A model generated the notes under the pieces. It did not search any database. It had not been told where the DNA came from and was given only the letters and a program-made list of their open reading frames with translations. Source: an uncultured Porphyromonadaceae bacterium (GTDB lineage Bacteria > Bacteroidota > Bacteroidia > Bacteroidales > Muribaculaceae). From it: 64,000 nucleotides of DNA. Positions 1 through 64,000 of this stretch are shown here, in pieces. Positions within the stretch are counted from its first letter, which is position 1. The number at the start of each line of letters is the position of its first letter. Position numbers and translations under genes: made by a program. Location of the stretch: NCBI GenBank assembly GCA_947175265.1, contig CAMWMD010000008.1, forward strand, positions 1-64,000, in the 5' to 3' direction.

Positions 1-1273
1 GTCTGTTGCGCGCCGCTATGCGCATCAGGTTGTAGTGCTGCTTTTGATTGCCGAAACTTCCCTCCATGACGGTGGCACGGAGACTGCCTATTATACGTCG
101 CGCAGTTCTGAGATCCGCTTGTTCATCTCCGGGCGTCGGTCCCTTGCGTACGAAGCAGGTGAGGATTTTGTTTTCAGTGCAGTATCTGCGATTTTCATTG
201 TTGGCATAAATTGTATCTGCGCCTACCCGTCTGGCGTCCAGTCCGGTCAGTTCCTTATGATATTCCACCGAGGACTTCAGCCGGACACCCTCGTTGAAGG
301 CCTCGAACGAGTGATGCTCTATGAAGGAGATGCCGTCGATCTGTATGCAGTTCACCTTTGCCCCGAACTCCACCCGCTTGTTCTCTTTCCCTCTGACAAT
401 GGGACGGATATACGGCCGGTCTATGCTGACGATGCGGTGTCCGACATGCTCCCCACGGAAATGGCGGTTCTGTTGGTCAAGCACATGGCGGCATGCCGTC
501 AGCCGCTTGTTCTGCTCTGCGGTCAGAAGAATCAGTCCTCCCGTGAGCTTGTTGAGTCGGTTCCATTCCCTCAGAAGTTTTTCCAACAGATGCAGCAGTC
601 TGCGCATGAGCTTACGGGTCTCGGACTTGCGGGGCTTGCGCTGTTTGGCGTATACCAGACGCGCTTTGTTGACATCATGGTATTTACTACGCGGCATAGG
701 CTCTCCCATCATACGGGATTTCTCCATCAGAAGGCCATACATCCATTCACAGCCTTCCCACAGCAGCTTGATGTCGGTGGGATACCTGAGATGGCTCTCA
801 TAACAGGTTGCATCGGTAAGGAACATATCCTTGTCGGCCAGTTCCGGACTCCACTTCCCGTACAGGATCTTCTGAACAGCCCTGATGTCAAGGTAAGGAG
901 CAAGACGGTTGCGGATGGTGCTCACTATCTTTCCGTCCTTTATTGGATTTGAGGGATCTATGAGAACTCCGCAGAACATCTGCATGTGCAGGCTGCCATT
1001 GAGCATCTCTATCAGTCCGTCATCCGACAGACCCGTATAAGGCTTGAGAAACATCAACGCAACCTCGCCTTCCGGGGGGAAGACAGGCTTGTTCCCCCGG
1101 GGATTCTTCCGGGGCATCCTACTTCGGATTTCATCGGCAATCTCCCTGAGAGGCAGAAGTTCATGGATACGGCCAAGCTCACTAAGTTTAAAGCTCTCAC
1201 GATATTTCTGAAGAAAATCGAATTCTGTGAACGGCAAAGTTGCCGTAATATGGGATATTTTTTGTAATTTCAC
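1..1273 (-). CDS. IS1182-like DDE transposase, partial (C-terminus beyond window edge)
   Basis: The reverse strand reads open from a GTG at 1273 to base 1, about 424 codons without a stop, so the gene is truncated by the window and not by mutation. The N-terminal part contains the TEFDFLQKYRESFKL and PVFPPEGEVALMFLKPYTG segments typical of the DUF772 N-domain of IS1182/IS5-like transposases. Candidate DDE residues sit in LTDATCYES, VGADTIYANN and VMEGSFGNQK, in the right order. It catalyses cut-and-paste movement of its own insertion sequence. The GTG start is chosen because the frame has no nearby ATG upstream of the conserved region. The plus-strand open frames over this stretch are shadows of it. 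The exact IS family is a recognition call. Confidence 0.85.
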   Translation of the reverse strand, partial: MKLQKISHITATLPFTEFDFLQKYRESFKLSELGRIHELLPLREIADEIRSRMPRKNPRGNKPVFPPEGEVALMFLKPYTGLSDDGLIEMLNGSLHMQMFCGVLIDPSNPIKDGKIVSTIRNRLAPYLDIRAVQKILYGKWSPELADKDMFLTDATCYESHLRYPTDIKLLWEGCEWMYGLLMEKSRMMGEPMPRSKYHDVNKARLVYAKQRKPRKSETRKLMRRLLHLLEKLLREWNRLNKLTGGLILLTAEQNKRLTACRHVLDQQNRHFRGEHVGHRIVSIDRPYIRPIVRGKENKRVEFGAKVNCIQIDGISFIEHHSFEAFNEGVRLKSSVEYHKELTGLDARRVGADTIYANNENRRYCTENKILTCFVRKGPTPGDEQADLRTARRIIGSLRATVMEGSFGNQKQHYNLMRIAARNR

Positions 1274-1292
1274 GGTAGAAAAAATGAAAAAT

Positions 1293-1328
1293 ACCCCCGA
1301 AACAGCCCGTGATGGGTCAATCGGGGGT
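1293..1328. repeat. Hairpin at the 5' side of the IS transposase
   Basis: ACCCCCGA (1293-1300) and TCGGGGGT (1321-1328) form a perfect 8-bp inverted repeat. The 20-nt loop contains a smaller CCC/GGG pairing. It lies just upstream of the transposase start. It could be a subterminal IS hairpin or a terminator that shields the element from outside transcription. The true IS end and target duplication cannot be fixed because the other end is outside the window. The remaining bases up to 1443 show no gene. Confidence 0.45.
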
Positions 1329-1443
1329 TCTTTGTAAAGTTACAAAATATCTAAGATATTGGTAAATAATTAGTTGTATATTTTCTGAATATCCCTAATT
1401 ATCGATAACCCATTAATACCTGAAATTGAAAAGCACTTCCCAA

Positions 1444-2340
1444 TTATCGGGAGGTACTTTTCGGCATTATATCGGAGATAAATTCTGCAATCGAATTAAG
1501 GAAGAGGAAGGTTTCTCTGCCGGGAGGGAGAGGGATGACGGGAGCAAGAATCAATAAGGAGCCACGGGAGCACTGCTCGAAATCATGGGCAGCCGGTTTC
1601 CAGCGCTCACCGAATGGCTGGTTAGAGATGAGGATAATCCTGCCTCCCGCGTCTTCACACTCTCTCCTTACTTCCTTTTCTGCGTGAGAAATGAATGGCG
1701 AGACCAGTATGCCGCCATTTTCATAAAGGTGTTTCCATCTGCGATGCTTCGCATTTAAGATTGCCTCTGAGTCGGAGCGATGGATTACTACCGGCCCTTT
1801 AAACGGATTTTGCAGCAGTTGAAGATTGCCGTAGGCTTGCCATTGGGTCCCTTTGATTTCAAGATTATTCAGACGCTGGAAGAAGAGAGGATTTTGGATT
1901 CTTTCCAATAGCCTTTTGGGGTTTTCCTGGATATAATTGATGATGGTCTGAAGTTTGTGGGAAGGGAGGAGATAGCGGTCGTAAAAGTCGGGGGTGAAGA
2001 TGTTGGTTATTTCGGGGGAGGCGGCTCTTATCAATTGTCCAGTCTTCACTTTCATCATTCCGATATATCTTCCGAGAGCACGGGGAAGATAATTGCGCGC
2101 AAAGATGGCGAAGTGGATATGATCCGGCATGATGACATACTGCAGGATTTGCAGGGATGGGTGGAGATTTGGGAAGTTGAGGATTTGTTGCTCGATAATC
2201 TCTCCGATAATTGTTCTGGAGACCAAGGGACTTGCGGGAGATCCGGAAATTTTAGAGAAAGGGGGACAAGCGGAGGCCTTGCAGATGGTGATATGATAGA
2301 TGGAGCGGCCTCTGTAGTCATGTTTCGGATCTCTGCCCAT
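1444..2340 (-). CDS. REP-associated tyrosine transposase (RAYT, Y1/HUH family) with C-terminal extension
   Basis: This 298-residue protein has the single-strand HUH nuclease motif PDHIHFAIF (about residues 72-80) and an INYIQENPKR helix (about 135-144) carrying the candidate catalytic Tyr. Both are typical of the Y1_Tnp/RAYT family, which nicks and joins REP palindromes. The HUH core ends near residue 165. The rest (YGNLQLLQNP, then VSPFISHAEKEVRRECEDAGGRIILIS and LLILAP) resembles a Rossmann or DprA-like fold; I have seen this kind of tail only on Bacteroidetes RAYT-like proteins. A cluster of palindromes starts 37 bp upstream of the start codon, which is what a RAYT-REP unit should look like. 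The function is probably single-strand REP mobilisation; the role of the tail is unknown. Confidence 0.8.
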   Translation of the reverse strand: MGRDPKHDYRGRSIYHITICKASACPPFSKISGSPASPLVSRTIIGEIIEQQILNFPNLHPSLQILQYVIMPDHIHFAIFARNYLPRALGRYIGMMKVKTGQLIRAASPEITNIFTPDFYDRYLLPSHKLQTIINYIQENPKRLLERIQNPLFFQRLNNLEIKGTQWQAYGNLQLLQNPFKGPVVIHRSDSEAILNAKHRRWKHLYENGGILVSPFISHAEKEVRRECEDAGGRIILISNQPFGERWKPAAHDFEQCSRGSLLILAPVIPLPPGRETFLFLNSIAEFISDIMPKSTSR

Positions 2341-2376
2341 AGATAGGAAAATTAAAGGAATTAGAATTTAGAATCT

Positions 2377-2577
2377 TAGCCGCAAGCGGCTATGCAACTG
2401 ACGGACCTTCGGCGACAGCTTGGCCGCAAGCGGCTATGCGCTGACGGACAAGCTCAGCCGCAAGTCTTTTCGCGCTGACGAACCCGCACTGCCGCAAGCG
2501 GCATGCGACTGAAGGACACTCGGCGACTGCTTGGCCGCCGGTGGCTGTTCGTCAGTGCAAAGGCCGCTTGCGGTCTT
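2377..2577. repeat. REP-like palindrome array next to the RAYT gene
   Basis: The core palindrome GCCGCAAGCGGC recurs at 2379 (extended to TAGCCGCAAGCGGCTA at 2377-2392), 2423 and 2491. There is a half copy at 2457, a degenerate copy near 2534 and an inverted copy at 2562-2573. Start-to-start spacings are 44, 34, 34 and 43 bp. The two long spacers share a near-identical ACTGA-GGAC-CTCGGCGAC-GCTTGG sequence, and the short ones share GCGCTGACG. The alternation of two unit lengths and one inverted unit resembles a bacterial interspersed mosaic element. No protein-coding gene is credible here. Confidence 0.75.
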
Positions 2578-2581
2578 AATG

Positions 2582-2617
2582 AAAAATCCCGCAGGCATTT
2601 CTGCTTGCGGGATTTTT
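2582..2617. terminator. Strong hairpin with flanking A and T tracts
   Basis: AAAAATCCCGCA and TGCGGGATTTTT form a perfect 12-bp stem around a 12-nt loop. The T tract makes it a plausible intrinsic terminator in either direction. It lies directly downstream of the minus-strand tRNA-Ser, so it most likely ends that transcript. Confidence 0.7.
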
Positions 2618-2641
2618 AGAGGGCCCATTTTAAAATTTCAG

Positions 2642-2729
2642 CGGAGTGACCGAGATTCGAACTCGGGATACGCTTTTGGCGTATACACGCTTTCCAGGCG
2701 TGCCTCTTCAGCCACTCGAGCATCACTCC
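2642..2729 (-). tRNA. tRNA-Ser (anticodon GGA)
   Basis: The reverse strand folds as an 88-nt class II tRNA. The acceptor arm pairs GGAGTGA with TCACTCC and has a G discriminator. The T arm contains GTTCGAATC, and the variable arm is long (GTATACGC pairing with GCGTAT). The anticodon loop CTGGAAA gives anticodon GGA, which reads UCC and UCU serine codons. The long variable arm and the G discriminator support serine. CCA is not encoded. Confidence 0.93.
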
Positions 2730-2797
2730 TTGTGATTTTCACGCTGCGAAGTTAATACTTTTATTTCATTTGGCAATAGGATTACACGAATTTTTTG

Positions 2798-2805
2798 TAA
2801 TTTTG
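2798..2805 (+). promoter_or_regulatory. Bacteroidetes -7 promoter element TAATTTTG
   Basis: TAATTTTG matches the TAnnTTTG consensus and lies 71 bp upstream of the lipoprotein start at 2877. A TTTG at 2769-2772 could be the -33 element, but its 25-bp spacer is longer than usual. The position supports rejecting an upstream in-frame ATG at 2805 as the start. Confidence 0.5.
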
Positions 2806-2876
2806 TGCAAAATTTAACTGTCTTAGGTATTTTGATAAAATCACGAACCGAAAGACAGCATTCAAATATCAGTGTC

Positions 2877-3467
2877 ATGAAAACAGCAAAACTCCTCTCC
2901 GTCTATCTCCTTGCCGCTTGTGCGGTCACTTCCTGCTCAAAAGAAAAGAAAGAGGTGGCCGTGGGGTTTCCCTCGGATTTCCCGACATATACGGATGCCA
3001 GGAAAGTGGATTACGTCATGAAGCATGCAGGTCCCGATTCAGTAGCCCGTTTCGTCATAGATGCCACCCTCGGCCGACTCGGCAACATCAGGATAGACAG
3101 TCTGGCCCTTGCTGCCACTCATGCGTATTCAAATTACAACGACTCCTCATTGATTGTCTATTCCACGACCTTTGATGAATATTCCTCCACACTACCCCTC
3201 CCCGACAAGATGAAGATTTATGTCGCCGCCGGGAAAAGCGTCCCACAGCAATTAGGCTATCAACTCGGTCTGGAGTATGTGAGCCAGATACGTGAGAACC
3301 GCAAGACCGTGGGTCGCGTGAAGGAGGAGATGGAGGAATTCCGTAGGGCATGTGCCGACGATACGGTGACCTACGTCCGCTTCGTGAAAGGTTTCCAGAC
3401 GGCATTGAAGGTAGACCAGGGACATGATCTGCCCGACGAGATTTACAAGAGTTTTGCCGAGGATTGA
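2877..3467 (+). CDS. Predicted lipoprotein of unknown function
   Basis: The protein has 196 residues from the ATG at 2877. It begins with a charged n-region, a hydrophobic stretch (LLSVYLLAACAV) and a lipobox ending at Cys20 (VTSC), so it is probably exported and lipidated. The mature part is hydrophilic and mixed helical, with a DLPDEIYKSF tail. I do not recognise a family. It stands alone, with tRNA-Ser divergent upstream and a 95-bp gap before the polyprenyl synthase gene. The start was chosen for the signal peptide and because an upstream in-frame ATG (2805) overlaps the -7 element. Confidence 0.75.
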   Translation: MKTAKLLSVYLLAACAVTSCSKEKKEVAVGFPSDFPTYTDARKVDYVMKHAGPDSVARFVIDATLGRLGNIRIDSLALAATHAYSNYNDSSLIVYSTTFDEYSSTLPLPDKMKIYVAAGKSVPQQLGYQLGLEYVSQIRENRKTVGRVKEEMEEFRRACADDTVTYVRFVKGFQTALKVDQGHDLPDEIYKSFAED

Positions 3468-3562
3468 TATGAGCCGCAACACACGCGGACTTAAATGCTG
3501 ATGAAAAAACGGCATGACAGCCGGAAATATAAATATCACAGACCAACGATTTCAAATTAACA

Positions 3563-4531
3563 ATGAAGACAATAGCAGAATATTCGGCGGACATCGAGAC
3601 CGCCCTCCGCTCCCTGAAATATCCCTCGGGGAGCCTTACCTCTCTCTATCAGCCAATAGAATATGCCCTCTCAGCCGGAGGAAAGAGAATACGCCCGGTG
3701 CTTACCCTTATGGGGGCCGAGGCATTCGGTGATGATGCCCCGAAGGCTCTCAAGGCAGCCATAGGCATAGAGACTTTCCATAATTTCACCCTTCTTCACG
3801 ATGATGTGATGGATAAGTCGGATATGCGTCGCGGTCGCCCCACGGTGCATAAGAAATACGACGAGAATACGGCAATCCTTTCGGGCGACACCATGCTCAC
3901 ACTCGCCACGAAATATGTGTCGGAAGTAGAGGACGACAAACTCCGCAAGGTGCTTGACACGTTCAATGACATGGCTCTCCGGGTTTATGAAGGTCAGCGT
4001 CTCGATATGGATTTCGAGGATGCCGAACACATCTCCCTTGACAGTTATCTGGAAATGATAGAGGGTAAGACGGGCTCTCTCTTGGGAGCAGCCGTCAAGA
4101 TAGGAGCCATAATAGGTGGAGCGTCAGATAAGGATGCTCAACTTATGTATGAGTATGGCGTTATGACAGGACTTGCCTTCCAGATACAGGATGATTGGCT
4201 CGACACTTTCGGAGATGCCTCGACTTTCGGGAAGCCGATAGGTGGCGATATCAATAATGCCAAGAAGACATATCTCTACGTGGCAGCCATGTCGGAAGGG
4301 GGGCAGAATGTAGAGGCGCTCCGCAGTGCCTACCAGATACCTTCGGGGGATGTGAGGGTCAAGGCCGTCACCCGCATATACGATAAACTCGGGATGAATG
4401 AGAAATGCCGTAAGGCCGTCGGGCATTATTCAGCCAAGGCGTTGAAGGCTCTCAACTCGACATCGCTTTCTGAGGAGAAGAAGGAAAGTTTCAGGAAACT
4501 TGCTGAAAAACTGATAGGTCGTAAGAAATGA
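3563..4531 (+). CDS. Polyprenyl diphosphate synthase (trans-isoprenyl)
   Basis: This 322-residue enzyme condenses isopentenyl diphosphate onto an allylic primer in the cytoplasm to make linear isoprenoid diphosphates. The first Asp-rich motif DDVMD is at residues 80-84 and the second, DDWLD, at 210-214. GGKRIRP near residue 39 binds substrate. The first motif lacks the two-residue insertion of bacterial farnesyl synthases, and Phe75 sits five residues before it, a position that limits chain length in some family members. The exact product (C15, C20 or longer) cannot be read from the sequence. Its stop overlaps the tatD start by 4 bp (ATGA). The window also carries ispE and ispF, the MEP-pathway genes that feed it. 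Confidence 0.88.
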   Translation: MKTIAEYSADIETALRSLKYPSGSLTSLYQPIEYALSAGGKRIRPVLTLMGAEAFGDDAPKALKAAIGIETFHNFTLLHDDVMDKSDMRRGRPTVHKKYDENTAILSGDTMLTLATKYVSEVEDDKLRKVLDTFNDMALRVYEGQRLDMDFEDAEHISLDSYLEMIEGKTGSLLGAAVKIGAIIGGASDKDAQLMYEYGVMTGLAFQIQDDWLDTFGDASTFGKPIGGDINNAKKTYLYVAAMSEGGQNVEALRSAYQIPSGDVRVKAVTRIYDKLGMNEKCRKAVGHYSAKALKALNSTSLSEEKKESFRKLAEKLIGRKK

Positions 4532-5292
4532 TCGACACTCATTCTCACCCTTATCTCCCCGAATTTGAAAACGGAGGCACGGAGGCTGTTGGCCGTGCGG
4601 TGGCAGCCGGGGTGTCAATGATAATAATGCCAAATGTAGACGCATCATCGGTAGAGCCGATGATGCGTCTGCACAATGCTTGCCCTGACCACACCGTCAT
4701 GGCTCTCGGCCTTCATCCCACGGAAGTGGGCAATGATTGGGAAGAGGTGGTGGCAGAGATGGAGGGCAGACTCCGCGAGGGTGGTTTCGTGGCCGTTGGG
4801 GAGGTCGGTATGGATCTTTATTGGGATGCTTCCCGCCGTGAGGAACAGATGGCGGCGTTTGAGCGTCAGTTGCGTCTGGCCGAGGAATTGCGTCTCCCTG
4901 TAATCATCCATTGCCGCGAGGCTTTGGCGGAGACGCTGGAGGTGATCTCGCGAGTAAATCCTTCCGTCCCGTTGGTATTCCACAGTTTTACAGGTTCCCC
5001 CTCCGATGTGGATAGAATCAGGGAGATATGCGACCCGATGTTCGGAATAAACGGCGTGGTGACATTCAAGAATGCAAAAGAACTTCGTGAATCACTCCCC
5101 GTGATAGGTATGGAAAGGGTGCTTCTCGAGACCGATGCCCCCTATCTGGCTCCCGTGCCACACAGAGGAAAAAGAAACGAAAGCGCATTCATAGTCCACA
5201 CCTTGAAGACCGTGGCCGATACGCTCGGGATGGCACCATCGGAAGTGGAACGAGCGACTGACAATAACGCGCGTTCCGTTTTCGGATTATAA
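4528..5292 (+). CDS. tatD: TatD family metal-dependent hydrolase/DNase
   Basis: The 254-residue TIM-barrel protein starts MIDTHSHP, giving the metal-binding HxH pair (His5, His7). It also shows VGEVGMD (metal Glu), HCRE, HSFTGS and ETDAPYL, the ordered motif set of TatD hydrolases. Family members act as 3'-5' DNases or exonucleases with two divalent metals. The start overlaps the polyprenyl synthase stop by 4 bp, so translation is probably coupled. The gene is followed after 37 bp by a CPA2 antiporter on the same strand. Length is normal for the family. Confidence 0.9.
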   Translation: MIDTHSHPYLPEFENGGTEAVGRAVAAGVSMIIMPNVDASSVEPMMRLHNACPDHTVMALGLHPTEVGNDWEEVVAEMEGRLREGGFVAVGEVGMDLYWDASRREEQMAAFERQLRLAEELRLPVIIHCREALAETLEVISRVNPSVPLVFHSFTGSPSDVDRIREICDPMFGINGVVTFKNAKELRESLPVIGMERVLLETDAPYLAPVPHRGKRNESAFIVHTLKTVADTLGMAPSEVERATDNNARSVFGL

Positions 5293-5329
5293 AACTACAA
5301 ACCAAACAACAGGTATAATTCTCGGCAAT

Positions 5330-7351
5330 ATGATTCCCTTGACGCTTATAAGTTTTCCGCTCACACAACCGGTGGCTATCTTTCTGCTTGTCCTTCTCAT
5401 CATACTGCTGTGTCCGATAATATTCAGGAGATTGGGTATCCCTCAGATAGTGGGGCTCATATTATCGGGAGTTGCCGTAGGCCCATACGGGATGAATCTT
5501 CTTGCCCGCGACGCAAGTTTCGAGATATTCGGTCAGGTCGGCATCCTTTACCTAATGTTTCTCGCCGCCGTGGAGATAGACATGTTCCACCTGAAGAAGA
5601 ATTTGGGAAAGGGAATAGTGTTCGGCCTGCTGACGTTCACGATACCGATGTTTCTGGGAGTCATGGGAAGCCGCCTTGCCTTCGGAGCCGGATGGGACAC
5701 ATGTGTGCTCATAGCATCGATGTATGCCTCCCACACACTCATTTCATATCCGATAATAAGCCGATTCGGGCTACAGAATGCCAAGGCCGCTGTGATTGCG
5801 GTATGCTCCACGATTGTGGCGGTGCTTCTTGCGCTCCTCACTCTGGCAGGCGTTGTGGAGGCGGCGGAGGGTGAATTTTCAGCGGCGAGACTTTTGCGTC
5901 TCATCCTCATGATGTTGGTCTACGCTCTGGTGATGGGGGGCCTCCTGCGGGTATGTACGAAATATTTCTTCCGGAAATTCAATGACCAGGTCAGCCAATA
6001 CATCTATGTTTTGGCAATGGTTTTTGTATCCTCCCTGTCAGCGCAGATAATCGGACTTGAGGCCATTCTCGGCGCATTCTTTGCCGGGCTTGTACTCAAC
6101 CGCTTCATACCCATACGTTCGGGACTTATGGGGCGCATACGCTTTGTTGGCAATGCCATATTCATCCCCTATTTCCTGATAGGCGTGGGAATGCTCATCA
6201 ATGTTCACGTCATATTCAAAAGTTGGAGTGTCGGATGGGTAGCGTTGAATATGGTGGCTGTGGCGATGTTGTCGAAATGGCTGTCGGCGTGGGCGGGAGG
6301 ACGGTTGTTCGGGTTCGGCAAGACCGACAGGAGATTGATGTTCGGCCTCACATCCGGAAAGGCAGCGGCGACTATAGCCGCAACCATGATAGGTTTCCAG
6401 CACGGACTCCTCAACGAGGATATGATGAATGGAGCGGTACTGATGATTCTTGTCAGTTGCATAGTCTCTACCCTCACCACTCAGAGCGCATCCAAGCGGC
6501 TGCGTATCGAGCGCACGGAGGCGGAACTTCAGGCAGAGGGGGAGAGGGTGCCGGGAGAATTTGCAAGACAACTCGTGGCTGTGGCCAACCCCATAACGGC
6601 TGAAGGATTGATGCGTATGGCACTTCTTATGAGAAACCGGAACAATCAAAACCCGGTGACGGCGTTATTTGTTAGGAACACTGACGACGTCCGCACTCTT
6701 GAGATGGGAAGGAACGCACTGCGGCAGGCTGTTGCGGCCGCTCAAGCTGTGGATATCGAGGTCAACGACATAGAGAGGTATGACATCAATGTTGTGGCCG
6801 GAGTGGTGAACGAAGCGAAACAGGCCCGAGCGAGCGACATAATGATCGGTCTGCACAGGAAATCGAATGTGGTGGATACGTTTTATGGCAGCCTGATAGA
6901 ACAACTCCTCCAGGAATCCCATAAAATGATATTCATGTCGCGCTGCTTCACCCCTGTGGAGACACTTAACAGGATGATCGTGCTTGTCCCTGATAAGGCT
7001 GAATATGAGACAGGATTCCAGACGTGGGTGGAGCGAGTCGGAAATCTCGCCACGCAACTCGCCGTGAAAGTGATATTCATAGCGTATGCGGCAACAGGCA
7101 GTTTCATCAGCAATGTGCTTGAGGACGAGCATTTCTCCATACGTCATGAATACAGGGAACTGAACAGTTGGGACGACTTCATACTCCTATCGGCTGACAT
7201 CGGAGAGGAGGATCTCCTTCTGGTGGTGGGTGCGAGAAAGGGCTCCATTTCCTATTCCTCCGATTTCGAGAGTCTACCATCCTATCTTGGGAAAAACTTC
7301 GCGAGGCACAATCTTGTGGTGATATACCCGGAGCAATTCGGAGGAAACTGA
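5330..7351 (+). CDS. CPA2-family cation:proton antiporter with C-terminal UspA-like domain
   Basis: The first ~385 residues hold about 12 hydrophobic segments of the Na+/H+ exchanger (CPA2) type, including FRRLGIPQIVGLILSGVAVGP and GLEAILGAFFAGLVLNR. Residues from about 420 to 670 are soluble and look like universal stress protein repeats (ASDIMIGLHRK near 505, then a second Rossmann-like half ending LVVIYPEQ). It probably exchanges Na+ or K+ for protons at the inner membrane, with the cytoplasmic domain as sensor or regulator. It follows tatD by 37 bp. It is one of two different CPA2 antiporters in the window; the other carries RCK_C domains. Confidence 0.85.
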   Translation: MIPLTLISFPLTQPVAIFLLVLLIILLCPIIFRRLGIPQIVGLILSGVAVGPYGMNLLARDASFEIFGQVGILYLMFLAAVEIDMFHLKKNLGKGIVFGLLTFTIPMFLGVMGSRLAFGAGWDTCVLIASMYASHTLISYPIISRFGLQNAKAAVIAVCSTIVAVLLALLTLAGVVEAAEGEFSAARLLRLILMMLVYALVMGGLLRVCTKYFFRKFNDQVSQYIYVLAMVFVSSLSAQIIGLEAILGAFFAGLVLNRFIPIRSGLMGRIRFVGNAIFIPYFLIGVGMLINVHVIFKSWSVGWVALNMVAVAMLSKWLSAWAGGRLFGFGKTDRRLMFGLTSGKAAATIAATMIGFQHGLLNEDMMNGAVLMILVSCIVSTLTTQSASKRLRIERTEAELQAEGERVPGEFARQLVAVANPITAEGLMRMALLMRNRNNQNPVTALFVRNTDDVRTLEMGRNALRQAVAAAQAVDIEVNDIERYDINVVAGVVNEAKQARASDIMIGLHRKSNVVDTFYGSLIEQLLQESHKMIFMSRCFTPVETLNRMIVLVPDKAEYETGFQTWVERVGNLATQLAVKVIFIAYAATGSFISNVLEDEHFSIRHEYRELNSWDDFILLSADIGEEDLLLVVGARKGSISYSSDFESLPSYLGKNFARHNLVVIYPEQFGGN

Positions 7352-7462
7352 GAATTGCAATAATCAATGCGGTTAAAGTGTAAAAGATGTATAAGTTGTA
7401 TGAGTCTTATAGGAATTATAAGATACATGCGATTCAAAAGCCAAAAAATAAAAGGGAAAAAT

Positions 7463-8086
7463 ATGAAAAAACTATTCTTTTTGACAGTCGGCGTACTGAT
7501 GCTTTTCGGATGCAGCAAAGGAAACAATGGCAACTCATCCGATAGCGATTCGATTATGGCGGAGCAGCAGGATTCCATAGATGTGGAGCCTCAGATTCCG
7601 ACAGAATATATTTCACGCGACAGTATAGGCGTCATCCATATAGGAATGGCTATGAGCAGTATACCGGATTCCGTACCGGGCCTTTACAATAAAAAGGTGA
7701 ATGGAGCGAGTCAGGATGCTGTGACTGTGGAATTCTCGAATGAACTGGGTGAGAGTTTCGTAGCTTACGATTTTGGTGAAGGTAAGGTGGATGTGCTCAA
7801 CCTTATAGGTAACTACGTAAAGGTGAAGGCACCCCGAGGCGACTTCAGCCTTGGCGACAGTTTCAGGAAAGTGTTGGAGTTGCCCGGAGTGAAGGCAGAA
7901 TGGGCAGGATATGACGACAGCGGAATGTGGTACTGGAATTGGGAAGGCCTGTGGTTTGCCCCTTCACAGGAGAATCTCCCCGATATACTTGTCAGACGTC
8001 TCTATCATTCCGACATGGCTCCCACGCAGGCTGATTTCACAGATGAGGTGACTATCGGATTCATAGGAACAGGTCTTCCGTTCTGA
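7463..8086 (+). CDS. Predicted lipoprotein of unknown function
   Basis: From the ATG at 7463 the protein has 207 residues. It begins MKKLFFLTVGVLMLFGC, a clear lipoprotein signal with Cys17, followed by a low-complexity SKGNNGNSSDSDS linker. The mature domain has alternating beta and loop sequence with a Trp-rich stretch (MWYWNWEGLWF, about residues 153-163). I do not recognise the family. The start at 7367 was rejected because its extra 32 residues are Cys/Arg-rich and precede the signal peptide. The gene is convergent with the amino-acid antiporter downstream, with 25 bp between them. Confidence 0.75.
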   Translation: MKKLFFLTVGVLMLFGCSKGNNGNSSDSDSIMAEQQDSIDVEPQIPTEYISRDSIGVIHIGMAMSSIPDSVPGLYNKKVNGASQDAVTVEFSNELGESFVAYDFGEGKVDVLNLIGNYVKVKAPRGDFSLGDSFRKVLELPGVKAEWAGYDDSGMWYWNWEGLWFAPSQENLPDILVRRLYHSDMAPTQADFTDEVTIGFIGTGLPF

Positions 8087-8111
8087 GCCGGATATTGTTC
8101 TGAGCCGGATA

Positions 8112-9494
8112 TCATTTCAAGAGGGCATTGAGAAGAATGGCTATCGTGACGCATGAGGCTCCGGCCAGGACTGCCAATTCCCATTTCTCACCTTTGGTGA
8201 AGAGATTCTTCCTCTTCTCTTTACGGGCGCGTATGTAGAAAAATATTCCGGCAAGATAAAACACGGATGTCATGAACATTGGGAGCAATCCTCCCGCGTA
8301 TGCCATCCAGCAACAGAAGAGTGTGGCGATAAGCGCCACACTCTTTATTTTCCAACCCTCACCCTTTTTCAGCAGGAACAGGCCGGTGAACAGATAACAG
8401 GGTATTATCATCAGCCCCGTGATTTGCAAGGCGGCAAGATAAACGTCGTCGGCCATAACCACCATAAGAAGGAAAGCCTCCATGACGACACTGGAAGCGA
8501 AAAGACCGAAAGCCGGCATCCCGTGGCGGTTCAAACGTTTGAACGCTTTCGGCATGATACCTACCACAGCCGCCTCGTAAGGGACCTGTGCCACAACCAA
8601 TGTCCAGGCCACCCAACCCCCGAGTAGGGATATGATCACGGCTGAAATCACGAACCAATACGACCATGCCCCGCAAGTGTCCTGAAGGATATAGGCAATG
8701 GAGGGATTGTTGAGCCCGGCAAGTCTGGCTCTCCCCATGAGTCCGAAACATAGAAGGGATACCGCCATATACAGTATAAGAGATATAAGGAACCCTGCAA
8801 AACCGGCCTTCCCGACATCGGAACTCTTCTTTGCCCTTGCCGACATCATCACCGCACCCTCCACACCGAAGAAGCAGAAGAGGGTAATCATCATAGTTCC
8901 CTTTATCTGAGAGGCGAGTCCGTCGGAGGAGAAGGCTGTGCCCCAGATATCGCTCTCGAATAGCCGCAGGTCAAAAAACATGATGAAGACCACGATAATG
9001 AATATGAGCATCACTATCTTGATGAATGCGAGGAGCGTATTGATGAATTTGGCAGTCTTCACTCCGCTTGATACGATAAAATACATCACCCATATCAGCG
9101 AGGAGACAAACAACACTGTAGGCAAACCATGATGCAGGAGGGGAGGGAAGAAAGCTCCGAAAGAATCGTTGAGCATAACCCCGTAGGTAATGTTGGAGAA
9201 GGCAGTGCAAAGCCAGTATCCCCAGGCTATATTGAACCCTGTGAAATTGCCGAATCCGGCCTGGGCATATTGATATAACCCCGCATTATACTGAGGGAAC
9301 CTATCGCTGAGATATTTGAAGGCTATTACCAGGGGAAGTATACCCGCGCCCGTAATAAGCCAGGAGAGGGCCACGGCTCCCGGAGAAGCGACGGAGGCCA
9401 TATTCTGCGGAAGATTATATATTCCGACCCCAACCATAAGGCCGAAAACGAGGGCGGTAAGACCCCAGAAGCCAAGTTTACCTGAAGATAACAT
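8112..9494 (-). CDS. APC-superfamily basic amino acid/polyamine antiporter
   Basis: This 460-residue protein has about 12 transmembrane helices. The first helix contains GVGIYNLP, close to the G(S/V)GI-NLP signature of the arginine/ornithine antiporter group (ArcD/AdiC-like). Other fitting segments are YQYAQAGFGNFTGFNIAWGYW and FFGVEGAVMMSARAKKSSDVG. It probably swaps amino acids or their decarboxylation products across the inner membrane; the substrate cannot be read. No decarboxylase or deiminase gene is adjacent, so the pathway context is missing. It stands alone on the minus strand, 82 bp downstream of the next minus-strand gene, with a terminator between. Confidence 0.85.
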   Translation of the reverse strand: MLSSGKLGFWGLTALVFGLMVGVGIYNLPQNMASVASPGAVALSWLITGAGILPLVIAFKYLSDRFPQYNAGLYQYAQAGFGNFTGFNIAWGYWLCTAFSNITYGVMLNDSFGAFFPPLLHHGLPTVLFVSSLIWVMYFIVSSGVKTAKFINTLLAFIKIVMLIFIIVVFIMFFDLRLFESDIWGTAFSSDGLASQIKGTMMITLFCFFGVEGAVMMSARAKKSSDVGKAGFAGFLISLILYMAVSLLCFGLMGRARLAGLNNPSIAYILQDTCGAWSYWFVISAVIISLLGGWVAWTLVVAQVPYEAAVVGIMPKAFKRLNRHGMPAFGLFASSVVMEAFLLMVVMADDVYLAALQITGLMIIPCYLFTGLFLLKKGEGWKIKSVALIATLFCCWMAYAGGLLPMFMTSVFYLAGIFFYIRARKEKRKNLFTKGEKWELAVLAGASCVTIAILLNALLK

Positions 9495-9528
9495 AGTTAA
9501 AAAAGCGGTTATATACTTATAAAAAACA

Positions 9529-9560
9529 CCCTTCCTTTCATGATTGTTTGAAAGGAAGGG
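9529..9560 (-). terminator. Intrinsic terminator after the RCK_C antiporter gene
   Basis: CCCTTCCTTTCA (9529-9540) and TGAAAGGAAGGG (9549-9560) form a perfect 12-bp stem with an 8-nt loop. On the minus strand it is followed by GTGTTTTTTA, a good U tract. It separates the antiporter operon from the amino-acid transporter gene. Confidence 0.85.
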
Positions 9561-9576
9561 TTTGTAGGAAGAAGGA

Positions 9577-11901
9577 TCATTTCATCTGGTCGATACGGGC
9601 CGGGTCGCCAACCACCCAGATTATGTCTCCTTCCCGGAGGATGGTGTTGGATCCGGGCTGCTCAAACTCGTTATCGTCACGCTGCACTTTTACAATCATG
9701 CTGTAATAGTCGGTCCTCAGGTTGGTTTTCCCGAGCGGTACATTGATGATGGGGGAGTTGGCTGTGAGCTGAATGCTGCGGAGCACCACGTCAGCCTGAG
9801 ATACCTCCACGGCCTTGAAGGCCTTCTCATTCTGTTCAATCTCATCATTGAGGCGCTTTATCTGTTCGTCAGTGCCTATGAGACCGAGTACATCACCGGG
9901 GAAGATACGCGCATCGACCGAAGGGAGCGGCATTACCCTTTCGCCGCGTTGGATGCTTGAGATGCTCACGCCATATTCCTCCCTCAACCCGGAATCCCTT
10001 ATTTTGTCGCCGACGAAGGGGCAATACGCCCCGACCTCGATATATGCCTGGTGAAGATCGCTCACAAGACGGTTGTTGCGTCCCGTGCGCATATCTTCAC
10101 GAATGTTGAGGTTGTTGAGGAATTTGGTTTCTATGCGGTCGTACTGAGCCATAATCTTCGAAGAGGCGAAGATCACTATGAGTGCAAGGCAGATTGCCGC
10201 GGCAATCCAGGCCACGAGGGAGTTGTAGGCTATCGTAAGGAGATAGACGATGAAGAGAAGGGCCACGATATAGCGGATTATCCTCATTGCCACGAGGGGC
10301 ACGGCATAGAAACTCGCGCATTTCTGAAGCCGCGAGCGTTCCTCCGCCTTTGTGGAACTGTAGGAGAGGGCGAACAGGAAGGGGAGCATGGCGAGGAATG
10401 TGACAACCGTAGCCACCAGACGTCCCCAGTCAGCAAGATAATGCTGACATATCGGAAAGAAGTAATAGCGCGAAACGAGTACTATTGCGAGCAACACTAC
10501 TGAATAAAGCACCATCCTCCACAGATACCTGCTGAGGATATCGCGCCAGAGTTGCTTTGTCTCGCTGGTGTCGACCACCTGTTTCGAATACCTATCGATA
10601 AGGAAATTCAATCTCTCGGGGAGATGCTTCTCCACAAACTTATAGGCAGGCTGGGAGAGTTGCACGAAATAGGGGGTGGTGAAAATTGTGATTACAGACA
10701 CGGCAACAATGATGGGATAGAGCGACTCCTGAAGCACGCCGAGGCTCATGCCGAGAGAGGCGATGATGAAGGAGAACTCACCCACCTGTGTCAGCGTGAA
10801 GCCGCTCTCGATAGCCACGCGGAGAGTCTGACCCGTGACGAGCATACCGAGCGAGCCAAAGAATATCATTCCGACAATCACCACTACTGCAAGAAGGAGA
10901 ATCTGCCACCAGTAAGTGACGAGGATGTTGGGCTCAACCATCATACCTACGGAGATGAAGAACACGGCCCCGAAAAGATCCTTGACCGACTGCACCACCT
11001 TCTCCATCCTTTCAGCCACCATGGTTCCGGCAAGTATGGAGCCCATGACGAATGCACCGAGTTCAAGGGAGAACCCGCACATCACCGAGAACACTGCCAT
11101 AGAGAAGCAAAGACCCATTGCCACCACAAGCAGAGTCTCATCATTAAGGAATCCCTTCACACGGTTGAGGAAAGAGGGGAGGACATACACACCCACCACG
11201 AACCATATAATCAGGAAGAACATGAGTTTTCCGATGGAGAAGAGGAGTTCTGAGCCCTCCACATTTCCCATAGCGAGCGATGAAAGCAACACGAGCATGA
11301 GGACCGCGAAGAGGTCTTCTATGATGAGCACGGCCAAAACCAGGGATGCGTATTTCTTTTGTCGCATCCCCAGGTCGGACAACGTCTTGAGGATGATGGT
11401 CGTACTTGACATAGAGATCATACCTCCGAGGAATATGCAGTTTATGGAATTCAACTGGAGTATTTTTCCGACGCCGAACCCGGCAAAGGTCATGCCGGTG
11501 ATAATTATGAGAGCCGTGATTACAGCGGAAGACCCGGAGTTCATGAGTTTCTTGAAACTGAACTCAAGGCCGAGAGTGAACATCAGCACGACAATACCGA
11601 GGTCAGCCCAGAACTCGATGTTATCAAGGTTGGATATGGAGGGGAGATACTCGAACTTCGGGCTTGCGAGAAATCCTGCGAGGATATAGCCGAGCACCAC
11701 CGGCTGCTTAAGTTTCTTGAAGAGCAAAGTGGCTATCGCACCCAGCAGGAGAATCCATGCGAGGTCGGCTATGAGGCCGTTGGTGTGCTCCTCAGAGGGA
11801 TTTTCCTCCTGAGGGATAATCTCGGTTGTGGTGGTGACAGACTGGATCTCATTTTCCTGGAAAGTGGCATCGAATCCGTCGGCAAGGGGTAATGTCAGCA
11901 T
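9577..11901 (-). CDS. CPA2-family cation:proton antiporter with RCK_C (TrkA-C) domains
   Basis: The 774-residue protein has a ~45-residue hydrophilic N-terminus, then a CPA2 membrane domain (KKLKQPVVLGYILAGFLASP near residue 63; LGLEFSFKKL near 121; SLELGAFVMGSILAG near 280). A second helix-rich membrane stretch lies at about 475-590. The soluble C-terminus (about 600-774) reads as two RCK_C-like modules (RIFPGDVLGLIGTDEQI and TILREGDIIWVVGDPARI), which bind ligands and gate transport. It resembles KefB/YbaL-type K+ or Na+ antiporters. Its start codon overlaps the stop of the AI-2E family gene by one base (TAATG), so the two are co-translated. Confidence 0.85.
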   Translation of the reverse strand: MLTLPLADGFDATFQENEIQSVTTTTEIIPQEENPSEEHTNGLIADLAWILLLGAIATLLFKKLKQPVVLGYILAGFLASPKFEYLPSISNLDNIEFWADLGIVVLMFTLGLEFSFKKLMNSGSSAVITALIIITGMTFAGFGVGKILQLNSINCIFLGGMISMSSTTIILKTLSDLGMRQKKYASLVLAVLIIEDLFAVLMLVLLSSLAMGNVEGSELLFSIGKLMFFLIIWFVVGVYVLPSFLNRVKGFLNDETLLVVAMGLCFSMAVFSVMCGFSLELGAFVMGSILAGTMVAERMEKVVQSVKDLFGAVFFISVGMMVEPNILVTYWWQILLLAVVVIVGMIFFGSLGMLVTGQTLRVAIESGFTLTQVGEFSFIIASLGMSLGVLQESLYPIIVAVSVITIFTTPYFVQLSQPAYKFVEKHLPERLNFLIDRYSKQVVDTSETKQLWRDILSRYLWRMVLYSVVLLAIVLVSRYYFFPICQHYLADWGRLVATVVTFLAMLPFLFALSYSSTKAEERSRLQKCASFYAVPLVAMRIIRYIVALLFIVYLLTIAYNSLVAWIAAAICLALIVIFASSKIMAQYDRIETKFLNNLNIREDMRTGRNNRLVSDLHQAYIEVGAYCPFVGDKIRDSGLREEYGVSISSIQRGERVMPLPSVDARIFPGDVLGLIGTDEQIKRLNDEIEQNEKAFKAVEVSQADVVLRSIQLTANSPIINVPLGKTNLRTDYYSMIVKVQRDDNEFEQPGSNTILREGDIIWVVGDPARIDQMK

Positions 11902-13031
11902 TATTCAGAAATTTTATTTTGATGGATGTGATGAGAGCGTGCATGATGTCGCCTCACTACGTATGTGTCATAATAGGAGAGGAGGAGTGTGGTGAGCGGG
12001 AGCGCGATGATGAGCCCCATGAATCCCAGCAGGGTCCCCCAAATCGACAGTGAGAGAAGTATTATGGCAGGGTTTAGCCCCATGGCCTTACCCATAATTT
12101 TTGGCGTCAGATAAAGGTCCTGGATGCATTGCACCACAAGATAGACCGCCATACTTTCCCAGAAAATCACCCAGAAATCCATTCCTGTGCTTGCGGCAAC
12201 CAGGCAAAGGAGAGCCGTGATGGGCAAGGAAATAATCTGGAGATAGGGCACAAGGTTAAGCACTCCTATGAAAAGCCCGAGAATCACGGCCATGGGTAGC
12301 CCGATAATCAGGAATCCGACCGAGAACAGCACCCCCACAATCATTGCGATGAGAAACTGCCCCCTGAAATAGCGGTTCATCGCGTCCTCAATATCCTCAA
12401 GCACCCTGAAAGTACGGTGGCGGTGTCTTACAGGGATCAGCCTTTTGAATCCGAGCATTATCCTTTCGTAGTCGATCATTATGAAAATCACGTAAAGGAT
12501 CACTATAAGCCAACTGAGGATGCTGAAAATCATGGCGAGCCCCGAACTGAGGAAATTCCATGAAGAGGTCAGCGTGCTTTTAATGAGAGCTTTCCATTCC
12601 TCACGAGAGAGGAGGCGAGCTATTTCGTTGAGATCAAGGTTGTCGCGGATGAAGGCGTGGATACTCTCGGAGATATAAGGTATCTGAAATTGAGTGGAGG
12701 CATAATGACGTATCATCACGGCCATCTGGGTTGCCTCGTTCACGAGATACGGGACGAACACGACAGAAGCCACTGTCAAAATCAGGAGGGCCTCAAACAG
12801 AGTGAGCATGGCCGGTATGAACCGTGCCTTCAGATGCGTCCATCTCATATTCCATCTCACCACCGGCTCCAGGATATAGGCTATCAGGCAAGCCACAAGA
12901 AAAGGGAGGAGCACACCTTTGAGGGCATCAAGGAGATAGATGATACCGAAAAGAGTGAATACGGTGAAAAGTATTCTGACCACCCTGTCGAAAGTATAAG
13001 GGCGCCGTGCGGAAGATTGTGCGGGGTCCAT
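11901..13031 (-). CDS. AI-2E family transporter (UPF0118/PF01594)
   Basis: The 376-residue membrane protein shows the family pattern: paired N-terminal helices (FTLFGIIYLLDALKGVLLPFLVACLIAYILEPVV), a soluble middle segment (about 90-150), and C-terminal helices with MAVILGLFIGVLNLVPYLQ and LTPKIMGKAMGLNPAIILLSL. Members include the TqsA AI-2 exporter and Na+(Li+)/H+ antiporters, so the name does not fix the substrate. Coupling by TAATG overlap to a CPA2 antiporter favours an ion-homeostasis role here over quorum sensing; that is inference. Confidence 0.85.
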   Translation of the reverse strand: MDPAQSSARRPYTFDRVVRILFTVFTLFGIIYLLDALKGVLLPFLVACLIAYILEPVVRWNMRWTHLKARFIPAMLTLFEALLILTVASVVFVPYLVNEATQMAVMIRHYASTQFQIPYISESIHAFIRDNLDLNEIARLLSREEWKALIKSTLTSSWNFLSSGLAMIFSILSWLIVILYVIFIMIDYERIMLGFKRLIPVRHRHRTFRVLEDIEDAMNRYFRGQFLIAMIVGVLFSVGFLIIGLPMAVILGLFIGVLNLVPYLQIISLPITALLCLVAASTGMDFWVIFWESMAVYLVVQCIQDLYLTPKIMGKAMGLNPAIILLSLSIWGTLLGFMGLIIALPLTTLLLSYYDTYVVRRHHARSHHIHQNKISE

Positions 13032-13148
13032 TGTTAGGGGGTTTGAAATGAAAACGATAATATACCGAAGATTCGGTTTCAGAGAGTAAAATTAACAACT
13101 AATTCCCGGATAACAAAAAAGTGAGTGGAAAAAACCGAAAAACTTTTG

Positions 13149-13156
13149 TAACTTTG
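13149..13156 (+). promoter_or_regulatory. Bacteroidetes -7 promoter element TAACTTTG
   Basis: TAACTTTG fits TAnnTTTG and lies 60 bp upstream of the ATG at 13217. It argues against an in-frame GTG at 13121 being the start of the peptidase gene, since that codon would lie upstream of the transcript. No clear -33 TTTG is visible at the usual spacing. Confidence 0.5.
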
Positions 13157-13216
13157 CATGAGGGAAGCCGTGAAGCTGATGCTGCGACACCCTTTTCTAC
13201 AGAAATTAAAAGCAAG

Positions 13217-14449
13217 ATGACAAATAGGAATAAGTTTAGGAATATCAAGTTGGTAATGCTTTTCCTGACCCTTGGTATTCTGGAGGTGTTCGCCGTTGAC
13301 CCTCAGGCGGCGGTCGACGAGTTTGTGCGACGCTCGGGAGTCAGGGCTGAATCACTCGCCGTGAAGGTGACCGATCTGAAGGATGGCAGCATACTCGGAA
13401 GCCATAACCCGGGGTCGCCGCTTGTGCCGGCCTCGATTATGAAATCGGTGACTACGGCTGCCCTGCTCGGGGAAGCCGGGCCTGATTACCGCTATCATAC
13501 CCGTGTATATATCGACGGTGTGATGGATATGGGGATACTCAGAGGGAACCTTATTGTTGAGGGGAGCGGCGACCCCTCCCTCCATTCCACAGCCGAGCCA
13601 TACGGAGGTGACATATTCAGGGAGATAGCCGAGATTCTGCGCGATATGGGAATACATCAGATAGAGGGTTCGATTGTCGTTGACGAAACGGCGTTCCCGG
13701 GTCCCTCGCGCCCCGCCACTTGGATGAAGGCCGATTATTCCACCAGTTACGGCACCGGCTTCCACGCTCTCAACTACCGCAACAACGTCAGCGGCAACAA
13801 GGCCGTGGAGAATCCGGGCTCCCTTTTCGCACGCCATTTGACGTCGCGTCTGGCCGAAGAGGGGATACCCGTATACGGAAAGGATATGAAAGTGGGAAAA
13901 CGCACCCAGATACTTGATCATCTTTCCCCACCCTTAGATGAAATCATGCGCTCCTGCATGATGAGAAGCGACAATCTGTTTGCCGAGTCGATGTTCCGCA
14001 CCTACAGTAAACTGAGTGGCGGCTCCGGCTCAGCCGTTGAGGCAGCCAACAGTGCCATGTCGAAATGGGAGAAGGAGGATTTGCCGTTTGACGGTGTGAT
14101 AATCGTGGATGGGTCGGGGTTGTCACGTTCCAACCGGGTGACGGCTGATTTCATGACCGGAATGCTCAGCGAAATGAGCGGAGATGCCACTTATGCCTCA
14201 TTTTTCCCCCTCGCCGGACAGGAGGGCACGCTCAGAAGATTTCTCGCCGGGACTCCCCTCGAGGGCTACATGGCGATGAAGACAGGGAGCATGAGGGGGA
14301 TACAATGTTATGCCGGGTATAAACTCGATGATGATTACGTCCCTACACACACGGTGGTGATAATGATGAACGACATAACGGGAAGCCGCGACACAGCCAA
14401 GAAAGCGGCGGAACGTATGTTGCTGAGTATTTTCAATGACGAACAATAA
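13217..14449 (+). CDS. dacB: D-alanyl-D-alanine carboxypeptidase/endopeptidase, PBP4 (S13) family
   Basis: The 410-residue protein starts with a signal peptide (LVMLFLTLGILEVFA) and acts in the periplasm on peptidoglycan stem peptides. The three penicillin-binding motifs are present: SxxK in PASIMKS (Ser73, Lys76), SxN in RSDNLFAES, and KTG in AMKTGSMRG. Between the first two lies the usual PBP4 insertion with GNLIVEGSGDPSL. Length is somewhat below that of E. coli DacB. It leads a short operon: 12 bp to a conserved hypothetical gene, which itself overlaps rsmI. Confidence 0.88.
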   Translation: MTNRNKFRNIKLVMLFLTLGILEVFAVDPQAAVDEFVRRSGVRAESLAVKVTDLKDGSILGSHNPGSPLVPASIMKSVTTAALLGEAGPDYRYHTRVYIDGVMDMGILRGNLIVEGSGDPSLHSTAEPYGGDIFREIAEILRDMGIHQIEGSIVVDETAFPGPSRPATWMKADYSTSYGTGFHALNYRNNVSGNKAVENPGSLFARHLTSRLAEEGIPVYGKDMKVGKRTQILDHLSPPLDEIMRSCMMRSDNLFAESMFRTYSKLSGGSGSAVEAANSAMSKWEKEDLPFDGVIIVDGSGLSRSNRVTADFMTGMLSEMSGDATYASFFPLAGQEGTLRRFLAGTPLEGYMAMKTGSMRGIQCYAGYKLDDDYVPTHTVVIMMNDITGSRDTAKKAAERMLLSIFNDEQ

Positions 14450-14461
14450 CACTGACTGAAT

Positions 14462-15193
14462 ATGGACAAGATAAGACTCAACGAACTGCTTGACCGGGTG
14501 TATGAACTTGAGGGTTTGATACATCTGGCCTTGAACCGTGATGACAATACCGAATACCTTATGGAACTCATCTCACGCAAGGGTAAACTTGTGGGTGAGG
14601 CGGCATCGTTCGCTCCGGCGGATATTGCAGAGGGGAAAATGGTGAATGAAGAGGTGATTAAGGAGGAGGAACCGGTAAAGGAAGAAATTAGGCAGGTGGA
14701 GGATACTCAGGATGAGGAGCCCGAGATACTTGCGCCTTTCGGTGCCGTGGAGGATGTGCCGGAATATTCGGAAGATGAGCCGGCACCGGATGAGGAGGCT
14801 ACGCTTGTGGCTGCCGTTGACGTGCCTTTGGAAAAGATAGAATCGCCGCTTGAGAGGGATATTATCCTTGATGGCTTGGCGGGAGCCGAGGAGAAGGCGT
14901 TGGAGGAGATTGTGGGCGATATCGCCCAAGAGTCGATTGCAGCCGTTCCAAAGACCGAACCCAACAGGACGGAGATGCGTGGGCGTCTTGTGTTCACCCT
15001 TAACGACAAGTTCAGATTCAAGAGGGAACTCTTCGGAAACTCCGATGCCGAGTTCAACAACACCCTCGCATACGTAGCCTCTCTTGACAGTTATCCGGAG
15101 GCGGAGGATTATTTCCTTACCGACCTTCAGTGGAATCCCAAACGGGAGGAGGTAAAGGATTTTCTTGAAATCCTAAAGAAATATTACAAATGA
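14462..15193 (+). CDS. Conserved hypothetical protein with acidic linker and C-terminal domain
   Basis: The 243-residue protein has three parts. An N-terminal helical segment (1-45, LNELLDRVYELEGLIHLAL) is followed by a long Glu/Pro/Val-rich acidic linker (about 55-165). A compact C-terminal module (about 175-243) reads FTLNDKFRFKRELFGNSD and ends in FLEILKKYYK. The C-terminal module has the look of a conserved Bacteroidales family I have no name for. No signal peptide or membrane segment is visible, so it should be cytoplasmic. It lies 12 bp after the PBP4 gene and overlaps rsmI by 4 bp (ATGA). Confidence 0.75.
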   Translation: MDKIRLNELLDRVYELEGLIHLALNRDDNTEYLMELISRKGKLVGEAASFAPADIAEGKMVNEEVIKEEEPVKEEIRQVEDTQDEEPEILAPFGAVEDVPEYSEDEPAPDEEATLVAAVDVPLEKIESPLERDIILDGLAGAEEKALEEIVGDIAQESIAAVPKTEPNRTEMRGRLVFTLNDKFRFKRELFGNSDAEFNNTLAYVASLDSYPEAEDYFLTDLQWNPKREEVKDFLEILKKYYK

Positions 15194-15897
15194 GCGGGAA
15201 ACTGTATATAGTGCCTACCCCCGTTGGGAATTTGGAAGATATGACGTACAGGGGTGTCAAGGTGCTTCAGGAAGCGGATCTCATTCTCGCAGAGGATACA
15301 CGCACATCAGGTGTGTTGCTGAAGCATTTTGAAATCTCCACACCCATGAGGAGCCACCATAAATTCAACGAGCACGAAGAGGCTCCCAAGATAGCCGAGA
15401 GGATACTTGCCGGAGAGAATGTGGCTCTTATCTCGGATGCAGGAACCCCCGGCATATCCGATCCGGGATTCATGCTAAGCCGGGAGTGCCGCCGGCTGGG
15501 TGTTGAAGTAGAATGTCTCCCCGGTGCGACGGCCTTCGTTCCGGCTCTTGTCGCTTCCGGCCTCCCTTGCGATCGCTTTGTGTTCGAGGGATTCCTTCCC
15601 CCGAAAAAGGGTAGGGCCACACGTCTGGAATTGCTCGCTAAGGATAGCCGCACGGTGGTGATATATGAATCTCCGAAGAGGCTGGCGAGGACACTGCGGC
15701 AGCTTGCAGAGGCGTTCGGCGGTGACCGTGAGGCCTGCGTGTGCCGGGAAATCTCGAAGCTTCATGAAACCTATCATCACGGCACTCTTTCTGAACTTTC
15801 CTCTCATTTCGAAGTGAACCAAGCAAAGGGGGAGATTGTTATAGTGATTAAAGGTTTGCAGGGTAAGGTGAAAGCCGCTGATTCCGAGGAGGAATGA
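15190..15897 (+). CDS. rsmI: 16S rRNA (cytidine(1402)-2'-O)-methyltransferase RsmI
   Basis: The 235-residue protein begins with the family hallmark LYIVPTPVGNLEDMTYR and has AEDTRTSGVLLKHF, ALISDAGTPGISDPG and ECLPGATAFVPALVASGLP in the expected order. It is a tetrapyrrole-methylase-fold, SAM-dependent enzyme that 2'-O-methylates C1402 of 16S rRNA at the ribosomal P site. It lacks the extra C-terminal domain of longer homologues, as is common in Bacteroidetes. The start overlaps the preceding stop by 4 bp. Confidence 0.93.
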   Translation: MSGKLYIVPTPVGNLEDMTYRGVKVLQEADLILAEDTRTSGVLLKHFEISTPMRSHHKFNEHEEAPKIAERILAGENVALISDAGTPGISDPGFMLSRECRRLGVEVECLPGATAFVPALVASGLPCDRFVFEGFLPPKKGRATRLELLAKDSRTVVIYESPKRLARTLRQLAEAFGGDREACVCREISKLHETYHHGTLSELSSHFEVNQAKGEIVIVIKGLQGKVKAADSEEE

Positions 15898-15970
15898 CCG
15901 CAAGGAGATAGCCGGTGTGCTTTTGCTTCAGCCCGAGGATATTAAAAAAACACTAAACTATATATCCAAA

Positions 15971-16834
15971 ATGAAGAAAAGTTTTATCATTCTGGGCGTA
16001 AGCGCCCTTCTTCTTGCCTCTTGCTCAGGCAACGACAAGAAACTTGCCGAGGATTCAGCAAAAATAGCCGAACTTTCAGCCGAGTATGCAGAGGCAAGCA
16101 GCTTTAATGATTCCCTGATGCTCCTTATGGGCGACATCTACTCAGGTCTTGACTCTATCAATATGCAGGAAGGTCTGCTCTACAATATGGGTAACGGAGA
16201 AAGCAGCGACCGCCGTGCCGAGATTCGCCAGAACCTTGCCAACATCAAGGCCCGTCTGGCTGCCAACAAGGCTCTGCTTGACGAGATGGAGGCAAAACTC
16301 CGTAAGAGCGGCAATGAGAACAGTGTCCTCGCCAAGACAGTGGCTCAGCTTAAGGACCGTATCGCACAGCAGGACCAGAAGATAGCACAACTTGAGAGTG
16401 ATCTCAGCAACGCACGCACAGAGATAGCAAACCTCAACAATCAGGTGGCAACCACTACCGACAGTCTGCGCACTGAGACAGCAGCCAAGGAAGCGGCTCA
16501 GGCTGAGACAGTGGCTGTGGAGAATGCTGCTAATACAGTTTACTATGCAATCGGCTCCAATAAGGAGTTGAAGAAGAACGGTCTCCTCGAGAAGAAATTC
16601 CTCGGTCAGACAAAGGTGTTGAAAGGTGATTTCAACGAGTCTTACTTCACAAAGGCCGACAAGCGCACACTTTCCATGATTCCTACCGGGGGTAAGAAAG
16701 TGAAGATATGGACCAACATGCCGGAGGGTTCTTACGAGCTTGTTGATAATGCTGACGGCACCAAGACAATCAAGATCACAAATCCTCAGGAGTTCTGGAG
16801 CATGACTCCGTTCCTCGTAATCCAGACAAACTGA
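15971..16834 (+). CDS. Coiled-coil lipoprotein, conserved in Bacteroidetes
   Basis: From the ATG at 15971 the product has 287 residues. The signal MKKSFIILGVSALLLASC gives a lipobox Cys18. Residues 25-185 are a long heptad-rich coiled coil (repeated AQLKDRIAQQDQKIAQLESDL-type sequence). The C-terminal module (about 195-287) reads YYAIGSNKELKKNGLL, then GDFNESYFTKAD, GSYELV and KITNPQEFWSMTPFLVI. I recognise this arrangement from uncharacterised Bacteroidetes lipoproteins. It probably spans part of the periplasm from a lipid anchor. Function is unknown. A terminator follows. Confidence 0.8.
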   Translation: MKKSFIILGVSALLLASCSGNDKKLAEDSAKIAELSAEYAEASSFNDSLMLLMGDIYSGLDSINMQEGLLYNMGNGESSDRRAEIRQNLANIKARLAANKALLDEMEAKLRKSGNENSVLAKTVAQLKDRIAQQDQKIAQLESDLSNARTEIANLNNQVATTTDSLRTETAAKEAAQAETVAVENAANTVYYAIGSNKELKKNGLLEKKFLGQTKVLKGDFNESYFTKADKRTLSMIPTGGKKVKIWTNMPEGSYELVDNADGTKTIKITNPQEFWSMTPFLVIQTN

Positions 16835-16862
16835 TAGGTAAGTTATAGAAAGAATCATTATG

Positions 16863-16898
16863 AAAGGCACATTTCCGATGGGAGTGTGCCTTTTTATT
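16863..16898 (+). terminator. Intrinsic terminator after the coiled-coil lipoprotein gene
   Basis: AAAGGCAC (16863-16870) pairs with GTGCCTTT (16886-16893), followed by TTTATT. It sits 29 bp after the stop codon and 15 bp before the next gene. Confidence 0.8.
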
Positions 16899-16912
16899 AA
16901 AAAACAAGGGAT

Positions 16913-17419
16913 ATGCGACATGACATTCTGAAATGGATCGCTCCTCTCCTCGTTCTTGCCCTCTTCACGGGATGCAAGACAACGGAGAAGAACTATAAGG
17001 CTGCCTACGATGTGGCGATACAGAAGAAGAAGGCTGAGAACTCTGCCGAAGAGTTGGGAATCGAGGGAATGCTCGAACAGACCGAAGGCCCGAGCAAACG
17101 GGTTATGGCCGGGGCGACCTTCTATTTCGAGAGCCGGAAACTGAAGCGTGTGGATACGTCGGAGGTGATGAGAGGGAGATACTGTGTGGTCATCGCCTCG
17201 TATAAGATGAAGACCAATTGTCTTGCCCAGGTTAAGGATATGCAGGAAAAGGGATATGAGGCCTTCGCTGCTCAGGATGGCGACGGGAAATATTATGTGG
17301 TGATAGGTGTCCTGCCGTCGCTTCAGGAGGCCGCGGAATTCTGTGCCGGATATATAAGCAAGGAAAAGCCTGCCTCGTATGTTGGCCTGACAGCCGGCCC
17401 GGTTGTGATACGGAGTTGA
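16913..17419 (+). CDS. SPOR-domain lipoprotein
   Basis: The 168-residue protein has a lipoprotein signal (LLVLALFTGC, Cys20). A charged linker leads to a C-terminal SPOR-like repeat: YCVVIASYKMKTNCLAQV, then GYEAFAAQDGDGKYYVVIGV and LQEAAEFCAGY. SPOR domains bind denuded peptidoglycan strands, often at division sites. It is therefore probably a lipid-anchored cell-wall-binding protein; this is a family-level inference. It is preceded and followed by terminators and appears monocistronic. Confidence 0.8.
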   Translation: MRHDILKWIAPLLVLALFTGCKTTEKNYKAAYDVAIQKKKAENSAEELGIEGMLEQTEGPSKRVMAGATFYFESRKLKRVDTSEVMRGRYCVVIASYKMKTNCLAQVKDMQEKGYEAFAAQDGDGKYYVVIGVLPSLQEAAEFCAGYISKEKPASYVGLTAGPVVIRS

Positions 17420-17477
17420 CGTATATTGTGATACGTAGTTAACGTATACAGTATTATAGTATTGGTATTGATGAACG

Positions 17478-17515
17478 AAAAGGGCATGACGCTTACGGAA
17501 GCACCATGCCCTTTA
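17478..17515. terminator. Terminator between SPOR lipoprotein and acylase genes
   Basis: AAAGGGCATG (17479-17488) pairs with CATGCCCTTT (17505-17514), with an inner GCTT/AAGC pairing. The two neighbouring genes converge on it, so it can serve both directions, although the U tracts are modest. Confidence 0.65.
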
Positions 17516-17541
17516 TATCTATACAAGGTTATGTGTCAATA

Positions 17542-18588
17542 TCAATATATCGGGGTGAAAGGCGCAGATTTGAATAATGCATGATTGGCCTCACCGATAA
17601 TCTGGGTCTCCTTTGATGTGTCAAGTTTCATGACCGGCGCCCCTTTCTTGAGATTGCACTTGTCAAGGTCGATATAATAGTAACCGGGATTCGTCACTAT
17701 GTCGAAATAGTAGCGACGGTTCTTCAGGTCGGCGTAGGAGCGCCATTGTGTTGAGGAAACGTTCGGCTCGCCCTGAATGAGGTAAGTGTAGGGAACGGAA
17801 ACGTAGCCCATAATGCTCTTTGTAATCGAAACGGCAAGAGAAGGGTCGGCTGTCTCCTCAACATGGTGAGCGAAATAATTTGCCCTCACGCAACGGTCGG
17901 GACTTGAGACAGTGCCCGGGAGCATGTTCTTTCCTCCAATCTTATCCCAGTAAGCGATTATGGCTTCCATCGACGGCCAGTTCGGGTCGTTGGTCATGGC
18001 TCTGATGTCGCCCATATCGTATATGTTGATTTTTCCATTGTCAAACTCGAAAATGATGCTCTTGCCGCTGGCATCAGTCACACCCCAATGGAGAGCGGAG
18101 ACTGTGCCGTTGTCAAAAGTGCCTCCTCCGATAGAGAAGTTATGCTCCTTGAGCACTTCCGCCACCTGGTCGGTCGTCTCATTCATATCGAGCAGCCAGC
18201 CCACGAACATTGCAAGCGACATGGGAGGAAGATTTTCGGTAGAATCATTGTTATAGACTGTTCCCTTGCAGAAAAGGCCGTTTATCACGAGACCTTTCTC
18301 GTTCATACCCTCCGTGATTCCGCCGTCGTAACCTACGGCATAAACGGCACCGTATTTGGATGTCCATGTCACGGCACCCGGTTTATCGGAACCTACTTTT
18401 TTCATCCCTCTCGGATAAACATAGAGGTTGGTGGGTATAGGAGTTTTCCAATCAAGCGACCTACCGACAACGTATAATGAATCCTTACCCTGATAAAGCA
18501 CTCTTGAACAAGCATCTGATTCAGCAGGAACGGCGAATGCGGCACACAACAAAGCACCGGCAGCAATTAGTTTTTTGATATGTTTCAT
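17542..18588 (-). CDS. Secreted choloylglycine hydrolase family protein (bile salt hydrolase / penicillin V acylase-like)
   Basis: The 348-residue protein has a signal peptide ending AESDA, immediately followed by Cys27, the expected N-terminal nucleophile after processing. Counting from that Cys, Arg17 and Asp20 (VVGRSLDW) match the BSH/PVA active-site spacing. Downstream are GMNEKGLVINGLF, MTNDPNWP (the conserved Asn) and PDRCVRANYF (the conserved Arg). It is an Ntn-hydrolase that cleaves linear amide bonds such as glyco- or tauro-conjugated bile acids, acyl-homoserine lactones or penicillin V. Substrate preference cannot be read. Export to the periplasm is unlike cytoplasmic Gram-positive BSH but usual in Bacteroidales. 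It stands alone. Confidence 0.87.
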   Translation of the reverse strand: MKHIKKLIAAGALLCAAFAVPAESDACSRVLYQGKDSLYVVGRSLDWKTPIPTNLYVYPRGMKKVGSDKPGAVTWTSKYGAVYAVGYDGGITEGMNEKGLVINGLFCKGTVYNNDSTENLPPMSLAMFVGWLLDMNETTDQVAEVLKEHNFSIGGGTFDNGTVSALHWGVTDASGKSIIFEFDNGKINIYDMGDIRAMTNDPNWPSMEAIIAYWDKIGGKNMLPGTVSSPDRCVRANYFAHHVEETADPSLAVSITKSIMGYVSVPYTYLIQGEPNVSSTQWRSYADLKNRRYYFDIVTNPGYYYIDLDKCNLKKGAPVMKLDTSKETQIIGEANHALFKSAPFTPIY

Positions 18589-18950
18589 AAGATCATAAAG
18601 TTTATAATGGCCGGCACGTGCCTGCCTCTCATTTTTAACGCTCCAAATGCCCTCACTGTTCTCAAATCACTGATATTTCATGTTGCCTCTTATAGCTTTT
18701 TCAGTTAAGATGCTTATAAGTTTGGCAGGATAACCCTACTCCTTGGTTTCCTGTCCCTATCTTTGTGAATCAATTTTATTTAGGTGGTTTTATAAATCCT
18801 TTTTATACCTCACGGTAAACATCCATAAGGGATAGTAATAACCGAGTCAACTTAGAGTAGGGTTAACAACTGCTAATAGTTAACCAAAATCAGAAAATTA
18901 TACAGTTAGCCCTTTCCGGTTATTTGTTTTAAGGATTGAATGAAAAAGGT
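18589..18950. other. Intergenic region with inverted repeat GGTTAAC...GTTAACC
   Basis: This 360-bp AT-rich stretch separates the divergent acylase and HAD genes. No gene or RNA is recognised. GGTTAAC (18861-18867) and GTTAACC (18879-18885) form a 7-bp inverted repeat 66 bp upstream of the HAD -7 element, which could be an operator. No TAnnTTTG element is visible on the minus strand for the acylase gene. Confidence 0.4.
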
Positions 18951-18958
18951 TAATTTTG
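18951..18958 (+). promoter_or_regulatory. Bacteroidetes -7 promoter element TAATTTTG
   Basis: TAATTTTG lies 35 bp before the ATG at 18994. A TTTG at 18923-18926 is a possible -33 element with a long 24-bp spacer. Because the element overlaps an in-frame upstream ATG (18940), the later start is preferred for the HAD gene. Confidence 0.5.
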
Positions 18959-18993
18959 TAACTAAGGCCGTTTATATAAAAATCTTGAATATT

Positions 18994-19632
18994 ATGAAGG
19001 ATTACGATGTTTATCTGTTTGATTTTGATTATACGCTTGCTGATTCTTCCCGAGGCATTGTAGGTTGTTTCAGGGAGGTGCTTGAAGGAGCAGGATATCT
19101 TGGTATAAGTGATGACACTATAAAACGTACTATAGGACTGACCTTGGAAGAGGCATTTTCAGGTATGACTGGTATCACTGACAGGAGTGTCTTGGCCGTC
19201 TGGCGAAAGGAATATGTTAAGGTTGCCGACCGGATTATGAACTCTTCAACCTTCCTGTTTGAGGAGGTTCCCGAATTGTTGGACGCTCTTCGGAGAAGGG
19301 GTAGTAAAATTGGTATTATTTCTACAAAATACCGATATAGGATAGAAGATTTCCTGTTACGTCATTTTACGGAACTCCCCGTAGACATTATAATAGGAGG
19401 GGAGGACGTGAAGGATGCAAAACCCTCTCCGGAAGGTATTGGGAAAGCCATATACAGGCTTGGCGCGAGCAAAGAAAGTGTTCTTTATTGTGGCGACAGC
19501 ACGGTAGATGCGGCTTCGGCAATGAATGCAGGGGTAGATTTTGCCGGAGTCCTGCATGGAATCACTGTCCGGGAAGAGTTGCAAGTCTATCCCAACGTCG
19601 GAATAATAGGAAATCTGCTTGAACTGTTATAA
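18994..19632 (+). CDS. HAD family hydrolase (phosphoglycolate phosphatase-like)
   Basis: The 212-residue protein has HAD motif I DFDYTLADS (nucleophile Asp and general acid Asp two residues on), motif II in GIISTKYR, the motif III Lys in DAKPSP and motif IV GDSTVDAASAMNAG. A helical cap lies between motifs I and II (about residues 20-80), as in subfamily IA phosphatases. It dephosphorylates a small cytoplasmic substrate that cannot be named from sequence. Motif I has Tyr where Gly is usual (DFDYT versus DxDGT). It converges on the restriction gene with only 6 bp between the stops, so it marks the left border of the defence operon. Confidence 0.85.
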   Translation: MKDYDVYLFDFDYTLADSSRGIVGCFREVLEGAGYLGISDDTIKRTIGLTLEEAFSGMTGITDRSVLAVWRKEYVKVADRIMNSSTFLFEEVPELLDALRRRGSKIGIISTKYRYRIEDFLLRHFTELPVDIIIGGEDVKDAKPSPEGIGKAIYRLGASKESVLYCGDSTVDAASAMNAGVDFAGVLHGITVREELQVYPNVGIIGNLLELL

Positions 19633-19638
19633 GTCCAA

Positions 19639-22359
19639 TCAGGTAAAATTAATTTTATATTTAAGTTTTGCCTGTTTTAGAATGTAATCAAATGAGTAAC
19701 TACGCTCTACAATAGTATGAGGAATTAGGATGTATTTCCAGGGTTTGCCACCATTTTGGGCGATAAACTCTGTGGCACGACGGCAGAACTCGCGAGCGGC
19801 TTCTGCCTTTGAAAGAACATCAGCGTCATTTAGATCCTTTTCCGCTTTCGTCTCGCACATATAGATGGCATCGGTAGTTTCTACTATGAAGTCCGGCTCG
19901 TACTTCTTCGCGCCACTCGACCAGTAGATGTTGAACTGATTGGGTACTGGGCGAATCCATTTGAGGACTTCGTTGTTGGTTTCTAGGATGAAGGCGAAAT
20001 CAAGCTCCGTAGAACTGTCGAATCGGTATTTGGTATAGTAGGATTTCTTAAAGCCTACATATACAAATTTCACGACTGCGGATTTTTGAGCCGGCACAGG
20101 TTCGTGAAAATCCAATGTACCCAAATTATTGACAATTATTGGTTGGTCAAGAATTTTTGAGAATGGTAGCATTTTGTTGATTTTGAACTCTCCCGGAATA
20201 ATTCGGTAGTGTTCTTTCATCTGCTTATATATATTGTCAGCGAGGCTTTGCTTGAATGTGTGAACTCGCTCGTTCAGATCGTCGTCGGTTATGCCGGGCG
20301 CATTTTTGCGGATAGCATTTACAGCTTGGCCGACAATTTTATACAGTAGGTCGGAAATCTCGTCATAATCAACGTCATCAAAGTCTATAAGACACGCGAT
20401 GAGCTGTTCAACAGCCGGGCGCTTTGAACTTCCGGATTTTCCGGCTATCACTTCAAACTCAGTAGAGTCGTGGAGTCCTTGCCGGATAATTTCTCGATGC
20501 AATTCATCGAGATTATAGCCCTTTGTAGTATCGAGGTCGAAGTCCTCAAATACAGCCTTTACATTTTGTTGTTCAACGACAATGCGCGGAATTTCAATAA
20601 CATTATTCTTGTAATCCTCTACGACGATATTTATTATTTCGTCGACCTGGGCTATCTGCTCGGCTGTATCTTGCTCCGCAAAAAGAGAATCCTTGATACT
20701 CTCCTTGATGGTTTCAATAGCCTTTTCGCGGAGTTTTTGCTTAACCTCTTTCTTTTGGAGGTCTCCAAAAGAGGCTACACCCTCAGCTGCAATATTGGAG
20801 ATGGCGGATTTGACAGCCTTACCTACTTGAGTAACATATTGTTTCGACTTCTCCGATATTTCTCCTTTGACCTTTTCGATTTGCTTCTGAAGCTTCTGCC
20901 CGGTAGAGGTCGGAGTGGTTTCCACATGACCACCCTGTTCACGCTCGTCGCGATCTTCAAGTTCGATAAAAGATACTCGTTTGAGAAGTGAATTACCCTT
21001 GTTTGCCTCATCAATAACTTTCTGGAAGTTGTCGTGAGCGATAACTGTTAAAGTATCAACATCCTTATTACCTGTCCGCTGCCCTCCGTATGGCAAGCGC
21101 AGACCACGTCCGATAGTCTGCTCAATGAGAATAGCAGCATTTGAGGCTCTAAGTGGAATAATCGTGTAAAGATTATTCACATCCCAGCCCTCTTTAAGCA
21201 TATTGACGTGTACGACAATTTCTATCTCGTTATCGGGTGACTCAAGAGCTACAAACTGACGCTCAATATCTTCATCTTTTTTCGAGGAACTATCAATACG
21301 AAGTACTTTACCCTTATAAGCACTGTGATATATTAAATCGCTTTGCAATTTTTCTTCGACCTCTTTTGCGTGGTTTATATCTCGGCAAGCAACGAGAATG
21401 AATGGTTTAACAACTGGCAAACCATTCTGCTTGGCATACATCTCAATAGCAAGCCTGGTCCGCTCATGTACTGTAATTCCATCTTCAAGTTTGATAATTT
21501 CAATTTCCTCGGGAGTGAAATTATCTTTGTTGAAATTACGGGCTTTTGCAATCGCCGGATTTTTGACATATAATCCATCGTCGAGTGCTTCGGCGAGATT
21601 ATATTCAAAAACGATATTCTTAAAGGCTTTCCCTTTTTCATCGAAAGGTGTAGCCGTCATTTCAAAACCAAGAATAGGGCGAAGTTCATTGATTGCTTTT
21701 TTTGAAGCGTCTCCGTGGTAGCGGTGTGCTTCGTCCATAAGAATAACAAGATCAGGAAGCGAAGCGAGGTAATCGAAATATGACTGACCGAGATATTCGG
21801 ACAAGCGACGCATACGCGGTAATCCCTTCTTGCTCTCTTTGCAGTCCTTGTTGAACTTCGAGATATTGAAGATATTGATTTCAAGGTCGGAGAAAAGAGA
21901 GCCTATCCGCTCCTGATAGTTTTCCCCGGTAACGATTCTTGGAGGTTTCCCGACAAACTCACTTATCCCTTTGAAAACATATTTAGAGTACGATTCATCA
22001 CCAAAGTCCTTCATCAACTTCTCGTATAGTGTTAGGTTAGGCGCAAGTACGAAGAAGTGTTTTATACCTTTTTTGAGATAGAGATATGCGATTATTGCAC
22101 CCATTAATCTGGTTTTTCCTATACCGGTGGCTATGGAAAACGCGAGCGAAGGGAAATCACGGTCAAAGCCTTTGACAGATGGCACGATAGACTTTAACTT
22201 TGCAAGTTCATCTTTGATAAACATTTCGAGCATATCTGCATCCATAGGCGGTTTCTGCAACGAAAGTTTATCAGTCAGCCCGGCTGTAAGTTCCAATGCT
22301 TTTGCAAGAGGCTTACGAAGCGATAGGCGTTGACGTATGTAGTTAACTTGTGAATCCAT
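19639..22359 (-). CDS. res: Type III-like restriction subunit Res (helicase plus PD-(D/E)XK nuclease)
   Basis: The 906-residue protein has SF2 helicase motifs: ATGIGKTRLMGAI (motif I, about residue 73), DEAHRYHG (motif II, about 210), and QTIGRGLRLPYGG (motif VI, about 413). A long helical middle region follows. The C-terminal domain contains PDFIVETTDAIYMCETKAEKD (about 832-852), which fits a PD-...-ExK nuclease site. In type III systems Res translocates or slides ATP-dependently and cuts when two unmethylated sites are engaged, working with Mod. It is the last gene of the seven-gene operon. Its ATG overlaps the preceding stop by one base (TAATG). Two other genes separate it from Mod, which is unusual for type III. 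Confidence 0.88.
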   Translation of the reverse strand: MDSQVNYIRQRLSLRKPLAKALELTAGLTDKLSLQKPPMDADMLEMFIKDELAKLKSIVPSVKGFDRDFPSLAFSIATGIGKTRLMGAIIAYLYLKKGIKHFFVLAPNLTLYEKLMKDFGDESYSKYVFKGISEFVGKPPRIVTGENYQERIGSLFSDLEINIFNISKFNKDCKESKKGLPRMRRLSEYLGQSYFDYLASLPDLVILMDEAHRYHGDASKKAINELRPILGFEMTATPFDEKGKAFKNIVFEYNLAEALDDGLYVKNPAIAKARNFNKDNFTPEEIEIIKLEDGITVHERTRLAIEMYAKQNGLPVVKPFILVACRDINHAKEVEEKLQSDLIYHSAYKGKVLRIDSSSKKDEDIERQFVALESPDNEIEIVVHVNMLKEGWDVNNLYTIIPLRASNAAILIEQTIGRGLRLPYGGQRTGNKDVDTLTVIAHDNFQKVIDEANKGNSLLKRVSFIELEDRDEREQGGHVETTPTSTGQKLQKQIEKVKGEISEKSKQYVTQVGKAVKSAISNIAAEGVASFGDLQKKEVKQKLREKAIETIKESIKDSLFAEQDTAEQIAQVDEIINIVVEDYKNNVIEIPRIVVEQQNVKAVFEDFDLDTTKGYNLDELHREIIRQGLHDSTEFEVIAGKSGSSKRPAVEQLIACLIDFDDVDYDEISDLLYKIVGQAVNAIRKNAPGITDDDLNERVHTFKQSLADNIYKQMKEHYRIIPGEFKINKMLPFSKILDQPIIVNNLGTLDFHEPVPAQKSAVVKFVYVGFKKSYYTKYRFDSSTELDFAFILETNNEVLKWIRPVPNQFNIYWSSGAKKYEPDFIVETTDAIYMCETKAEKDLNDADVLSKAEAAREFCRRATEFIAQNGGKPWKYILIPHTIVERSYSFDYILKQAKLKYKINFT

Positions 22360-22955
22360 TACTCAAAACACTTTATAGATTTATCATCTCGTATTTCTAT
22401 TTCGTTTGAAGCGGCGAATAAGATCTTATGTTTCTTTTTGAGGCGTTTGTATTCTGGAGGCATACCAAATATAGTATCATTAAATGATACCTTAATCCTG
22501 GGGAATGATACCACACCATAAACCTTATGGGAAGAAATAATATTCTTTCTTCGAAAGATATTAGTCGTAGAGATAATTTGTTCGATAACATCCTCCTTAT
22601 AGCAGGAGATATTCTTGGGTTTACAGTCCTTGATTTCAAACATGGCTACCCATGAATCATCATGGGTTTTAGAGGGGAAGATACAGCCTTCGCAATGTCT
22701 TATATCTTTTCCCTGACTATCCTTAAACTGATGGTCGTCAAATATATTAAAATCAAGATTTAGATGAGAGGGATTCTTAATTCTAACGCAGTCCATGTTC
22801 TTTAGAGGATTATCAGGCAACGTGGGTAGGGTATTATGAACCTCCACACCTCGCGCTTTTTGCGTCCTTTCAGAGAAATCCGCAATGTAAAGAGTATCCA
22901 CGTTCCTTGTAGTTATGTAGGAATTGGGATAGTGCTGCCGAATTTTACTCCTCAT
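22359..22955 (-). CDS. Accessory protein with ExK nuclease-like motif, partner of the AAA ATPase
   Basis: The 198-residue protein has no family I can name. A CEGCIFP segment (Glu89) followed by WVAMFEIKD (Glu107, Lys109) fits the spacing of a PD-(D/E)XK-type metal site, where an acidic residue precedes a hydrophobic beta strand ending ExK. Two closely spaced Cys (88, 91) flank Glu89. No membrane segment or signal is seen. Its start lies 11 bp inside the AAA ATPase gene and its stop overlaps the res start by one base, so all three are translated together. It may be the effector nuclease for the ATPase; this is inference from motif and position. Confidence 0.55.
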   Translation of the reverse strand: MRSKIRQHYPNSYITTRNVDTLYIADFSERTQKARGVEVHNTLPTLPDNPLKNMDCVRIKNPSHLNLDFNIFDDHQFKDSQGKDIRHCEGCIFPSKTHDDSWVAMFEIKDCKPKNISCYKEDVIEQIISTTNIFRRKNIISSHKVYGVVSFPRIKVSFNDTIFGMPPEYKRLKKKHKILFAASNEIEIRDDKSIKCFE

Positions 22956-24249
22956 CTTCGTAATAATTTAACATTGAGAGGTATTCTTTGGAATTTTCTT
23001 TATAGGCCTGATTGAGATAATTGTCTTCGATGATTCCGTCTTCGTCTTGAATGCGCCTGATTCCCCCATAATGAATCTCATAAATTGATACATCCTGAGG
23101 ATTCACCCATGAATTAAAAGAAGGGAGAGCTATCGCTTCATCTGAAGGCATATTATTGCCAACTAATCCTCCCATCATACAGTTGTTAAGGGCAAACAGA
23201 ATGAATGGACTGTGAGTTGTCAGTATCAATTGATGGGCTTGGCCTGAAGTGTTAATGGTCTCCAACATGTAGTATATCAGCTCCTGCTGGGTCTTTGGAA
23301 ATAGATTAAGCTCTGGCTCCTCAATTATTACTTGAGAGTAATGGTAGTCACTGTAATAACCAAGAATATTTGCCATTTGCTCCTGTATGCTCATCAGTGT
23401 TTTGTTAAATTCATCCGGATTTTGAAGTAGACGTAAAGAAGATGTCATATCATCAATCATTGACTTTAATTGCATCATTTTAGATTTAATCTCCTCCGTT
23501 GTGTCTTGTGACTCACTTTTAATATACTTAAGCTTTTCTTCAAGATCAATAATCTCGAATGGAGTCTTGGTTCTTTTGGATCTATATATGCCAATCATTA
23601 TATAGTTGAACACAACGAGCAAAGGAATACTTGATCTCAGACCACTTGAGGCATGGTTTAACTTTATGTTCCGGTCATGGTCTATTTCAACCTGATCCGC
23701 ATCCGTTTCCTTGTCATAGTAGTATGAAATGTCTCCTAATCCGGATATGGGCATAGGGAAAGAGTTGGTTTGTGTCAATTCCTTCTTTGCCATAAACCAA
23801 TCATACATGAAACTTAATATGTTATCTCTTGTTTCGTTGTACTTCCCGAGACCCTGGAGGGTAACGAAATTACGCTCGGCCGGAATATAGGATATCTTCC
23901 TGTTTCTGAAAACAAGACCTCCCTTTAAATGATAATCAACTCTATTTTTAGATGTATCTTTCCATTTCCACTTAAAATCTAATTTACATATATCGCTTTC
24001 ATATTGAATCTCTGACGAATCCGAGAAATATGATTCCTCCAAATTGTGGAATGAAATCAATTCCTCAAAAAAGTTAGGTCTATTTGAGGTATGAAGAATG
24101 ACATTCTTTTCATACCATGAACAAAAGCTTACAATTTTGGCGATTGTACTTTTGCCACTGCTTTGCGGACCCATGAAAATATTGATCTTATTAAGATCAA
24201 ACGATACTTCCTTTATAGGTCCTATGTTTTTTATTGTTATATGTGTCAT
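22945..24249 (-). CDS. AAA-type ATPase (OLD/SMC-ABC-like), defence accessory
   Basis: The 434-residue protein begins like SMC/ABC ATPases: MTHITIKNIGPIKEVSF, then Walker A GPQSSGKST (residues 27-35). An ABC-signature-like NHASSGLRS lies near 200, a coiled-coil segment follows (about 240-300, EEKLKYIKSESQDT), then Walker B VIIEEPELNLFP near 318 and LTTHSPFIL near 350. This is the AAA_15/AAA_21 layout found in OLD, Gabija GajA, Septu PtuA and PARIS AriA, but no TOPRIM follows in the same chain. It starts 8 bp after the Mod stop and overlaps the ExK protein gene. It probably senses or drives a nuclease partner. Confidence 0.8.
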   Translation of the reverse strand: MTHITIKNIGPIKEVSFDLNKINIFMGPQSSGKSTIAKIVSFCSWYEKNVILHTSNRPNFFEELISFHNLEESYFSDSSEIQYESDICKLDFKWKWKDTSKNRVDYHLKGGLVFRNRKISYIPAERNFVTLQGLGKYNETRDNILSFMYDWFMAKKELTQTNSFPMPISGLGDISYYYDKETDADQVEIDHDRNIKLNHASSGLRSSIPLLVVFNYIMIGIYRSKRTKTPFEIIDLEEKLKYIKSESQDTTEEIKSKMMQLKSMIDDMTSSLRLLQNPDEFNKTLMSIQEQMANILGYYSDYHYSQVIIEEPELNLFPKTQQELIYYMLETINTSGQAHQLILTTHSPFILFALNNCMMGGLVGNNMPSDEAIALPSFNSWVNPQDVSIYEIHYGGIRRIQDEDGIIEDNYLNQAYKENSKEYLSMLNYYEDEE

Positions 24250-24257
24250 ATTTTGTT

Positions 24258-25928
24258 TTAATCAAATAACGAGGGTACAGACGAATATGTTGTTTCTCCT
24301 CTTACGTTGGATTCATCCAATGGAAGTTCTTCTTCCTCTTCATCATCCTTGATGTCAGGCATAGATATGATGTTGAGCGAGTAATCGTCACGGTCAAACT
24401 CGCAGGTGTCAAGAAGAACTTTGGGGATCTTCTTAATGGTTATATTTGAGTACTTGTTACGGCACTCAGGCTGGAATTTGGTGCAGCATATAAGCAATGA
24501 TTCATCTTCGCCCAACTGATCGTGAATGGTTTCGAGCATTTCAGCGGTAATGAGTTGGGTGGTTGTGAAGATGAAGTCGTGTTCAGAACTGCGCCCTTGT
24601 TTCCAATAGACTTCTGCGTCGGGAGAATAAGTGAAGCCCTGATGCTTTGCCATAGCAGCAGCAAGCATATCAGCATTGTAATCCTTATTGATTACAAGAT
24701 TACCGTACTTGTCATGATTGAGAAGGCTTGGTGCAAGTTCATAGAACTTGAAGCCACCTCCACCTTGCCAATTTACAGACTTTGATATACCGCCTTGCTC
24801 ACCCTCAATTACTTTTTTTAATCTTGGGTAGCAAACGGTATAAGCGTGGTTTCCTAATTCTACACCTATCCACCGACGGTTCATCTTTTGTGCAACAGCG
24901 GATGTTGTACCACTTCCCAAAAAACTATCAAGAACAATATCACCAGGGTTAGATGCTAAAGTGATTACACGCTCAATCAAACGTTCAGGCTTAGGTGTAT
25001 CGAAAGACTCAGGCAAATTTAGAGCTTTAATTTCTCCATTAGCCTCTCTTGTTGTACCAACCTCTTCGGCAAACCATAGAGTTTCAGGAACTCGACCATG
25101 TTGGTCTTTTAAGTATATCTTACGAATAATTCTTGTCTCATCTTCTGAGAACTTTATTTTGCCGACAGCAAGTTCAGCCTCAAAGGTTTCCTTACTAAAC
25201 CTCCAACCTTTTTCAGGATGATGGATAATTTTCCCGGATGGGGTTGTTATATCATACATAAGATTGGGTCGCACCAAACTATTTCTTACATCACCAGCCC
25301 TCCATGGTCCATTGGGATCATTATCAGGATTAGAATAATTAATATTGTGTTTTGCTGTCCTTTCGAGAGAATTTAAGGAGAATTTCTCTGTTTTTCTATA
25401 GCAGAATGTATAATTATGATGCAAGGAAAACTTTCCGGGGTATCCCTTACTCTGAACCGCATGTTGCCATATAGTAGAAGCAACGAAGTTGCTTCTGCCA
25501 AATATTTCATCACACATTACTCGGAAATAATGAGCCTCACAATCATCCAGAGTGACCCAAAGACTTCCATCTTCCGACAATAAATTGTAAAGAATAATAA
25601 TACGACTACGCATGAGAGATAGCCAAATCGAGTGCTCTAATGAATCATTGTATTGCTCAAACGCATGTCCTGTATTATATGGTGGGTCAATATAAATACA
25701 CTTTACTTGCCCGGCAAAGTCCTGTTCAAGTGCACGAAGCGCGAGAAGATTGTCGCCATGAATGAGCATATTGCCCTGCCACGGCTTACCATTGGGGAGA
25801 GTCCCAGTTTCGACCTCCCCAAAACTATATTCCGGGGTATCAATCAGCAGACGGGGTTCTATGGGAAGCGGTTCTTCCTCCTTGCCAATCCACGTCAGTT
25901 CCAGTTTATTTATCTTGTTCTGTGCCAT
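24258..25928 (-). CDS. mod: Site-specific DNA methyltransferase Mod (beta-class, type III-like)
   Basis: From the ATG at 25928 the protein has 556 residues. The catalytic motif DPPYNTG (about residue 86) precedes the SAM-binding motif DSFLGSGTTSAVAQ (about 340), the order of beta-class N6-adenine or N4-cytosine methylases such as type III Mod. The region between (about 150-300) is the target-recognition part, with YDITTPSGKIIHHPEKGWR typical of this group. The C-terminus is acidic (DDEEEEELPLDE). It protects host DNA and gives the restriction complex its specificity. An upstream ATG at 25955 is possible. It overlaps the HEPN-like gene by 23 bp. Confidence 0.9.
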   Translation of the reverse strand: MAQNKINKLELTWIGKEEEPLPIEPRLLIDTPEYSFGEVETGTLPNGKPWQGNMLIHGDNLLALRALEQDFAGQVKCIYIDPPYNTGHAFEQYNDSLEHSIWLSLMRSRIIILYNLLSEDGSLWVTLDDCEAHYFRVMCDEIFGRSNFVASTIWQHAVQSKGYPGKFSLHHNYTFCYRKTEKFSLNSLERTAKHNINYSNPDNDPNGPWRAGDVRNSLVRPNLMYDITTPSGKIIHHPEKGWRFSKETFEAELAVGKIKFSEDETRIIRKIYLKDQHGRVPETLWFAEEVGTTREANGEIKALNLPESFDTPKPERLIERVITLASNPGDIVLDSFLGSGTTSAVAQKMNRRWIGVELGNHAYTVCYPRLKKVIEGEQGGISKSVNWQGGGGFKFYELAPSLLNHDKYGNLVINKDYNADMLAAAMAKHQGFTYSPDAEVYWKQGRSSEHDFIFTTTQLITAEMLETIHDQLGEDESLLICCTKFQPECRNKYSNITIKKIPKVLLDTCEFDRDDYSLNIISMPDIKDDEEEEELPLDESNVRGETTYSSVPSLFD

Positions 25929-26505
25929 TTTCTGAAATTTTTGATATAAACGCATTTAATGAATACATCAGTGCAAACCACGATATAAAATGATTAAATG
26001 CTTGTTGTGCATTCCTACTAACTTGAAATCGAAACAAGTTCAAAGCATCGAGATTATCATCAAAGTGAACTGAAACATTTCTCTCATTTTGTATTATAGA
26101 CTGCAGTTTATCATCGTCTGCAAACTTTATAAATTCACTTTTTATTGAATCTAATTCAAACCGATAACTTCCATCAATTTCTATTGAAATTAAATCAAAT
26201 AACGACTGTTTCCTACCACCGTTCTTACTCTTGAATCCTATTATCTTTTTTATTGATTCATTTATAAGAATATATATATTCCCAGTGATGAAAATTTCTT
26301 CCCATCTTTGATCACAAAGACAATAATTCTTAATAAGAGAACAAGCGTTACATATCATACATAATATGTAGAGATGACAATTTTCTAATTGAGACAAGGA
26401 CTTTTTATGATTATAGGAATTCATTTTTAAGCGAAAATCGTCTAACCCAGCCTCGGCAGCTCGAAACATTTTTAAATGCTGTTTAACGTGAGAATCAGGT
26501 GTCAT
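25906..26505 (-). CDS. HEPN-like protein (candidate RNase) in defence operon
   Basis: The 199-residue, mostly helical protein carries ERNVSVHFDD, with Arg142-Asn143 and His147. This fits the R(N)x3-4H catalytic motif of HEPN ribonucleases and is similar to the RNxxxHY of many minimal HEPN domains. A preceding helix with CSLIKNYC fits the same fold. No signal peptide or clear membrane helix is present, although the C-terminal helix (about 168-187) is hydrophobic. It lies 1 bp downstream of the membrane-protein gene and overlaps mod. HEPN proteins in defence loci often cut RNA on infection. The assignment rests on the motif and helix content only. Confidence 0.55.
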   Translation of the reverse strand: MTPDSHVKQHLKMFRAAEAGLDDFRLKMNSYNHKKSLSQLENCHLYILCMICNACSLIKNYCLCDQRWEEIFITGNIYILINESIKKIIGFKSKNGGRKQSLFDLISIEIDGSYRFELDSIKSEFIKFADDDKLQSIIQNERNVSVHFDDNLDALNLFRFQVSRNAQQAFNHFISWFALMYSLNAFISKISENGTEQDK

Positions 26506-26506
26506 A

Positions 26507-27121
26507 TTACTTATGGTATTTATTTATCAATTCAAGCATTTTTTCCTTCTTCGATTTAATTTTTGTTTCATCGCATTCACTGAGAGTATCTAAAATTTCA
26601 TCTCGCTCAGTATCGGAAATATATTGCTTATGCTTAATAACCTCAATAAGTCCATCTATGCCATGTTCAATATCATAATAATCTGGACTTGGTTTCTTTC
26701 TTACTCCAAACCATATCAAGTTTCTAAATCTATTAAGATAATATTCATCTGCTGTATAGAACGAATGCATGGGGTGATAGGGCGTTATTTGTGCAAATAA
26801 GACATCCCATGAAGAGTCACAACACGAACAATTCACTTTTTCTGAAAGTCTATCCAATACCTCCTTCTTAGTCATATAATCGCGTCGAAGAACTCTACGG
26901 AAATAAATTTTAGAAATTGCAGTATATACCATCAATACAATAATCAACCATCCTAAACCAACATTAAGATTGATAGTATTCCAAAAAATGGACATACCTT
27001 TTAGCCAGTCTATATTTTTTATATATGAATATATCCCTGTAATTATAGACCAACATAGAAGTATGGCTAATCCTATAAAAAGCTGTTTTGCTTCTGCTGT
27101 CTTATACCATTTTTCTTTCAT
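26507..27121 (-). CDS. Two-helix membrane protein of unknown function in defence operon
   Basis: From the ATG at 27121 the product has 204 residues. Two transmembrane helices (about 14-33, LFIGLAILLCWSIITGIYSY, and 52-70, VGLGWLIIVLMVYTAIS) are followed by a soluble domain of about 130 residues with a CSCC cluster and a Lys-rich end. No known family is recognised. The ATG overlaps the helicase stop as ATGA, which supports this start; a further ATG at 27133 is possible. It is immediately followed (1 bp) by the HEPN-like gene, so the two may form a functional pair, for example a membrane sensor or anchor with an RNase. That pairing is inference. Confidence 0.6.
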   Translation of the reverse strand: MKEKWYKTAEAKQLFIGLAILLCWSIITGIYSYIKNIDWLKGMSIFWNTINLNVGLGWLIIVLMVYTAISKIYFRRVLRRDYMTKKEVLDRLSEKVNCSCCDSSWDVLFAQITPYHPMHSFYTADEYYLNRFRNLIWFGVRKKPSPDYYDIEHGIDGLIEVIKHKQYISDTERDEILDTLSECDETKIKSKKEKMLELINKYHK

Positions 27122-30033
27122 ACTATCTTCCAATGAAAAGTTATTAACTTGGTTAGCTCAGTCTTTTGGGCGAGCATGGCTTCTACTTTTGAGAGTAGTT
27201 CTTCTTTCTTAGAATCCACATCGTCCTGTGCCTGATAAAGATTGAGCCGTTTTTCACTACGCCGCTTTTCAAGGTCTTTGATGAGGCGTTGCAGTCGTAC
27301 TTTTTCATCGAGTCGCGAAGTCTTCTTGCTCTCGCTTTTGCGGAGTTTGATTTCTGCGTCAAGGTCACGTAACTCTTTTTCAAGACCGGCTTTCACGTCC
27401 TCCGACCAGTTGTCGAGTTTCTCCATTTCTTCCTCAAAGAAAGAATTATTACGCTCGGCATTAGCAGCAGTTATTTCCACACGTTGGGCGGTGATTGCAT
27501 CAATAAGAGCATCGTATGTGTTTTTTGAAAGCTCAACATTTAGCGATTCTTCCACGCCTGAAAGACTTAGCATATACTCGGCGATGTCAGGAGGGACGAT
27601 TTCTCCTTTATCCGTAATACAGGCGTGGAGAAGCATATCCTCTTTCTCGAATGAATCTATGGTAAGTTGCTCGACGGTGAGCCAGCCCGACTGACCGACA
27701 AGTTGCTTAATGAAAGCAACGTTGAGCGGTGAGTTGGTGTAGTCAAGAGTTATTTCCGAGATCGGTACAGGAGAGGCTTTAAGACCGGTAAGCATATATT
27801 GAGCGAGAGGATCGCCAATGCGGTAAGGTCTTACACCATCGGCTAATTTAGCGGTACGCCTATTCTCGGAGCTTACCATCATATATTCGCCAGGGAAACG
27901 ACGGTACCAACTCACAGCCCCGTTATCAACAAACGGATGTACGGTAAAAGAGTGGTCTGCGTCGTTGAAGTCGGCATAGTCAGCGAAATAACTTCTGGTA
28001 AGTTGCCATAATGTTTGCTCAAACTGATTGAGGTTATCACGTGTTTCGGCAAGGTCGCTGCGAAGTTTCTGCTTTACGGATTCGTCAAAGTTTTCTAACA
28101 GAGTTGTTCGTGCTTTCAGCATCTTGTCGGAAATCTGATCTTGCAGCTCCTTTTGAAGTGCGTCAAAAGCTTCCTTAATTTCTTTTGGAGAACGGCAAAG
28201 TTGATAAATTTGCGCTATACGCTTTTCAAAATCAACACCATTTCCGATTGCACCGAGAACTTCGTCGGAAGCACCAAAAACGCCGTTGAAAAGCTGAAAC
28301 TTCTGGTCGAGCAATTCATATACGCGGACATCGGCGGCATTGGCTTTATTAAGAAAGTTGATAACAACAACATCGAAGTTCTGACCATAGCGGTGGCAAC
28401 GTCCGATACGTTGCTCTATGCGTTGTGGATTCCACGGCATATCATAGTTGACCACGAGCGAACAGAATTGAAGATTGATACCTTCGGCAGCAGCCTCAGT
28501 AGCAATCATAATGGTAGCTTCATCGCGAAAGTAGTCAACAAGAGCTGCACGTTTATCGGCAGTAGCCGAGCCTGTAATCTTCGACGTACCTTTGTGCTTC
28601 TCTTTCCAAGCCTTGTATATGGCGGTAGATTGTTTATCGGAATTTGAACCGTTGAAAAGCACAACTTTTCCCTTATAGCCTCTTTTTTCAAGAAGATCAA
28701 AAAGGAAGTCCTGTGTGCGACGTGATTCAGTAAAGATAAGGGCCTTGTTGGGGGCACCGAGTTCTTCAAGTTGTGCGAAGCCTTGATTTAAGCCCTCAAA
28801 TAGCTGCTCTGCTTTTGAGTTGCGCTTAATCTTGAAGGCGAGGTCGCGGAATTTTTCAAGGTCTTTAATTTCCGCTTTCACTCGCTCGATGTCTTCGGGC
28901 GAAAGCATTTCTTCCTCGTCCGGCTCGTCCTCGTCTTCTTCATCATCAAGCCATTCTTCAGTTTCACTCTCGTAGTCCTCGTAGTCATACTTGAAAAGTT
29001 CATCATCGGACTGCTCAACGCCCTGGCGTTTGAGTTTAGCTTCCAACTTTTCAATAAGGGCGCATAGAGTCCCGTATATAGCATGGGTTGAAGATGCAAG
29101 AAGTTTGCGGAGGATTAGCGTCATAAGCTGACGCTGACTGTTCGGCAGCGCATAAAGGCGAGGGCGTTGCAGATACTCCGAAACGAGGTCATAAAGTTCC
29201 TGCTCCTGTTTGGTCGGGAAAAATTCTTGCAGTATGGCGATACGTTTTGTGTATCGCACATATTCGAGCACTTGACGGCGAAGTGTACGCTTGCAAAGCG
29301 GAGCAAGCCGGCGGCGCAGGTTAGCATAATCTGTTTCGTCGAGATTGCGATTATACTGCATCTTGAAACTTTTGAGATCTCCGAAAGCATAATCATCGAT
29401 TATGGTAGTCAGACCGTAAAGTTCAAGGATAGAATTTTGGAGAGGTGTAGCCGTCAATAGAATTTTCTTGCGGTCGGCAAGAGCTTTCTTTATCGTGTTG
29501 GAGATTTTGTTGGTTGGCTTATATACATTACGTAGGCGGTGAGCCTCGTCAATAACCACCAAATCCCAATTAGTCTGCTTGAGATATGGGGCCTTTGTCT
29601 TTGCGAATTGATACGAGCAGATGACAATTTCCTCACAGTTGAAAGGATTGAGATTGCCATCCTCAATGTAGCGATTGAAAGTCTTTGCTTCAAGAATACG
29701 CGACGGCAGAAAGAACTTCTCTTGAAGTTCAGCCGCCCACTGCTTGCGCAGGTTTGCCGGAGCGATGATTAGCAGGTGGCGGCGGTGTTCAGCCCAAAAC
29801 TGAGAAAGAATAATACCGGCTTCAATGGTTTTACCAAGGCCCACCTCGTCGGCGAGAATCGCGCCCTTGGAAAGAGGAGACTTGAAAGCAAAGAGAGCTG
29901 CATCGATCTGATGTGGAGTTAGATCAACCTGTGCATCCTGCAATGAAGCTGTGAGCTTACCGAGACTGTCGGAAGGCAGACTCCGTGTAAGCCAATAGGC
30001 AAAGTATTTCTGTTGCGCTGCTGTCAGCTTCAT
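27118..30033 (-). CDS. SNF2/RapA-type DEAD-like helicase, first gene of defence operon
   Basis: The 971-residue protein has an SF2 SNF2-like core: DEVGLGKTIEAG (motif I, about residue 58), VVIDEAHRLRN (motif II, about 157), LLTATPLQN (motif III, about 190), and EGINLQFCSLVVNYDMPWNP with QRIGRCHRYGQ (motifs V and VI, about 520-550). An acidic insert (EEWLDDEEDEDEPDEEE, about 360) splits the two RecA lobes, and residues 850-960 form a coiled coil. Such translocases occur in DISARM (DrmD) and next to type III-like Mod/Res pairs. The start at 30033 is chosen over 30051, which adds only MFFLFN. A -7 promoter element lies about 150 bp upstream. Confidence 0.87.
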   Translation of the reverse strand: MKLTAAQQKYFAYWLTRSLPSDSLGKLTASLQDAQVDLTPHQIDAALFAFKSPLSKGAILADEVGLGKTIEAGIILSQFWAEHRRHLLIIAPANLRKQWAAELQEKFFLPSRILEAKTFNRYIEDGNLNPFNCEEIVICSYQFAKTKAPYLKQTNWDLVVIDEAHRLRNVYKPTNKISNTIKKALADRKKILLTATPLQNSILELYGLTTIIDDYAFGDLKSFKMQYNRNLDETDYANLRRRLAPLCKRTLRRQVLEYVRYTKRIAILQEFFPTKQEQELYDLVSEYLQRPRLYALPNSQRQLMTLILRKLLASSTHAIYGTLCALIEKLEAKLKRQGVEQSDDELFKYDYEDYESETEEWLDDEEDEDEPDEEEMLSPEDIERVKAEIKDLEKFRDLAFKIKRNSKAEQLFEGLNQGFAQLEELGAPNKALIFTESRRTQDFLFDLLEKRGYKGKVVLFNGSNSDKQSTAIYKAWKEKHKGTSKITGSATADKRAALVDYFRDEATIMIATEAAAEGINLQFCSLVVNYDMPWNPQRIEQRIGRCHRYGQNFDVVVINFLNKANAADVRVYELLDQKFQLFNGVFGASDEVLGAIGNGVDFEKRIAQIYQLCRSPKEIKEAFDALQKELQDQISDKMLKARTTLLENFDESVKQKLRSDLAETRDNLNQFEQTLWQLTRSYFADYADFNDADHSFTVHPFVDNGAVSWYRRFPGEYMMVSSENRRTAKLADGVRPYRIGDPLAQYMLTGLKASPVPISEITLDYTNSPLNVAFIKQLVGQSGWLTVEQLTIDSFEKEDMLLHACITDKGEIVPPDIAEYMLSLSGVEESLNVELSKNTYDALIDAITAQRVEITAANAERNNSFFEEEMEKLDNWSEDVKAGLEKELRDLDAEIKLRKSESKKTSRLDEKVRLQRLIKDLEKRRSEKRLNLYQAQDDVDSKKEELLSKVEAMLAQKTELTKLITFHWKIV

Positions 30034-30048
30034 ATTAAATAAAAAGAA

Positions 30049-30100
30049 CACCCATGTAGCATCTGAAGGCCGACCAAAGCCTGTAACGACTACAAGGATG
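30049..30100 (-). promoter_or_regulatory. Hairpin in the leader of the defence operon
   Basis: On the minus strand CATCCTTGTAG (30100-30090) pairs with CTACATGGGTG (30059-30049) over 11 positions with one T:T mismatch and one wobble. An inner AGGC/GCCT pairing is also possible. It ends 16 bp before the helicase start codon, within the predicted ~140-nt leader. There is no U tract directly after the stem that would make it a clear terminator. It may affect translation or be an attenuator. Confidence 0.4.
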
Positions 30101-30180
30101 TTCCCAGAGTTTTTCGGCTCTCGCAGTATGTCTTTTTGTTTACTGAATGGTCATTTTCAGATATTCGTAACCTTATAATG

Positions 30181-30188
30181 CAAAGTTA
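30181..30188 (-). promoter_or_regulatory. Bacteroidetes -7 element for the defence operon
   Basis: Read on the minus strand this is TAACTTTG, matching TAnnTTTG, and no other such element lies between it and the helicase gene. No good -33 TTTG is found at 18-20 bp. The rest of the gap (30189-30417) is AT-rich and shows no gene or RNA. Confidence 0.5.
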
Positions 30189-30417
30189 TAAATTATTTCT
30201 GGAACATACATTCTAACTGTCAGGTTTTATCAGTTCTTTGATGTAAATGTTCCCTGTATTTAATTGATGGCCTCTATATCTTTTTTAATATTTGAGTAGA
30301 AGTAAGTGACGGCTGTCGGAATATACCACCTACCTAAATATAAGTTAGTCTCCTCAGATGGCAAGTTGCAGTATAGTCCGGAATTTGATTCCACATTTAT
30401 GACAAGGGTCTGTATGC

Positions 30418-31572
30418 TTATTGCTCGTAGAAACTTTTCAGATTATCCAGAGGGAAGTGCAGCAGTCTGTCGGCAATAGCCTCCATTGTGCCCTGTTTCT
30501 CGTAAGGATTGGCAGCGGTTGCGGCTATTGTCCTCATCTCAGGAGAAAGCACTTTGTCAAGACCTTCGGCGATGGCTTCTTCTGTAACGCCGCAATTGAT
30601 GACGGATTCCCCTTGGGCACGCCCTTTCTGACGGTCGCCTACGTTTAGGGTCGGTATGCCGAAAGAGGGGGCCTCGATCAGTCCGCTTGAGGAATTTCCT
30701 ACCGCGGCGGCACTGTTGGCAAGCACAGAGTAGTAGCGGCGTCGGCCTAATGATGCCACAGCCTTTACACTTCCCTCATTCTTCCGAGCCCACTCTTTTA
30801 TCAATTCAGCCACCCGCCTCCCCCCCGTGTCTGAATTGGGGAGGGTGAACAGCACTTTCCAACCTCTATCCACTATCGATGACAGAGCGTTGAGGAAGGC
30901 CTTGGTCTGGCGTTCCTCTTCACCCGGCTGAGTCGTGACGGGATGGAACGTGGCCACCACATACCTGCTTCCGAGGTTAAACCCGATAAAATCCTCCACC
31001 TCCTCAAGAGGGAGTAAGACCTCCTTCCGGATATTCTCAGCCCCCGGGGCACCTACCCAGAATACCCTGTCGGGGTTTTCCCCCATCTTCACGATACGCC
31101 GGGCATAAAGTTCGGTTGAGGCGAAATGGAGATACGACAGTTTTGTGATGGCATGTCGTATGCAGTCATCATACGCGCCCTCCGTAGTCTCTCCCCCATG
31201 CAGATGGGCAACGGGGATACGGAAAATCAGTGCTGCGGAGGCTGCCGCGAGCATCTCATAACGGTCGCCGAGTATGACCACAAGATCGGGGCGCAACTGA
31301 TCAAAAGCATCAGCCAGGCCAATCTGTGTCAGCCCCATGGATTTCACAGTAGAGGAGGGGGTATCGGCCGACAGGAGAGATTCTACACGACGGTCGACGG
31401 AAAAACCGTCAGCCTCTATCTCGTTTACCGTCATACCGTATTCGGGAGAGAGGTGCATGTTGGTGGCTATAATTTGGATATCAGCCTCAGATGAATCGGC
31501 TATACGCCTCATGAGGGGAGCCATTATTCCATAGTCGGCACGTGTGCCGGTCACAAAACATATTTTTCGCAT
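30418..31572 (-). CDS. neuC: UDP-N-acetylglucosamine 2-epimerase, hydrolysing (NeuC-type)
   Basis: The 384-residue protein begins MRKICFVTGTRADYGIMAPL, the GTRADYG motif of hydrolysing UDP-GlcNAc 2-epimerases. It also has VILGDRYEMLAAASA, HLHGGETTEGAYDD-IRHAITK and VGNSSSGLIEAPSFGIPTLNVGDRQKGR. It converts UDP-GlcNAc to ManNAc and UDP, the first step of sialic acid synthesis; close relatives act on other UDP-sugars in legionaminate synthesis. neuB and neuD lie 2.5-4 kb away on the same strand, separated by a plus-strand sigma-factor cluster. The later ATG (31572) fits the conserved N-terminus better than 31593. Confidence 0.88.
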   Translation of the reverse strand: MRKICFVTGTRADYGIMAPLMRRIADSSEADIQIIATNMHLSPEYGMTVNEIEADGFSVDRRVESLLSADTPSSTVKSMGLTQIGLADAFDQLRPDLVVILGDRYEMLAAASAALIFRIPVAHLHGGETTEGAYDDCIRHAITKLSYLHFASTELYARRIVKMGENPDRVFWVGAPGAENIRKEVLLPLEEVEDFIGFNLGSRYVVATFHPVTTQPGEEERQTKAFLNALSSIVDRGWKVLFTLPNSDTGGRRVAELIKEWARKNEGSVKAVASLGRRRYYSVLANSAAAVGNSSSGLIEAPSFGIPTLNVGDRQKGRAQGESVINCGVTEEAIAEGLDKVLSPEMRTIAATAANPYEKQGTMEAIADRLLHFPLDNLKSFYEQ

Positions 31573-31596
31573 GAAACAAATCTTCTTTTTCATCTA

Positions 31597-31604
31597 CAAA
31601 AATA
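31597..31604 (-). promoter_or_regulatory. Bacteroidetes -7 element for neuC
   Basis: Read on the minus strand this is TATTTTTG, a TAnnTTTG match, 24 bp before the neuC ATG. This implies a short leader and supports the start at 31572, because the alternative ATG at 31593 would lie at or before the transcription start. No clear -33 element is seen. Confidence 0.45.
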
Positions 31605-31662
31605 ATAATTAAGAGGCGGAAATACTAAAATAAGGGAGAATTTTTGTCACAACTCCCTGAGG

Positions 31663-31878
31663 GTGCCGTTAAGAGAATATTATGACTCATTGCTCGCCAT
31701 GGCCTCAAGAGTGCTCAAGCCGGAGCAGTATCAGATTTTCATAATGCATGATGTCGACGATGTATCTTATCCCGAAATAGCGGAACGCCTGGGCATGACC
31801 CAATCAAACGTGCGCCAACTTCTCAGCAGGGCGAGAAAGACTATCAGGGAGGAATATCGTAAAACAAGAAACCAATAA
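31663..31878 (+). CDS. Orphan sigma-70 region 4 protein (truncated ECF-type sigma factor?)
   Basis: The 71-residue product contains only an ECF region 4 helix-turn-helix: LKPEQYQIFIMHDVDDVSYPEIAERLGMTQSNVRQLLSRARKTIRE. A full ECF sigma factor is about 160-190 residues and needs region 2 for -10 recognition. The frame upstream meets a stop at 31606-31608 and the neuC gene diverges at 31572, so there is no room for region 2. The start is a GTG; an ATG 12 codons later is possible. It sits 9 bp before a membrane protein gene with anti-sigma layout. It may be a remnant or a genuine stand-alone region-4 regulator. Confidence 0.65.
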   Translation: MPLREYYDSLLAMASRVLKPEQYQIFIMHDVDDVSYPEIAERLGMTQSNVRQLLSRARKTIREEYRKTRNQ

Positions 31879-31887
31879 GTCAGACAG

Positions 31888-32394
31888 ATGGAAGGAACAA
31901 GGGAAAAAGAGGAACTCCTGAGGGAGATTGAAAGATATTTCGACTGTCAACTCACCGATGAGGAGGAGAGGAGGTTGAGAGAGAGGATAAGGCATACGCA
32001 AGTGAGTCATCCTGCCGTAGAAGAGGCTAAGGCCCTTATGGGGTTCTCCACAATATCGGGGAGTGTGACGAACGGGGAGAAAGTGAAAAGAGGGATACCC
32101 TTCGGCAAGATGCCCGCTTGGATAAAGGGTATGGCGGCCTCACTTCTGCTGCTGATCGCGGGAGGGTGGATATTCCTTATTGCTGACGGCTCCGAGGGAG
32201 GGGGAGAGTATATCGCTTATATCAACGGGAAATACGTGACTGACGAAGAGACTGTGTTGGCGGCATTGATGGATAATATGGGGGAATTCAACGAGGGGAT
32301 GACGGTTGCACGTGAGGATGCGGAGGGTGAGTTGGAAGATTTTTCTCCTTTCGCTGAATGTGTGGAATCGGATTTCGGCCCTGATGATATTTGA
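31888..32394 (+). CDS. Probable anti-sigma factor-like membrane protein
   Basis: The 168-residue protein has an acidic, helical N-terminus (EKEELLREIERYFDCQLTDEEERRLRERI) like the cytoplasmic part of small anti-sigma factors. A single transmembrane helix follows near 79-97 (WIKGMAASLLLLIAGGWIFLIA), then an acidic periplasmic tail of about 70 residues. No zinc-binding HxxxCxxC is present. It follows the orphan sigma region-4 gene by 9 bp, as anti-sigma genes usually follow their sigma factor. The function is inferred from layout. Confidence 0.65.
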   Translation: MEGTREKEELLREIERYFDCQLTDEEERRLRERIRHTQVSHPAVEEAKALMGFSTISGSVTNGEKVKRGIPFGKMPAWIKGMAASLLLLIAGGWIFLIADGSEGGGEYIAYINGKYVTDEETVLAALMDNMGEFNEGMTVAREDAEGELEDFSPFAECVESDFGPDDI

Positions 32395-32441
32395 GGTATT
32401 AACATAATGCTTGAAGGAAATATAAAAAAGGATATTGTAGT

Positions 32442-32921
32442 ATGAGGAGGATATTGTTGTTGTTGTTCCTGTGGTGCGGTATATGGCTCACTTCTGCGGC
32501 ACAGACAGGATTATTTATCGAGAATATGCTTAACGGGAAGTATGCTTCCGATCCCAAGGTGACGGAGACGTTCATGTCGGGAGGGGGTAATAAATTTCTC
32601 AAAAAGAATCACCTCACATCATTCGCCACTTTCCGGGGTCCGGCGGCCAAATATAGCGACATTGCCGAGCGGTGGTTGCTTAAGGATGCCGAAAAGGCAA
32701 ATGGCAAGAATGTGAGATATAAGGGTGGAAAACTTTATTATGGTATGTATTCCTTCACTCCCATTTCGAAAAAGAATGGCGTCAAGAGGAACAGATATAT
32801 CTATTATCTCAACAATGGGGTGGCCAATGGGGAGAATGTGCTCATCATATATATGGAAGGCACCCTCCTTGAGGATGAGGCCGACAAACTTGTCCGCTCG
32901 ATGATAAAAGGGTTGAAATGA
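32442..32921 (+). CDS. Small exported protein, DUF6108-like
   Basis: The 159-residue product has a signal peptide (ILLLLFLWCGIWLTSAAQ). The mature sequence includes TGLFIENMLNGKYASDPKVTETFMSGG and GGKLYYGMYSFTPIS, ending IIYMEGTLLEDEADKLV. I recall a similar pattern from Bacteroides DUF6108 proteins encoded beside sigma/anti-sigma genes, but cannot check it. No Cys lipobox or catalytic motif is seen. It lies third in the sigma-like cluster, 47 bp after the anti-sigma-like gene. Confidence 0.6.
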   Translation: MRRILLLLFLWCGIWLTSAAQTGLFIENMLNGKYASDPKVTETFMSGGGNKFLKKNHLTSFATFRGPAAKYSDIAERWLLKDAEKANGKNVRYKGGKLYYGMYSFTPISKKNGVKRNRYIYYLNNGVANGENVLIIYMEGTLLEDEADKLVRSMIKGLK

Positions 32922-32956
32922 TAAATTGAAAATAGGAAAACAGTAAATATTGTATT

Positions 32957-33997
32957 ATGAAAAGGAAGTTATCCATGTTGCGTACACTTTTGCTTGTCTG
33001 GCTTTCGGTAAGTGCGATTGAGATGTGGGCTTACCCCTCGGGTGAGGGTCGCGACACCATCTGCCAAGCCAAATCAGCCGGCGAACTCGCTGTCTCATAT
33101 AATCCCGACTATATATCCATCACTATAAAGGATTTGGATGATTCGGGCGACAACTATTATTATAAGACGGGTGTATCTGATATCGGGAAATCTGATAACA
33201 TGTCGGTGGCTATCATGCGAAGGTTGGGGGAAGTCACGGTAGTGGAGGTCAACGGCACGAAAATTGAGGTATCCTATAAGGATAGATCCGGCGACCTGTC
33301 ATATCTAACATACGAAATACCGGATCCTGAAAACCGTTTTGTGAAGTCATATATCGGGTGGAGAGGGGATGACTTCGGCCTAAGCCTCGGAAGGAAGGGT
33401 AGAAGCAGATGGTCGCTCATAAGTGGTGGTCTCGGCATGGGATGGGTGACTCCCGTGAACAGTTCCCCCGGATTGACCTCATCTATGGGTCACAGCATGG
33501 AATGGAGTTGGCTGAATGTGCTTGGTGTCAGTTGGAGAAGGGGGGCGCATTCACTGAGCGCAGGGATAGGAATATATTGGAGGAATTATGCCATACGTGG
33601 CGGGAATTATCTTGAGAAGGTGGATGGGAAGATAGTCATGGAGCCATTTTCTCAAGGTATTGAAAAGGGGAAGTCAAGATTGCAGACTTTCAGTCTTCAA
33701 CTCCCCTTGCTCTACAGTTTCCATTTCGGTCGACACCGCAATTTCAGTGTCTGTGGAGGCCCGATAGTCAATTTCAATACAGGGGGTAATATCAAGACGC
33801 AATATCGGGAGGGAGACCGGGACTACACGATAGTCACACATGGTATCAGCCAGACCCCTGTGACGATCGATGCAATGGCATCCATCAACTGGGGAATTAT
33901 CGGGCTGTATGCCCGCTACTCACCCATGAACGTGCTTCGTAAGAAAAGCGGACTTGAATTCAAGTCGTTCTCTACCGGAATAATGCTGATGTTCTGA
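32957..33997 (+). CDS. Predicted outer-membrane beta-barrel protein
   Basis: The 346-residue protein has a signal peptide (LRTLLLVWLSVSAIEMWA). The C-terminal two-thirds alternate short amphipathic strands and glycine-rich turns (SLISGGLGMGWVTPV, HSMEWSWLNVLGVSWRRGAHSLSAGIGIYWRNY) and end in LMF, with a terminal aromatic residue as in outer-membrane barrels. The N-terminal ~110 residues form a soluble exported part. It resembles PorT-like or OmpA-barrel-type Bacteroidetes proteins. It is the last gene of the sigma-like cluster and could be its regulated output. Family not named. Confidence 0.6.
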   Translation: MKRKLSMLRTLLLVWLSVSAIEMWAYPSGEGRDTICQAKSAGELAVSYNPDYISITIKDLDDSGDNYYYKTGVSDIGKSDNMSVAIMRRLGEVTVVEVNGTKIEVSYKDRSGDLSYLTYEIPDPENRFVKSYIGWRGDDFGLSLGRKGRSRWSLISGGLGMGWVTPVNSSPGLTSSMGHSMEWSWLNVLGVSWRRGAHSLSAGIGIYWRNYAIRGGNYLEKVDGKIVMEPFSQGIEKGKSRLQTFSLQLPLLYSFHFGRHRNFSVCGGPIVNFNTGGNIKTQYREGDRDYTIVTHGISQTPVTIDAMASINWGIIGLYARYSPMNVLRKKSGLEFKSFSTGIMLMF

Positions 33998-34040
33998 ATG
34001 CGGAATAATGGCTATGACATGAATGGAGGGGATGCTCAGG

Positions 34041-35048
34041 TCATAATCTGATTAAATCGTCAGGATCAAAATCATACGCAGCCGTGCGGCCGATTACATC
34101 ATCCCACATCATGGGAGATATGCCGGTGCCGGGACGCTTTACGGTGAGGTTATTCTCTGAGAATGCCTCACCCTTTTTTATGGGTTCGGCTGCCACAATG
34201 CTTTTACGGGCAGCACGGATATTCTCTCTCTCGGAATCGGCTACATGTTTTATTCCTGAGCCTAAAGCCGCCTCAATATTCCTTATGGAAGCGACCATGG
34301 CGGAGAGTTGCGACGGCTCAAGGGAAGCCTTATGGTCGGGTCCCTCCATATTCCTGTCGAGTGTGAAATGCTTCTCTATGACAGCGGCGCCGAGTGCCAC
34401 GGCGGCCACCGGCACCTCGATACCCTCAGTGTGGTCGGAATAACCGGTCTGAACGCCGAAGGCATTTCTCAGCGTCTCTATAGCCCGGAGATTTACGTCG
34501 CCGAACGGGGTGGGGTATTGTGTGGTGCAATGTAGGAGTATAATCTCGGAACGGGAGAATCCGGCATCGAGGAAAACGGAAAGCGCACCCTCCACATCGG
34601 ACAAAGTGGACATACCTGTGGATATTATGGGGGGTATGCGTGTGGCGGCTGCGTGACGGAGATACGGGAGATTGGTGAGTTCGCCGGAAGGTATCTTCAT
34701 ATAATCCATACCGAGGGAGGCGAGGAAATCTGTGCTCTCCCTATCGAATGGGGTGGACAGGAACCCGATTCCTCTTGTGCGGCAATAATCCGCGAGATGA
34801 CGGAATTCCCCGAAGGTGAGTTCGAGATTCTTGAGCATCTGAAACTGCCTTTCGGCATTGCAGTTCCTTTTCTGATAGTCGGCCGCACCCACCGAGCGTG
34901 TCACGAGGTTCTCGGTGCGGAACGTCTGGAACTTCACATAATCTGCTCCCGCATCGGCAGCGGCATCCACAAGACGGCATGCGAGTTCAAACGACCCGTT
35001 ATGATTTACCCCTGCCTCCGCTATTATGATTGTTTTCCTGTTATTCAT
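34041..35048 (-). CDS. neuB: N-acetylneuraminate (nonulosonic acid) synthase NeuB
   Basis: The 335-residue enzyme condenses phosphoenolpyruvate with ManNAc or a related sugar to make a nine-carbon sialic-type acid. It shows AEAGVNHNGSFELA at the start, GADYVKFQTF, FLSTPFD, MKIPSGELTNLPYL and EKHFTLDR, all NeuB barrel motifs. The last ~55 residues form the SAF antifreeze-like domain that closes the partner's active site (VAAEPIKKGEAF, RPGTGISPM). It follows the neuD-like gene by 9 bp. No neuA (CMP-sialate synthetase) is in the window. Whether the product is Neu5Ac or legionaminate cannot be told. Confidence 0.9.
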   Translation of the reverse strand: MNNRKTIIIAEAGVNHNGSFELACRLVDAAADAGADYVKFQTFRTENLVTRSVGAADYQKRNCNAERQFQMLKNLELTFGEFRHLADYCRTRGIGFLSTPFDRESTDFLASLGMDYMKIPSGELTNLPYLRHAAATRIPPIISTGMSTLSDVEGALSVFLDAGFSRSEIILLHCTTQYPTPFGDVNLRAIETLRNAFGVQTGYSDHTEGIEVPVAAVALGAAVIEKHFTLDRNMEGPDHKASLEPSQLSAMVASIRNIEAALGSGIKHVADSERENIRAARKSIVAAEPIKKGEAFSENNLTVKRPGTGISPMMWDDVIGRTAAYDFDPDDLIRL

Positions 35049-35057
35049 TTCAATATT

Positions 35058-35696
35058 CTATTCGAAAGGATGAAACCTTAAGGGTGTGCCGTGATATATA
35101 CCCGGCTCGGTAAGGTCTCTCGTGACTATGGCACCCATCCCTACCGTAATTCCGGAAGAGATGCGGATACCGTTTCGTATCTTTACCCCCAGACCTATGA
35201 AACAATCCTTCCCTATGGTGACTCCCCCTCCTATCACAGCACCCGGACCGATGAAAGTGTTTTCACCGATTACACAGTCATGCTCCACGATTGCCCCGGT
35301 ATTTACCACAACATGAGAGGAAAGAGCGGCGCGGTTTACAATCGCTCCTGAAAGCAGGGCGCATCCGTCTCCTATCACGGAATTTGGCGTCACAGTGGCG
35401 AGGGGTGATATGAGCGATGCAAATCGCGCCCCGCTTATCTGAAACCTTTCGATTATGGCTCGCCGTTTATCCATCCGAGGTACACCTGAATATATGAAGG
35501 CGATATGGAATGGTAAAGGGAGACGGGTGATCGAGGGGTCGGCACACTCATCGCCTATCCATTTGGCATTGATTTTTTCGGATGGGGCAAGAGAGGTGTA
35601 TCCGGCAATCTCAACATCTTCCGGCAACGATTCCATGAGGGAAAGGGCATGACCTCCACCACCCACGAGGATTATTTTTCGGTTATTGTCTTTCAT
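35058..35696 (-). CDS. neuD: NeuD/PglD-type sugar O-acetyltransferase
   Basis: The 212-residue protein starts with the N-terminal Rossmann-like nucleotide-sugar binding part (KIILVGGGGHALSLMESL). About 90 residues of hexapeptide-repeat left-handed beta-helix follow (ISPLATVTPNSVIGDGCALL, then repeated [VI]-G-x4 turns), including the acetyl-CoA site region GAIVEHDCVIG. It probably acetylates a sialic or related sugar. It overlaps the DUF6155-like gene by ATGA and precedes neuB by 9 bp, which supports the neuD assignment over a PglD or lipid A role. Confidence 0.82.
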   Translation of the reverse strand: MKDNNRKIILVGGGGHALSLMESLPEDVEIAGYTSLAPSEKINAKWIGDECADPSITRLPLPFHIAFIYSGVPRMDKRRAIIERFQISGARFASLISPLATVTPNSVIGDGCALLSGAIVNRAALSSHVVVNTGAIVEHDCVIGENTFIGPGAVIGGGVTIGKDCFIGLGVKIRNGIRISSGITVGMGAIVTRDLTEPGIYHGTPLRFHPFE

Positions 35697-36229
35697 ATAT
35701 CTTTTGTTCCTTCGGCTTCGGCCAATTCTGCTTTCATTCTTTCATCGACGTTCAGATAAGAGGGAGCATGCAAGGCATAGTCAATCATCCTCTCCATTCT
35801 CCTTTCGTAGAGGGGTTGCAAGTTGTATGAGGTCACATAGTCTGCCGCCTTTCTGAATTGGGTGACAACAGTGTTCCATGCGGTCTCGCGTACAAGATGC
35901 CTTAACACGAGGCGCGACATCATCACCTCGATATGGTAAATCATGAGTTCGGCCACGGATTCAGGATCAGTCTCAAGGCGTATGAAGTCGGCCACTATAT
36001 CATTTCCCGATTTTGCACTCACCCTACCGCGAGGTCTCCCTTGAGGTGTGAAATAGTTGCGGAACACCTCCTTCTTGGCCTTCTCGAGAGCGGCCTTGAT
36101 ATCCGGATTCATGAAGAACTCGAGGTATTCACGCGCCTCTTTGCGGGCGTCATAGAGATCCATGACCACCTGTATCACCTGTTCTTCCGTAAGAGTCTGG
36201 AGATACTTCTTGAGTTTTGTCTTGCTCAT
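35693..36229 (-). CDS. DUF6155-like conserved protein
   Basis: The 178-residue helical protein begins MSKTKLKKYLQTLTEEQVIQVVMDLYDARKEAREYLEFFMNP, which I recognise as the pattern of DUF6155 proteins. The rest is a helical bundle with a basic, Gly/Arg-rich loop (QGRPRGRVSAKSG). No enzyme motif is seen. The ATG at 36229 forms an ATGA overlap with the Fur-family stop and is preferred over 36250. Its stop overlaps the neuD start the same way. The double coupling suggests a shared transcript with the Fur-like regulator and the sialic acid genes. Function unknown. Confidence 0.65.
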   Translation of the reverse strand: MSKTKLKKYLQTLTEEQVIQVVMDLYDARKEAREYLEFFMNPDIKAALEKAKKEVFRNYFTPQGRPRGRVSAKSGNDIVADFIRLETDPESVAELMIYHIEVMMSRLVLRHLVRETAWNTVVTQFRKAADYVTSYNLQPLYERRMERMIDYALHAPSYLNVDERMKAELAEAEGTKDI

Positions 36230-36660
36230 AGCCCTTCCTTTCTCCGGCAAGTGGGGCAGAGCCCCTTGATTACGTAGTTGACAGCACGGGGCAGGAAACC
36301 GTCAGGCATCTCCACAATCGGTATAGCCGTGTTTTCGAAGCAATAAGTCTCCCTGCATTTCTCGCAGAAGAAATGCACATGCTGGTCGCGCAGGGAATGG
36401 TGGCCTGAACTGAGACAAATCTCATATTTGCTTGAGCGGCTTCCATCTTCTATTACGTGCACTATATCCTTTACGGCATAAAGTTCCAGCACCCTGAATA
36501 TGCTCGCCTTGTCCATAGGGTCGAGGAGTATCTCCAGATCTGCAAGACTGACGGGATGCGTAGTCTTTATCAGTTCCTTAGCCACAAGAATCCTGTTAGG
36601 GGTAGGTTTGATGCCCCTTTTGGAGAGAAAGTCTTCAATGTCTATGCTGTCTCTTGTCAT
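36226..36660 (-). CDS. Fur family transcriptional regulator
   Basis: The 144-residue protein has an N-terminal winged helix (RGIKPTPNRILVAKELIKTTHPVSLADLEILL, then DKASIFRVLELY). The C-terminal metal-binding and dimerisation domain has HVHFFCEKC and CPTCRRK, the two CxxC pairs of the structural zinc site, plus His residues for the sensory site. Members sense iron (Fur), zinc (Zur) or peroxide (PerR). The subtype cannot be fixed. It leads a minus-strand run into DUF6155-neuD-neuB by ATGA coupling. A divergent heavy-metal-associated gene lies upstream with a perfect palindrome in the gap. Confidence 0.87.
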   Translation of the reverse strand: MTRDSIDIEDFLSKRGIKPTPNRILVAKELIKTTHPVSLADLEILLDPMDKASIFRVLELYAVKDIVHVIEDGSRSSKYEICLSSGHHSLRDQHVHFFCEKCRETYCFENTAIPIVEMPDGFLPRAVNYVIKGLCPTCRRKEGL

Positions 36661-36737
36661 ATTATTCCGGAGATTTTTGAGGATGGTGTTTGACGAGTCT
36701 TCCCGATTATTAGAAAACGTCTTCGCGGGTGGTATTA

Positions 36738-36754
36738 TTACACGTTTCGTGTAA
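36738..36754. promoter_or_regulatory. Perfect palindrome between Fur-family and HMA genes (candidate operator)
   Basis: TTACACGTTTCGTGTAA is a 7-3-7 inverted repeat lying 78 bp upstream of the Fur-family start and 61 bp upstream of the HMA -7 element. Fur-family proteins bind 15-19 bp AT-rich palindromes and often repress their own genes, so autoregulation is plausible. The sequence differs from classical Fur, Zur and PerR boxes. Confidence 0.5.
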
Positions 36755-36814
36755 AGGATTATAGCCGGCTATGAGACGATGTGAAATTGCAATCGGGTTG
36801 CAGTAGGAAGTCAG

Positions 36815-36822
36815 TAATTTTG
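36815..36822 (+). promoter_or_regulatory. Bacteroidetes -7 promoter element TAATTTTG (HMA gene)
   Basis: TAATTTTG matches TAnnTTTG and lies 49 bp before the ATG at 36872. TTG triplets at 36798 and 36787 give spacers of 14 and 25 bp, neither ideal for a -33 element. Confidence 0.5.
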
Positions 36823-36871
36823 CCATACGAAAGATCCACGGCGGATAAGCCGTAATTAAAAATGGAATGTT

Positions 36872-37087
36872 ATGAAAAAAACGTTCAAGATAGAAGTGGA
36901 TTGCGCCAATTGTGCCAATCTCGTGGAAGAGGCGGCAGGTAAGGTAACCGGAGTGAAAGACCTCACGATATCCTTCATGACGCAGAAGATGAAAGTGGAA
37001 TTCGCCGAAGGAGCCGACCCTGAAGAGGTGATGGGGGAGATTCTAAAGGTAGCCAAGAAAATAGAACCGGATTTCGAGATTCTATGA
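36872..37087 (+). CDS. Heavy-metal-associated (HMA) domain protein
   Basis: The 71-residue protein is a single ferredoxin-like HMA domain: MKKTFKIEVDCANCANLVEEAAGKVTGV with the metal-binding CxxC (Cys11, Cys14), then two beta-alpha elements. Such proteins act as metallochaperones, usually for Cu(I), passing metal to P-type ATPases; no ATPase is in the window. DCANCAN differs from the usual GMTCxxC. The divergent Fur-family regulator suggests metal-linked control. Its 3' end overlaps the convergent SpoU methyltransferase gene by 6 bp. Confidence 0.85.
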   Translation: MKKTFKIEVDCANCANLVEEAAGKVTGVKDLTISFMTQKMKVEFAEGADPEEVMGEILKVAKKIEPDFEIL

Positions 37088-37912
37088 TGGGTTGTTGCCC
37101 TCAGGTCTGCGGAGTTGCCAGAAAGCCACAGCCGAGGCAGCCGCGACATTGAGGGAGTCTACACCATGCATCATCGGTATGCGGGCGGTGTAGTCGGCAT
37201 CAGCGATCACATCATGGGCGAGCCCGTCACCTTCCGTCCCTAAAATGAGGGCGAGGCGTGGCTCGGCGCATAGACTTTTGTCGTCAATCGATACGGATTT
37301 GTCGGTCAAGGCAAGCGCCACTGTCTTGAATCCATTCTCCTTCAAGGAGGAGACGGGAGCATCCAGCCACGTCCAGGGGATGAGAAACACGCTCCCCATA
37401 GAGACACGCACCGCCCTTCGGTTCAACGGGTCGCATGATGTGGTGGTCAATAGCACGGCATCCATACCTAATGCGGCGGCCGAACGGAATATGGCACCGA
37501 TGTTGGTGGTGTCGGTCACGCCGTCGATGACAACAATACGAGAGGCATCCCCAGTTATTTCAGCGACAGAGGGGTGTCTCTCTCTTTTCATGGCGCACAG
37601 CACACCGCGTGTGAGTGTGTAACCCGTAATGTCGGCAAGGATTTCACGGCTCCCCGTATAGACGGGTATGTTGCCGCAACGTTCTATTATCCTTGCTGCA
37701 TCCCCGGTGATATGTTTCCTTTCGCAGAGGAGAGCCAGGGGAGTGTAGCCCGCATCGAGCGCGACATTGATCACTTTCGGGCTTTCGGCTATGAATATAC
37801 CCTTTTCGGGTTCAAGACGGTTGCGTAACTGAGCCTCGGTCAAGGTGGAGAACATTGCCGCACCCGGATGGGTCAGACTGTCGATTTCTATTATTTCAGT
37901 GCGTTTTTCCAT
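37082..37912 (-). CDS. SpoU/TrmH family RNA 2'-O-methyltransferase
   Basis: The 276-residue protein has an N-terminal substrate-binding part (EKGIFIAESPKVINVALDAGY) and a SPOUT C-terminal domain with the three motifs: DTTNIGAIFRSAAALGMDAVLL (motif 1), LALILGTEGDGL (motif 2) and IPMMHGVDSLNVAAASAVAFW (motif 3, knot). It methylates ribose 2'-OH in rRNA or tRNA using SAM. The exact target is not readable. It is monocistronic and divergent from the DUF1460 gene. A TAATTTTG element on the minus strand (37924-37917) lies just 4 bp before its ATG. Confidence 0.88.
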   Translation of the reverse strand: MEKRTEIIEIDSLTHPGAAMFSTLTEAQLRNRLEPEKGIFIAESPKVINVALDAGYTPLALLCERKHITGDAARIIERCGNIPVYTGSREILADITGYTLTRGVLCAMKRERHPSVAEITGDASRIVVIDGVTDTTNIGAIFRSAAALGMDAVLLTTTSCDPLNRRAVRVSMGSVFLIPWTWLDAPVSSLKENGFKTVALALTDKSVSIDDKSLCAEPRLALILGTEGDGLAHDVIADADYTARIPMMHGVDSLNVAAASAVAFWQLRRPEGNNPS

Positions 37913-37916
37913 GAGA

Positions 37917-37924
37917 CAAAATTA
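37917..37924 (-). promoter_or_regulatory. TAATTTTG element directly before the SpoU start codon
   Basis: On the minus strand TAATTTTG is followed by four bases and then the ATG at 37912. If it is a promoter the transcript would have almost no leader, or translation starts further in. A TTG on the minus strand at 37942-37940 gives a short 15-bp spacer, so support is modest. Confidence 0.35.
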
Positions 37925-37968
37925 ATCATTATTTTGGAGCAAGGGGGTTGGATTAGTGAATAAATTGC

Positions 37969-37976
37969 TAAATTTG
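37969..37976 (+). promoter_or_regulatory. Promoter TTG-N18-TAAATTTG before the DUF1460 gene
   Basis: TAAATTTG at 37969-37976 has a TTG at 37948-37950, a normal 18-bp spacer. The first ATG of the gene is only 7 bp after the element, which implies a leaderless or nearly leaderless mRNA, or use of the ATG at 37993. Confidence 0.55.
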
Positions 37977-37983
37977 CAGAAAA

Positions 37984-38916
37984 ATGATGAATATGAAGAG
38001 CAATATAGCAAAAGCATCCACCCTGCTGCCTAAATACAGGCGGCACTTTAACCGAAGGCTGATATCATTCCTTATGATTCTTGGCATACTTGCGGCGTTA
38101 CCCTCGAGCGGACTCTGCGCTAACGTAAGGATTCATTGCGCGGAAGACAGCGCGAAGGTGAATGCACTGTTGAAGGCAGCAGCCGCTCACGGGGGGGCGT
38201 TCGGCGAGCGTTGCGCTTTCGTGGCGCGTGAAATGGCAGGTACGAAGTCGGGTCCGGCCGCTGACAACGACACGGTAGGGACACTGATGGTAGACATGCA
38301 CTCCGTCGACCGTCTCGGATTCATAAATACGGTCATGGCCATAGCCCAGGCAAGCACTAGGAAGATTCCCCGCTTCGAGGAGTTTGTCAATTATCTTGAG
38401 CGATATTCACGCCGCAAGGGTGTCGACGAGGGTTTCACCTCCCAATTCTTCTATGGCTCTGACTGGATAGTTGACAACGTGTACAGAGGAAACCTCAAGG
38501 AGATGACGGAATACCTGACCGGGGGAGGCTTCAAGACCAAGACCCTTGACTACGTGAGCCATCATCCGGAGTTATATCCGGCCCTCAAGGATTCACTCAC
38601 CATGGAGCGCATAAAGATGATGGAGATGGGTTTCCGCAGCCACCGGCTTCCGCACCTGAAGAAGCAGAGCATATCCAATAAAGAGCTTCATGAACTTCTT
38701 GAAAACGGAGATATCATCATGATGCTCTCAAACGAAATAGACCGTGATATCCACGATATCGGATTTGTCGAGATGCGCGACGGCGTCCCTTACCTCATCC
38801 ATATCTCGGATGAGAAGGGTGAGGTGGTGGTGGATCCTTATCCGGCGGCACGCTTATTCAAGTTGGAAAACCAGCGTTTCTACGGATATAGATGGCTGCG
38901 GCCATACGATCAGTAA
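37984..38916 (+). CDS. DUF1460 / NlpC-P60-like amidase-fold protein lacking the catalytic Cys
   Basis: The 310-residue protein has a long basic N-terminus, a hydrophobic signal segment (LISFLMILGILAALPSSGLCA, about 26-46), and a domain I recognise as DUF1460 (N-acetylmuramoyl-L-alanine amidase-like). Supporting segments are FYGSDWIVDN (about 156-165), DIHDIGFVEM with the expected His, and YLIHIS. In active members the nucleophile lies in a (L/F)DCTTFVE motif; here the matching stretch is VDRLGFINTVMA, with Arg110 in place of Cys. It is probably a secreted pseudoenzyme or binding protein. The alignment is from memory, so the substitution should be checked. Confidence 0.72.
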   Translation: MMNMKSNIAKASTLLPKYRRHFNRRLISFLMILGILAALPSSGLCANVRIHCAEDSAKVNALLKAAAAHGGAFGERCAFVAREMAGTKSGPAADNDTVGTLMVDMHSVDRLGFINTVMAIAQASTRKIPRFEEFVNYLERYSRRKGVDEGFTSQFFYGSDWIVDNVYRGNLKEMTEYLTGGGFKTKTLDYVSHHPELYPALKDSLTMERIKMMEMGFRSHRLPHLKKQSISNKELHELLENGDIIMMLSNEIDRDIHDIGFVEMRDGVPYLIHISDEKGEVVVDPYPAARLFKLENQRFYGYRWLRPYDQ

Positions 38917-38938
38917 GATATACGGCCAAGTCACGACT

Positions 38939-38980
38939 ACAGGTGGCATCATTTCGGGATGCTACCTGTAATTTTTTATT
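38939..38980 (+). terminator. Intrinsic terminator after the DUF1460 gene
   Basis: ACAGGTGGCATC (38939-38950) pairs with GATGCTACCTGT (38958-38969) over 12 positions with one wobble, followed by AATTTTTTATT. It sits 23 bp after the stop codon. Confidence 0.88.
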
Positions 38981-39083
38981 GGATCAGGGTATTTAAGGAG
39001 GTTGCGGGAGATGTGGAACAACAAATATCAAGACAGGAGGTAAATTTTTCAATGTTATCCTTGGATTATTAGTGGCAAAATGC

Positions 39084-39091
39084 TAAATTTG
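39084..39091 (+). promoter_or_regulatory. Promoter TTG-N20-TAAATTTG for ansA
   Basis: TAAATTTG matches TAnnTTTG and has a TTG at 39061-39063, a 20-bp spacer. It lies 67 bp before the ansA ATG. Nothing else is seen in the gap after the terminator. Confidence 0.65.
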
Positions 39092-39158
39092 CACAATACA
39101 ATTTAAAACAGTCATTGCAGTAGTTCCTGCTGCGCCCATAAGAAACACCAAGGATCCT

Positions 39159-40205
39159 ATGCATAATGACCTTCCCAGACCTAAAATCATGATGATTTAC
39201 ACCGGAGGCACTATCGGCATGAGAGAAAATCCGGAGACGAAAGCCCTTGAGCCTTTCGATTTCAATCATCTTATAGAGAATGTTCCGAAATTGAAGATGC
39301 TCGATTATGAGATAGCGAGCACACAATTCGAGCATCCGATAGACTCCTCGGCCATGACACCCGAGCATTGGAAACAGATAGCAAAGGTGATAGAGACCAA
39401 TTACGACAATTATGACGGTTTCGTAGTGCTCCACGGCACAGACACTATGGCCTACACCGCCTCCGCGTTGAGTTTCATGCTTGAGAATCTCGACAAGCCG
39501 GTGATCATCACCGGTTCCCAATTGCCCATAGGCGAGGTGCGCACAGACGGCGAGGAAAACCTCATCACCGCGCTCCAGATTGCGGCTTCCCGCGATGAGA
39601 ACGGGCAGAATGTGGTGCGCGAGGTAGCGATACTTTTCGAGAATTACCTCTGGCGCGGCAACAGAAGCACCAAGCGCAGTGCCGACAATTTCAACGCCTT
39701 CAGGAGCAACAACTATCCCGAACTTGCCAAGATAGGGCTCGGGATAACATATAACCGCGATGCCCTGTGGCGTATTCGCAACCATGACGCGCCCCTGAAG
39801 GTGCATTATGACATGGATTGCAATGTGATATTCATCGACCTATTTCCGGGTATTGAGGAACGGGCTGTGAGACACATGCTCAATACTCCCGGAATCAAAG
39901 GGGTGGTGCTCAAAACGTTCGGAGCAGGTAACGGCCCGAACAGCCAATGGTTTCTTGATGCCATCCGCGAGACCGTGGCTAAGGGGATTGTGGTGGTGAA
40001 TATCACCCAGTGCAACAACGGGAGCGTGCTTCCCTACCGCTACGTCACCGGGCTTGACCTGGCGCGTGCCGGAGTGGTGTCAGGTCATGACCTTACCTCG
40101 GAGGCGGCGATAACAAAACTCATGCATCTGCTTGGAAGGAAACTATCCCCTGAGGATGTTAAAAATTACATGGAATACAGTCTTTGTGGGGAAATGTCGT
40201 CGTGA
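39159..40205 (+). CDS. ansA: Type I L-asparaginase (cytoplasmic)
   Basis: The 348-residue enzyme hydrolyses L-asparagine to aspartate and ammonia. The first threonine motif is IYTGGTIGMRENP (about 14-26) and the second VLHGTDTMAYTASALSFML (about 89-107), which supply the two catalytic Thr and the Asp/Lys triad. There is no signal peptide, so it is the type I, low-affinity cytoplasmic form. Length matches the family. It has its own promoter and appears monocistronic; the next gene starts 100 bp on. Confidence 0.92.
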   Translation: MHNDLPRPKIMMIYTGGTIGMRENPETKALEPFDFNHLIENVPKLKMLDYEIASTQFEHPIDSSAMTPEHWKQIAKVIETNYDNYDGFVVLHGTDTMAYTASALSFMLENLDKPVIITGSQLPIGEVRTDGEENLITALQIAASRDENGQNVVREVAILFENYLWRGNRSTKRSADNFNAFRSNNYPELAKIGLGITYNRDALWRIRNHDAPLKVHYDMDCNVIFIDLFPGIEERAVRHMLNTPGIKGVVLKTFGAGNGPNSQWFLDAIRETVAKGIVVVNITQCNNGSVLPYRYVTGLDLARAGVVSGHDLTSEAAITKLMHLLGRKLSPEDVKNYMEYSLCGEMSS

Positions 40206-40305
40206 AATTGCGAAAACGGGATAATTTTTGTAATTTCGCATTCAACATGTCTGTGCCCCATATCGGGTCAGGCAGCCGACACACCCTCAAAAGCACCGTA
40301 GAAAA

Positions 40306-41052
40306 ATGAACGGACTGACAGCGGCGGACTATGCCGACACAGGACAATGGCGACTGATTGTGAACATATTCCCCACAGGAATTACAGCACATCTCGAAAA
40401 CACCATACATACCGATCTGGAGCCTCAACTTCTATTCTCCACAGAATGGGAGGAGGATGCCGACACACTCCTGCGCCATATTGAGAATGCCGTCTATGAT
40501 CATCCCCGTGTGCTCGATGACTTCACAGCCCGGATAATAGTGCATGACCGCAACACACTGTTTATGCCGACGGCCGTCATGGAGGAAAACGAAGGTATTG
40601 ACGAAATCTTCTACACGACGGTTTTTGAGACCGACCCCGCCGATGTCATGAACGACACTTTCGGCGATATAACGGCACTCTACTCCCCGACGCCGGGGTT
40701 GAAGGCCTTCCTTAGCCGCACGTTCCCCGGAGCGATGGTGGAATCGGCTTTGATGAGGAGAGTGAGGCGGTTCAGAAAAGAGGATGGAAAGCGAATCTAT
40801 ATCTCAGTCAGGAAAGGTGAGGCCGATTTCCTGCTTTTCGACGGAGAGGAATTCCTGTCAGGCTCCACTCATTGTGTCAATGCCCCTTCGGATGTGGTCT
40901 ATCATGCCGTCAACATAATTGACGTGTGCGACCTGGTTCCCGCAGATGTGAGCGTGATGATTGAGGGTGAGGAGAATGTCGGCGAGGTATGCTCCCTTTT
41001 GGAGAGGATAGTGGCCTCGGTGAATGTCAATACAGAAAATAAGCGGAGATGA
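40306..41052 (+). CDS. DUF3822 family protein
   Basis: The 248-residue protein fits the Bacteroidetes DUF3822 family, whose members have an actin-like ASKHA fold. Typical segments are the beta-hairpin start (GQWRLIVNIFPTGITAHL) and YISVRKGEADFLLFDGEEFLSGSTH (about 165-190), then a helix and the VMIEGEENVGE strand. Its function is not known. The stop overlaps the rsmD start as ATGA, and I recall DUF3822 beside rsmD in related genomes, which suggests a functional tie. An imperfect -7 element TAATTTCG lies at 40231. Confidence 0.8.
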   Translation: MNGLTAADYADTGQWRLIVNIFPTGITAHLENTIHTDLEPQLLFSTEWEEDADTLLRHIENAVYDHPRVLDDFTARIIVHDRNTLFMPTAVMEENEGIDEIFYTTVFETDPADVMNDTFGDITALYSPTPGLKAFLSRTFPGAMVESALMRRVRRFRKEDGKRIYISVRKGEADFLLFDGEEFLSGSTHCVNAPSDVVYHAVNIIDVCDLVPADVSVMIEGEENVGEVCSLLERIVASVNVNTENKRR

Positions 41053-41585
41053 GGATAATCAGAGGAAAATACGGTCGCCGGAGATTTGATGTGCCGAAGA
41101 ATATCACGGCACGCCCCACGACTGATTTCGCACGTGAAAATATCTTCAATGTGCTTGAGAACATTGAGGATTTCGAGGGTAAGACGGCACTTGACCTTTT
41201 CGCAGGCACAGGGGCTATAAGTTGGGAATTTGTGTCGAGAGGATGCCGCGAGACGGTGGCCGTTGAGCAGGCTGCCGTACAGACCGGGTTCATAAGGAGC
41301 GTGAAGGAGAAACTTGGCGACGAGACGCTGCGCATAATAAAGGGCGACGTGTTCAAATATATAGCCACAAGCAGCCGGCGTTTTGATTTCATCTTCGCAG
41401 ACCCCCCTTACGACCATCCGAGATTTGAGGAGATTCCCGAACTTATCCTTTCCTCCCCCCTTGTGGGCCCGGGGTCGATAGTGGTGATAGAGCATTCCCG
41501 CACACGCGATTTCTCGCATCTCCCCGGATTTTCGCAGCACAGGGTCTACGGAAGTGTCAATTTCTCAATCTTTGTCATCGAATGA
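41049..41585 (+). CDS. rsmD: 16S rRNA (guanine(966)-N(2))-methyltransferase RsmD
   Basis: The 178-residue enzyme starts MRIIRGKYGRRRFDVPK and has RPTTDFARENIFNVL (substrate side), the SAM motif ALDLFAGTGAISWEFVSRG and the catalytic FADPPYDHP (about 117-125). It methylates N2 of G966 in 16S rRNA. The start overlaps the DUF3822 stop by 4 bp. Length and motif order are normal. Confidence 0.93.
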   Translation: MRIIRGKYGRRRFDVPKNITARPTTDFARENIFNVLENIEDFEGKTALDLFAGTGAISWEFVSRGCRETVAVEQAAVQTGFIRSVKEKLGDETLRIIKGDVFKYIATSSRRFDFIFADPPYDHPRFEEIPELILSSPLVGPGSIVVIEHSRTRDFSHLPGFSQHRVYGSVNFSIFVIE

Positions 41586-41649
41586 TGACGTAGCCGGCGT
41601 GCAGTGACGGCGTGGATTTATCAAAATAAACCCAGAGAAACCAATATAT

Positions 41650-42867
41650 ATGGATAATAAGATAAAACTCGATACTATCGAGGAGGCAATTGAGGATTTC
41701 CGCGAGGGGAAGTTCATAATTGTGGTCGACGATGAGGATCGCGAGAATGAGGGCGACCTCATCATCGCGGCTGAGAAGATAACACCTGATGACGTAAACT
41801 TCATGCTGAAGAATGCCAGGGGAGTGCTTTGTGTGCCTATCACCAATCAGAGATGCGAGGAACTCCGGCTGCCACATCAGGTGGACGACAACACCTCCAT
41901 GCTTGGCACCCCTTTCACCGTTACGGTGGATAAACTTGAGGGATGCTCCACAGGTGTGTCTTCTGAAGACCGTGCAGCCACAATCCGAGCGCTCGCAGAT
42001 CCCGCCTCCACCCCCGAGACTTTCGGCCGCCCGGGGCATATAAATCCCCTCTATGCACAGGATCGCGGTGTGATACAGCGGTGCGGGCACACGGAGGCTG
42101 CTGTGGATTTCGCACGCCTCGCAGGGCTTCAACCCGCCGCCGCTCTGATGGAGATAATGAGCGACGACGGCACTATGGCCCGCCTCCCGGAACTCCGTCA
42201 GAAGGCTGACGAATGGGGAATGAAACTTGTCAGCATACGCGATCTAATCGCATTCCGCATGAAGAATGATTCGATAGTGGAGATGGGGGAGGAGGTGGAC
42301 ATGCCCACCTCATACGGCCATTTCCGCCTCATACCTTTCCGGCAGAAGGATAACGGACTCGAGCACATCGCTCTGATAAAGGGTGACGTCAGGACCGAAG
42401 ACCCCGTGTTGGTAAGGGTGCATTCATCTTGCGCGACAGGCGACATTTTCGGTTCGCTGCGTTGCGAATGCGGCGAGCAGTTGCACCTTGCAATGAAAAT
42501 GATCGAGGATGAGGGTCGCGGAGCGGTGATCTACCTTAATCAGGAGGGACGCGGAATCGGCCTTATGGATAAGATAAAGGCCTATAAACTTCAGGAGAAC
42601 GGCCTTGACACGGTCGATGCCAATCTCCATCTCGGCCATAAGGCTGATGAGCGCGACTACGGCGTGGGAGCAAACATACTTCATGCCCTCGGCATAAGGA
42701 AGATGCGCCTGCTCTCCAATAATCCGGTGAAGCGGATAGGGCTGGAAGGCTACGGACTTGAGGTGACGGAGAATGTGCCTCTCGAAGTGGAGCCGAACAA
42801 GTACAACCGCTTCTATATGCACACAAAGAAAGAAAGGATGGGCCACGACCTTCATAAAGTGGATTGA
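41650..42867 (+). CDS. ribBA: Bifunctional DHBP synthase / GTP cyclohydrolase II
   Basis: The 405-residue fusion provides both precursors of riboflavin. The N-terminal RibB domain has [14 protein letters not shown] (metal and substrate site, about 26-39) and [26 protein letters not shown]. The C-terminal RibA domain starts near residue 208 and has [18 protein letters not shown] (the three zinc Cys) and [19 protein letters not shown], then [13 protein letters not shown]. No FMN riboswitch is recognised in the 64-bp gap upstream. A strong hairpin follows. Confidence 0.95.
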
Positions 42868-42875
42868 CCATACAT

Positions 42876-42916
42876 GACAGACAGACCATTCGCTTTGAGG
42901 CGGCGGTCTGTCTGTC
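42876..42916 (+). terminator. Hairpin downstream of ribBA
   Basis: GACAGACAGACC (42876-42887) and GGTCTGTCTGTC (42905-42916) form a perfect 12-bp stem. The U tract after it is weak (GCTATATC), so it may be a partial terminator or an mRNA 3'-end stabiliser. Confidence 0.6.
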
Positions 42917-42964
42917 GCTATATCTAACAAACCATTCAATTATCTACCTTAACCAGACTAAAAC

Positions 42965-45745
42965 ATGAAGAAAACGGTTCTTCTTGCTGCCGCCCTACTT
43001 CTGGCAAGCGGTGCGCCGGCAAAAAAGACCCTGGATCACAGTGATTTCGATTCATGGGAGAAACTCACGAACGGCCCGGTGTCAGGCAATGGTAAATGGG
43101 CAAGTTTCATTGTGATGCCACAGGAAGGCGACCAGACCTTGACCTTCTACAACACCTCCAGCGGCTCCCGCATCGTCGTGCCCCGAGGATATAAGCCGGC
43201 CTTCACGGCCGACAGCCGTTTCGCCGTAGCCCTCATAAAGCCTTTCTATCAGGATACGCGTCAGGCAAAAATCAAGAAGAAGAAAAATTTTGACCTTCCG
43301 CAGGATTCATTAGCATTCATCAACCTATCCACAGGGAAAGTGGAGAAAGTGGGGAATGTGATATCCTATAGCCTCGGAAAGAAAGGGGGCGACTGGGTGG
43401 CATGGCTTTCATGCGACACTGCCTACATAAAGAAAAAGGCGTTGAAGGATAAGGATGCCGGGCGGCCGATGATTATGAAGAGCCTTTCATCAGGAGTCTC
43501 GAAGAAAATAAACTGGGTGAGCGATTATGTGTTCTCAGAAGATGGCACTAAACTCGCGGTCACTCTCAAACCTGTCAGGAAAGATACCCTCGCCACATCC
43601 GGGGCAGGGGTAATCATCCTCCCCGACACCTCTTTCCACCTAATTGACCGCGACCGTAAGTTCTACGGTGCGCCGGTATTCGACAAGGCAGGGACGAAAC
43701 TCGCATACACGGCCTCGGATGATACCGTGACTACCGGCACCAAGAAGACGCGCCTTTTCCTCACCGACCTGACGGCGGCAGCCATTGAGTCGAGGGAGAT
43801 AAAAATATCCGACAGCGCTGTAGACAGCAGACTGCTCGGCCTGAACCAGTACACCAAGCCGAATTTCTCAAACGACGGGAAACGCCTCGTGGCCGGTGTG
43901 GCTCCCTACGTCGCACCCGATGACACAACATTGGTAAGTTTCGAAACTCCGGGTCTTGATATCTGGAGATGGGATGCCCCCTATACCCCTCCGCAGGCGA
44001 AACACCGTCTTGAGGATATACGCAAGTCTACGGTTCCCGTGGTAATCACGCTTGCCGACAACAGCCAGGTGCTCGTGACAGACAATATGCTGAACAGGGT
44101 GATTTCACCCGACCGCTGGGACGGCGACTGGGCGCTCGTGGTGGGAAGCGACAATATCGTGCAGCGCCAATACGACTACAACTATCCCGTCAACCTCTCG
44201 TTGAAGAATATTTCCGACGGTAAGGTGAAGGAGGCGGGTGAATTTCCGGCCTCCACTTTCACTCTGTCTCCCGACGATAAGTTCATCCTTTGGTTTGATG
44301 GAAAGGATTACCATACATACGAAATCGCTACCGGTGAGAAGAGATTGATAAGCGGTAAATTGAAAGTCAATCTTTGGGATGAGGATGTCGACCGTCCCGA
44401 GAAGGTGAGGAGTGAGTATGGTGTGATGGGCTGGACGGAGAACGATGCCCGTGTGCTCGTCTATGACCGCTTTGATGTATGGGCGCTTGACCCCCTCGCT
44501 GTGGCCGACCCTGTCTGCCTTACGGCCGGAGAGGGAAGAAAGAACGATATCCGCTATCGCTGGCAGAAGGTAGACAAGGAGCAGAGATTCCTTAAGAATG
44601 GCGACAAGGTGCTCTACACCATGTTCAATTACGAGGATATGAAGAACGGCCTTGCCACCACCACATTCTCCATGAAACCGGCAGCCCCCAAGACCGATTT
44701 CTATGGCGGATGGGAATATTTCAATATAATGAAGTCGGAGAATGCACCGGTCTACAGTTGGGTGCAGGCGAATTTCAGCACTTCCCCCAACGTCTATGTC
44801 TCCACCGACATGGAGAAAGGGAAGTCGGTAAGGATTTCCGACACCAATCCACAGATGGCCGATTACAAATGGGGCACGGTGCAGCTCTTCCGTTGGACCA
44901 CCTATCATGGTGAGGAGGCGCAGGGTCTGCTGTATCTCCCGGAGGATTTCAGTGCCGACAAGGAGTATCCCATGATTTCCTATTTTTATGAGACCTACAC
45001 TCAGGATCTCTACCACCATTTCAATATGGAGCCCTCGTGGAGTTGGATAAATTTCCCCTTCTATGTGAGCAGGGGTTATGCGGTATTCGTGCCCGATATC
45101 CATTACTCACCGGGCATACCGGGAGAGAACGCCTACAATTACATCTGTTCGGGCGTTGAGGCAGTCTGCGAGGCATATCCCAATATCGACATAAAGAGGG
45201 TAGGCATCGACGGTCAGAGTTGGGGAGGCTATCAGACGGCGTTCCTCGTGACTCGCACAAATATGTTCGCATGTGCCGGGTCGGGTGCCCCGGTGTCCAA
45301 CATGACTTCGGCATTCGGAGGAATTCGTTGGGAATCGGGCGACTCGAGACAGGGGCAGTATGAGCAGGGCCAGAGCCGTATAGGGCGTAACCTGTGGGAA
45401 GCACCTGAACTATATATCGCCAATTCACCGGTGTTCCATGCAAACAGAGTGGAGACCCCTCTTCTCATCATGCACAACGATAACGACGGGGCAGTGCCCT
45501 GGTATCAGGGAATCGAGATGTTCATGGCGTTGCGCCGCCTCCACAAGCCGGTATGGATGCTCCAGTATAACGGGGAGGCCCATAATCTGAAGGAGCGACG
45601 CAACCGCAAGGATATCACCATCCGTCTTCAGCAGTTCTTCGACCATTATCTGAAAGGGGCACCGATGCCTGAATGGATGAAGAACGGTATAAATCCTCTC
45701 AGGAAGGGACAGGATTTCGGTTACGAACTTACAGATGATGAATAA
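42965..45745 (+). CDS. S9 family serine peptidase (prolyl oligopeptidase-like), exported
   Basis: The 926-residue protein has a short signal peptide (VLLAAALLLASGAPA), a long beta-propeller (about 40-640), and a C-terminal alpha/beta hydrolase. The nucleophile is Ser752 in GIDGQSWGGYQ. The Asp lies in MHNDNDGAVPW and the His in YNGEAHNLK near the C-terminus. It probably removes dipeptides or cleaves short peptides in the periplasm, as DPP-type enzymes of asaccharolytic or gut Bacteroidales do. The propeller has long Lys-rich inserts. It stands alone between two short gaps. Confidence 0.87.
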   Translation: MKKTVLLAAALLLASGAPAKKTLDHSDFDSWEKLTNGPVSGNGKWASFIVMPQEGDQTLTFYNTSSGSRIVVPRGYKPAFTADSRFAVALIKPFYQDTRQAKIKKKKNFDLPQDSLAFINLSTGKVEKVGNVISYSLGKKGGDWVAWLSCDTAYIKKKALKDKDAGRPMIMKSLSSGVSKKINWVSDYVFSEDGTKLAVTLKPVRKDTLATSGAGVIILPDTSFHLIDRDRKFYGAPVFDKAGTKLAYTASDDTVTTGTKKTRLFLTDLTAAAIESREIKISDSAVDSRLLGLNQYTKPNFSNDGKRLVAGVAPYVAPDDTTLVSFETPGLDIWRWDAPYTPPQAKHRLEDIRKSTVPVVITLADNSQVLVTDNMLNRVISPDRWDGDWALVVGSDNIVQRQYDYNYPVNLSLKNISDGKVKEAGEFPASTFTLSPDDKFILWFDGKDYHTYEIATGEKRLISGKLKVNLWDEDVDRPEKVRSEYGVMGWTENDARVLVYDRFDVWALDPLAVADPVCLTAGEGRKNDIRYRWQKVDKEQRFLKNGDKVLYTMFNYEDMKNGLATTTFSMKPAAPKTDFYGGWEYFNIMKSENAPVYSWVQANFSTSPNVYVSTDMEKGKSVRISDTNPQMADYKWGTVQLFRWTTYHGEEAQGLLYLPEDFSADKEYPMISYFYETYTQDLYHHFNMEPSWSWINFPFYVSRGYAVFVPDIHYSPGIPGENAYNYICSGVEAVCEAYPNIDIKRVGIDGQSWGGYQTAFLVTRTNMFACAGSGAPVSNMTSAFGGIRWESGDSRQGQYEQGQSRIGRNLWEAPELYIANSPVFHANRVETPLLIMHNDNDGAVPWYQGIEMFMALRRLHKPVWMLQYNGEAHNLKERRNRKDITIRLQQFFDHYLKGAPMPEWMKNGINPLRKGQDFGYELTDDE

Positions 45746-45822
45746 GGAAATTCGGAATAAATAAAAAAGGTCGGGGCGCGTCATAGACGGGTCCCGATTA
45801 CGTTATATTAATAAAAACTGTT

Positions 45823-47157
45823 TTGAACCGTATCAACAAGGATATACTTTGGCTGAGCATCCCGGCAATCGTGAGCAACATCACAGTTCCTTTGCTCGGC
45901 CTGTGCGACACGGCCATCTCGGGCCACCTCGGCTCTGAATTGTTTCTGGCTTCAATAGCCGTGGGGACGGTGATGCTCAACGTGGTCTTCTGGCTGTTCG
46001 GATTCCTCAGGATGGGCACGACGGGACTCACGGCAAACGCATACGGCTCCGGAGATGACCATGAGGTGAGGAAGGTTTTCTGCAGGTCGTTCTTTATCGC
46101 GTTTGCCGCCGGGATAATTCTGATATTATTCCGCTATCCCTTGTTTACGCTTCTTTCCTCAGTGATAGGTATGGATAGGGAAGTGGCGGCGTATGTGGAG
46201 GAATATTTCATGATACGCATCTGGGGTGCTCCTGCCCTTTTATGTGTCATGGCTGTCAGCGGCTGGTTTGTCGGTATGCAGTCAACGGTCTATCCCATGG
46301 TGATAGCGATCACCGTCAATGTCATCAACATAGTGGCGAGTTTCCTGCTTGTATTCACTTACGGGCTGGGTTTTGCCGGAGTTGCCTGGGGGACCCTTAT
46401 CTCCAACTGGCTTGGTCTCTGTGTTGCGTTGGCCTGTGTGTCGATAATGAGGAGAGGAAAAGGGATATGGTGCGGATTGAGGGATATTCTCGGAGGAGGC
46501 GGAATGGGAAGGTTCTTCTCAGTCAACAGCAACTTGTTCGTGCGCTCGGCCTGCATCATCTGTGTCACAATGGGTGTCACAGCCGCAGGTGCGCGTCTCG
46601 GAGCCCTCACGTTGGCGGTGAATGTGGTGGTGATGCAGTTCTTCCAGTTTTTCTCATTCTTCATGGACGGATTCGCCTTCAGCGGCGAGGCTTTGACCGG
46701 AAAGTGGACAGGGGCGGGCGACCGTGGGATGCTCCACAGATACGTCAAGGCACTCCTGCTCTGGACCACCGGAATGGCCGTCATTTTCTCGCTCCTATAC
46801 GGCATCGGAGCGGGACCCGTGGCCGATATTTTGACAGACAGCGAGAACGTGCGTAAGGGGGTAATGGAGATGTGGGTATGGATTGCACTGATTCCGGCCG
46901 TCTCAGCCTGGGCATTCATCTATGACGGGTTCTATGTCGGACTCACGGCCACACGGCGCATGATGTTGGCTACGATGGCGGCGACAGCCGTCTTTTTCCT
47001 CCTCGCTTTCCTCCGCGTAGGGAGCAACGGGGTGTATGTTGACGTCGAGAACAACGGACAGATATGGACAGCCTTCCTTGCATATCTTCTGATGAGAGGG
47101 TTTGTGCTCGTGTTGTTGTGGAAGTCTACTTTGAGCAAAAGGATGGGTCTTGAATGA
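45823..47157 (+). CDS. MATE family efflux transporter
   Basis: The 444-residue membrane protein shows 12 hydrophobic segments in two six-helix halves. The first half has LSIPAIVSNITVPLLGLCDTAISGHLG and LFGFLRMGTTGLTANAYG; the second has FFSFFMDGFAFSGEALTGKWTG. This matches the DinF branch of MATE Na+ or H+-coupled exporters. The start is a TTG at 45823; no ATG fits upstream of the first helix. It is followed by ispE after 21 bp. Confidence 0.87.
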   Translation: MNRINKDILWLSIPAIVSNITVPLLGLCDTAISGHLGSELFLASIAVGTVMLNVVFWLFGFLRMGTTGLTANAYGSGDDHEVRKVFCRSFFIAFAAGIILILFRYPLFTLLSSVIGMDREVAAYVEEYFMIRIWGAPALLCVMAVSGWFVGMQSTVYPMVIAITVNVINIVASFLLVFTYGLGFAGVAWGTLISNWLGLCVALACVSIMRRGKGIWCGLRDILGGGGMGRFFSVNSNLFVRSACIICVTMGVTAAGARLGALTLAVNVVVMQFFQFFSFFMDGFAFSGEALTGKWTGAGDRGMLHRYVKALLLWTTGMAVIFSLLYGIGAGPVADILTDSENVRKGVMEMWVWIALIPAVSAWAFIYDGFYVGLTATRRMMLATMAATAVFFLLAFLRVGSNGVYVDVENNGQIWTAFLAYLLMRGFVLVLLWKSTLSKRMGLE

Positions 47158-47178
47158 CAATTAAGAAATAGGATAATT

Positions 47179-48069
47179 ATGATAAAATTTGTAAACGCCA
47201 AGATAAACATAGGCCTCAATATAGTCGGGAAACGTGAAGACGGTTATCACGATCTTGAGACGGTCTTTTTCCCGGTCGGGCTTGAGAGCGGCATGCCGCA
47301 GCAGCCCGATCCCTTTGATGACATACTTGAAATCTCACTTGACAGGAACAAGCCGTCAGGGTGCCGGTTCCAACTGATGGGAAGGAGGCTCAACTGTGCT
47401 CCGGAAAAGAATCTGGTGGTCAGGGCCGCCACATTGTTTTTTAATACTTATTATGAGAAGACAGGGCGAGCGATAGATGAGGGGTTGTACAATATAATCC
47501 TCGACAAGCATCTTCCTGATGGAGCCGGACTGGGTGGGGGTAGCGCGGATGCCTCTTTCTGTCTTGTGGCATTGAATGAGATGTTTGACGAGCCGTTCTC
47601 AAAACGCCGTCTTGCGGAGTTGTCGGCCAAATTGGGTGCCGACTGCCCCTTCTTCATCTACAACACCCCGAGTTTCGCCGAGGGTATAGGGGAGGTGCTT
47701 ACCCCTGTCGATATAGATCTGAAAGGGTGCAGCCTTCTGATAGTGAAACCCGATGTTTCGGTATCGACCAAGGAGGCATTCAGCGGCATAAAACCCCGTA
47801 AGCCGAAGTTTGATCTCCGTTTCCTTCCTGACCTCCCTCTTGAGAAATGGAGGGACTACGTGGTGAATGATTTTGAGGAATCAATTTTCCCGTTGCATCC
47901 GGAACTCGGCCGACTCAAGGAGGAGATGTATGAGGGTGGGGCAGTCTATGCCTCCATGTCAGGCTCCGGATCGGCGCTGTATGCTATTTACAGGGATGCT
48001 GAAAAGGGAAGCGCACAGAGAGAGAGATTTGTGTCAACATATAGCGGGGTTTGGTTGTTTGGATTATAG
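47179..48069 (+). CDS. ispE: 4-(cytidine 5'-diphospho)-2-C-methyl-D-erythritol kinase
   Basis: The 296-residue GHMP kinase starts IKFVNAKINIGLNIVGKREDGYHDLETVFFP and has the ATP loop LPDGAGLGGGSADASFCL (about 112-129) and the late MSGSGSALYAIY. It phosphorylates CDP-ME in the MEP isoprenoid pathway. ispF is also in this window, 5 kb away on the opposite strand, and a polyprenyl synthase lies at 3.5 kb. The last ~20 residues past the GHMP core (RDAEKGSAQRERFVSTYSG) are ordinary. Confidence 0.93.
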   Translation: MIKFVNAKINIGLNIVGKREDGYHDLETVFFPVGLESGMPQQPDPFDDILEISLDRNKPSGCRFQLMGRRLNCAPEKNLVVRAATLFFNTYYEKTGRAIDEGLYNIILDKHLPDGAGLGGGSADASFCLVALNEMFDEPFSKRRLAELSAKLGADCPFFIYNTPSFAEGIGEVLTPVDIDLKGCSLLIVKPDVSVSTKEAFSGIKPRKPKFDLRFLPDLPLEKWRDYVVNDFEESIFPLHPELGRLKEEMYEGGAVYASMSGSGSALYAIYRDAEKGSAQRERFVSTYSGVWLFGL

Positions 48070-48190
48070 AGGCCGGGAAGTAATTGGTCAGGAATATATG
48101 ACAGGCACACGAATTGCTTCCACTCTCCGCCGGTTTTTTAACATAAATTGGCGTGGTTTTTGCACGAATAACAATAAACATACAACCGCT

Positions 48191-48793
48191 ATGGAGAAAA
48201 ATAATAATTATCAAGATAACAAGATGGAGCAGAATCCCGGAATGCATGAAGATGAAAACATGCAGGCACAGGATGTCAATATTTCTGACGTAACCCCGGA
48301 TGTCGAGGCCGAGGAGGCTGAGGAGGAGGTCAATACTCTGGAGAATCAGGTTGAGACCCTTCAGCAGCATTTGGAGAAGGAGAAGAGGGAATATCTTTTC
48401 CTGATGGCCGAGTTCGATAACTTCCGCAAACGCACGCTTCGTGAGAAGAGCGAGATAATCAAGAATGCGGGAGAGAACGTCCTCAAGGGTCTTCTTCCGA
48501 TAATGGATGATTTCGAGAGGGGTCTGAAAGCCGCTGAGACAAGCGATGACACCGGTGCCGTGAAGGAGGGTATGACGCTTATCTACAATAAACTGAAGAA
48601 GTATCTCGCCTCCAACGGAGTCAAGGAGATAGATCCGTCAGACGACACTTTCGACACCGAGAAGCATGAGGCAATCTCGGTTGTCCCTGTTCCTGATGAG
48701 GCACAGAAAGGGAAGATACTTGACACGGTTGAGAAAGGCTATATGATTAATGATAAGGTGCTCCGCCATGCGAAGGTGGTGGTGGCTCAGTAA
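48191..48793 (+). CDS. grpE: Nucleotide exchange factor GrpE
   Basis: From the ATG at 48191 the protein has 200 residues. A low-complexity Asn/Glu-rich N-terminus (1-45) precedes a long coiled coil (LENQVETLQQHLEKEKREYLFLMAEFDNFRKRT) and the C-terminal beta domain with KYLASNGVKEIDPSD and FDTEKHEAISVVP. It exchanges ADP on DnaK. A far upstream in-frame start (47867) lies inside ispE and is rejected. dnaJ follows 46 bp downstream; dnaK is not in the window. Confidence 0.93.
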   Translation: MEKNNNYQDNKMEQNPGMHEDENMQAQDVNISDVTPDVEAEEAEEEVNTLENQVETLQQHLEKEKREYLFLMAEFDNFRKRTLREKSEIIKNAGENVLKGLLPIMDDFERGLKAAETSDDTGAVKEGMTLIYNKLKKYLASNGVKEIDPSDDTFDTEKHEAISVVPVPDEAQKGKILDTVEKGYMINDKVLRHAKVVVAQ

Positions 48794-48839
48794 TTTGGCG
48801 TAAGGCCTGAGAGATTCACTAAACTAATTCCACAAGATC

Positions 48840-50033
48840 ATGGCAGAGAAAAGAGATTATTATGACGTGCTCGGCGTTTCGAAAAGCGCGAGTGCCGACG
48901 AAATAAAGAAGGCCTATCGAAAGATGGCCATAAAGTATCACCCCGATAAGAATCCGGGGGATAAGGAGGCTGAGGAGAAGTTTAAGGAGGCGGCCGAGGC
49001 TTACGATGTCCTGAGCGATGCCGACAAGAGGGCGAAGTATGACCAGTTTGGCCATAACATGGGTCCTCAGGGATTCGGCGGAGCCGGAGGCGGCGGTTTC
49101 TACAGTGGTGGCGGAATGTCGATGGAAGATATTTTCGCTCACTTCGGCGATATTTTCGGCGACTTCGGAGGCGGAAGCCATTTCAGCAGTGGTGGCGGAC
49201 GTGCCCGCACGCGTCAGCATGTGAACAAGGGTACTGATCTCCGCATCACTGTTAAGGTAAGCCTCAAGGATATAATGAATGGTGTGGATAAGAAGCTGAA
49301 ACTTCCGCGTCAGGTGGCTTGTTCACATTGCAAGGGTACAGGTGCCAAGGATGGTACCGCATTCCATACATGTCAGCGTTGCGGCGGCACAGGTTACATC
49401 AACCGTGTTCAGCAGACCATGTTCGGAGCAATGCAGAGTGAGGCTGTTTGTCCGGAATGTAACGGTGAGGGTAAGGTGATAACCGAGCCTTGTTCTTATT
49501 GCCACGGCACAGGCGTGGAGAAGAAGGAGGAGATCGTAAGTTTCCACATCCCCGCAGGTGTTGAGGACGGTATGACGCTCACATTGCGCGGCCAGGGTAA
49601 CGCACCGCGTCACGGTGGCGTGAACGGCGACCTTCTCATCGTCATTCAGGAGGAGAAGAATCCCGATCTTATCCGTGATGGTAACGATCTTATCTACAAC
49701 CTTATGCTTGATTTCCCGACAGCCGCGCTCGGTGGCTCTGCCGAGGTTCCTACGGTAGATGGTAAAGCGCGCCTGAAGATAGCAGCAGGTACACAGCCGG
49801 GTAAGGTGCTCCGTCTGCGTGGCAAGGGTTTACCCCAGATGAACAGCAGCATAAAGGGTGATCTGCTTGTGAACGTTATGGTTTACGTCCCTGAAGCATT
49901 GACAGATGCCGAGAAGTCGGCGATAGAAAGTCTGAAAGATGCTCCGAATGTAGTTCCGACTGAATCCACGGCCAAGAGAATCTTCTCACGACTCCGCCAC
50001 ATTTTCAACAAGGAGAACCGCGGCGTAGAATAA
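48840..50033 (+). CDS. dnaJ: Molecular chaperone DnaJ
   Basis: The 397-residue co-chaperone has the J-domain with [10 protein letters not shown] (His-Pro-Asp, about 33-35), a Gly/Phe-rich linker (about 72-130, [13 protein letters not shown]), and four zinc-finger repeats CxxCxGxG ([32 protein letters not shown]). The C-terminal substrate domain follows. It stimulates DnaK ATPase and delivers clients. The last codons and stop are copied in a 22-bp tandem repeat just downstream. Confidence 0.95.
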
Positions 50034-50054
50034 GGAGAATCGCAGCGTAGAATA
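50011..50054 (+). repeat. 22-bp imperfect tandem duplication over the dnaJ stop codon
   Basis: AGGAGAACCGCGGCGTAGAATA (50011-50032) is followed directly by a copy with two differences (50033-50054). The first copy includes the last codons of dnaJ (ENRGVE, stop). The second lies after the stop. It is a local slippage or duplication trace. Confidence 0.8.
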
Positions 50055-50088
50055 ATAATAGAAAAATAGGAGATATAAAAATAAGCAA

Positions 50089-50130
50089 CTGACGCCCCGC
50101 CACTCCCGAAGTAGCAGGGCGTCAATTTTA
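50089..50130 (+). terminator. Intrinsic terminator after dnaJ
   Basis: TGACGCCC (50090-50097) pairs with GGGCGTCA (50117-50124), followed by ATTTTATAT. It ends the grpE-dnaJ unit. The remaining 150 bp to the higB promoter are AT-rich and show no gene. Confidence 0.8.
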
Positions 50131-50274
50131 TATACGATGATATACGCTGAAACCCCTTGTCTTTTTAATGTAGGGCATAAAGGAAGAAAGGAGGAGGGAA
50201 TATTAGTAGGATAGATTGGAATTTTGAGACTGTAATTTATCTTTTAGATATTTTCAGAATTGGAATTTTATTTG

Positions 50275-50282
50275 TAATTTTG
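50275..50282 (+). promoter_or_regulatory. Bacteroidetes -7 promoter element TAATTTTG for higBA
   Basis: TAATTTTG matches TAnnTTTG and lies 25 bp before the higB ATG. The -33 element is unclear; TTG at 50260 gives only a 12-bp spacer. HigA-type antitoxins usually repress at such sites. Confidence 0.5.
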
Positions 50283-50307
50283 CAATAACAGTAATCTACA
50301 AAACACT

Positions 50308-50601
50308 ATGAGAATTATAACTGAAGAGCCTCTTAAAAACTATATCGCCAGATTTCCGGATACTAAGGTTGCTTTACAGTGTTGGGTGAAGACAGTGAGA
50401 GAGGCACGGTGGGAGTGTTTTGCGGATATGAAGAAAAGTTTCAATAGTGTTGATAGTGTTGGTAACCAGCATTATGTGTTTAATATTCGGGGTAATAACC
50501 ATCGTCTCGTCGTAGTTGTCAAGTTTACAATCAAGTGGGTGTATATTCGATTTATTGGGACTCATGAGGAATATGACAAGATAGATTGTTCCACAATATA
50601 A
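50308..50601 (+). CDS. higB: HigB-type mRNA interferase toxin
   Basis: The 97-residue RelE-fold protein has the HigB_toxin pattern: a helical start (EEPLKNYIARFPD), WVKTVREARWECFADMKKSFNSVD, a beta sheet with HYVFNIRGNNHRLVVVVKF, and the ending IRFIGTHEEYDKID. It cuts ribosome-bound mRNA. It precedes the antitoxin, the order typical of higBA, with 13 bp between. Its AT-rich sequence stands out from dnaJ upstream, which suggests acquisition. Confidence 0.87.
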   Translation: MRIITEEPLKNYIARFPDTKVALQCWVKTVREARWECFADMKKSFNSVDSVGNQHYVFNIRGNNHRLVVVVKFTIKWVYIRFIGTHEEYDKIDCSTI

Positions 50602-50614
50602 TAAGAAGTAGAAT

Positions 50615-50980
50615 ATGACTAAAATAGAAAATGAATCACAATATCGTTGGGCACTTGCAAGAGTGGAGGAATTGTTGCCATACGTAAAAGACGATACTCC
50701 ACTGACCGATCCTCACAGTATAGAACTTGAACTGCTTTCCAGTCTTGTGGCCGACTATTCCGACGAACATTTTTCAATCGGAGAGCCGTCGTTGGTAGAT
50801 GTGATGAAATTACGCATGTATGAGATGGGGTTGACTCAGGCTGCGTTGGCAAAATTAATTGGTGTCAATCCTTCCCGTGTGTGTGAATATTTATCAGGTA
50901 AGAAACAGCCCACTCTCAATCAGGCAAGGGTCATAAGTCGAAAATTGAATATTTCACCATCAATAGTGCTTGGAGTTTAA
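50615..50980 (+). CDS. higA: HigA-type antitoxin with XRE helix-turn-helix
   Basis: The 121-residue protein has an N-terminal toxin-binding helical part (about 1-60) and a C-terminal XRE HTH (MGLTQAALAKLIGVNPSRVCEYLSGKKQPTLNQARVISRKL, about 73-113). It should neutralise HigB and repress the operon. The stop is followed at once by a long inverted repeat. Confidence 0.9.
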   Translation: MTKIENESQYRWALARVEELLPYVKDDTPLTDPHSIELELLSSLVADYSDEHFSIGEPSLVDVMKLRMYEMGLTQAALAKLIGVNPSRVCEYLSGKKQPTLNQARVISRKLNISPSIVLGV

Positions 50981-51020
50981 TCTTATTTAAGTCATACATA
51001 TGTACAACTTAAATAAGATT
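50979..51020. terminator. 14-bp perfect inverted repeat between higA and the uvrD-like gene
   Basis: AATCTTATTTAAGT (50979-50992) and ACTTAAATAAGATT (51007-51020) pair perfectly, with TACATATGTA in the loop. Both genes converge on it, so it is most likely a bidirectional terminator, though AT-rich and without a strong GC stem. Confidence 0.65.
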
Positions 51021-51039
51021 TTGGAATATTTCAATTTTA

Positions 51040-53148
51040 TCACAATACGGTGAGGACGCGGGCGAGAAGATTGCGGGTTGAGCCGTTGAATTTGACTTTG
51101 TACGATTTCGAGGCTGCGTCGTAACTCTCTATCGTTCCCTCTCCGAATACTTTGTGGCTGACACGTGTGCCCGGGGCAAGCGGCGCTTCCGCTCCTTGAC
51201 CGAGTTCATCGTTGAGCATAGACACCAAACCTTCTGTACCGGCTTTCAGCAGAGGGTCAAGATGACCCTCTATCCTCAACATACCTTCAGGCACCTCCGA
51301 GAGGAAGCGTGAAGGATACTTCAACGCACCGTTCTCGTTCATATATCCTTCCGACTCGCAGAGCCAGATCATCTTCTCGGCGCGTGTCACGGCAACATAC
51401 ATCAGTCGTCTTTCCTCCTCCTCGCCGTCCTGACGACGTTCCCTTATGGAGCGGTGGTTCGGAAATATCCCCTCGGTTAAACCCACGACGAACACTTCCG
51501 GGAACTCCAGACCCTTCGACTGATGGATAGTCATCATTCTCACTTTTTCAGAGTCGTTGGTGCGGTCGGCATTGGTGTAGAGTGCTATCTCCTGAAGATA
51601 GGAAATCAAATCGGCATCCCCTTCGTCAAGTCTGCCGTTCTCAAATTCCTTCATGGAATTCATGAGTTCGGTAAGGTTTTCAAGACGTTCCTCCTCCTCA
51701 TCATTTCTGTAAAGGTCTGCCAGGCCGCATTCTTTAAGGAGCCAGTCGGTAAGTTCAGACACGGGCATGATTTCAGCACGTTGGCGGGCTGCCTCTATAA
51801 GATTGAGGAAATTGCGTATCTGAGGTTTGTTGAAGGGTTTGACATCAATATTTGAGCGAAGAGCCTGCATGAGCGACGTTCCCTCCTCTTCAGCAATTTT
51901 CGTCAACGCCTTCATAGAGGCTTCGCCGAATTTTCTGGCGGGGAGATTGATTATGCGGCGGAATGATATGTCGTCGGAATCAGTCGCTACAATTCTGAGA
52001 TAACTGAGCACATCCTTTATTTCCTTACGTTCGAAAAACCTTACCCCACCCCAAACGGAGTAGGGGATATGGCGCTTCAGGAGCGACTGCTCAAGATGGC
52101 GCGACAGGAAACTGCTCCGGTAGAGGATGGCGAAATCGCTGAATCTCATACCCTCCTTCACACCCTCCTCAATACGCCCGGCGATAAATTCCGCCTCCTC
52201 TTTCTCTGATTTTGAATGAAGGTGGACACCCTGCCGCTCATTGAGCCTTATGGTGAAGAGTTCTTTCTTCACGCGGTTCTTGTTATGCTCAATGATATGG
52301 TTTGCCACATCCAGGATATCGGGAGTGGACCGGTAATTCTGATTGAGGATAATATCCGTATTGGCCTTGAAATCGACAAAAATCTTCGGATTCGCGCCTC
52401 GCCATTCGTAAATGGCTTGATCAGGGTCGCCCACGACAAAAAGGTTGCCGTGATGTTGGGTAAGGGCATGAAGGAGTTTCCAATCATCACCGGTACAGTC
52501 CTGCACCTCATCCACCATCACATAGTTGAGTTTCTCAGTCCAATATTTCCGGGCATCCTCAAAATGATTGAGAATGTATAGCGTGAAATAGAGCAGGTCG
52601 TCATAGTCAAGGGCGAACTGCTTGAGTTGCAACTTCAGGTATCTCACGGTAGCGTCAGGAGCGGCCGTAGAGGAGCAGGGGAGAAGGTGTTTCTGAATAT
52701 AATGGGTAGGCTCGTAACCTTTGAGGGCGGCCACACCCTTGAGGAAACGCTCGGCAGTGGTCTTCCGGCGGTCAACACCGAATTCCTGCATAGCCTGGCG
52801 GGCAAGCACCTTGCCGTCTTCCTCATCTATTATAGTGAAGTTCTTGGGATAACCAATACGGTATATCTCCCTGCGAAGGAATTTCGCGCAGAAACTGTGG
52901 ATGGTGCAGATGAAATCATTTACGCTGCCTCGGTCGACCATCGTCGAGATGCGCCTTTTCATCTCCTGGGCGGCCTTGTTGGTAAACGTGAGGCAGAGTA
53001 TGTTGCCCGGGCTTATTCCAATGTCATTCACCAGATAGGCATACCGGTGGGCGAGGACACGGGTTTTACCCGAGCCTGCTCCGGCCACGACACGTACCCT
53101 ACCTTCCGTGGCTTCCACAGCCGATTGTTGACGTTCGTTAAGGTTCAT
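51040..53148 (-). CDS. UvrD/PcrA/Rep-type superfamily 1 DNA helicase
   Basis: From the ATG at 53148 the protein has 702 residues. It begins MNLNERQQSAVEATEGRVRVVAGAGSGKTRVLAHRYAYL (motifs Q and I). It has ICLTFTNKAAQEM (Ia), VMVDEVQDCTGDDW (II), VVGDPDQAIYEWRGANP (III), NYRSTPDIL (IV), VRMMTIHQSKGLEFPEV (V) and RRLMYVAVTRAEK (VI). It unwinds DNA in repair and replication restart. The C-terminal tail ends in a Tudor-like strand set (GTRVSHKVFGEGTIESYD), as in PcrA. The start lies 11 bp inside ispF. Confidence 0.9.
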   Translation of the reverse strand: MNLNERQQSAVEATEGRVRVVAGAGSGKTRVLAHRYAYLVNDIGISPGNILCLTFTNKAAQEMKRRISTMVDRGSVNDFICTIHSFCAKFLRREIYRIGYPKNFTIIDEEDGKVLARQAMQEFGVDRRKTTAERFLKGVAALKGYEPTHYIQKHLLPCSSTAAPDATVRYLKLQLKQFALDYDDLLYFTLYILNHFEDARKYWTEKLNYVMVDEVQDCTGDDWKLLHALTQHHGNLFVVGDPDQAIYEWRGANPKIFVDFKANTDIILNQNYRSTPDILDVANHIIEHNKNRVKKELFTIRLNERQGVHLHSKSEKEEAEFIAGRIEEGVKEGMRFSDFAILYRSSFLSRHLEQSLLKRHIPYSVWGGVRFFERKEIKDVLSYLRIVATDSDDISFRRIINLPARKFGEASMKALTKIAEEEGTSLMQALRSNIDVKPFNKPQIRNFLNLIEAARQRAEIMPVSELTDWLLKECGLADLYRNDEEEERLENLTELMNSMKEFENGRLDEGDADLISYLQEIALYTNADRTNDSEKVRMMTIHQSKGLEFPEVFVVGLTEGIFPNHRSIRERRQDGEEEERRLMYVAVTRAEKMIWLCESEGYMNENGALKYPSRFLSEVPEGMLRIEGHLDPLLKAGTEGLVSMLNDELGQGAEAPLAPGTRVSHKVFGEGTIESYDAASKSYKVKFNGSTRNLLARVLTVL

Positions 53149-53614
53149 ATACCAATGCCACCGCATTTGCAGCGATACCCTCCCGGCGTCCTGTAAAACC
53201 GAGTCCTTCGGTAGTTGTGGCCTTTACGGATACCCTGTCAACATCTATTTTCATCACCTCAGCGAGTTTCTCCCTCATAACATCGATATGCGGTTTGAAT
53301 TTGGGCGCTTCCGCCATGATGGTGATATCCACGTTTCCTATTTCCCAACCCTTCTCACGGATCATAGTGCATACTTCAGCGAGGAGTCGCTTGCTGTCGG
53401 CTCCTTTGAAGGCGGGGTCTGTGTCAGGGAAATGATACCCTATGTCACGAAGTGCGAGGGCACCGAGAAGTGCGTCGCAAAGGGCATGGATTGCCACATC
53501 AGCATCACTGTGACCCAACAATCCGTAAGGATGATCAAATTTGATACCGCAAATCCACAGTTCGCGGTTTTCTACGAGACGATGCACGTCATATCCTTGT
53601 CCAATCCGAAACAT
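53138..53614 (-). CDS. ispF: 2-C-methyl-D-erythritol 2,4-cyclodiphosphate synthase
   Basis: The 158-residue enzyme starts FRIGQGYDVHRL (metal Asp8 and His10), and has LLGHSDADVAIHALCDALLGALALRDIGYHFPDTDP (third metal His) and VSVKATTTEGLGFTGRREGIAANAVAL at the end. It forms the cyclic diphosphate in the MEP pathway as a trimer. It is a separate gene and not an ispDF fusion. It lies between porV (88 bp upstream) and the helicase gene it overlaps. Confidence 0.95.
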   Translation of the reverse strand: MFRIGQGYDVHRLVENRELWICGIKFDHPYGLLGHSDADVAIHALCDALLGALALRDIGYHFPDTDPAFKGADSKRLLAEVCTMIREKGWEIGNVDITIMAEAPKFKPHIDVMREKLAEVMKIDVDRVSVKATTTEGLGFTGRREGIAANAVALVYEP

Positions 53615-53702
53615 ATTCGCTTATTTTGAATCTAATGATTTTTATGAGGCTAATGAGGGCGAATGAATTTTATAAGTCATAGTTCTCCCGCTTTTACTGT
53701 TT

Positions 53703-54914
53703 TTATCGGCGGCGTTTGCCGAAGAGGTCGCCCAGGCCCTCCATGTCGAAGGAGAGCGTGAGGCGCAATGTCTGGTCAAGAGGTGAACTTTGCGCGGTGG
53801 CAAGCATGTAGGAGGCATCAAGCTGCACTACGTTTAGGGAAAACCCGGCTCCGAATGTGAAATAACTTCTTCCACCCTTCATGGCATTCTCATAGTTATA
53901 GCCAAGTCGGGCAAAAAACTGCTGGTTGTAGGCATATTCGGCACCGACCGAAACGTTTATTTCCTTGAGTTCTTCGCTGAAGCCCCCCGGTGCATCAGAG
54001 AAACTTTTGAAGATAGCCGTAATCGAAGACATGTTCTCCCATTTTTCCGTTGCCTCCTCGTATTCGGTCTGTCCCTCTATTGTGTCCATATCGTAATCTT
54101 TCTGGCGAGGTTTGGTCGGAACAAGGAGTTTGTTGAGGTCAAGACCAACGGAAAGAGTATTGAAGTCGGCCACAGGAAACATGAACTGGGTTCCTATTCG
54201 GAGGTTTGCCGGAAGGAATGCGTAGGTGGTGCCATGGTCATAACTTACCTTGCTACCGATGTTTGAAATGTCGATGCCCCATGCAAACTGACACTCATTT
54301 CTGCCAATCATAGGGTAAGTGACGTAATAGCAGGAGGCGTCAAATGAGAATGCGCTTGCAGCTGTGTTTGATTCTCCTGATAGTGTATTGTCAAAGGAGA
54401 GGTCTGACAGAATATACCTGAATACCACACCCGCAGAGAATTTCTCGGAAAGTTTACGGGAATAACCTGCATCGATAGCAAACTCGTAAGGATTTATCGT
54501 CTGCAAAGGCTCTCCGGTAACATTATCAGACTCGGAGGTCACTTCTCCGAGTGAGAAATAGCGGAATGATGCGCTCACTGCCTGAATATCTCCTATCCTC
54601 CAATACCCGGTCAGGTCAGCGAGGAAAATATCGTTCACAATCTTGCGTAGCCAGGGGGTATAGGATACGGCCACACCACCCTTGCTGTAGGCGAAAGCAT
54701 ACTTCGAGGGGTTCCAGAACTGTGAGTTGACGTCAGGGTCGGTAGCCGCACCAAGGTTACCCATGCCGGAGCCTCGCGCATCCGGGGTGATGCCGAGTGT
54801 GGTCACACCCGTATTCACAGGGTTGAAATCCTCATTCTTAATATCATTCTGGGCAATCGCAACTGCTGAAAAACACAGTAGGGCACCAGGGAGTAATTTT
54901 TTTAATTCTGACAT
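53703..54914 (-). CDS. porV: Type IX secretion system outer membrane protein PorV (LptO)
   Basis: The 403-residue protein has a signal peptide (LLPGALLCFSAVAIA) and a FadL-like 14-strand barrel pattern. PorV-typical segments are TTLGITPDARGSGMGNLGAATDPDVNSQFWNPSKYAFA and WGIDISNIGSKVSYD, ending FDMEGLGDLFGKRRR. PorV shuttles T9SS cargo from the translocon to the PorU sortase. porU is 1.3 kb upstream on the same strand. It follows the fumarylacetoacetase-like gene by 2 bp. Confidence 0.92.
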   Translation of the reverse strand: MSELKKLLPGALLCFSAVAIAQNDIKNEDFNPVNTGVTTLGITPDARGSGMGNLGAATDPDVNSQFWNPSKYAFAYSKGGVAVSYTPWLRKIVNDIFLADLTGYWRIGDIQAVSASFRYFSLGEVTSESDNVTGEPLQTINPYEFAIDAGYSRKLSEKFSAGVVFRYILSDLSFDNTLSGESNTAASAFSFDASCYYVTYPMIGRNECQFAWGIDISNIGSKVSYDHGTTYAFLPANLRIGTQFMFPVADFNTLSVGLDLNKLLVPTKPRQKDYDMDTIEGQTEYEEATEKWENMSSITAIFKSFSDAPGGFSEELKEINVSVGAEYAYNQQFFARLGYNYENAMKGGRSYFTFGAGFSLNVVQLDASYMLATAQSSPLDQTLRLTLSFDMEGLGDLFGKRRR

Positions 54915-54916
54915 TT

Positions 54917-55492
54917 TTATCTGATTTCAATACGCAGGAGATTGTCATCCATTTTATTCAATTCTATCACATCGCCGATTTCAACATCCGGTCCTCCGGG
55001 GAGGAAAGGAATGATGATGTCGCCCATCTTAAGGGTATTTTCTGCCGAAACTGCGGAGAACACAGACCCTAAAGATTGCTCGGAAAGATCAAGCACCCAT
55101 TCAAATATTTTCTCACCGTTTTTCAACATCCTCACAGGCACGGCATCCGTGAATGCGGATTTTTGGAGAAAGGGGGAGAGTATGAGGGAGCGGTCGAAGG
55201 AATGGGCACGATCGGGACTCAGACCCTTTTCAAGCAGGCGCGTCTTCAGTAGGGGTGCGGTGAAATGAATCCCGACGGCCACCTCCTCAAAATAGCGTCC
55301 CGAGAACCGGGGGGAGATGGTCTTGCCGAGACGCGACACCTTGACTGCCATAACCGGGTGCGCTTCTATGACCTGAGTGTTTTCCGGGATAAAGAAGGGT
55401 TTTCCGGCATTCGTCAGCGACGAGTCCGGAAGGAAATACCACCCCTCGGGCGGCGTAAGAGAATTATTCTCATCAACAACGAAAATCTTCAT
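54917..55492 (-). CDS. Degenerate fumarylacetoacetate hydrolase (FAH)-fold protein
   Basis: The 191-residue protein aligns by eye to small FAH proteins: KPFFIPENTQVIEAHPVMAVKVSRLGKTISPRFSGRYFEEVAVGIHFTAPLLKTRLLEKG matches the (E)VELVVRI-RLGK-I---A--Y-(D)E---GIDFTARDLQ pattern. The metal-binding residues appear lost: the EVE strand has become HPVMA and the GIDF Asp is His (GIHF). An FAH-like end (MGDIIIPFLPGGPDVEIGDVIEL) remains. It is probably a pseudoenzyme. It sits between rex and porV with a 2-bp gap to porV. Whether it serves secretion is unknown. Confidence 0.65.
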   Translation of the reverse strand: MKIFVVDENNSLTPPEGWYFLPDSSLTNAGKPFFIPENTQVIEAHPVMAVKVSRLGKTISPRFSGRYFEEVAVGIHFTAPLLKTRLLEKGLSPDRAHSFDRSLILSPFLQKSAFTDAVPVRMLKNGEKIFEWVLDLSEQSLGSVFSAVSAENTLKMGDIIIPFLPGGPDVEIGDVIELNKMDDNLLRIEIR

Positions 55493-55531
55493 TGCAATCT
55501 TATATTTTTCATTTCAAGAGCCGGGAGACAG

Positions 55532-56170
55532 TTATCTTTCTGCGTTCAGCCTATTATATATGAGGGCGAGATGAGCGTAGATAGATGTGTTTGACATTAC
55601 TATCCCCTCGGCTACTTTCACACGATAAGGGGTGAAGTTCCATATTGCCTTGATACCCTCACCAATGGCAATGTCGGCTGTATCTTGCGCTTTATCGGCC
55701 GGCACGGTCAGGATGCCGATAGTAGCGGGCTCTTCCTCCATCACTTCCTCGAGGTTGTCGATATGGTGAATGGGGACATCACCTACTTTCGTCCCGATTT
55801 TGTCGGGATCCACGTCAAAGCCGGCTACAATGTTGAGTCCGTAGTTGGCAAGGCCGGAGTCTTGCATCAATGCTTTCCCGAGGCTCCCCGCACCAAATAC
55901 GTAGGCTTTATGAGGAGTGTGGAATCCAAGGAAATCGGAGAGTGTTGACGCAAGAGCCTCCACCTCATAACCTATGCGCGTCTTCCCTTTGAGGGAAAGG
56001 AATGACAGGTCTTTGGCTATCTGGGATGCGTCGACATTCAGCGCACGCGAAATCTGGGTGGAGGATACGTGTTCCACTTTCTGTGCCTTCAGGATGTCGA
56101 TGTAGGCGAGATACCACGGAAGGCGTCTCAGCGTCGGTTCGGGAAGTATTATGTTATTGAGCATGACCAA
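55532..56170 (-). CDS. rex: Redox-sensing transcriptional repressor Rex
   Basis: The 212-residue protein has an N-terminal winged helix (LPWYLAYIDILKAQKVEHVSSTQISRALNVDASQIAKDLSFL) and a Rossmann domain with HKAYVFGAGSLGKAL (NAD(H) site, about 88-102). The C-terminal swapped helix follows (WNFTPYRVKVAEGIVMSNTSIYAHLALIYN). Rex leaves DNA when NADH rises, switching fermentation and respiration genes. It lies 24 bp after porU and 39 bp before the FAH-like gene. An ATG at 56164 is an alternative start. Confidence 0.92.
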   Translation of the reverse strand: MVMLNNIILPEPTLRRLPWYLAYIDILKAQKVEHVSSTQISRALNVDASQIAKDLSFLSLKGKTRIGYEVEALASTLSDFLGFHTPHKAYVFGAGSLGKALMQDSGLANYGLNIVAGFDVDPDKIGTKVGDVPIHHIDNLEEVMEEEPATIGILTVPADKAQDTADIAIGEGIKAIWNFTPYRVKVAEGIVMSNTSIYAHLALIYNRLNAER

Positions 56171-56194
56171 GCAGGGATGTTAACTATTGAGACA

Positions 56195-59100
56195 TTATTC
56201 AGAGGCAACCGCAAGTTTCCGGGTTCGGGTGACGATATATCCGTCCTCACCGGTGACCGTAGCACGGTAGAGATATATGCCGCGCTGTACCCTCGCCCCA
56301 TTGTCGCCGCAAAGATTCCAAGGCACTTTCACCGAGCATGAAGAATCATTGATTCTTGACACCGGACCGTGCCATACAATCTTTCCGTTAAGGTCAAGAA
56401 CGTCTATCGCACATCTTGTCTCCCCCTTTGTTCCGTCAGTTGCCACTATGAAGTTGACGGATGATACAGCAGGACTTGCGTCGGCATACAGGCTTGTGAT
56501 GCAAGGCGACCAGTCGGCGGAAACCTTGAAGGTGAGTGTTGCGGAAGATGAATTGTTGGCGTTGTCCCAGACTGTGAGAGTAAGGGAATGCTCGCCGGCC
56601 GGTATCCCGTTAATAGGATAGGAGAGGGTTCCGGCAGTGAAATCTTCTGCATCCGGGGTATAGTAGAGGTTCACATCCTCGAAGAATGTCTTGTTGTCAA
56701 GGCTCAGTGTCAGTTGGTGTCCTATACCGCCGTCAGAAATGTTTATTCCTGAGGGGTCGGAGAACGAGGCGCGTATGACGGTGTTGGGGCTGACTGACGA
56801 GCCATCCGTGAAGTTGGGGTTATTTATCGTGAACTCCGAAATCAGCGGTCCGTCGTTATCCTCGGTTGCGTCAGTGTCGAACCCGTAAATGTAAAAACGG
56901 TTGAAACTGCCGTTGGCCTCGCGTCCGTCTTCGGAGGAGGCGTATGCCGTCAAAAGGGGAGCGGTGTAATTGTTCTCAATTTCGGAGGGGAGGAAGATTG
57001 TGGTGTTCCATTTTCCATCCACCACTTTCACGCGTCCTGTGTAGAGGCGTGTCTTGTGGTCGTTGTAGTACATCACCTTACCCTCCGAACCATTGCCGAA
57101 CGTCTCAATCACTTTTTCCGCATCATATAGGCTGAGTTCGGCAATTCCATTGAAATCCTCAATCGTGTTTCCGTTGCTGTCGGTCACACGTCCCTCAGCC
57201 TCGATTCTGGATCTGGCGCCGAAAACGGGGAAATCACCTGCACCCTGTGTGGAGATTCCGTTTAGTTTGTCAACTGTAAGTTCGAGAGAGGGGATAGGGA
57301 GTGACATAGCCGGGTCGCCGCAGAAGGCGTAACGCAGACGGTTGTTGTCATTATCGAGAGCATTCTTGCCATTCACCATCACGTCGCCCATACGGAGGGG
57401 GTTGCCATCCTCATCAGTGCTGAAAAGGTAGCGGGAAGTGGCGGAATTAAGGGTGCCGTTGAGCGAGATGTAGACCGTACGGCTCGGACATATCATCCCA
57501 ATCACGCCGGCATCGGGATTAAGCCAGAGCAATTCCCCTCCACTCACCTCGTCGGCATCCCAGCGCAAGAAATTGCATGTCGCCGCATAGAGGAAAGGGA
57601 GGTTGCGGTTGTCCATATTGTTGATGTCGTTCCAGGTCAGCAGATTCTCGTGAGTCCAACTTTTGGGATTGGCATGACCGATATAGTCGATGAACACCAC
57701 ACCCTCGTTGATCTTATCAAGCATCCTTGTCTTCGCCTCAGGATATACCGCACCGGTTCCTGAAAAACCGAGCCTGTAGGAATCCAGATAAAGTTTCTCA
57801 TATCTGTAGTTTGAGCCTTTTTCGCTCTTGGAAAGGTTGCTCCATACGGATTCAGCCTGGTCAAGATGAAATCCGTTGTCCTGATCATCGGCAATGATCA
57901 TGATAGAATTTCTCCACGCGCCGAGGTTTGGCTTGGTCATGTATTTCTCAAGTTTATCCACGGCGGTTTCAGCCTCTTCTGCGGTCTTGACAGGCATACG
58001 TCCTACTGCAACGCGAATTTTGGCAGTGCTCATGTTGATATCTGTGGCGTTATCGTCAAGCATACCGATATAGTCATCGGTGGAGTAGGATGTGTTTTCG
58101 GAAAACATGTTTTCCGTCTGCCATATAGGAATGCAGGGGTAGCCATTCCGTTTTACGGCAGCCGTCACCATCTTGTTGTCGTATGTCGGGCGCGACATCA
58201 GCAGGCAATACGCGGTGGGCTTTACTCCTGCCTGTTTTGCCCGCTCATGCCACATTTTCAGAAGTTTCCTGAATGCCGTGACATCCGGTGTGCCGGAGGA
58301 GAATTCATTGTAAACCTGTTCCGGGGTGAGAATTGCTGTCTTAAGACCATCATGTTTGAGATGAAGGTCGGCAAGGCGTCGGGAGGCATTCATGAACGGT
58401 TCCGGAGAAATTATCAGCATATCAGGAATATCCATGGCATGAATATCCTGGTTGGAGACCTTCCCGGCCGACGACACGGAAAGGGCAGGTCGCCCCGTGT
58501 TGAAGGCGACAAACTCATGATAACCTGCTGCTGCGCCGAAAGTGGCGGTGGAGCCTTCAAGTGTGAACGTCACAGCCTTCGGATGAATGGGATCCGTGAC
58601 ATCCCATATTCTTGTATCTTCTTTGCATCCTTCAAGTTTGGCATTGAAGGAAGTGGAATTGCTCATGCAGAAATGAAGGTCGTTCCCCGTAAGTTTCAAT
58701 TGACGGGGATAGAACACCTCAATATAGTCGAGAGCCGCAAATGAGGCAACCCCGGTGTTGGAATAATCGATGGTGACATCAAGGTTTTCATCCGCCGGAC
58801 CGGTTTGGGAGAATGTCTGCCTTGACAGGAATGTTTCTGATGAGACGACCCCGCTGATGCTATAAGTGGAGCGTGGATTATTGTTCAAGGTAACGCCGAC
58901 GGTTGATTTTCCGTTGGTCACTTTCGCGCCGAAAGTGACTCTCACGGTAGGAGCGTCGACGATATCGGGAAGTTTAAAATGGAAAGAGCGTTTATTCTGC
59001 GTACGGAAATCTTCACCGAAAATCAATCTCCCTGAATTGGAAGGTGCGGTGAGCTCCTCTTCATGCAGGAGTCTGTGCATGAAAGTGGTGAGCGTGGCCC

Positions 59101-59578
59101 TACCCGTCACGGAAGGAAGAATTTCCGGTTCCGGTCTGCTTTCCTCAATGTCGCTTATGAAATAGTAGCCCGACTGGGAGTAGGGGTTAATCTTGTGGGA
59201 GGGCATCTGGGCGGAGGCGGTCCAAGTCACGATACCCTGCGCGAAGAATACTATTCCATCCGGTGTCACCAACGAAGGGAGCACGGGGATATCGTCGGTC
59301 ATATTCTTGTCGAGACGCTCGGAGAGCATACGCCCTCCTGTGCCGTAGACGTTCACTTTCTCCGGATTGTTGAAACCAAGCGACTTCAACAAAGAATTCG
59401 GGATGAGATGCATCCCCGTCTCCTTCACTTCGATTTTCGCCCAGTTTCCTGACGCCAATCTTGATGATGAGGCGAAGAAATCGGGAGAAATTGCCGAAAC
59501 AGTCAGAGCGGAATATGCGGATATGAGAATGGTCGTGAGAAGCATGAGGAATCTCTTTCCTGAAAAGAAACGTTTCAT
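56195..59578 (-). CDS. porU: Type IX secretion system sortase PorU (C25 family)
   Basis: From the ATG at 59578 the protein has 1127 residues. It has a signal peptide (FLMLLTTILISAYSALTVSA), a long beta-rich N-terminal region (about 25-330), and a gingipain-like C25 caspase-fold domain. The catalytic His635 is in FIDYIGHANPKSW and Cys668 in YAATCNFLRWD. The C-terminal part is Ig-like, ending in a T9SS-type domain (GIYLYRATVTGEDGYIVTR). PorU removes the C-terminal signal of cargo and links it to A-LPS on the cell surface. The longer ORF start (59626) lacks signal features. Confidence 0.92.
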   Translation of the reverse strand: MKRFFSGKRFLMLLTTILISAYSALTVSAISPDFFASSSRLASGNWAKIEVKETGMHLIPNSLLKSLGFNNPEKVNVYGTGGRMLSERLDKNMTDDIPVLPSLVTPDGIVFFAQGIVTWTASAQMPSHKINPYSQSGYYFISDIEESRPEPEILPSVTGRATLTTFMHRLLHEEELTAPSNSGRLIFGEDFRTQNKRSFHFKLPDIVDAPTVRVTFGAKVTNGKSTVGVTLNNNPRSTYSISGVVSSETFLSRQTFSQTGPADENLDVTIDYSNTGVASFAALDYIEVFYPRQLKLTGNDLHFCMSNSTSFNAKLEGCKEDTRIWDVTDPIHPKAVTFTLEGSTATFGAAAGYHEFVAFNTGRPALSVSSAGKVSNQDIHAMDIPDMLIISPEPFMNASRRLADLHLKHDGLKTAILTPEQVYNEFSSGTPDVTAFRKLLKMWHERAKQAGVKPTAYCLLMSRPTYDNKMVTAAVKRNGYPCIPIWQTENMFSENTSYSTDDYIGMLDDNATDINMSTAKIRVAVGRMPVKTAEEAETAVDKLEKYMTKPNLGAWRNSIMIIADDQDNGFHLDQAESVWSNLSKSEKGSNYRYEKLYLDSYRLGFSGTGAVYPEAKTRMLDKINEGVVFIDYIGHANPKSWTHENLLTWNDINNMDNRNLPFLYAATCNFLRWDADEVSGGELLWLNPDAGVIGMICPSRTVYISLNGTLNSATSRYLFSTDEDGNPLRMGDVMVNGKNALDNDNNRLRYAFCGDPAMSLPIPSLELTVDKLNGISTQGAGDFPVFGARSRIEAEGRVTDSNGNTIEDFNGIAELSLYDAEKVIETFGNGSEGKVMYYNDHKTRLYTGRVKVVDGKWNTTIFLPSEIENNYTAPLLTAYASSEDGREANGSFNRFYIYGFDTDATEDNDGPLISEFTINNPNFTDGSSVSPNTVIRASFSDPSGINISDGGIGHQLTLSLDNKTFFEDVNLYYTPDAEDFTAGTLSYPINGIPAGEHSLTLTVWDNANNSSSATLTFKVSADWSPCITSLYADASPAVSSVNFIVATDGTKGETRCAIDVLDLNGKIVWHGPVSRINDSSCSVKVPWNLCGDNGARVQRGIYLYRATVTGEDGYIVTRTRKLAVASE

Positions 59579-59723
59579 GCTTGATATATTGGTATTTATG
59601 ATGAGGTTGCTGATTATGGATGACATAATGGTAGAGGACGGTATTGAATATTAAGCCCTGTAATAAGATAACGTTGAGATTACCGTGTATATTGTTATGA
59701 AGGGCGTTGTGGTTTGCTACTTG

Positions 59724-60494
59724 TCATTCGTGCCTGTCGGCGGTATACGGCCACAGGTCGCCCCTGAGGTAGCGTTTCCAGTCTTCCCTTGAGCCGCAGA
59801 AGGCATCGAGATCCACGTCGCCCTTTATGCCGTCGACCTTTCCATGATGGTTGAATTGCCAGAAAGACCATTCGGCATAAATGGGATTTTGGGAGAAACC
59901 GCATATCCAGAGTGGATAACCCGGGAATGACTCGGCGAGATAATCGTAGTAACCTGCGCGGTTGGAATAGAACATCACCCGGTGTCCCAATAGGTTCAGG
60001 TAGTCTACCATCTCGGTGAGGCGTGTGTTGATGATTTCCGGAGGTATGGAATCCGGATTGCCGGCCTTTTCAATGTCGATGACAAGTCCGAGTTCAGGCC
60101 TCCGGCTTCCGACGGCACGCATTAGGTTAAGGGCCTGTTCCACACCGTCGCGGTCAAACCTGAAGAAATGGTAGACCCCTTTCTTCAATCCCGCCTTGCC
60201 GGCATTCTCATAGTTGATGCGGAAATTGCGGTCTTTGAAATCACCCCCCTCCGTAGCCTTTATGAACACGAAATCTATTCCGCTCTTCTTTACCTTCACG
60301 AAATCAATGTCGCCGTTGTGTGCCGACACGTCGATACCCCTGACAGGAAACCTGTCGGGGTCTACGTATGGCGGCGTGACCATGAACTGGTGATAAGCCC
60401 AGAAAGCGGCGAAAACAAGCAGCCCGCATACAAGCAGGAAGCCCGCCGCGACAAGGACATCTTTCCATGGACGATTTGTAAAAGGTAACTTCAT
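59724..60494 (-). CDS. Membrane-anchored glycoside hydrolase family 25 lysozyme
   Basis: The 256-residue protein has one N-terminal transmembrane helix (about 13-33, VLVAAGFLLVCGLLVFAAFWA) and a GH25 barrel starting RGIDVSAHNGDIDF (Asp55), with FVFIKATEGGDF and LVIDIEKAGNP (Asp140, Glu142, the catalytic DxE), then WSFWQFNHHGKVDGI and DVDLDAF. It cleaves peptidoglycan MurNAc-GlcNAc bonds in the periplasm. It is divergent from cvpA. The 145-bp gap to porU holds no recognisable feature. Confidence 0.9.
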   Translation of the reverse strand: MKLPFTNRPWKDVLVAAGFLLVCGLLVFAAFWAYHQFMVTPPYVDPDRFPVRGIDVSAHNGDIDFVKVKKSGIDFVFIKATEGGDFKDRNFRINYENAGKAGLKKGVYHFFRFDRDGVEQALNLMRAVGSRRPELGLVIDIEKAGNPDSIPPEIINTRLTEMVDYLNLLGHRVMFYSNRAGYYDYLAESFPGYPLWICGFSQNPIYAEWSFWQFNHHGKVDGIKGDVDLDAFCGSREDWKRYLRGDLWPYTADRHE

Positions 60495-60498
60495 GATA

Positions 60499-60506
60499 CA
60501 AATTTA
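60499..60506 (-). promoter_or_regulatory. Promoter TTG-N19-TAAATTTG for the GH25 gene
   Basis: On the minus strand TAAATTTG is preceded at a normal 19-bp spacer by TTG (60528-60526). The ATG at 60494 follows the element after only 4 bases, implying a leaderless message or a later start. Confidence 0.55.
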
Positions 60507-60579
60507 GTGAAATTATTTTGATTGGCAACCGGTGTGCGGGAATTAGTCATCATGATTTTGATAATTCGCTATTATGAAC

Positions 60580-60587
60580 TAAATTTG
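60580..60587 (+). promoter_or_regulatory. Promoter TTTG-N19-TAAATTTG for cvpA-sufCDS
   Basis: TTTG at 60557-60560, a 19-bp spacer and TAAATTTG give the best match in the window to the Bacteroidetes consensus. It lies 46 bp before the cvpA ATG. Confidence 0.72.
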
Positions 60588-60633
60588 CATCCCCTAAGAA
60601 ACTGAGAAAAATAACCGAAACACGCATACTCCG

Positions 60634-61263
60634 ATGAGCGATGCCGCATATCATATCATAGCCTTGACGGTAGTGGCTGTGGCCCTTTTCAAGGGTTACA
60701 GCAGCGGTTTTACAGGTCAGGTGTCGGGGGTGCTGGGGTTTGCTTTCGGTGCTGTCTGCTCCCACGTGTTTTCTGACGATGTGGAGGGTTTCATAAGGTG
60801 GCTTGTCCCGAGTATCGGTCATGTCCCCGGCAACACGTTTATATATAGTGTTTTGGCCGTTACGGTGATATATATTGGCGTGTACGTGATTTTCCGGATG
60901 CTTACGGGGGTCTTGCGCAGCGCCATGCAGGTCTTCGGGCTTGGCCTTCTCGACCGCCTTCTCGGCGCGGGCTTTTGCGTGGTGAAATACTTGCTCCTCC
61001 TCTCCATAGTCTACAACGTCATAGTCTGCATCAATCCGCATTCTCCACTGATGAAATATGCGAATGCCGACGACGGCAACATTGTGGAGGGTGTGATGCT
61101 TCTTGCTCCGGAGTTCCTGGGGTGTTACAGTTTCACCGATCTCGCCCACATACTCCAACTTCGTGAGGCAAGGAAAATTAGTGTCAACCATCGGGTGTAT
61201 CCCTGCGTTATAAATTCAGAAGCCGGACTTCCGGATAATAAAATAAAGATAGAAAATGCTTAA
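60634..61263 (+). CDS. CvpA family membrane protein
   Basis: The 209-residue protein has four hydrophobic helices (about 5-25, 32-48, 66-92, 110-137), with the family-like YSSGFTGQVSGVLGFAFG, GNTFIYSVLAVTVIYIGVYV and LLDRLLGAGFCVVKYLLLLSIVYN. CvpA proteins are inner-membrane proteins first linked to colicin V production; the role is unclear. It overlaps sufC by 8 bp and leads the suf run. Confidence 0.85.
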   Translation: MSDAAYHIIALTVVAVALFKGYSSGFTGQVSGVLGFAFGAVCSHVFSDDVEGFIRWLVPSIGHVPGNTFIYSVLAVTVIYIGVYVIFRMLTGVLRSAMQVFGLGLLDRLLGAGFCVVKYLLLLSIVYNVIVCINPHSPLMKYANADDGNIVEGVMLLAPEFLGCYSFTDLAHILQLREARKISVNHRVYPCVINSEAGLPDNKIKIENA

Positions 61264-62020
61264 AGTCGAAAATCTCCATGCCCGCATCAACGGTAAGGAA
61301 ATTCTGAAAGGTATAAATCTTGAAGTGCGACCCGGCGAGGTGCACGCAATAATGGGCCCCAACGGGTCAGGAAAATCAACGCTCTCCATGGTGCTTGCCG
61401 GGAATCCTACATACGAGGTGACGGAAGGGAGCGTAAGTTTCTACGACAAGGATCTGCTTGCCATGTCGCCTGAAATCAGAAGCCATGAAGGCCTTTTCCT
61501 CGGATTTCAGTATCCCGTGGAGATTCCCGGAGTCTCTATGGTGAATTTCATGCGTGCTGCCGTCAATGCCAAGCGGGAGTATTTCGGGGAGGGCCCGATG
61601 AGTGCTACCGATTTTCTCAAATTGATGCGGGAGAAGAGGGCGGTCGTGGAACTCGATACCAAACTCGCTTCCCGTTCGGTCAATGAAGGTTTCTCGGGAG
61701 GTGAGAAGAAGCGTAACGAGATTTTCCAGATGGCCGTGCTTGAGCCGAGGCTTTCTATCCTTGACGAGACTGACTCCGGTCTCGATATAGATGCTCTGCG
61801 TGTTGTGGCGGAGGGGGTCAATAAACTCAAGACCGAGAACAACGCCACTATAGTCATTACCCATTATCAGCGTCTGCTCGATTACATTAAGCCCCAGTTT
61901 ATCCATATCCTCTATAAAGGTAGGATTGTGATGACAGGTGGCCCTGAACTCGCGCTTGAACTTGAGGAGAGGGGTTACGACTGGATAAAACAGCAGGTGG
62001 ATGCCCAAGAAAATAACTGA
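61256..62020 (+). CDS. sufC: Fe-S cluster assembly ATPase SufC
   Basis: The 254-residue ABC ATPase has Walker A GPNGSGKST (about 36-44), a Q-loop in GFQYPVEIPGVSM, the signature FSGGEKKRNEI and Walker B SILDETDSGLDIDAL. These are the SufC-specific forms. It powers the SufBCD scaffold that builds Fe-S clusters. sufD follows at 53 bp, but sufB, usual in this operon, is not between cvpA and sufC. Confidence 0.94.
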   Translation: MLKVENLHARINGKEILKGINLEVRPGEVHAIMGPNGSGKSTLSMVLAGNPTYEVTEGSVSFYDKDLLAMSPEIRSHEGLFLGFQYPVEIPGVSMVNFMRAAVNAKREYFGEGPMSATDFLKLMREKRAVVELDTKLASRSVNEGFSGGEKKRNEIFQMAVLEPRLSILDETDSGLDIDALRVVAEGVNKLKTENNATIVITHYQRLLDYIKPQFIHILYKGRIVMTGGPELALELEERGYDWIKQQVDAQENN

Positions 62021-62073
62021 CATGCTTCGCCGGAATTCTGACTCACGTATTTCCGGGATAACAAGGAAGGGAA

Positions 62074-63444
62074 ATGAATGCTCTAAAACAATATATAGAC
62101 CTTTACAAACGACATAATGACCTTGTCGACGGTAATAGTGCCGGGGTGCTCAACGCTCTCCGTCCGGGCGCGCTTGAGGCTCTTGAGAATATGAGGTTGC
62201 CGGCTTACGGATCGGAAAATTATGAGACTACCGATCTCGAGGCAATACTCTCGCCGGATTACGGCGTGAATATAGCGAGAGTGGACATTGACGTGAATCC
62301 TGCCGCCACATTTCATTGCGGGGTGCCCAATCTATCGACGGCTCTTTTTCTGAACGTCAACGATATATATGCTGAGACGGAAAGGTCGCATGAGGGTTTG
62401 CCGGAGGGTGTCTATGCCGGCAGTCTGCGTCGTTTTGCCACGGAATATCCGGAAGTGGCGGCCAAATATTACGGTGCCTGTGCGGATATTGAAAATCCTA
62501 TAGTGGCTCTCGACACACTCCTTGCACAGGATGGTGTCGCCGTGTGGGTGAAAAAGGGTGTGAAGGTAGAAAAGCCTTTGCAAATTGTGAATATTCTCCA
62601 GAACGGAGTGCCTCTAATGGCTGTGCGACGCCTTCTCGTGATTGTGGAGGAAGGTGCAGAGGTGACTATTCTCGGTTGTGACCATACCCAGAATCCGGAT
62701 GTCGAATTTCTGGCTTTACAGACTGTTGAGATGTTTGTTGACAAGGGTAGCCGGCTTGATTACTATGATCTTGAGGAGTCGACAGAGAAGACGTCAAGGC
62801 TTTCCTCCCTATATTTGAGACAGGGTGCCGACAGCAATGTGCTCATCGACGGCATGACCCTCTATAATGGAAGGACAAGGAATGAGTATTATTGTCGCTT
62901 TGAAGGGGAAAGAGGCTCGCTGCGCCTCCTCGGTATGGGTATAGAAGACCGCAGCCGGCGTCTCGACACTTATACAAAGGTGGATCATCTGCATAAGGAA
63001 TGCCATACGGATGAGTTGTTCAAGTTTGTGCTTGATGATGAGGCCGTGGGTGCGTTCGCAGGGTTGGTGCACGTGGTGAAAGGGGCCGATAAGACGGAGG
63101 CTTATCAGAGCAACAGGAATATTGTGGGGTCAGACAAGGCCCGGATGTTCTCCAAGCCTCAGTTGGAGATATATGATGATGACGTGAAGTGCAGTCATGG
63201 TGCCGCGACGGGACAACTTGACGAGACTCAGGTATTCTATATGCGTACGAGAGGGATACCGGAAGATACCGCCAAACTGTTGTTGAAGCAGGCGTTTATG
63301 GCAGATGTCATAGATGGTGTCCGCATGAAAGGGTTGAAGGAACGTCTTCAACTTCTCGTGGAGCGTCGATTTGCGGGGCATCCGCTTAATTGTTCCTCTT
63401 GTCATTCGGCATGCCCGCAAGGAGAGGAGGGTGAGGAATGTTGA
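62074..63444 (+). CDS. sufD: Fe-S cluster assembly protein SufD
   Basis: The 456-residue beta-helix scaffold protein has QIVNILQNGVPLMAVRRLLVIVEEGAEVTILGCDHT (about 168-205), FAGLVHVVKGADKTEAYQSNRNIV (about 328-351) and EIYDDDVKCSHGAATGQLDETQVFYMRTRGI (about 366-396), all core SufB/SufD motifs. It partners SufB and SufC. The C-terminus is Cys-rich (CSSCHSACPQ, final Cys), as in some Bacteroidetes SufD. It overlaps sufS by 7 bp. Confidence 0.92.
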   Translation: MNALKQYIDLYKRHNDLVDGNSAGVLNALRPGALEALENMRLPAYGSENYETTDLEAILSPDYGVNIARVDIDVNPAATFHCGVPNLSTALFLNVNDIYAETERSHEGLPEGVYAGSLRRFATEYPEVAAKYYGACADIENPIVALDTLLAQDGVAVWVKKGVKVEKPLQIVNILQNGVPLMAVRRLLVIVEEGAEVTILGCDHTQNPDVEFLALQTVEMFVDKGSRLDYYDLEESTEKTSRLSSLYLRQGADSNVLIDGMTLYNGRTRNEYYCRFEGERGSLRLLGMGIEDRSRRLDTYTKVDHLHKECHTDELFKFVLDDEAVGAFAGLVHVVKGADKTEAYQSNRNIVGSDKARMFSKPQLEIYDDDVKCSHGAATGQLDETQVFYMRTRGIPEDTAKLLLKQAFMADVIDGVRMKGLKERLQLLVERRFAGHPLNCSSCHSACPQGEEGEEC

Positions 63445-64000
63445 CCGAAAGCGACATAATACGGTTGCGTGAGGAATTCCCCATACTCGGAAGGGAAGTG
63501 TCGGGCAGGAAGATGGTGTATCTTGACAATACCGCTACTTCCCAGACACCCCGTTCCGTCGTGGATGAGATACACCGTATCTATACCACATCGAAGGCCA
63601 ACGTACACCGTGGCGTTCACACTCTGTCGCAGGAGATGACTGATCTTCAGGAGCAGAGCCGTGAGCGCATAAGGAAATATATAAATGCGGAGTCGCGTGA
63701 GGAGGTGATTTTCACCCGGGGCACGACAGAGGCTATAAATCTTGTGGCCTCTTCGTTCGGAAGCAGATTCCACGAGGGGGATGAGGTGATACTTACCGTC
63801 ATGGAGCATCATGCCAATATCGTACCCTGGCAACTGTTGCGTGATAGGTGCGGGATTGTGCTTCGTGTGGTGGATATAAACGACAAGGGGGAACTTGATA
63901 TGGAACAGTACCGTTCCCTCTTCAACGAGCGCACTGTCATGGCTTCATTCTGTCATGTCAGCAATGTGTTGGGTACGGTCAATCCGGTGAAGGAGATGAT
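63438..64000 (+). CDS. sufS: Cysteine desulfurase SufS, partial (C-terminus beyond window edge)
   Basis: The frame is open from the ATG at 63438 to the window end (187 codons). It reads REEFPILGREVSGRKMVYLDNTATSQTPRSVVDEI, then ANVHRGVHTLSQEMT, FTRGTTEAINLVASSFG and MEHHANIVPWQLL, the PLP-enzyme N-terminal half of SufS/CsdA. It releases sulfur from cysteine for cluster assembly. YLDNTATSQ and the HHANIVPWQ His are intact. The PLP Lys and catalytic Cys lie beyond the window. Confidence 0.93.
   Translation, partial: MLTESDIIRLREEFPILGREVSGRKMVYLDNTATSQTPRSVVDEIHRIYTTSKANVHRGVHTLSQEMTDLQEQSRERIRKYINAESREEVIFTRGTTEAINLVASSFGSRFHEGDEVILTVMEHHANIVPWQLLRDRCGIVLRVVDINDKGELDMEQYRSLFNERTVMASFCHVSNVLGTVNPVKEM

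What the first reader, a model, noticed from the sequence alone, without database searches (positions are those of the whole stretch)
19639..30033. Seven-gene composite defence operon: SNF2 helicase, TM protein, HEPN-like, Mod, AAA ATPase, ExK protein, Res
The seven genes run on one strand with overlaps or gaps of at most 8 bp, so they form one transcript. Seen: SNF2 motifs, beta-class methylase motifs DPPY and FLGSGTT, Res helicase plus ExK nuclease, an SMC-like ATPase and an RNxxxH motif. Known: type III systems have adjacent mod and res; DISARM pairs a SNF2 helicase (DrmD) with a methylase but needs drmA/drmB/drmC, which are absent. Here two cargo slots (helicase-mod, mod-res) each hold a two-gene module. 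Inference: a helicase-extended type III restriction system carrying swappable abortive or nuclease modules. The block is visibly more AT-rich than its flanks, which fits horizontal transfer.
Basis: partly seen in the sequence, partly recalled or inferred. Interest (0 to 1): 0.82.

Follow-up and report, generated by a model that had tools for sequence, protein, structure and literature searches.

The report
Type III restriction operon with cargo slots
This gut-bacterium operon is a known kind of DNA-cutting phage defence with an extra helicase, and comparison with its relatives shows that the two gaps between its three core genes hold interchangeable genes, most likely backup defences.

Summary
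Seven same-strand genes (19639-30051) form a packed block: SNF2-type helicase (Hel), TM protein, HEPN-like protein, type III Mod, AAA ATPase, ExK nuclease-like protein, Res. The frame is known: Hel is 46% identical over 986 aa to the helicase beside Eco86II, a characterised type III m4C system whose extra ATPase has no known function. It is not DISARM. Of 91 helicase loci, 60 have Hel-Mod-Res in order on one strand; without one duplicate, 38 of 59 carry genes of at least 100 aa in one or both gaps. In 8 same-family relatives with Hel 77-95% and Res 63-92% identical, neither slot holds any of the window's four cargo genes, and DNA homology breaks at the ends of Hel, Mod and Res. In three loci a 44-93 bp copy of the Hel 3' end lies between cargo genes, a likely scar of stepwise cargo gain. 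The slot-2 pair resembles PADLOC candidate PDC-M29, which elsewhere also sits in type I restriction operons. Embedding of defence genes in immune operons is already proposed in print, and mod-res inserts also occur without this helicase. Cargo function is inferred.

The parts
27118..30051 (-). Hel: SNF2/RapA-type helicase of the DrmD_b-like family, homologous to the extra ATPase of Eco86II (likely ATG start 30033)
   Evidence: PADLOC DrmD 3.7e-202, NCBIfam DISARM_DrmD_b 678 bits, below its 950 cutoff; 46% over 986 aa to the Eco86II helicase
26507..27133 (-). slot 1 cargo: TM protein, 2 weak hydrophobic segments near the N-terminus (ATG at 27121)
   Evidence: hydropathy; no family above cutoff; no homologue in 8 same-family relatives' slots
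25906..26505 (-). slot 1 cargo: HEPN-like protein with RNxxxH motif
   Evidence: motif RNVSVH; no family or PDB match; 1 weak match besides itself in 296 phylum genomes; structure model unusable
24258..25955 (-). Mod: type III beta-class DNA methyltransferase (likely ATG start 25928)
   Evidence: MTase_III 6.5e-179, N6_N4_Mtase 3.1e-46; DPPY and FLGSGTT
24944..25476 (-). variable region of Mod, presumed target-recognition domain (between motifs IV and I)
   Evidence: homology gap in blastn against 6 of 8 relatives: L184, L185, L187-L190; borders approximate
22945..24249 (-). slot 2 cargo: AAA/SMC-like ATPase, PDC-M29A-like
   Evidence: PDC-M29A 4.8e-58; AAA_15 6.6e-15; 44% homologue in the same slot in L035
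22359..22955 (-). slot 2 cargo: ExK nuclease-like partner, PDC-M29B-like
   Evidence: invariant E107-x-K109 and Q126 across 11 aligned proteins; PDC-M29B 2e-3; 29% homologue in L035
19639..22359 (-). Res: type III restriction subunit, SF2 motor plus PD-(D/E)xK
   Evidence: REase_III 2.9e-157; ResIII 1.7e-20; motifs
30181..30188 (-). Bacteroidales-type -7 promoter-like element upstream of Hel
   Evidence: TAACTTTG; consensus recalled, not tested; four further matches inside the operon
18669..30424 (.). segment without blastn counterpart in L193, where the flanking genes are 0.53 kb apart
   Evidence: blastn of the flanks

Best explanation
It is a helicase-extended type III restriction-modification operon of the Eco86II kind, whose two internal gene junctions act as cargo slots for exchangeable auxiliary defence genes. 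Shown by sequence: Hel, Mod and Res are the constant frame; both slots and a middle part of Mod vary between close relatives, with breaks at gene borders. Inferred: Mod methylates one strand at its site; Mod-Res cuts unmodified incoming DNA; Hel, a SNF2-type DNA motor, assists in an unknown step. The cargo (TM + HEPN-like; ATPase + ExK nuclease) is co-expressed by translational coupling and serves as a second layer that acts when restriction fails or is inhibited. Exchange probably runs by homologous recombination in the conserved gene ends, which leaves copies of the Hel tail. Likelihood: anatomy and exchangeability about 0.9; backup-layer role of the cargo about 0.45.
For: 60 of 91 helicase loci have Hel-Mod-Res in order on one strand; 20 of the other 31 are cut by contig ends, 4 have Mod and Res in another order or interrupted, 7 lack a pair. 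Counting only slot genes of at least 100 aa, leaving out pieces of frame genes and one duplicate locus: 38 of 59 with cargo, 21 without; slot 2 filled in 16. Slot genes: 77 same strand, 7 opposite; 157 of 201 gaps at most 30 bp. 8 of 8 same-family relatives keep Hel and Res but hold none of the window's cargo; L189 and L190 have Hel 94%, Res 93% and different slot contents. Homology breaks at gene ends. Hel-tail copies between cargo genes in L184, L190, L093. 14 of 19 cargo representatives scanned have a Pfam match above cutoff, many of them abortive-infection or toxin families. The PDC-M29 pair is portable: of 13 canonical loci none has this frame's Res or a high-scoring Hel, and 4 lie beside a type I HsdR gene. 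Cargo GC 0.30-0.37 against frame 0.41-0.46. Of 11 E. coli loci read, 9 have the frame: 4 without cargo, Eco86II among them, 5 with three different cargo sets.
Against: No test of phage protection, of cargo toxicity or of a trigger. In Eco86II the helicase was neither needed for methylation nor found in the active enzyme preparation (PMC8259958), so a shared mechanism is not shown. 8 of 18 other type III pairs have mod-res inserts too, so the slot is not a special property of this frame. In the less similar relatives homology also lapses inside Hel (about 28052-27757 in L189, L190, L033) and inside Res (L188, L033), so borders are cleanest only in the closest ones. HEPN-like and ExK assignments rest on short motifs; both structure predictions failed and a PDB profile search with the ExK family found nothing credible.
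Confidence: 0.6

Rival explanations
1. The cargo is independent defence or toxin-antitoxin genes that merely settle in an expressed, horizontally mobile restriction operon; they share its promoter but neither sense nor back up restriction.
For: The PDC-M29 pair occurs without this frame in 13 of 13 canonical loci; 4 of these lie beside a type I HsdR gene, and L147 lies beside an efflux operon. The same cargo family sits in either slot: AAA+DUF4276 in slot 1 (L034, L081, L091) and slot 2 (L186, L202); Abi_2 in slot 1 (L035) and slot 2 (L083). 21 of 59 frames persist without cargo of 100 aa or more.
Against: Strand bias 77 to 7, tight spacing and placement at gene borders point to selection for co-expression, though not for functional coupling. 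PrrC in a type I locus is a documented case of coupling (PMC12707154, passage).
Confidence: 0.35
2. All seven genes form one dedicated system with seven subunits.
For: Tight packing of all seven genes.
Against: 0 of 8 same-family relatives keep any of the four cargo genes while keeping Hel, Mod and Res; cargo-free frames are common, 21 of 59, and Eco86II methylates and cuts with no cargo in its operon (PMC8259958).
Confidence: 0.03
3. A degraded or variant DISARM locus.
For: Hel scores best with DrmD models.
Against: Hel is below the DrmD_b cutoff (678 of 950 bits), the methylase is type III Mod in one operon with Res, and no MZB (DUF1998, DrmB-type) domain was found in the whole genome.
Confidence: 0.02

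Closest known systems
Eco86II (E. coli NCTC86) and BspHIV: type III m4C systems with an extra helicase-like ATPase 5' of mod (PMC8259958)
   Same: Same gene order Hel-Mod-Res in the NCTC86 locus; Hel 46% identical over 986 aa; Mod matches my Mod profile (487 bits).
   Different: The NCTC86 locus has no cargo in either slot, a longer Mod (1040 aa), and a Res that my Res profile does not match. Whether the window Mod makes m4C or m6A is unknown.
Genes embedded in immune operons (Hma-embedded candidates HEC; PADLOC candidates PDC; preprint 10.1101/2024.01.29.577857)
   Same: Same principle; the window's ATPase is PDC-M29A-like, and relatives' cargo matches HEC-01, PDC-S13 and PDC-S04.
   Different: The preprint could not be read, so whether it treats this frame is unknown. 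Added here: border-exact exchange between close relatives, both slots, duplicated Hel tails.
PrrC inside the type I locus EcoprrI
   Same: A backup effector nested in a restriction operon (PMC12707154, passage).
   Different: One type I case; here many cargo families in two slots of a type III frame, with no trigger shown.
DISARM type I (DrmA, DrmB, DrmC, DrmD, DrmMI; list from PMC9252829, passage)
   Same: SNF2 helicase of the DrmD kind in one operon with a methylase gene.
   Different: No DrmA/DrmB/DrmC among the seven genes; Res present instead.

Membership tests
Type III restriction-modification | Mod: beta-class methylase with motif IV before motif I and TRD between | tested here: met
   DPPY at 90, FLGSGTT at 345; variable region about residues 160-337
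Type III restriction-modification | Res: SF2 motor plus C-terminal PD-(D/E)xK, in the same operon | tested here: met
   GIGKT, DEAH, PD..ETK; REase_III 2.9e-157
Type III restriction-modification | methylation of one strand and cleavage at head-to-head sites | not testable with these tools
   needs methylome sequencing and purified enzyme
Helicase-extended type III (Eco86II kind) | homologous helicase-like ATPase 5' of mod | tested here: met
   46% over 986 aa; order Hel-..-Mod-..-Res
Helicase-extended type III (Eco86II kind) | m4C specificity | not testable with these tools
   sequence does not decide m4C against m6A here
DISARM | drmA, drmB, drmC present | tested here: not met
   no such gene among the seven; MZB/DUF1998 of DrmB 0 matches in the genome; DrmA and DrmC were not searched genome-wide
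PDC-M29 (PADLOC candidate) | M29A ATPase | tested here: met
   4.8e-58, residues 1-428 on profile 1-405 of 410
PDC-M29 (PADLOC candidate) | M29B partner | tested here: inconclusive
   E 2e-3; conserved ExK and Q but 13-19% identity to 9 canonical partners
HEPN ribonuclease | R-x4-6-H motif in an all-helical fold | tested here: inconclusive
   RNVSVH present; no profile hit; model pLDDT 34.5

The most novel reading that the evidence does not exclude
The helicase-type III frame is a cargo platform: slot cassettes are gained and swapped by recombination at the conserved ends of Hel, Mod and Res, and the frame, through the otherwise unexplained helicase, acts as the common sensor or trigger for whatever effector sits in the slots.
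Probability: 0.2. Interest if true: 0.8.

Novelty: new variant of a known kind. Interest (0 to 1): 0.55.

Why it matters
It gives a natural series for testing whether genes nested in restriction operons are backups or passengers: near-identical frames with different cargo in one bacterial family, and in E. coli the characterised Eco86II frame without cargo beside frames with Abi+AIPR, DUF262/DUF1524 or AAA+S8 peptidase. It also offers a lead to the unexplained extra helicase of these type III systems, and a place to look for new defence genes.

Tried and rejected
Structure prediction of the HEPN-like protein and of ExK as single sequences: pLDDT 34.5 and 31.4, unusable, so no fold search was run. 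PDB sequence search: for the ExK family only five entries of one yeast factor at E 0.35-0.6, taken as chance; for the HEPN-like protein nothing. Viral contigs for the HEPN-like protein: no relative. Direct repeats over the inserted segment: no clear att- or target-site pair among the 20 of 29 families shown. Hel in phages: 1 of 50,697 records, partial, at E 1e-50. Near-identical operon on plasmids: no match; Hel relatives at E 1e-120 in 39 of 72,556 plasmid records, all under 60% identity. DISARM and one-system readings rejected (see rivals).

Rows dropped and weak points. Of 14 order-level regions fetched, 12 entered the comparison (L045 and L046 did not), and truncated hits L011, L014 and L016 were not extended. 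L112 and L115 gave no helicase ORF. One search's own tally (22 slot 1 only, 2 slot 2 only, 17 both, 19 neither) includes genes of 75-99 aa and pieces of broken Mod or Hel (for example L091, L119); one search is the mended count. The strand count (82 to 6) was biased, because loci with an opposite-strand gene over 200 aa inside had been broken off; one search repeats it without that rule (77 to 7). Hel-tail copies: L117 was dropped because its repeat also matches inside Mod and Res, L104 as a short internal match, and matches of 23-28 bp in L056 and L091 were ignored. The 91 loci are the best-scoring helicases found, not a random sample. ORFs come from a greedy first-start script, so slot contents are approximate. 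The control took 20 of the 44 matches listed.

Full report
What is there. The seven ORFs lie on the - strand as described. Hel is a DrmD-like SNF2/RapA-type helicase (PADLOC DrmD 3.7e-202; NCBIfam DISARM_DrmD_b 678 bits against a cutoff of 950), with RapA the best solved structure by sequence. Mod and Res are type III subunits (6.5e-179 and 2.9e-157) with intact motifs. The slot-2 ATPase matches PADLOC candidate PDC-M29A over nearly its whole length (4.8e-58); its partner has an invariant ExK and Q across 11 aligned proteins but only a weak PDC-M29B score (2e-3). The slot-1 pair (TM, HEPN-like) has no family above a cutoff.

Packing. Gaps are at most 8 bp; the TM gene begins with an ATGA overlap at the Hel stop, and the Res ATG overlaps the ExK stop by one base. 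A Bacteroidales-type -7 element lies upstream of Hel, with four more matches to the same pattern inside the operon (consensus recalled). The sigma-70-type scan gave 47 sites against 28.5 expected and is not informative here.

Relatives across bacteria. A helicase profile found relatives in many phyla; the best 80 of 559 were kept. With the window and 12 loci from the same order, 93 loci were examined and 91 had a callable helicase ORF. Of the 91, 60 have Hel, Mod, Res in that order on one strand. Of the other 31, 20 end within 5.5 kb downstream of the helicase, 4 have Mod and Res in another order or interrupted (L077, L092, L102, L122), and 7 lack a pair. With slot genes of at least 100 aa, pieces of frame genes left out and the duplicate L050 dropped: 59 frames, 22 with slot 1 only, 2 with slot 2 only, 14 with both, 21 with neither. 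Of 19 cargo representatives scanned, 14 have a Pfam match above cutoff: AIPR, AAA_15/SMC-like ATPases, AAA_21 with DUF4276, Schlafen AlbA_2, RhuM, Abi_2, Bro-N, HTH+IrrE, SIR2-like, DUF3800, ParA-like and Fic. Slot genes lie 77 on the frame strand and 7 opposite (60 loci); the first gene upstream of Hel is 36 same, 21 opposite, and the first downstream of Res 36 same, 17 opposite. Inside the operons 157 of 201 gaps are at most 30 bp. The same cargo family can sit in either slot. L035 has homologues of the window's slot-2 pair (44% and 29%) in the same slot, with unrelated slot-1 genes.

Close relatives. In the window's own family, 10 of 297 genomes (own included) have this helicase at E 1e-100 or better. 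Eight relatives with Hel 77-95% identical (L184-L190, L033) keep Hel, Mod and Res, with Res 63-92%, and none has a homologue of any of the window's four cargo proteins in its slots beyond 31-34-residue matches at the ATPase N-terminus. Their cargo is a Bro-N protein (L184, and by 88-96% identity L185 and L190), AAA+DUF4276 (L186), a weakly SIR2-like protein (L189; scanned in its counterpart L047, below cutoff), and proteins without a family. L189 and L190 share Hel 94%, Mod 87%, Res 93%; L189 has one gene in each slot, L190 two unrelated genes in slot 1 and none in slot 2. DNA homology to the window ends close to the Hel stop (27113-27125 in 8 of 8), resumes at the Mod start (25911-25937), lapses in the middle of Mod in 6 of 8 (about 25476-24944 in the nearest), ends near the Mod stop (24321-24369) and resumes at the Res start (22359-22370). 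In less similar relatives it also lapses inside Hel (L189, L190, L033) and inside Res (L188, L033). So there are three stretches that change beyond drift in the nearest relatives: slot 1, the middle of Mod, slot 2.

Scars of exchange. Whole Hel, Mod and Res genes were searched against the slot DNA of their own loci (89, 76 and 67 slot searches). Hel gives clear hits only with its extreme 3' end: 60 bp at 95% in L184, 44 bp at 95% in L190, 93 bp at 84% in L093, each just after the first cargo gene. An internal hit in L104 is short and repetitive, and L117 holds a dispersed repeat; both were set aside. L056 has a second Mod in slot 2, and L113 a 31 bp copy of its Mod start. The Hel-tail copies fit stepwise gain of cassettes by recombination in the Hel tail; this is inference from three loci.

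Frame history. Over 61 complete frames, distances of Mod and Res agree closely (r 0.93), Hel with Mod 0.46 and Hel with Res 0.59 (0 of 2000 permutations as high in each). L070 and L202 have Hel 75% identical with Mod at 24% and Res at 15%, so the helicase has changed Mod-Res partners too. Four more genomes of the class have a Res of this subfamily at E 1e-60; three could be read and all three have Hel upstream, the fourth is cut by its contig end.

Insertion. In L193, of the same genus, the genes that flank the block in the window lie 0.53 kb apart (window 18669-30424 has no counterpart), and in L196 and L197 they are neighbours; L195 has other genes at the site, and L194 lacks the left neighbour. 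The block, with the HAD gene beside it, is thus most likely an insertion. Cargo genes are the most AT-rich (GC 0.30-0.37) and the frame is intermediate (0.41-0.46).

Known counterparts. PMC8259958 (passages and section 17 read) reports Eco86II and BspHIV, type III m4C systems with a helicase-like ATPase 5' of mod, seen near mod and res in more than 500 genomes, function unknown, not needed for methylation and not found in the active Eco86II preparation. The matching locus in the NCTC86 genome has Hel 46% identical to the window's and no cargo; that it is the Eco86II locus rests on strain, gene order and the helicase. Of 11 E. coli loci read, 9 have Hel-Mod-Res: 4 without cargo, 3 with an Abi gene plus AIPR or a short gene, 1 with DUF262/DUF1524, 1 with AAA+S8 peptidase; 2 have IS elements and no Mod-Res annotated downstream. 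A distant search with one Hel touched 244 of 5426 E. coli genomes, one of them through RapA; 60 rows were seen. PMC12988326 (passages) describes PDC and HEC candidates as found by 'guilt-by-embedding', citing preprint 10.1101/2024.01.29.577857, which is not held. The window ATPase and some relatives' cargo fall in those candidate families. Paper searches on helicase-type III operons and nested genes gave no title or abstract opening that describes these slots; most listed papers were not opened, and the library lacks most subscription papers.

Control. Twenty loci with another type III Res family from the same order were fetched. Of 18 with both Mod and Res, 8 have a gene of at least 100 aa between them, and 6 have a different, more distant SNF2 helicase upstream, with DUF4391 in the two of these that were scanned. 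Inserts between mod and res are therefore a general habit of type III operons here, not a mark of this helicase; the figure for the present frame is 16 of 59.

Portability. PDC-M29A gives a match at E 1e-3 in 75 of 296 Bacteroidota-phylum genomes; 13 copies in 12 genomes score above 440 bits, one with an in-frame stop. All 13 were read: none lies by this frame's Res or a high-scoring Hel; L141 has a distant helicase (154 bits), and two have a weak Mod-like hit. Ten neighbours from 7 of these loci were scanned: L141, L143, L145 and L148 have a type I HsdR gene, L141 also a specificity subunit; L147 has an efflux operon. So the pair is portable between type I and type III restriction operons and other places. 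The window's genome has a second copy on contig C3 without Hel, Mod or Res hits in 15.5 kb (L152).

Mechanism. Shown: anatomy, exchangeability and border precision in the nearest relatives. Inferred from family knowledge: restriction by Mod-Res, membrane or RNase action of slot 1, nuclease action of slot 2. Most likely the cargo is a second layer co-expressed with restriction; the passenger reading is the main rival and sequence cannot decide between them.

Noticed in passing
G000:C11 (L229) and G000:C23 (L216): The same genome has two more type III systems: one with a distant SNF2 helicase, YhcG-like and DUF4391 genes before Mod-Res, and one plain Mod-Res.
   Followed up: partly
L224, L225, L229, L231, L233, L234: A second helicase-Mod-Res frame with a different SNF2 helicase (1066-1100 aa), with DUF4391 in the two scanned, also carries cargo such as Schlafen (L233).
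   Followed up: partly
L141, L143, L145, L148: PDC-M29 ATPase-nuclease pairs beside type I HsdR genes, so the same module rides in type I and type III operons.
   Followed up: partly
L152 (G000:C3): A second PDC-M29-like ATPase plus small ExK partner in the window's own genome, away from any Hel/Mod/Res hit.
   Followed up: partly
L070 and L202: Helicases 75% identical are paired with dissimilar Mod-Res genes (24% and 15%), so the helicase has changed partners.
   Followed up: no
L056:14277-18908: Two Mod genes with a cargo gene between them; ends similar, middle different.
   Followed up: no
L199, L201, L204, L205 upstream of Hel: A small HTH gene annotated mads1 (MAD1) precedes the helicase in these E. 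coli loci; no ORF of at least 80 aa on the operon strand lies between Hel and the next gene in the window.
   Followed up: no
window 50001-52000: A second dip in GC (0.438 against about 0.50) in the window.
   Followed up: no
window 18940-19632: A HAD-type phosphatase-like gene (named by eye) converges on Res 6 bp away and has no match at the corresponding site in L193, L196 and L197.
   Followed up: partly
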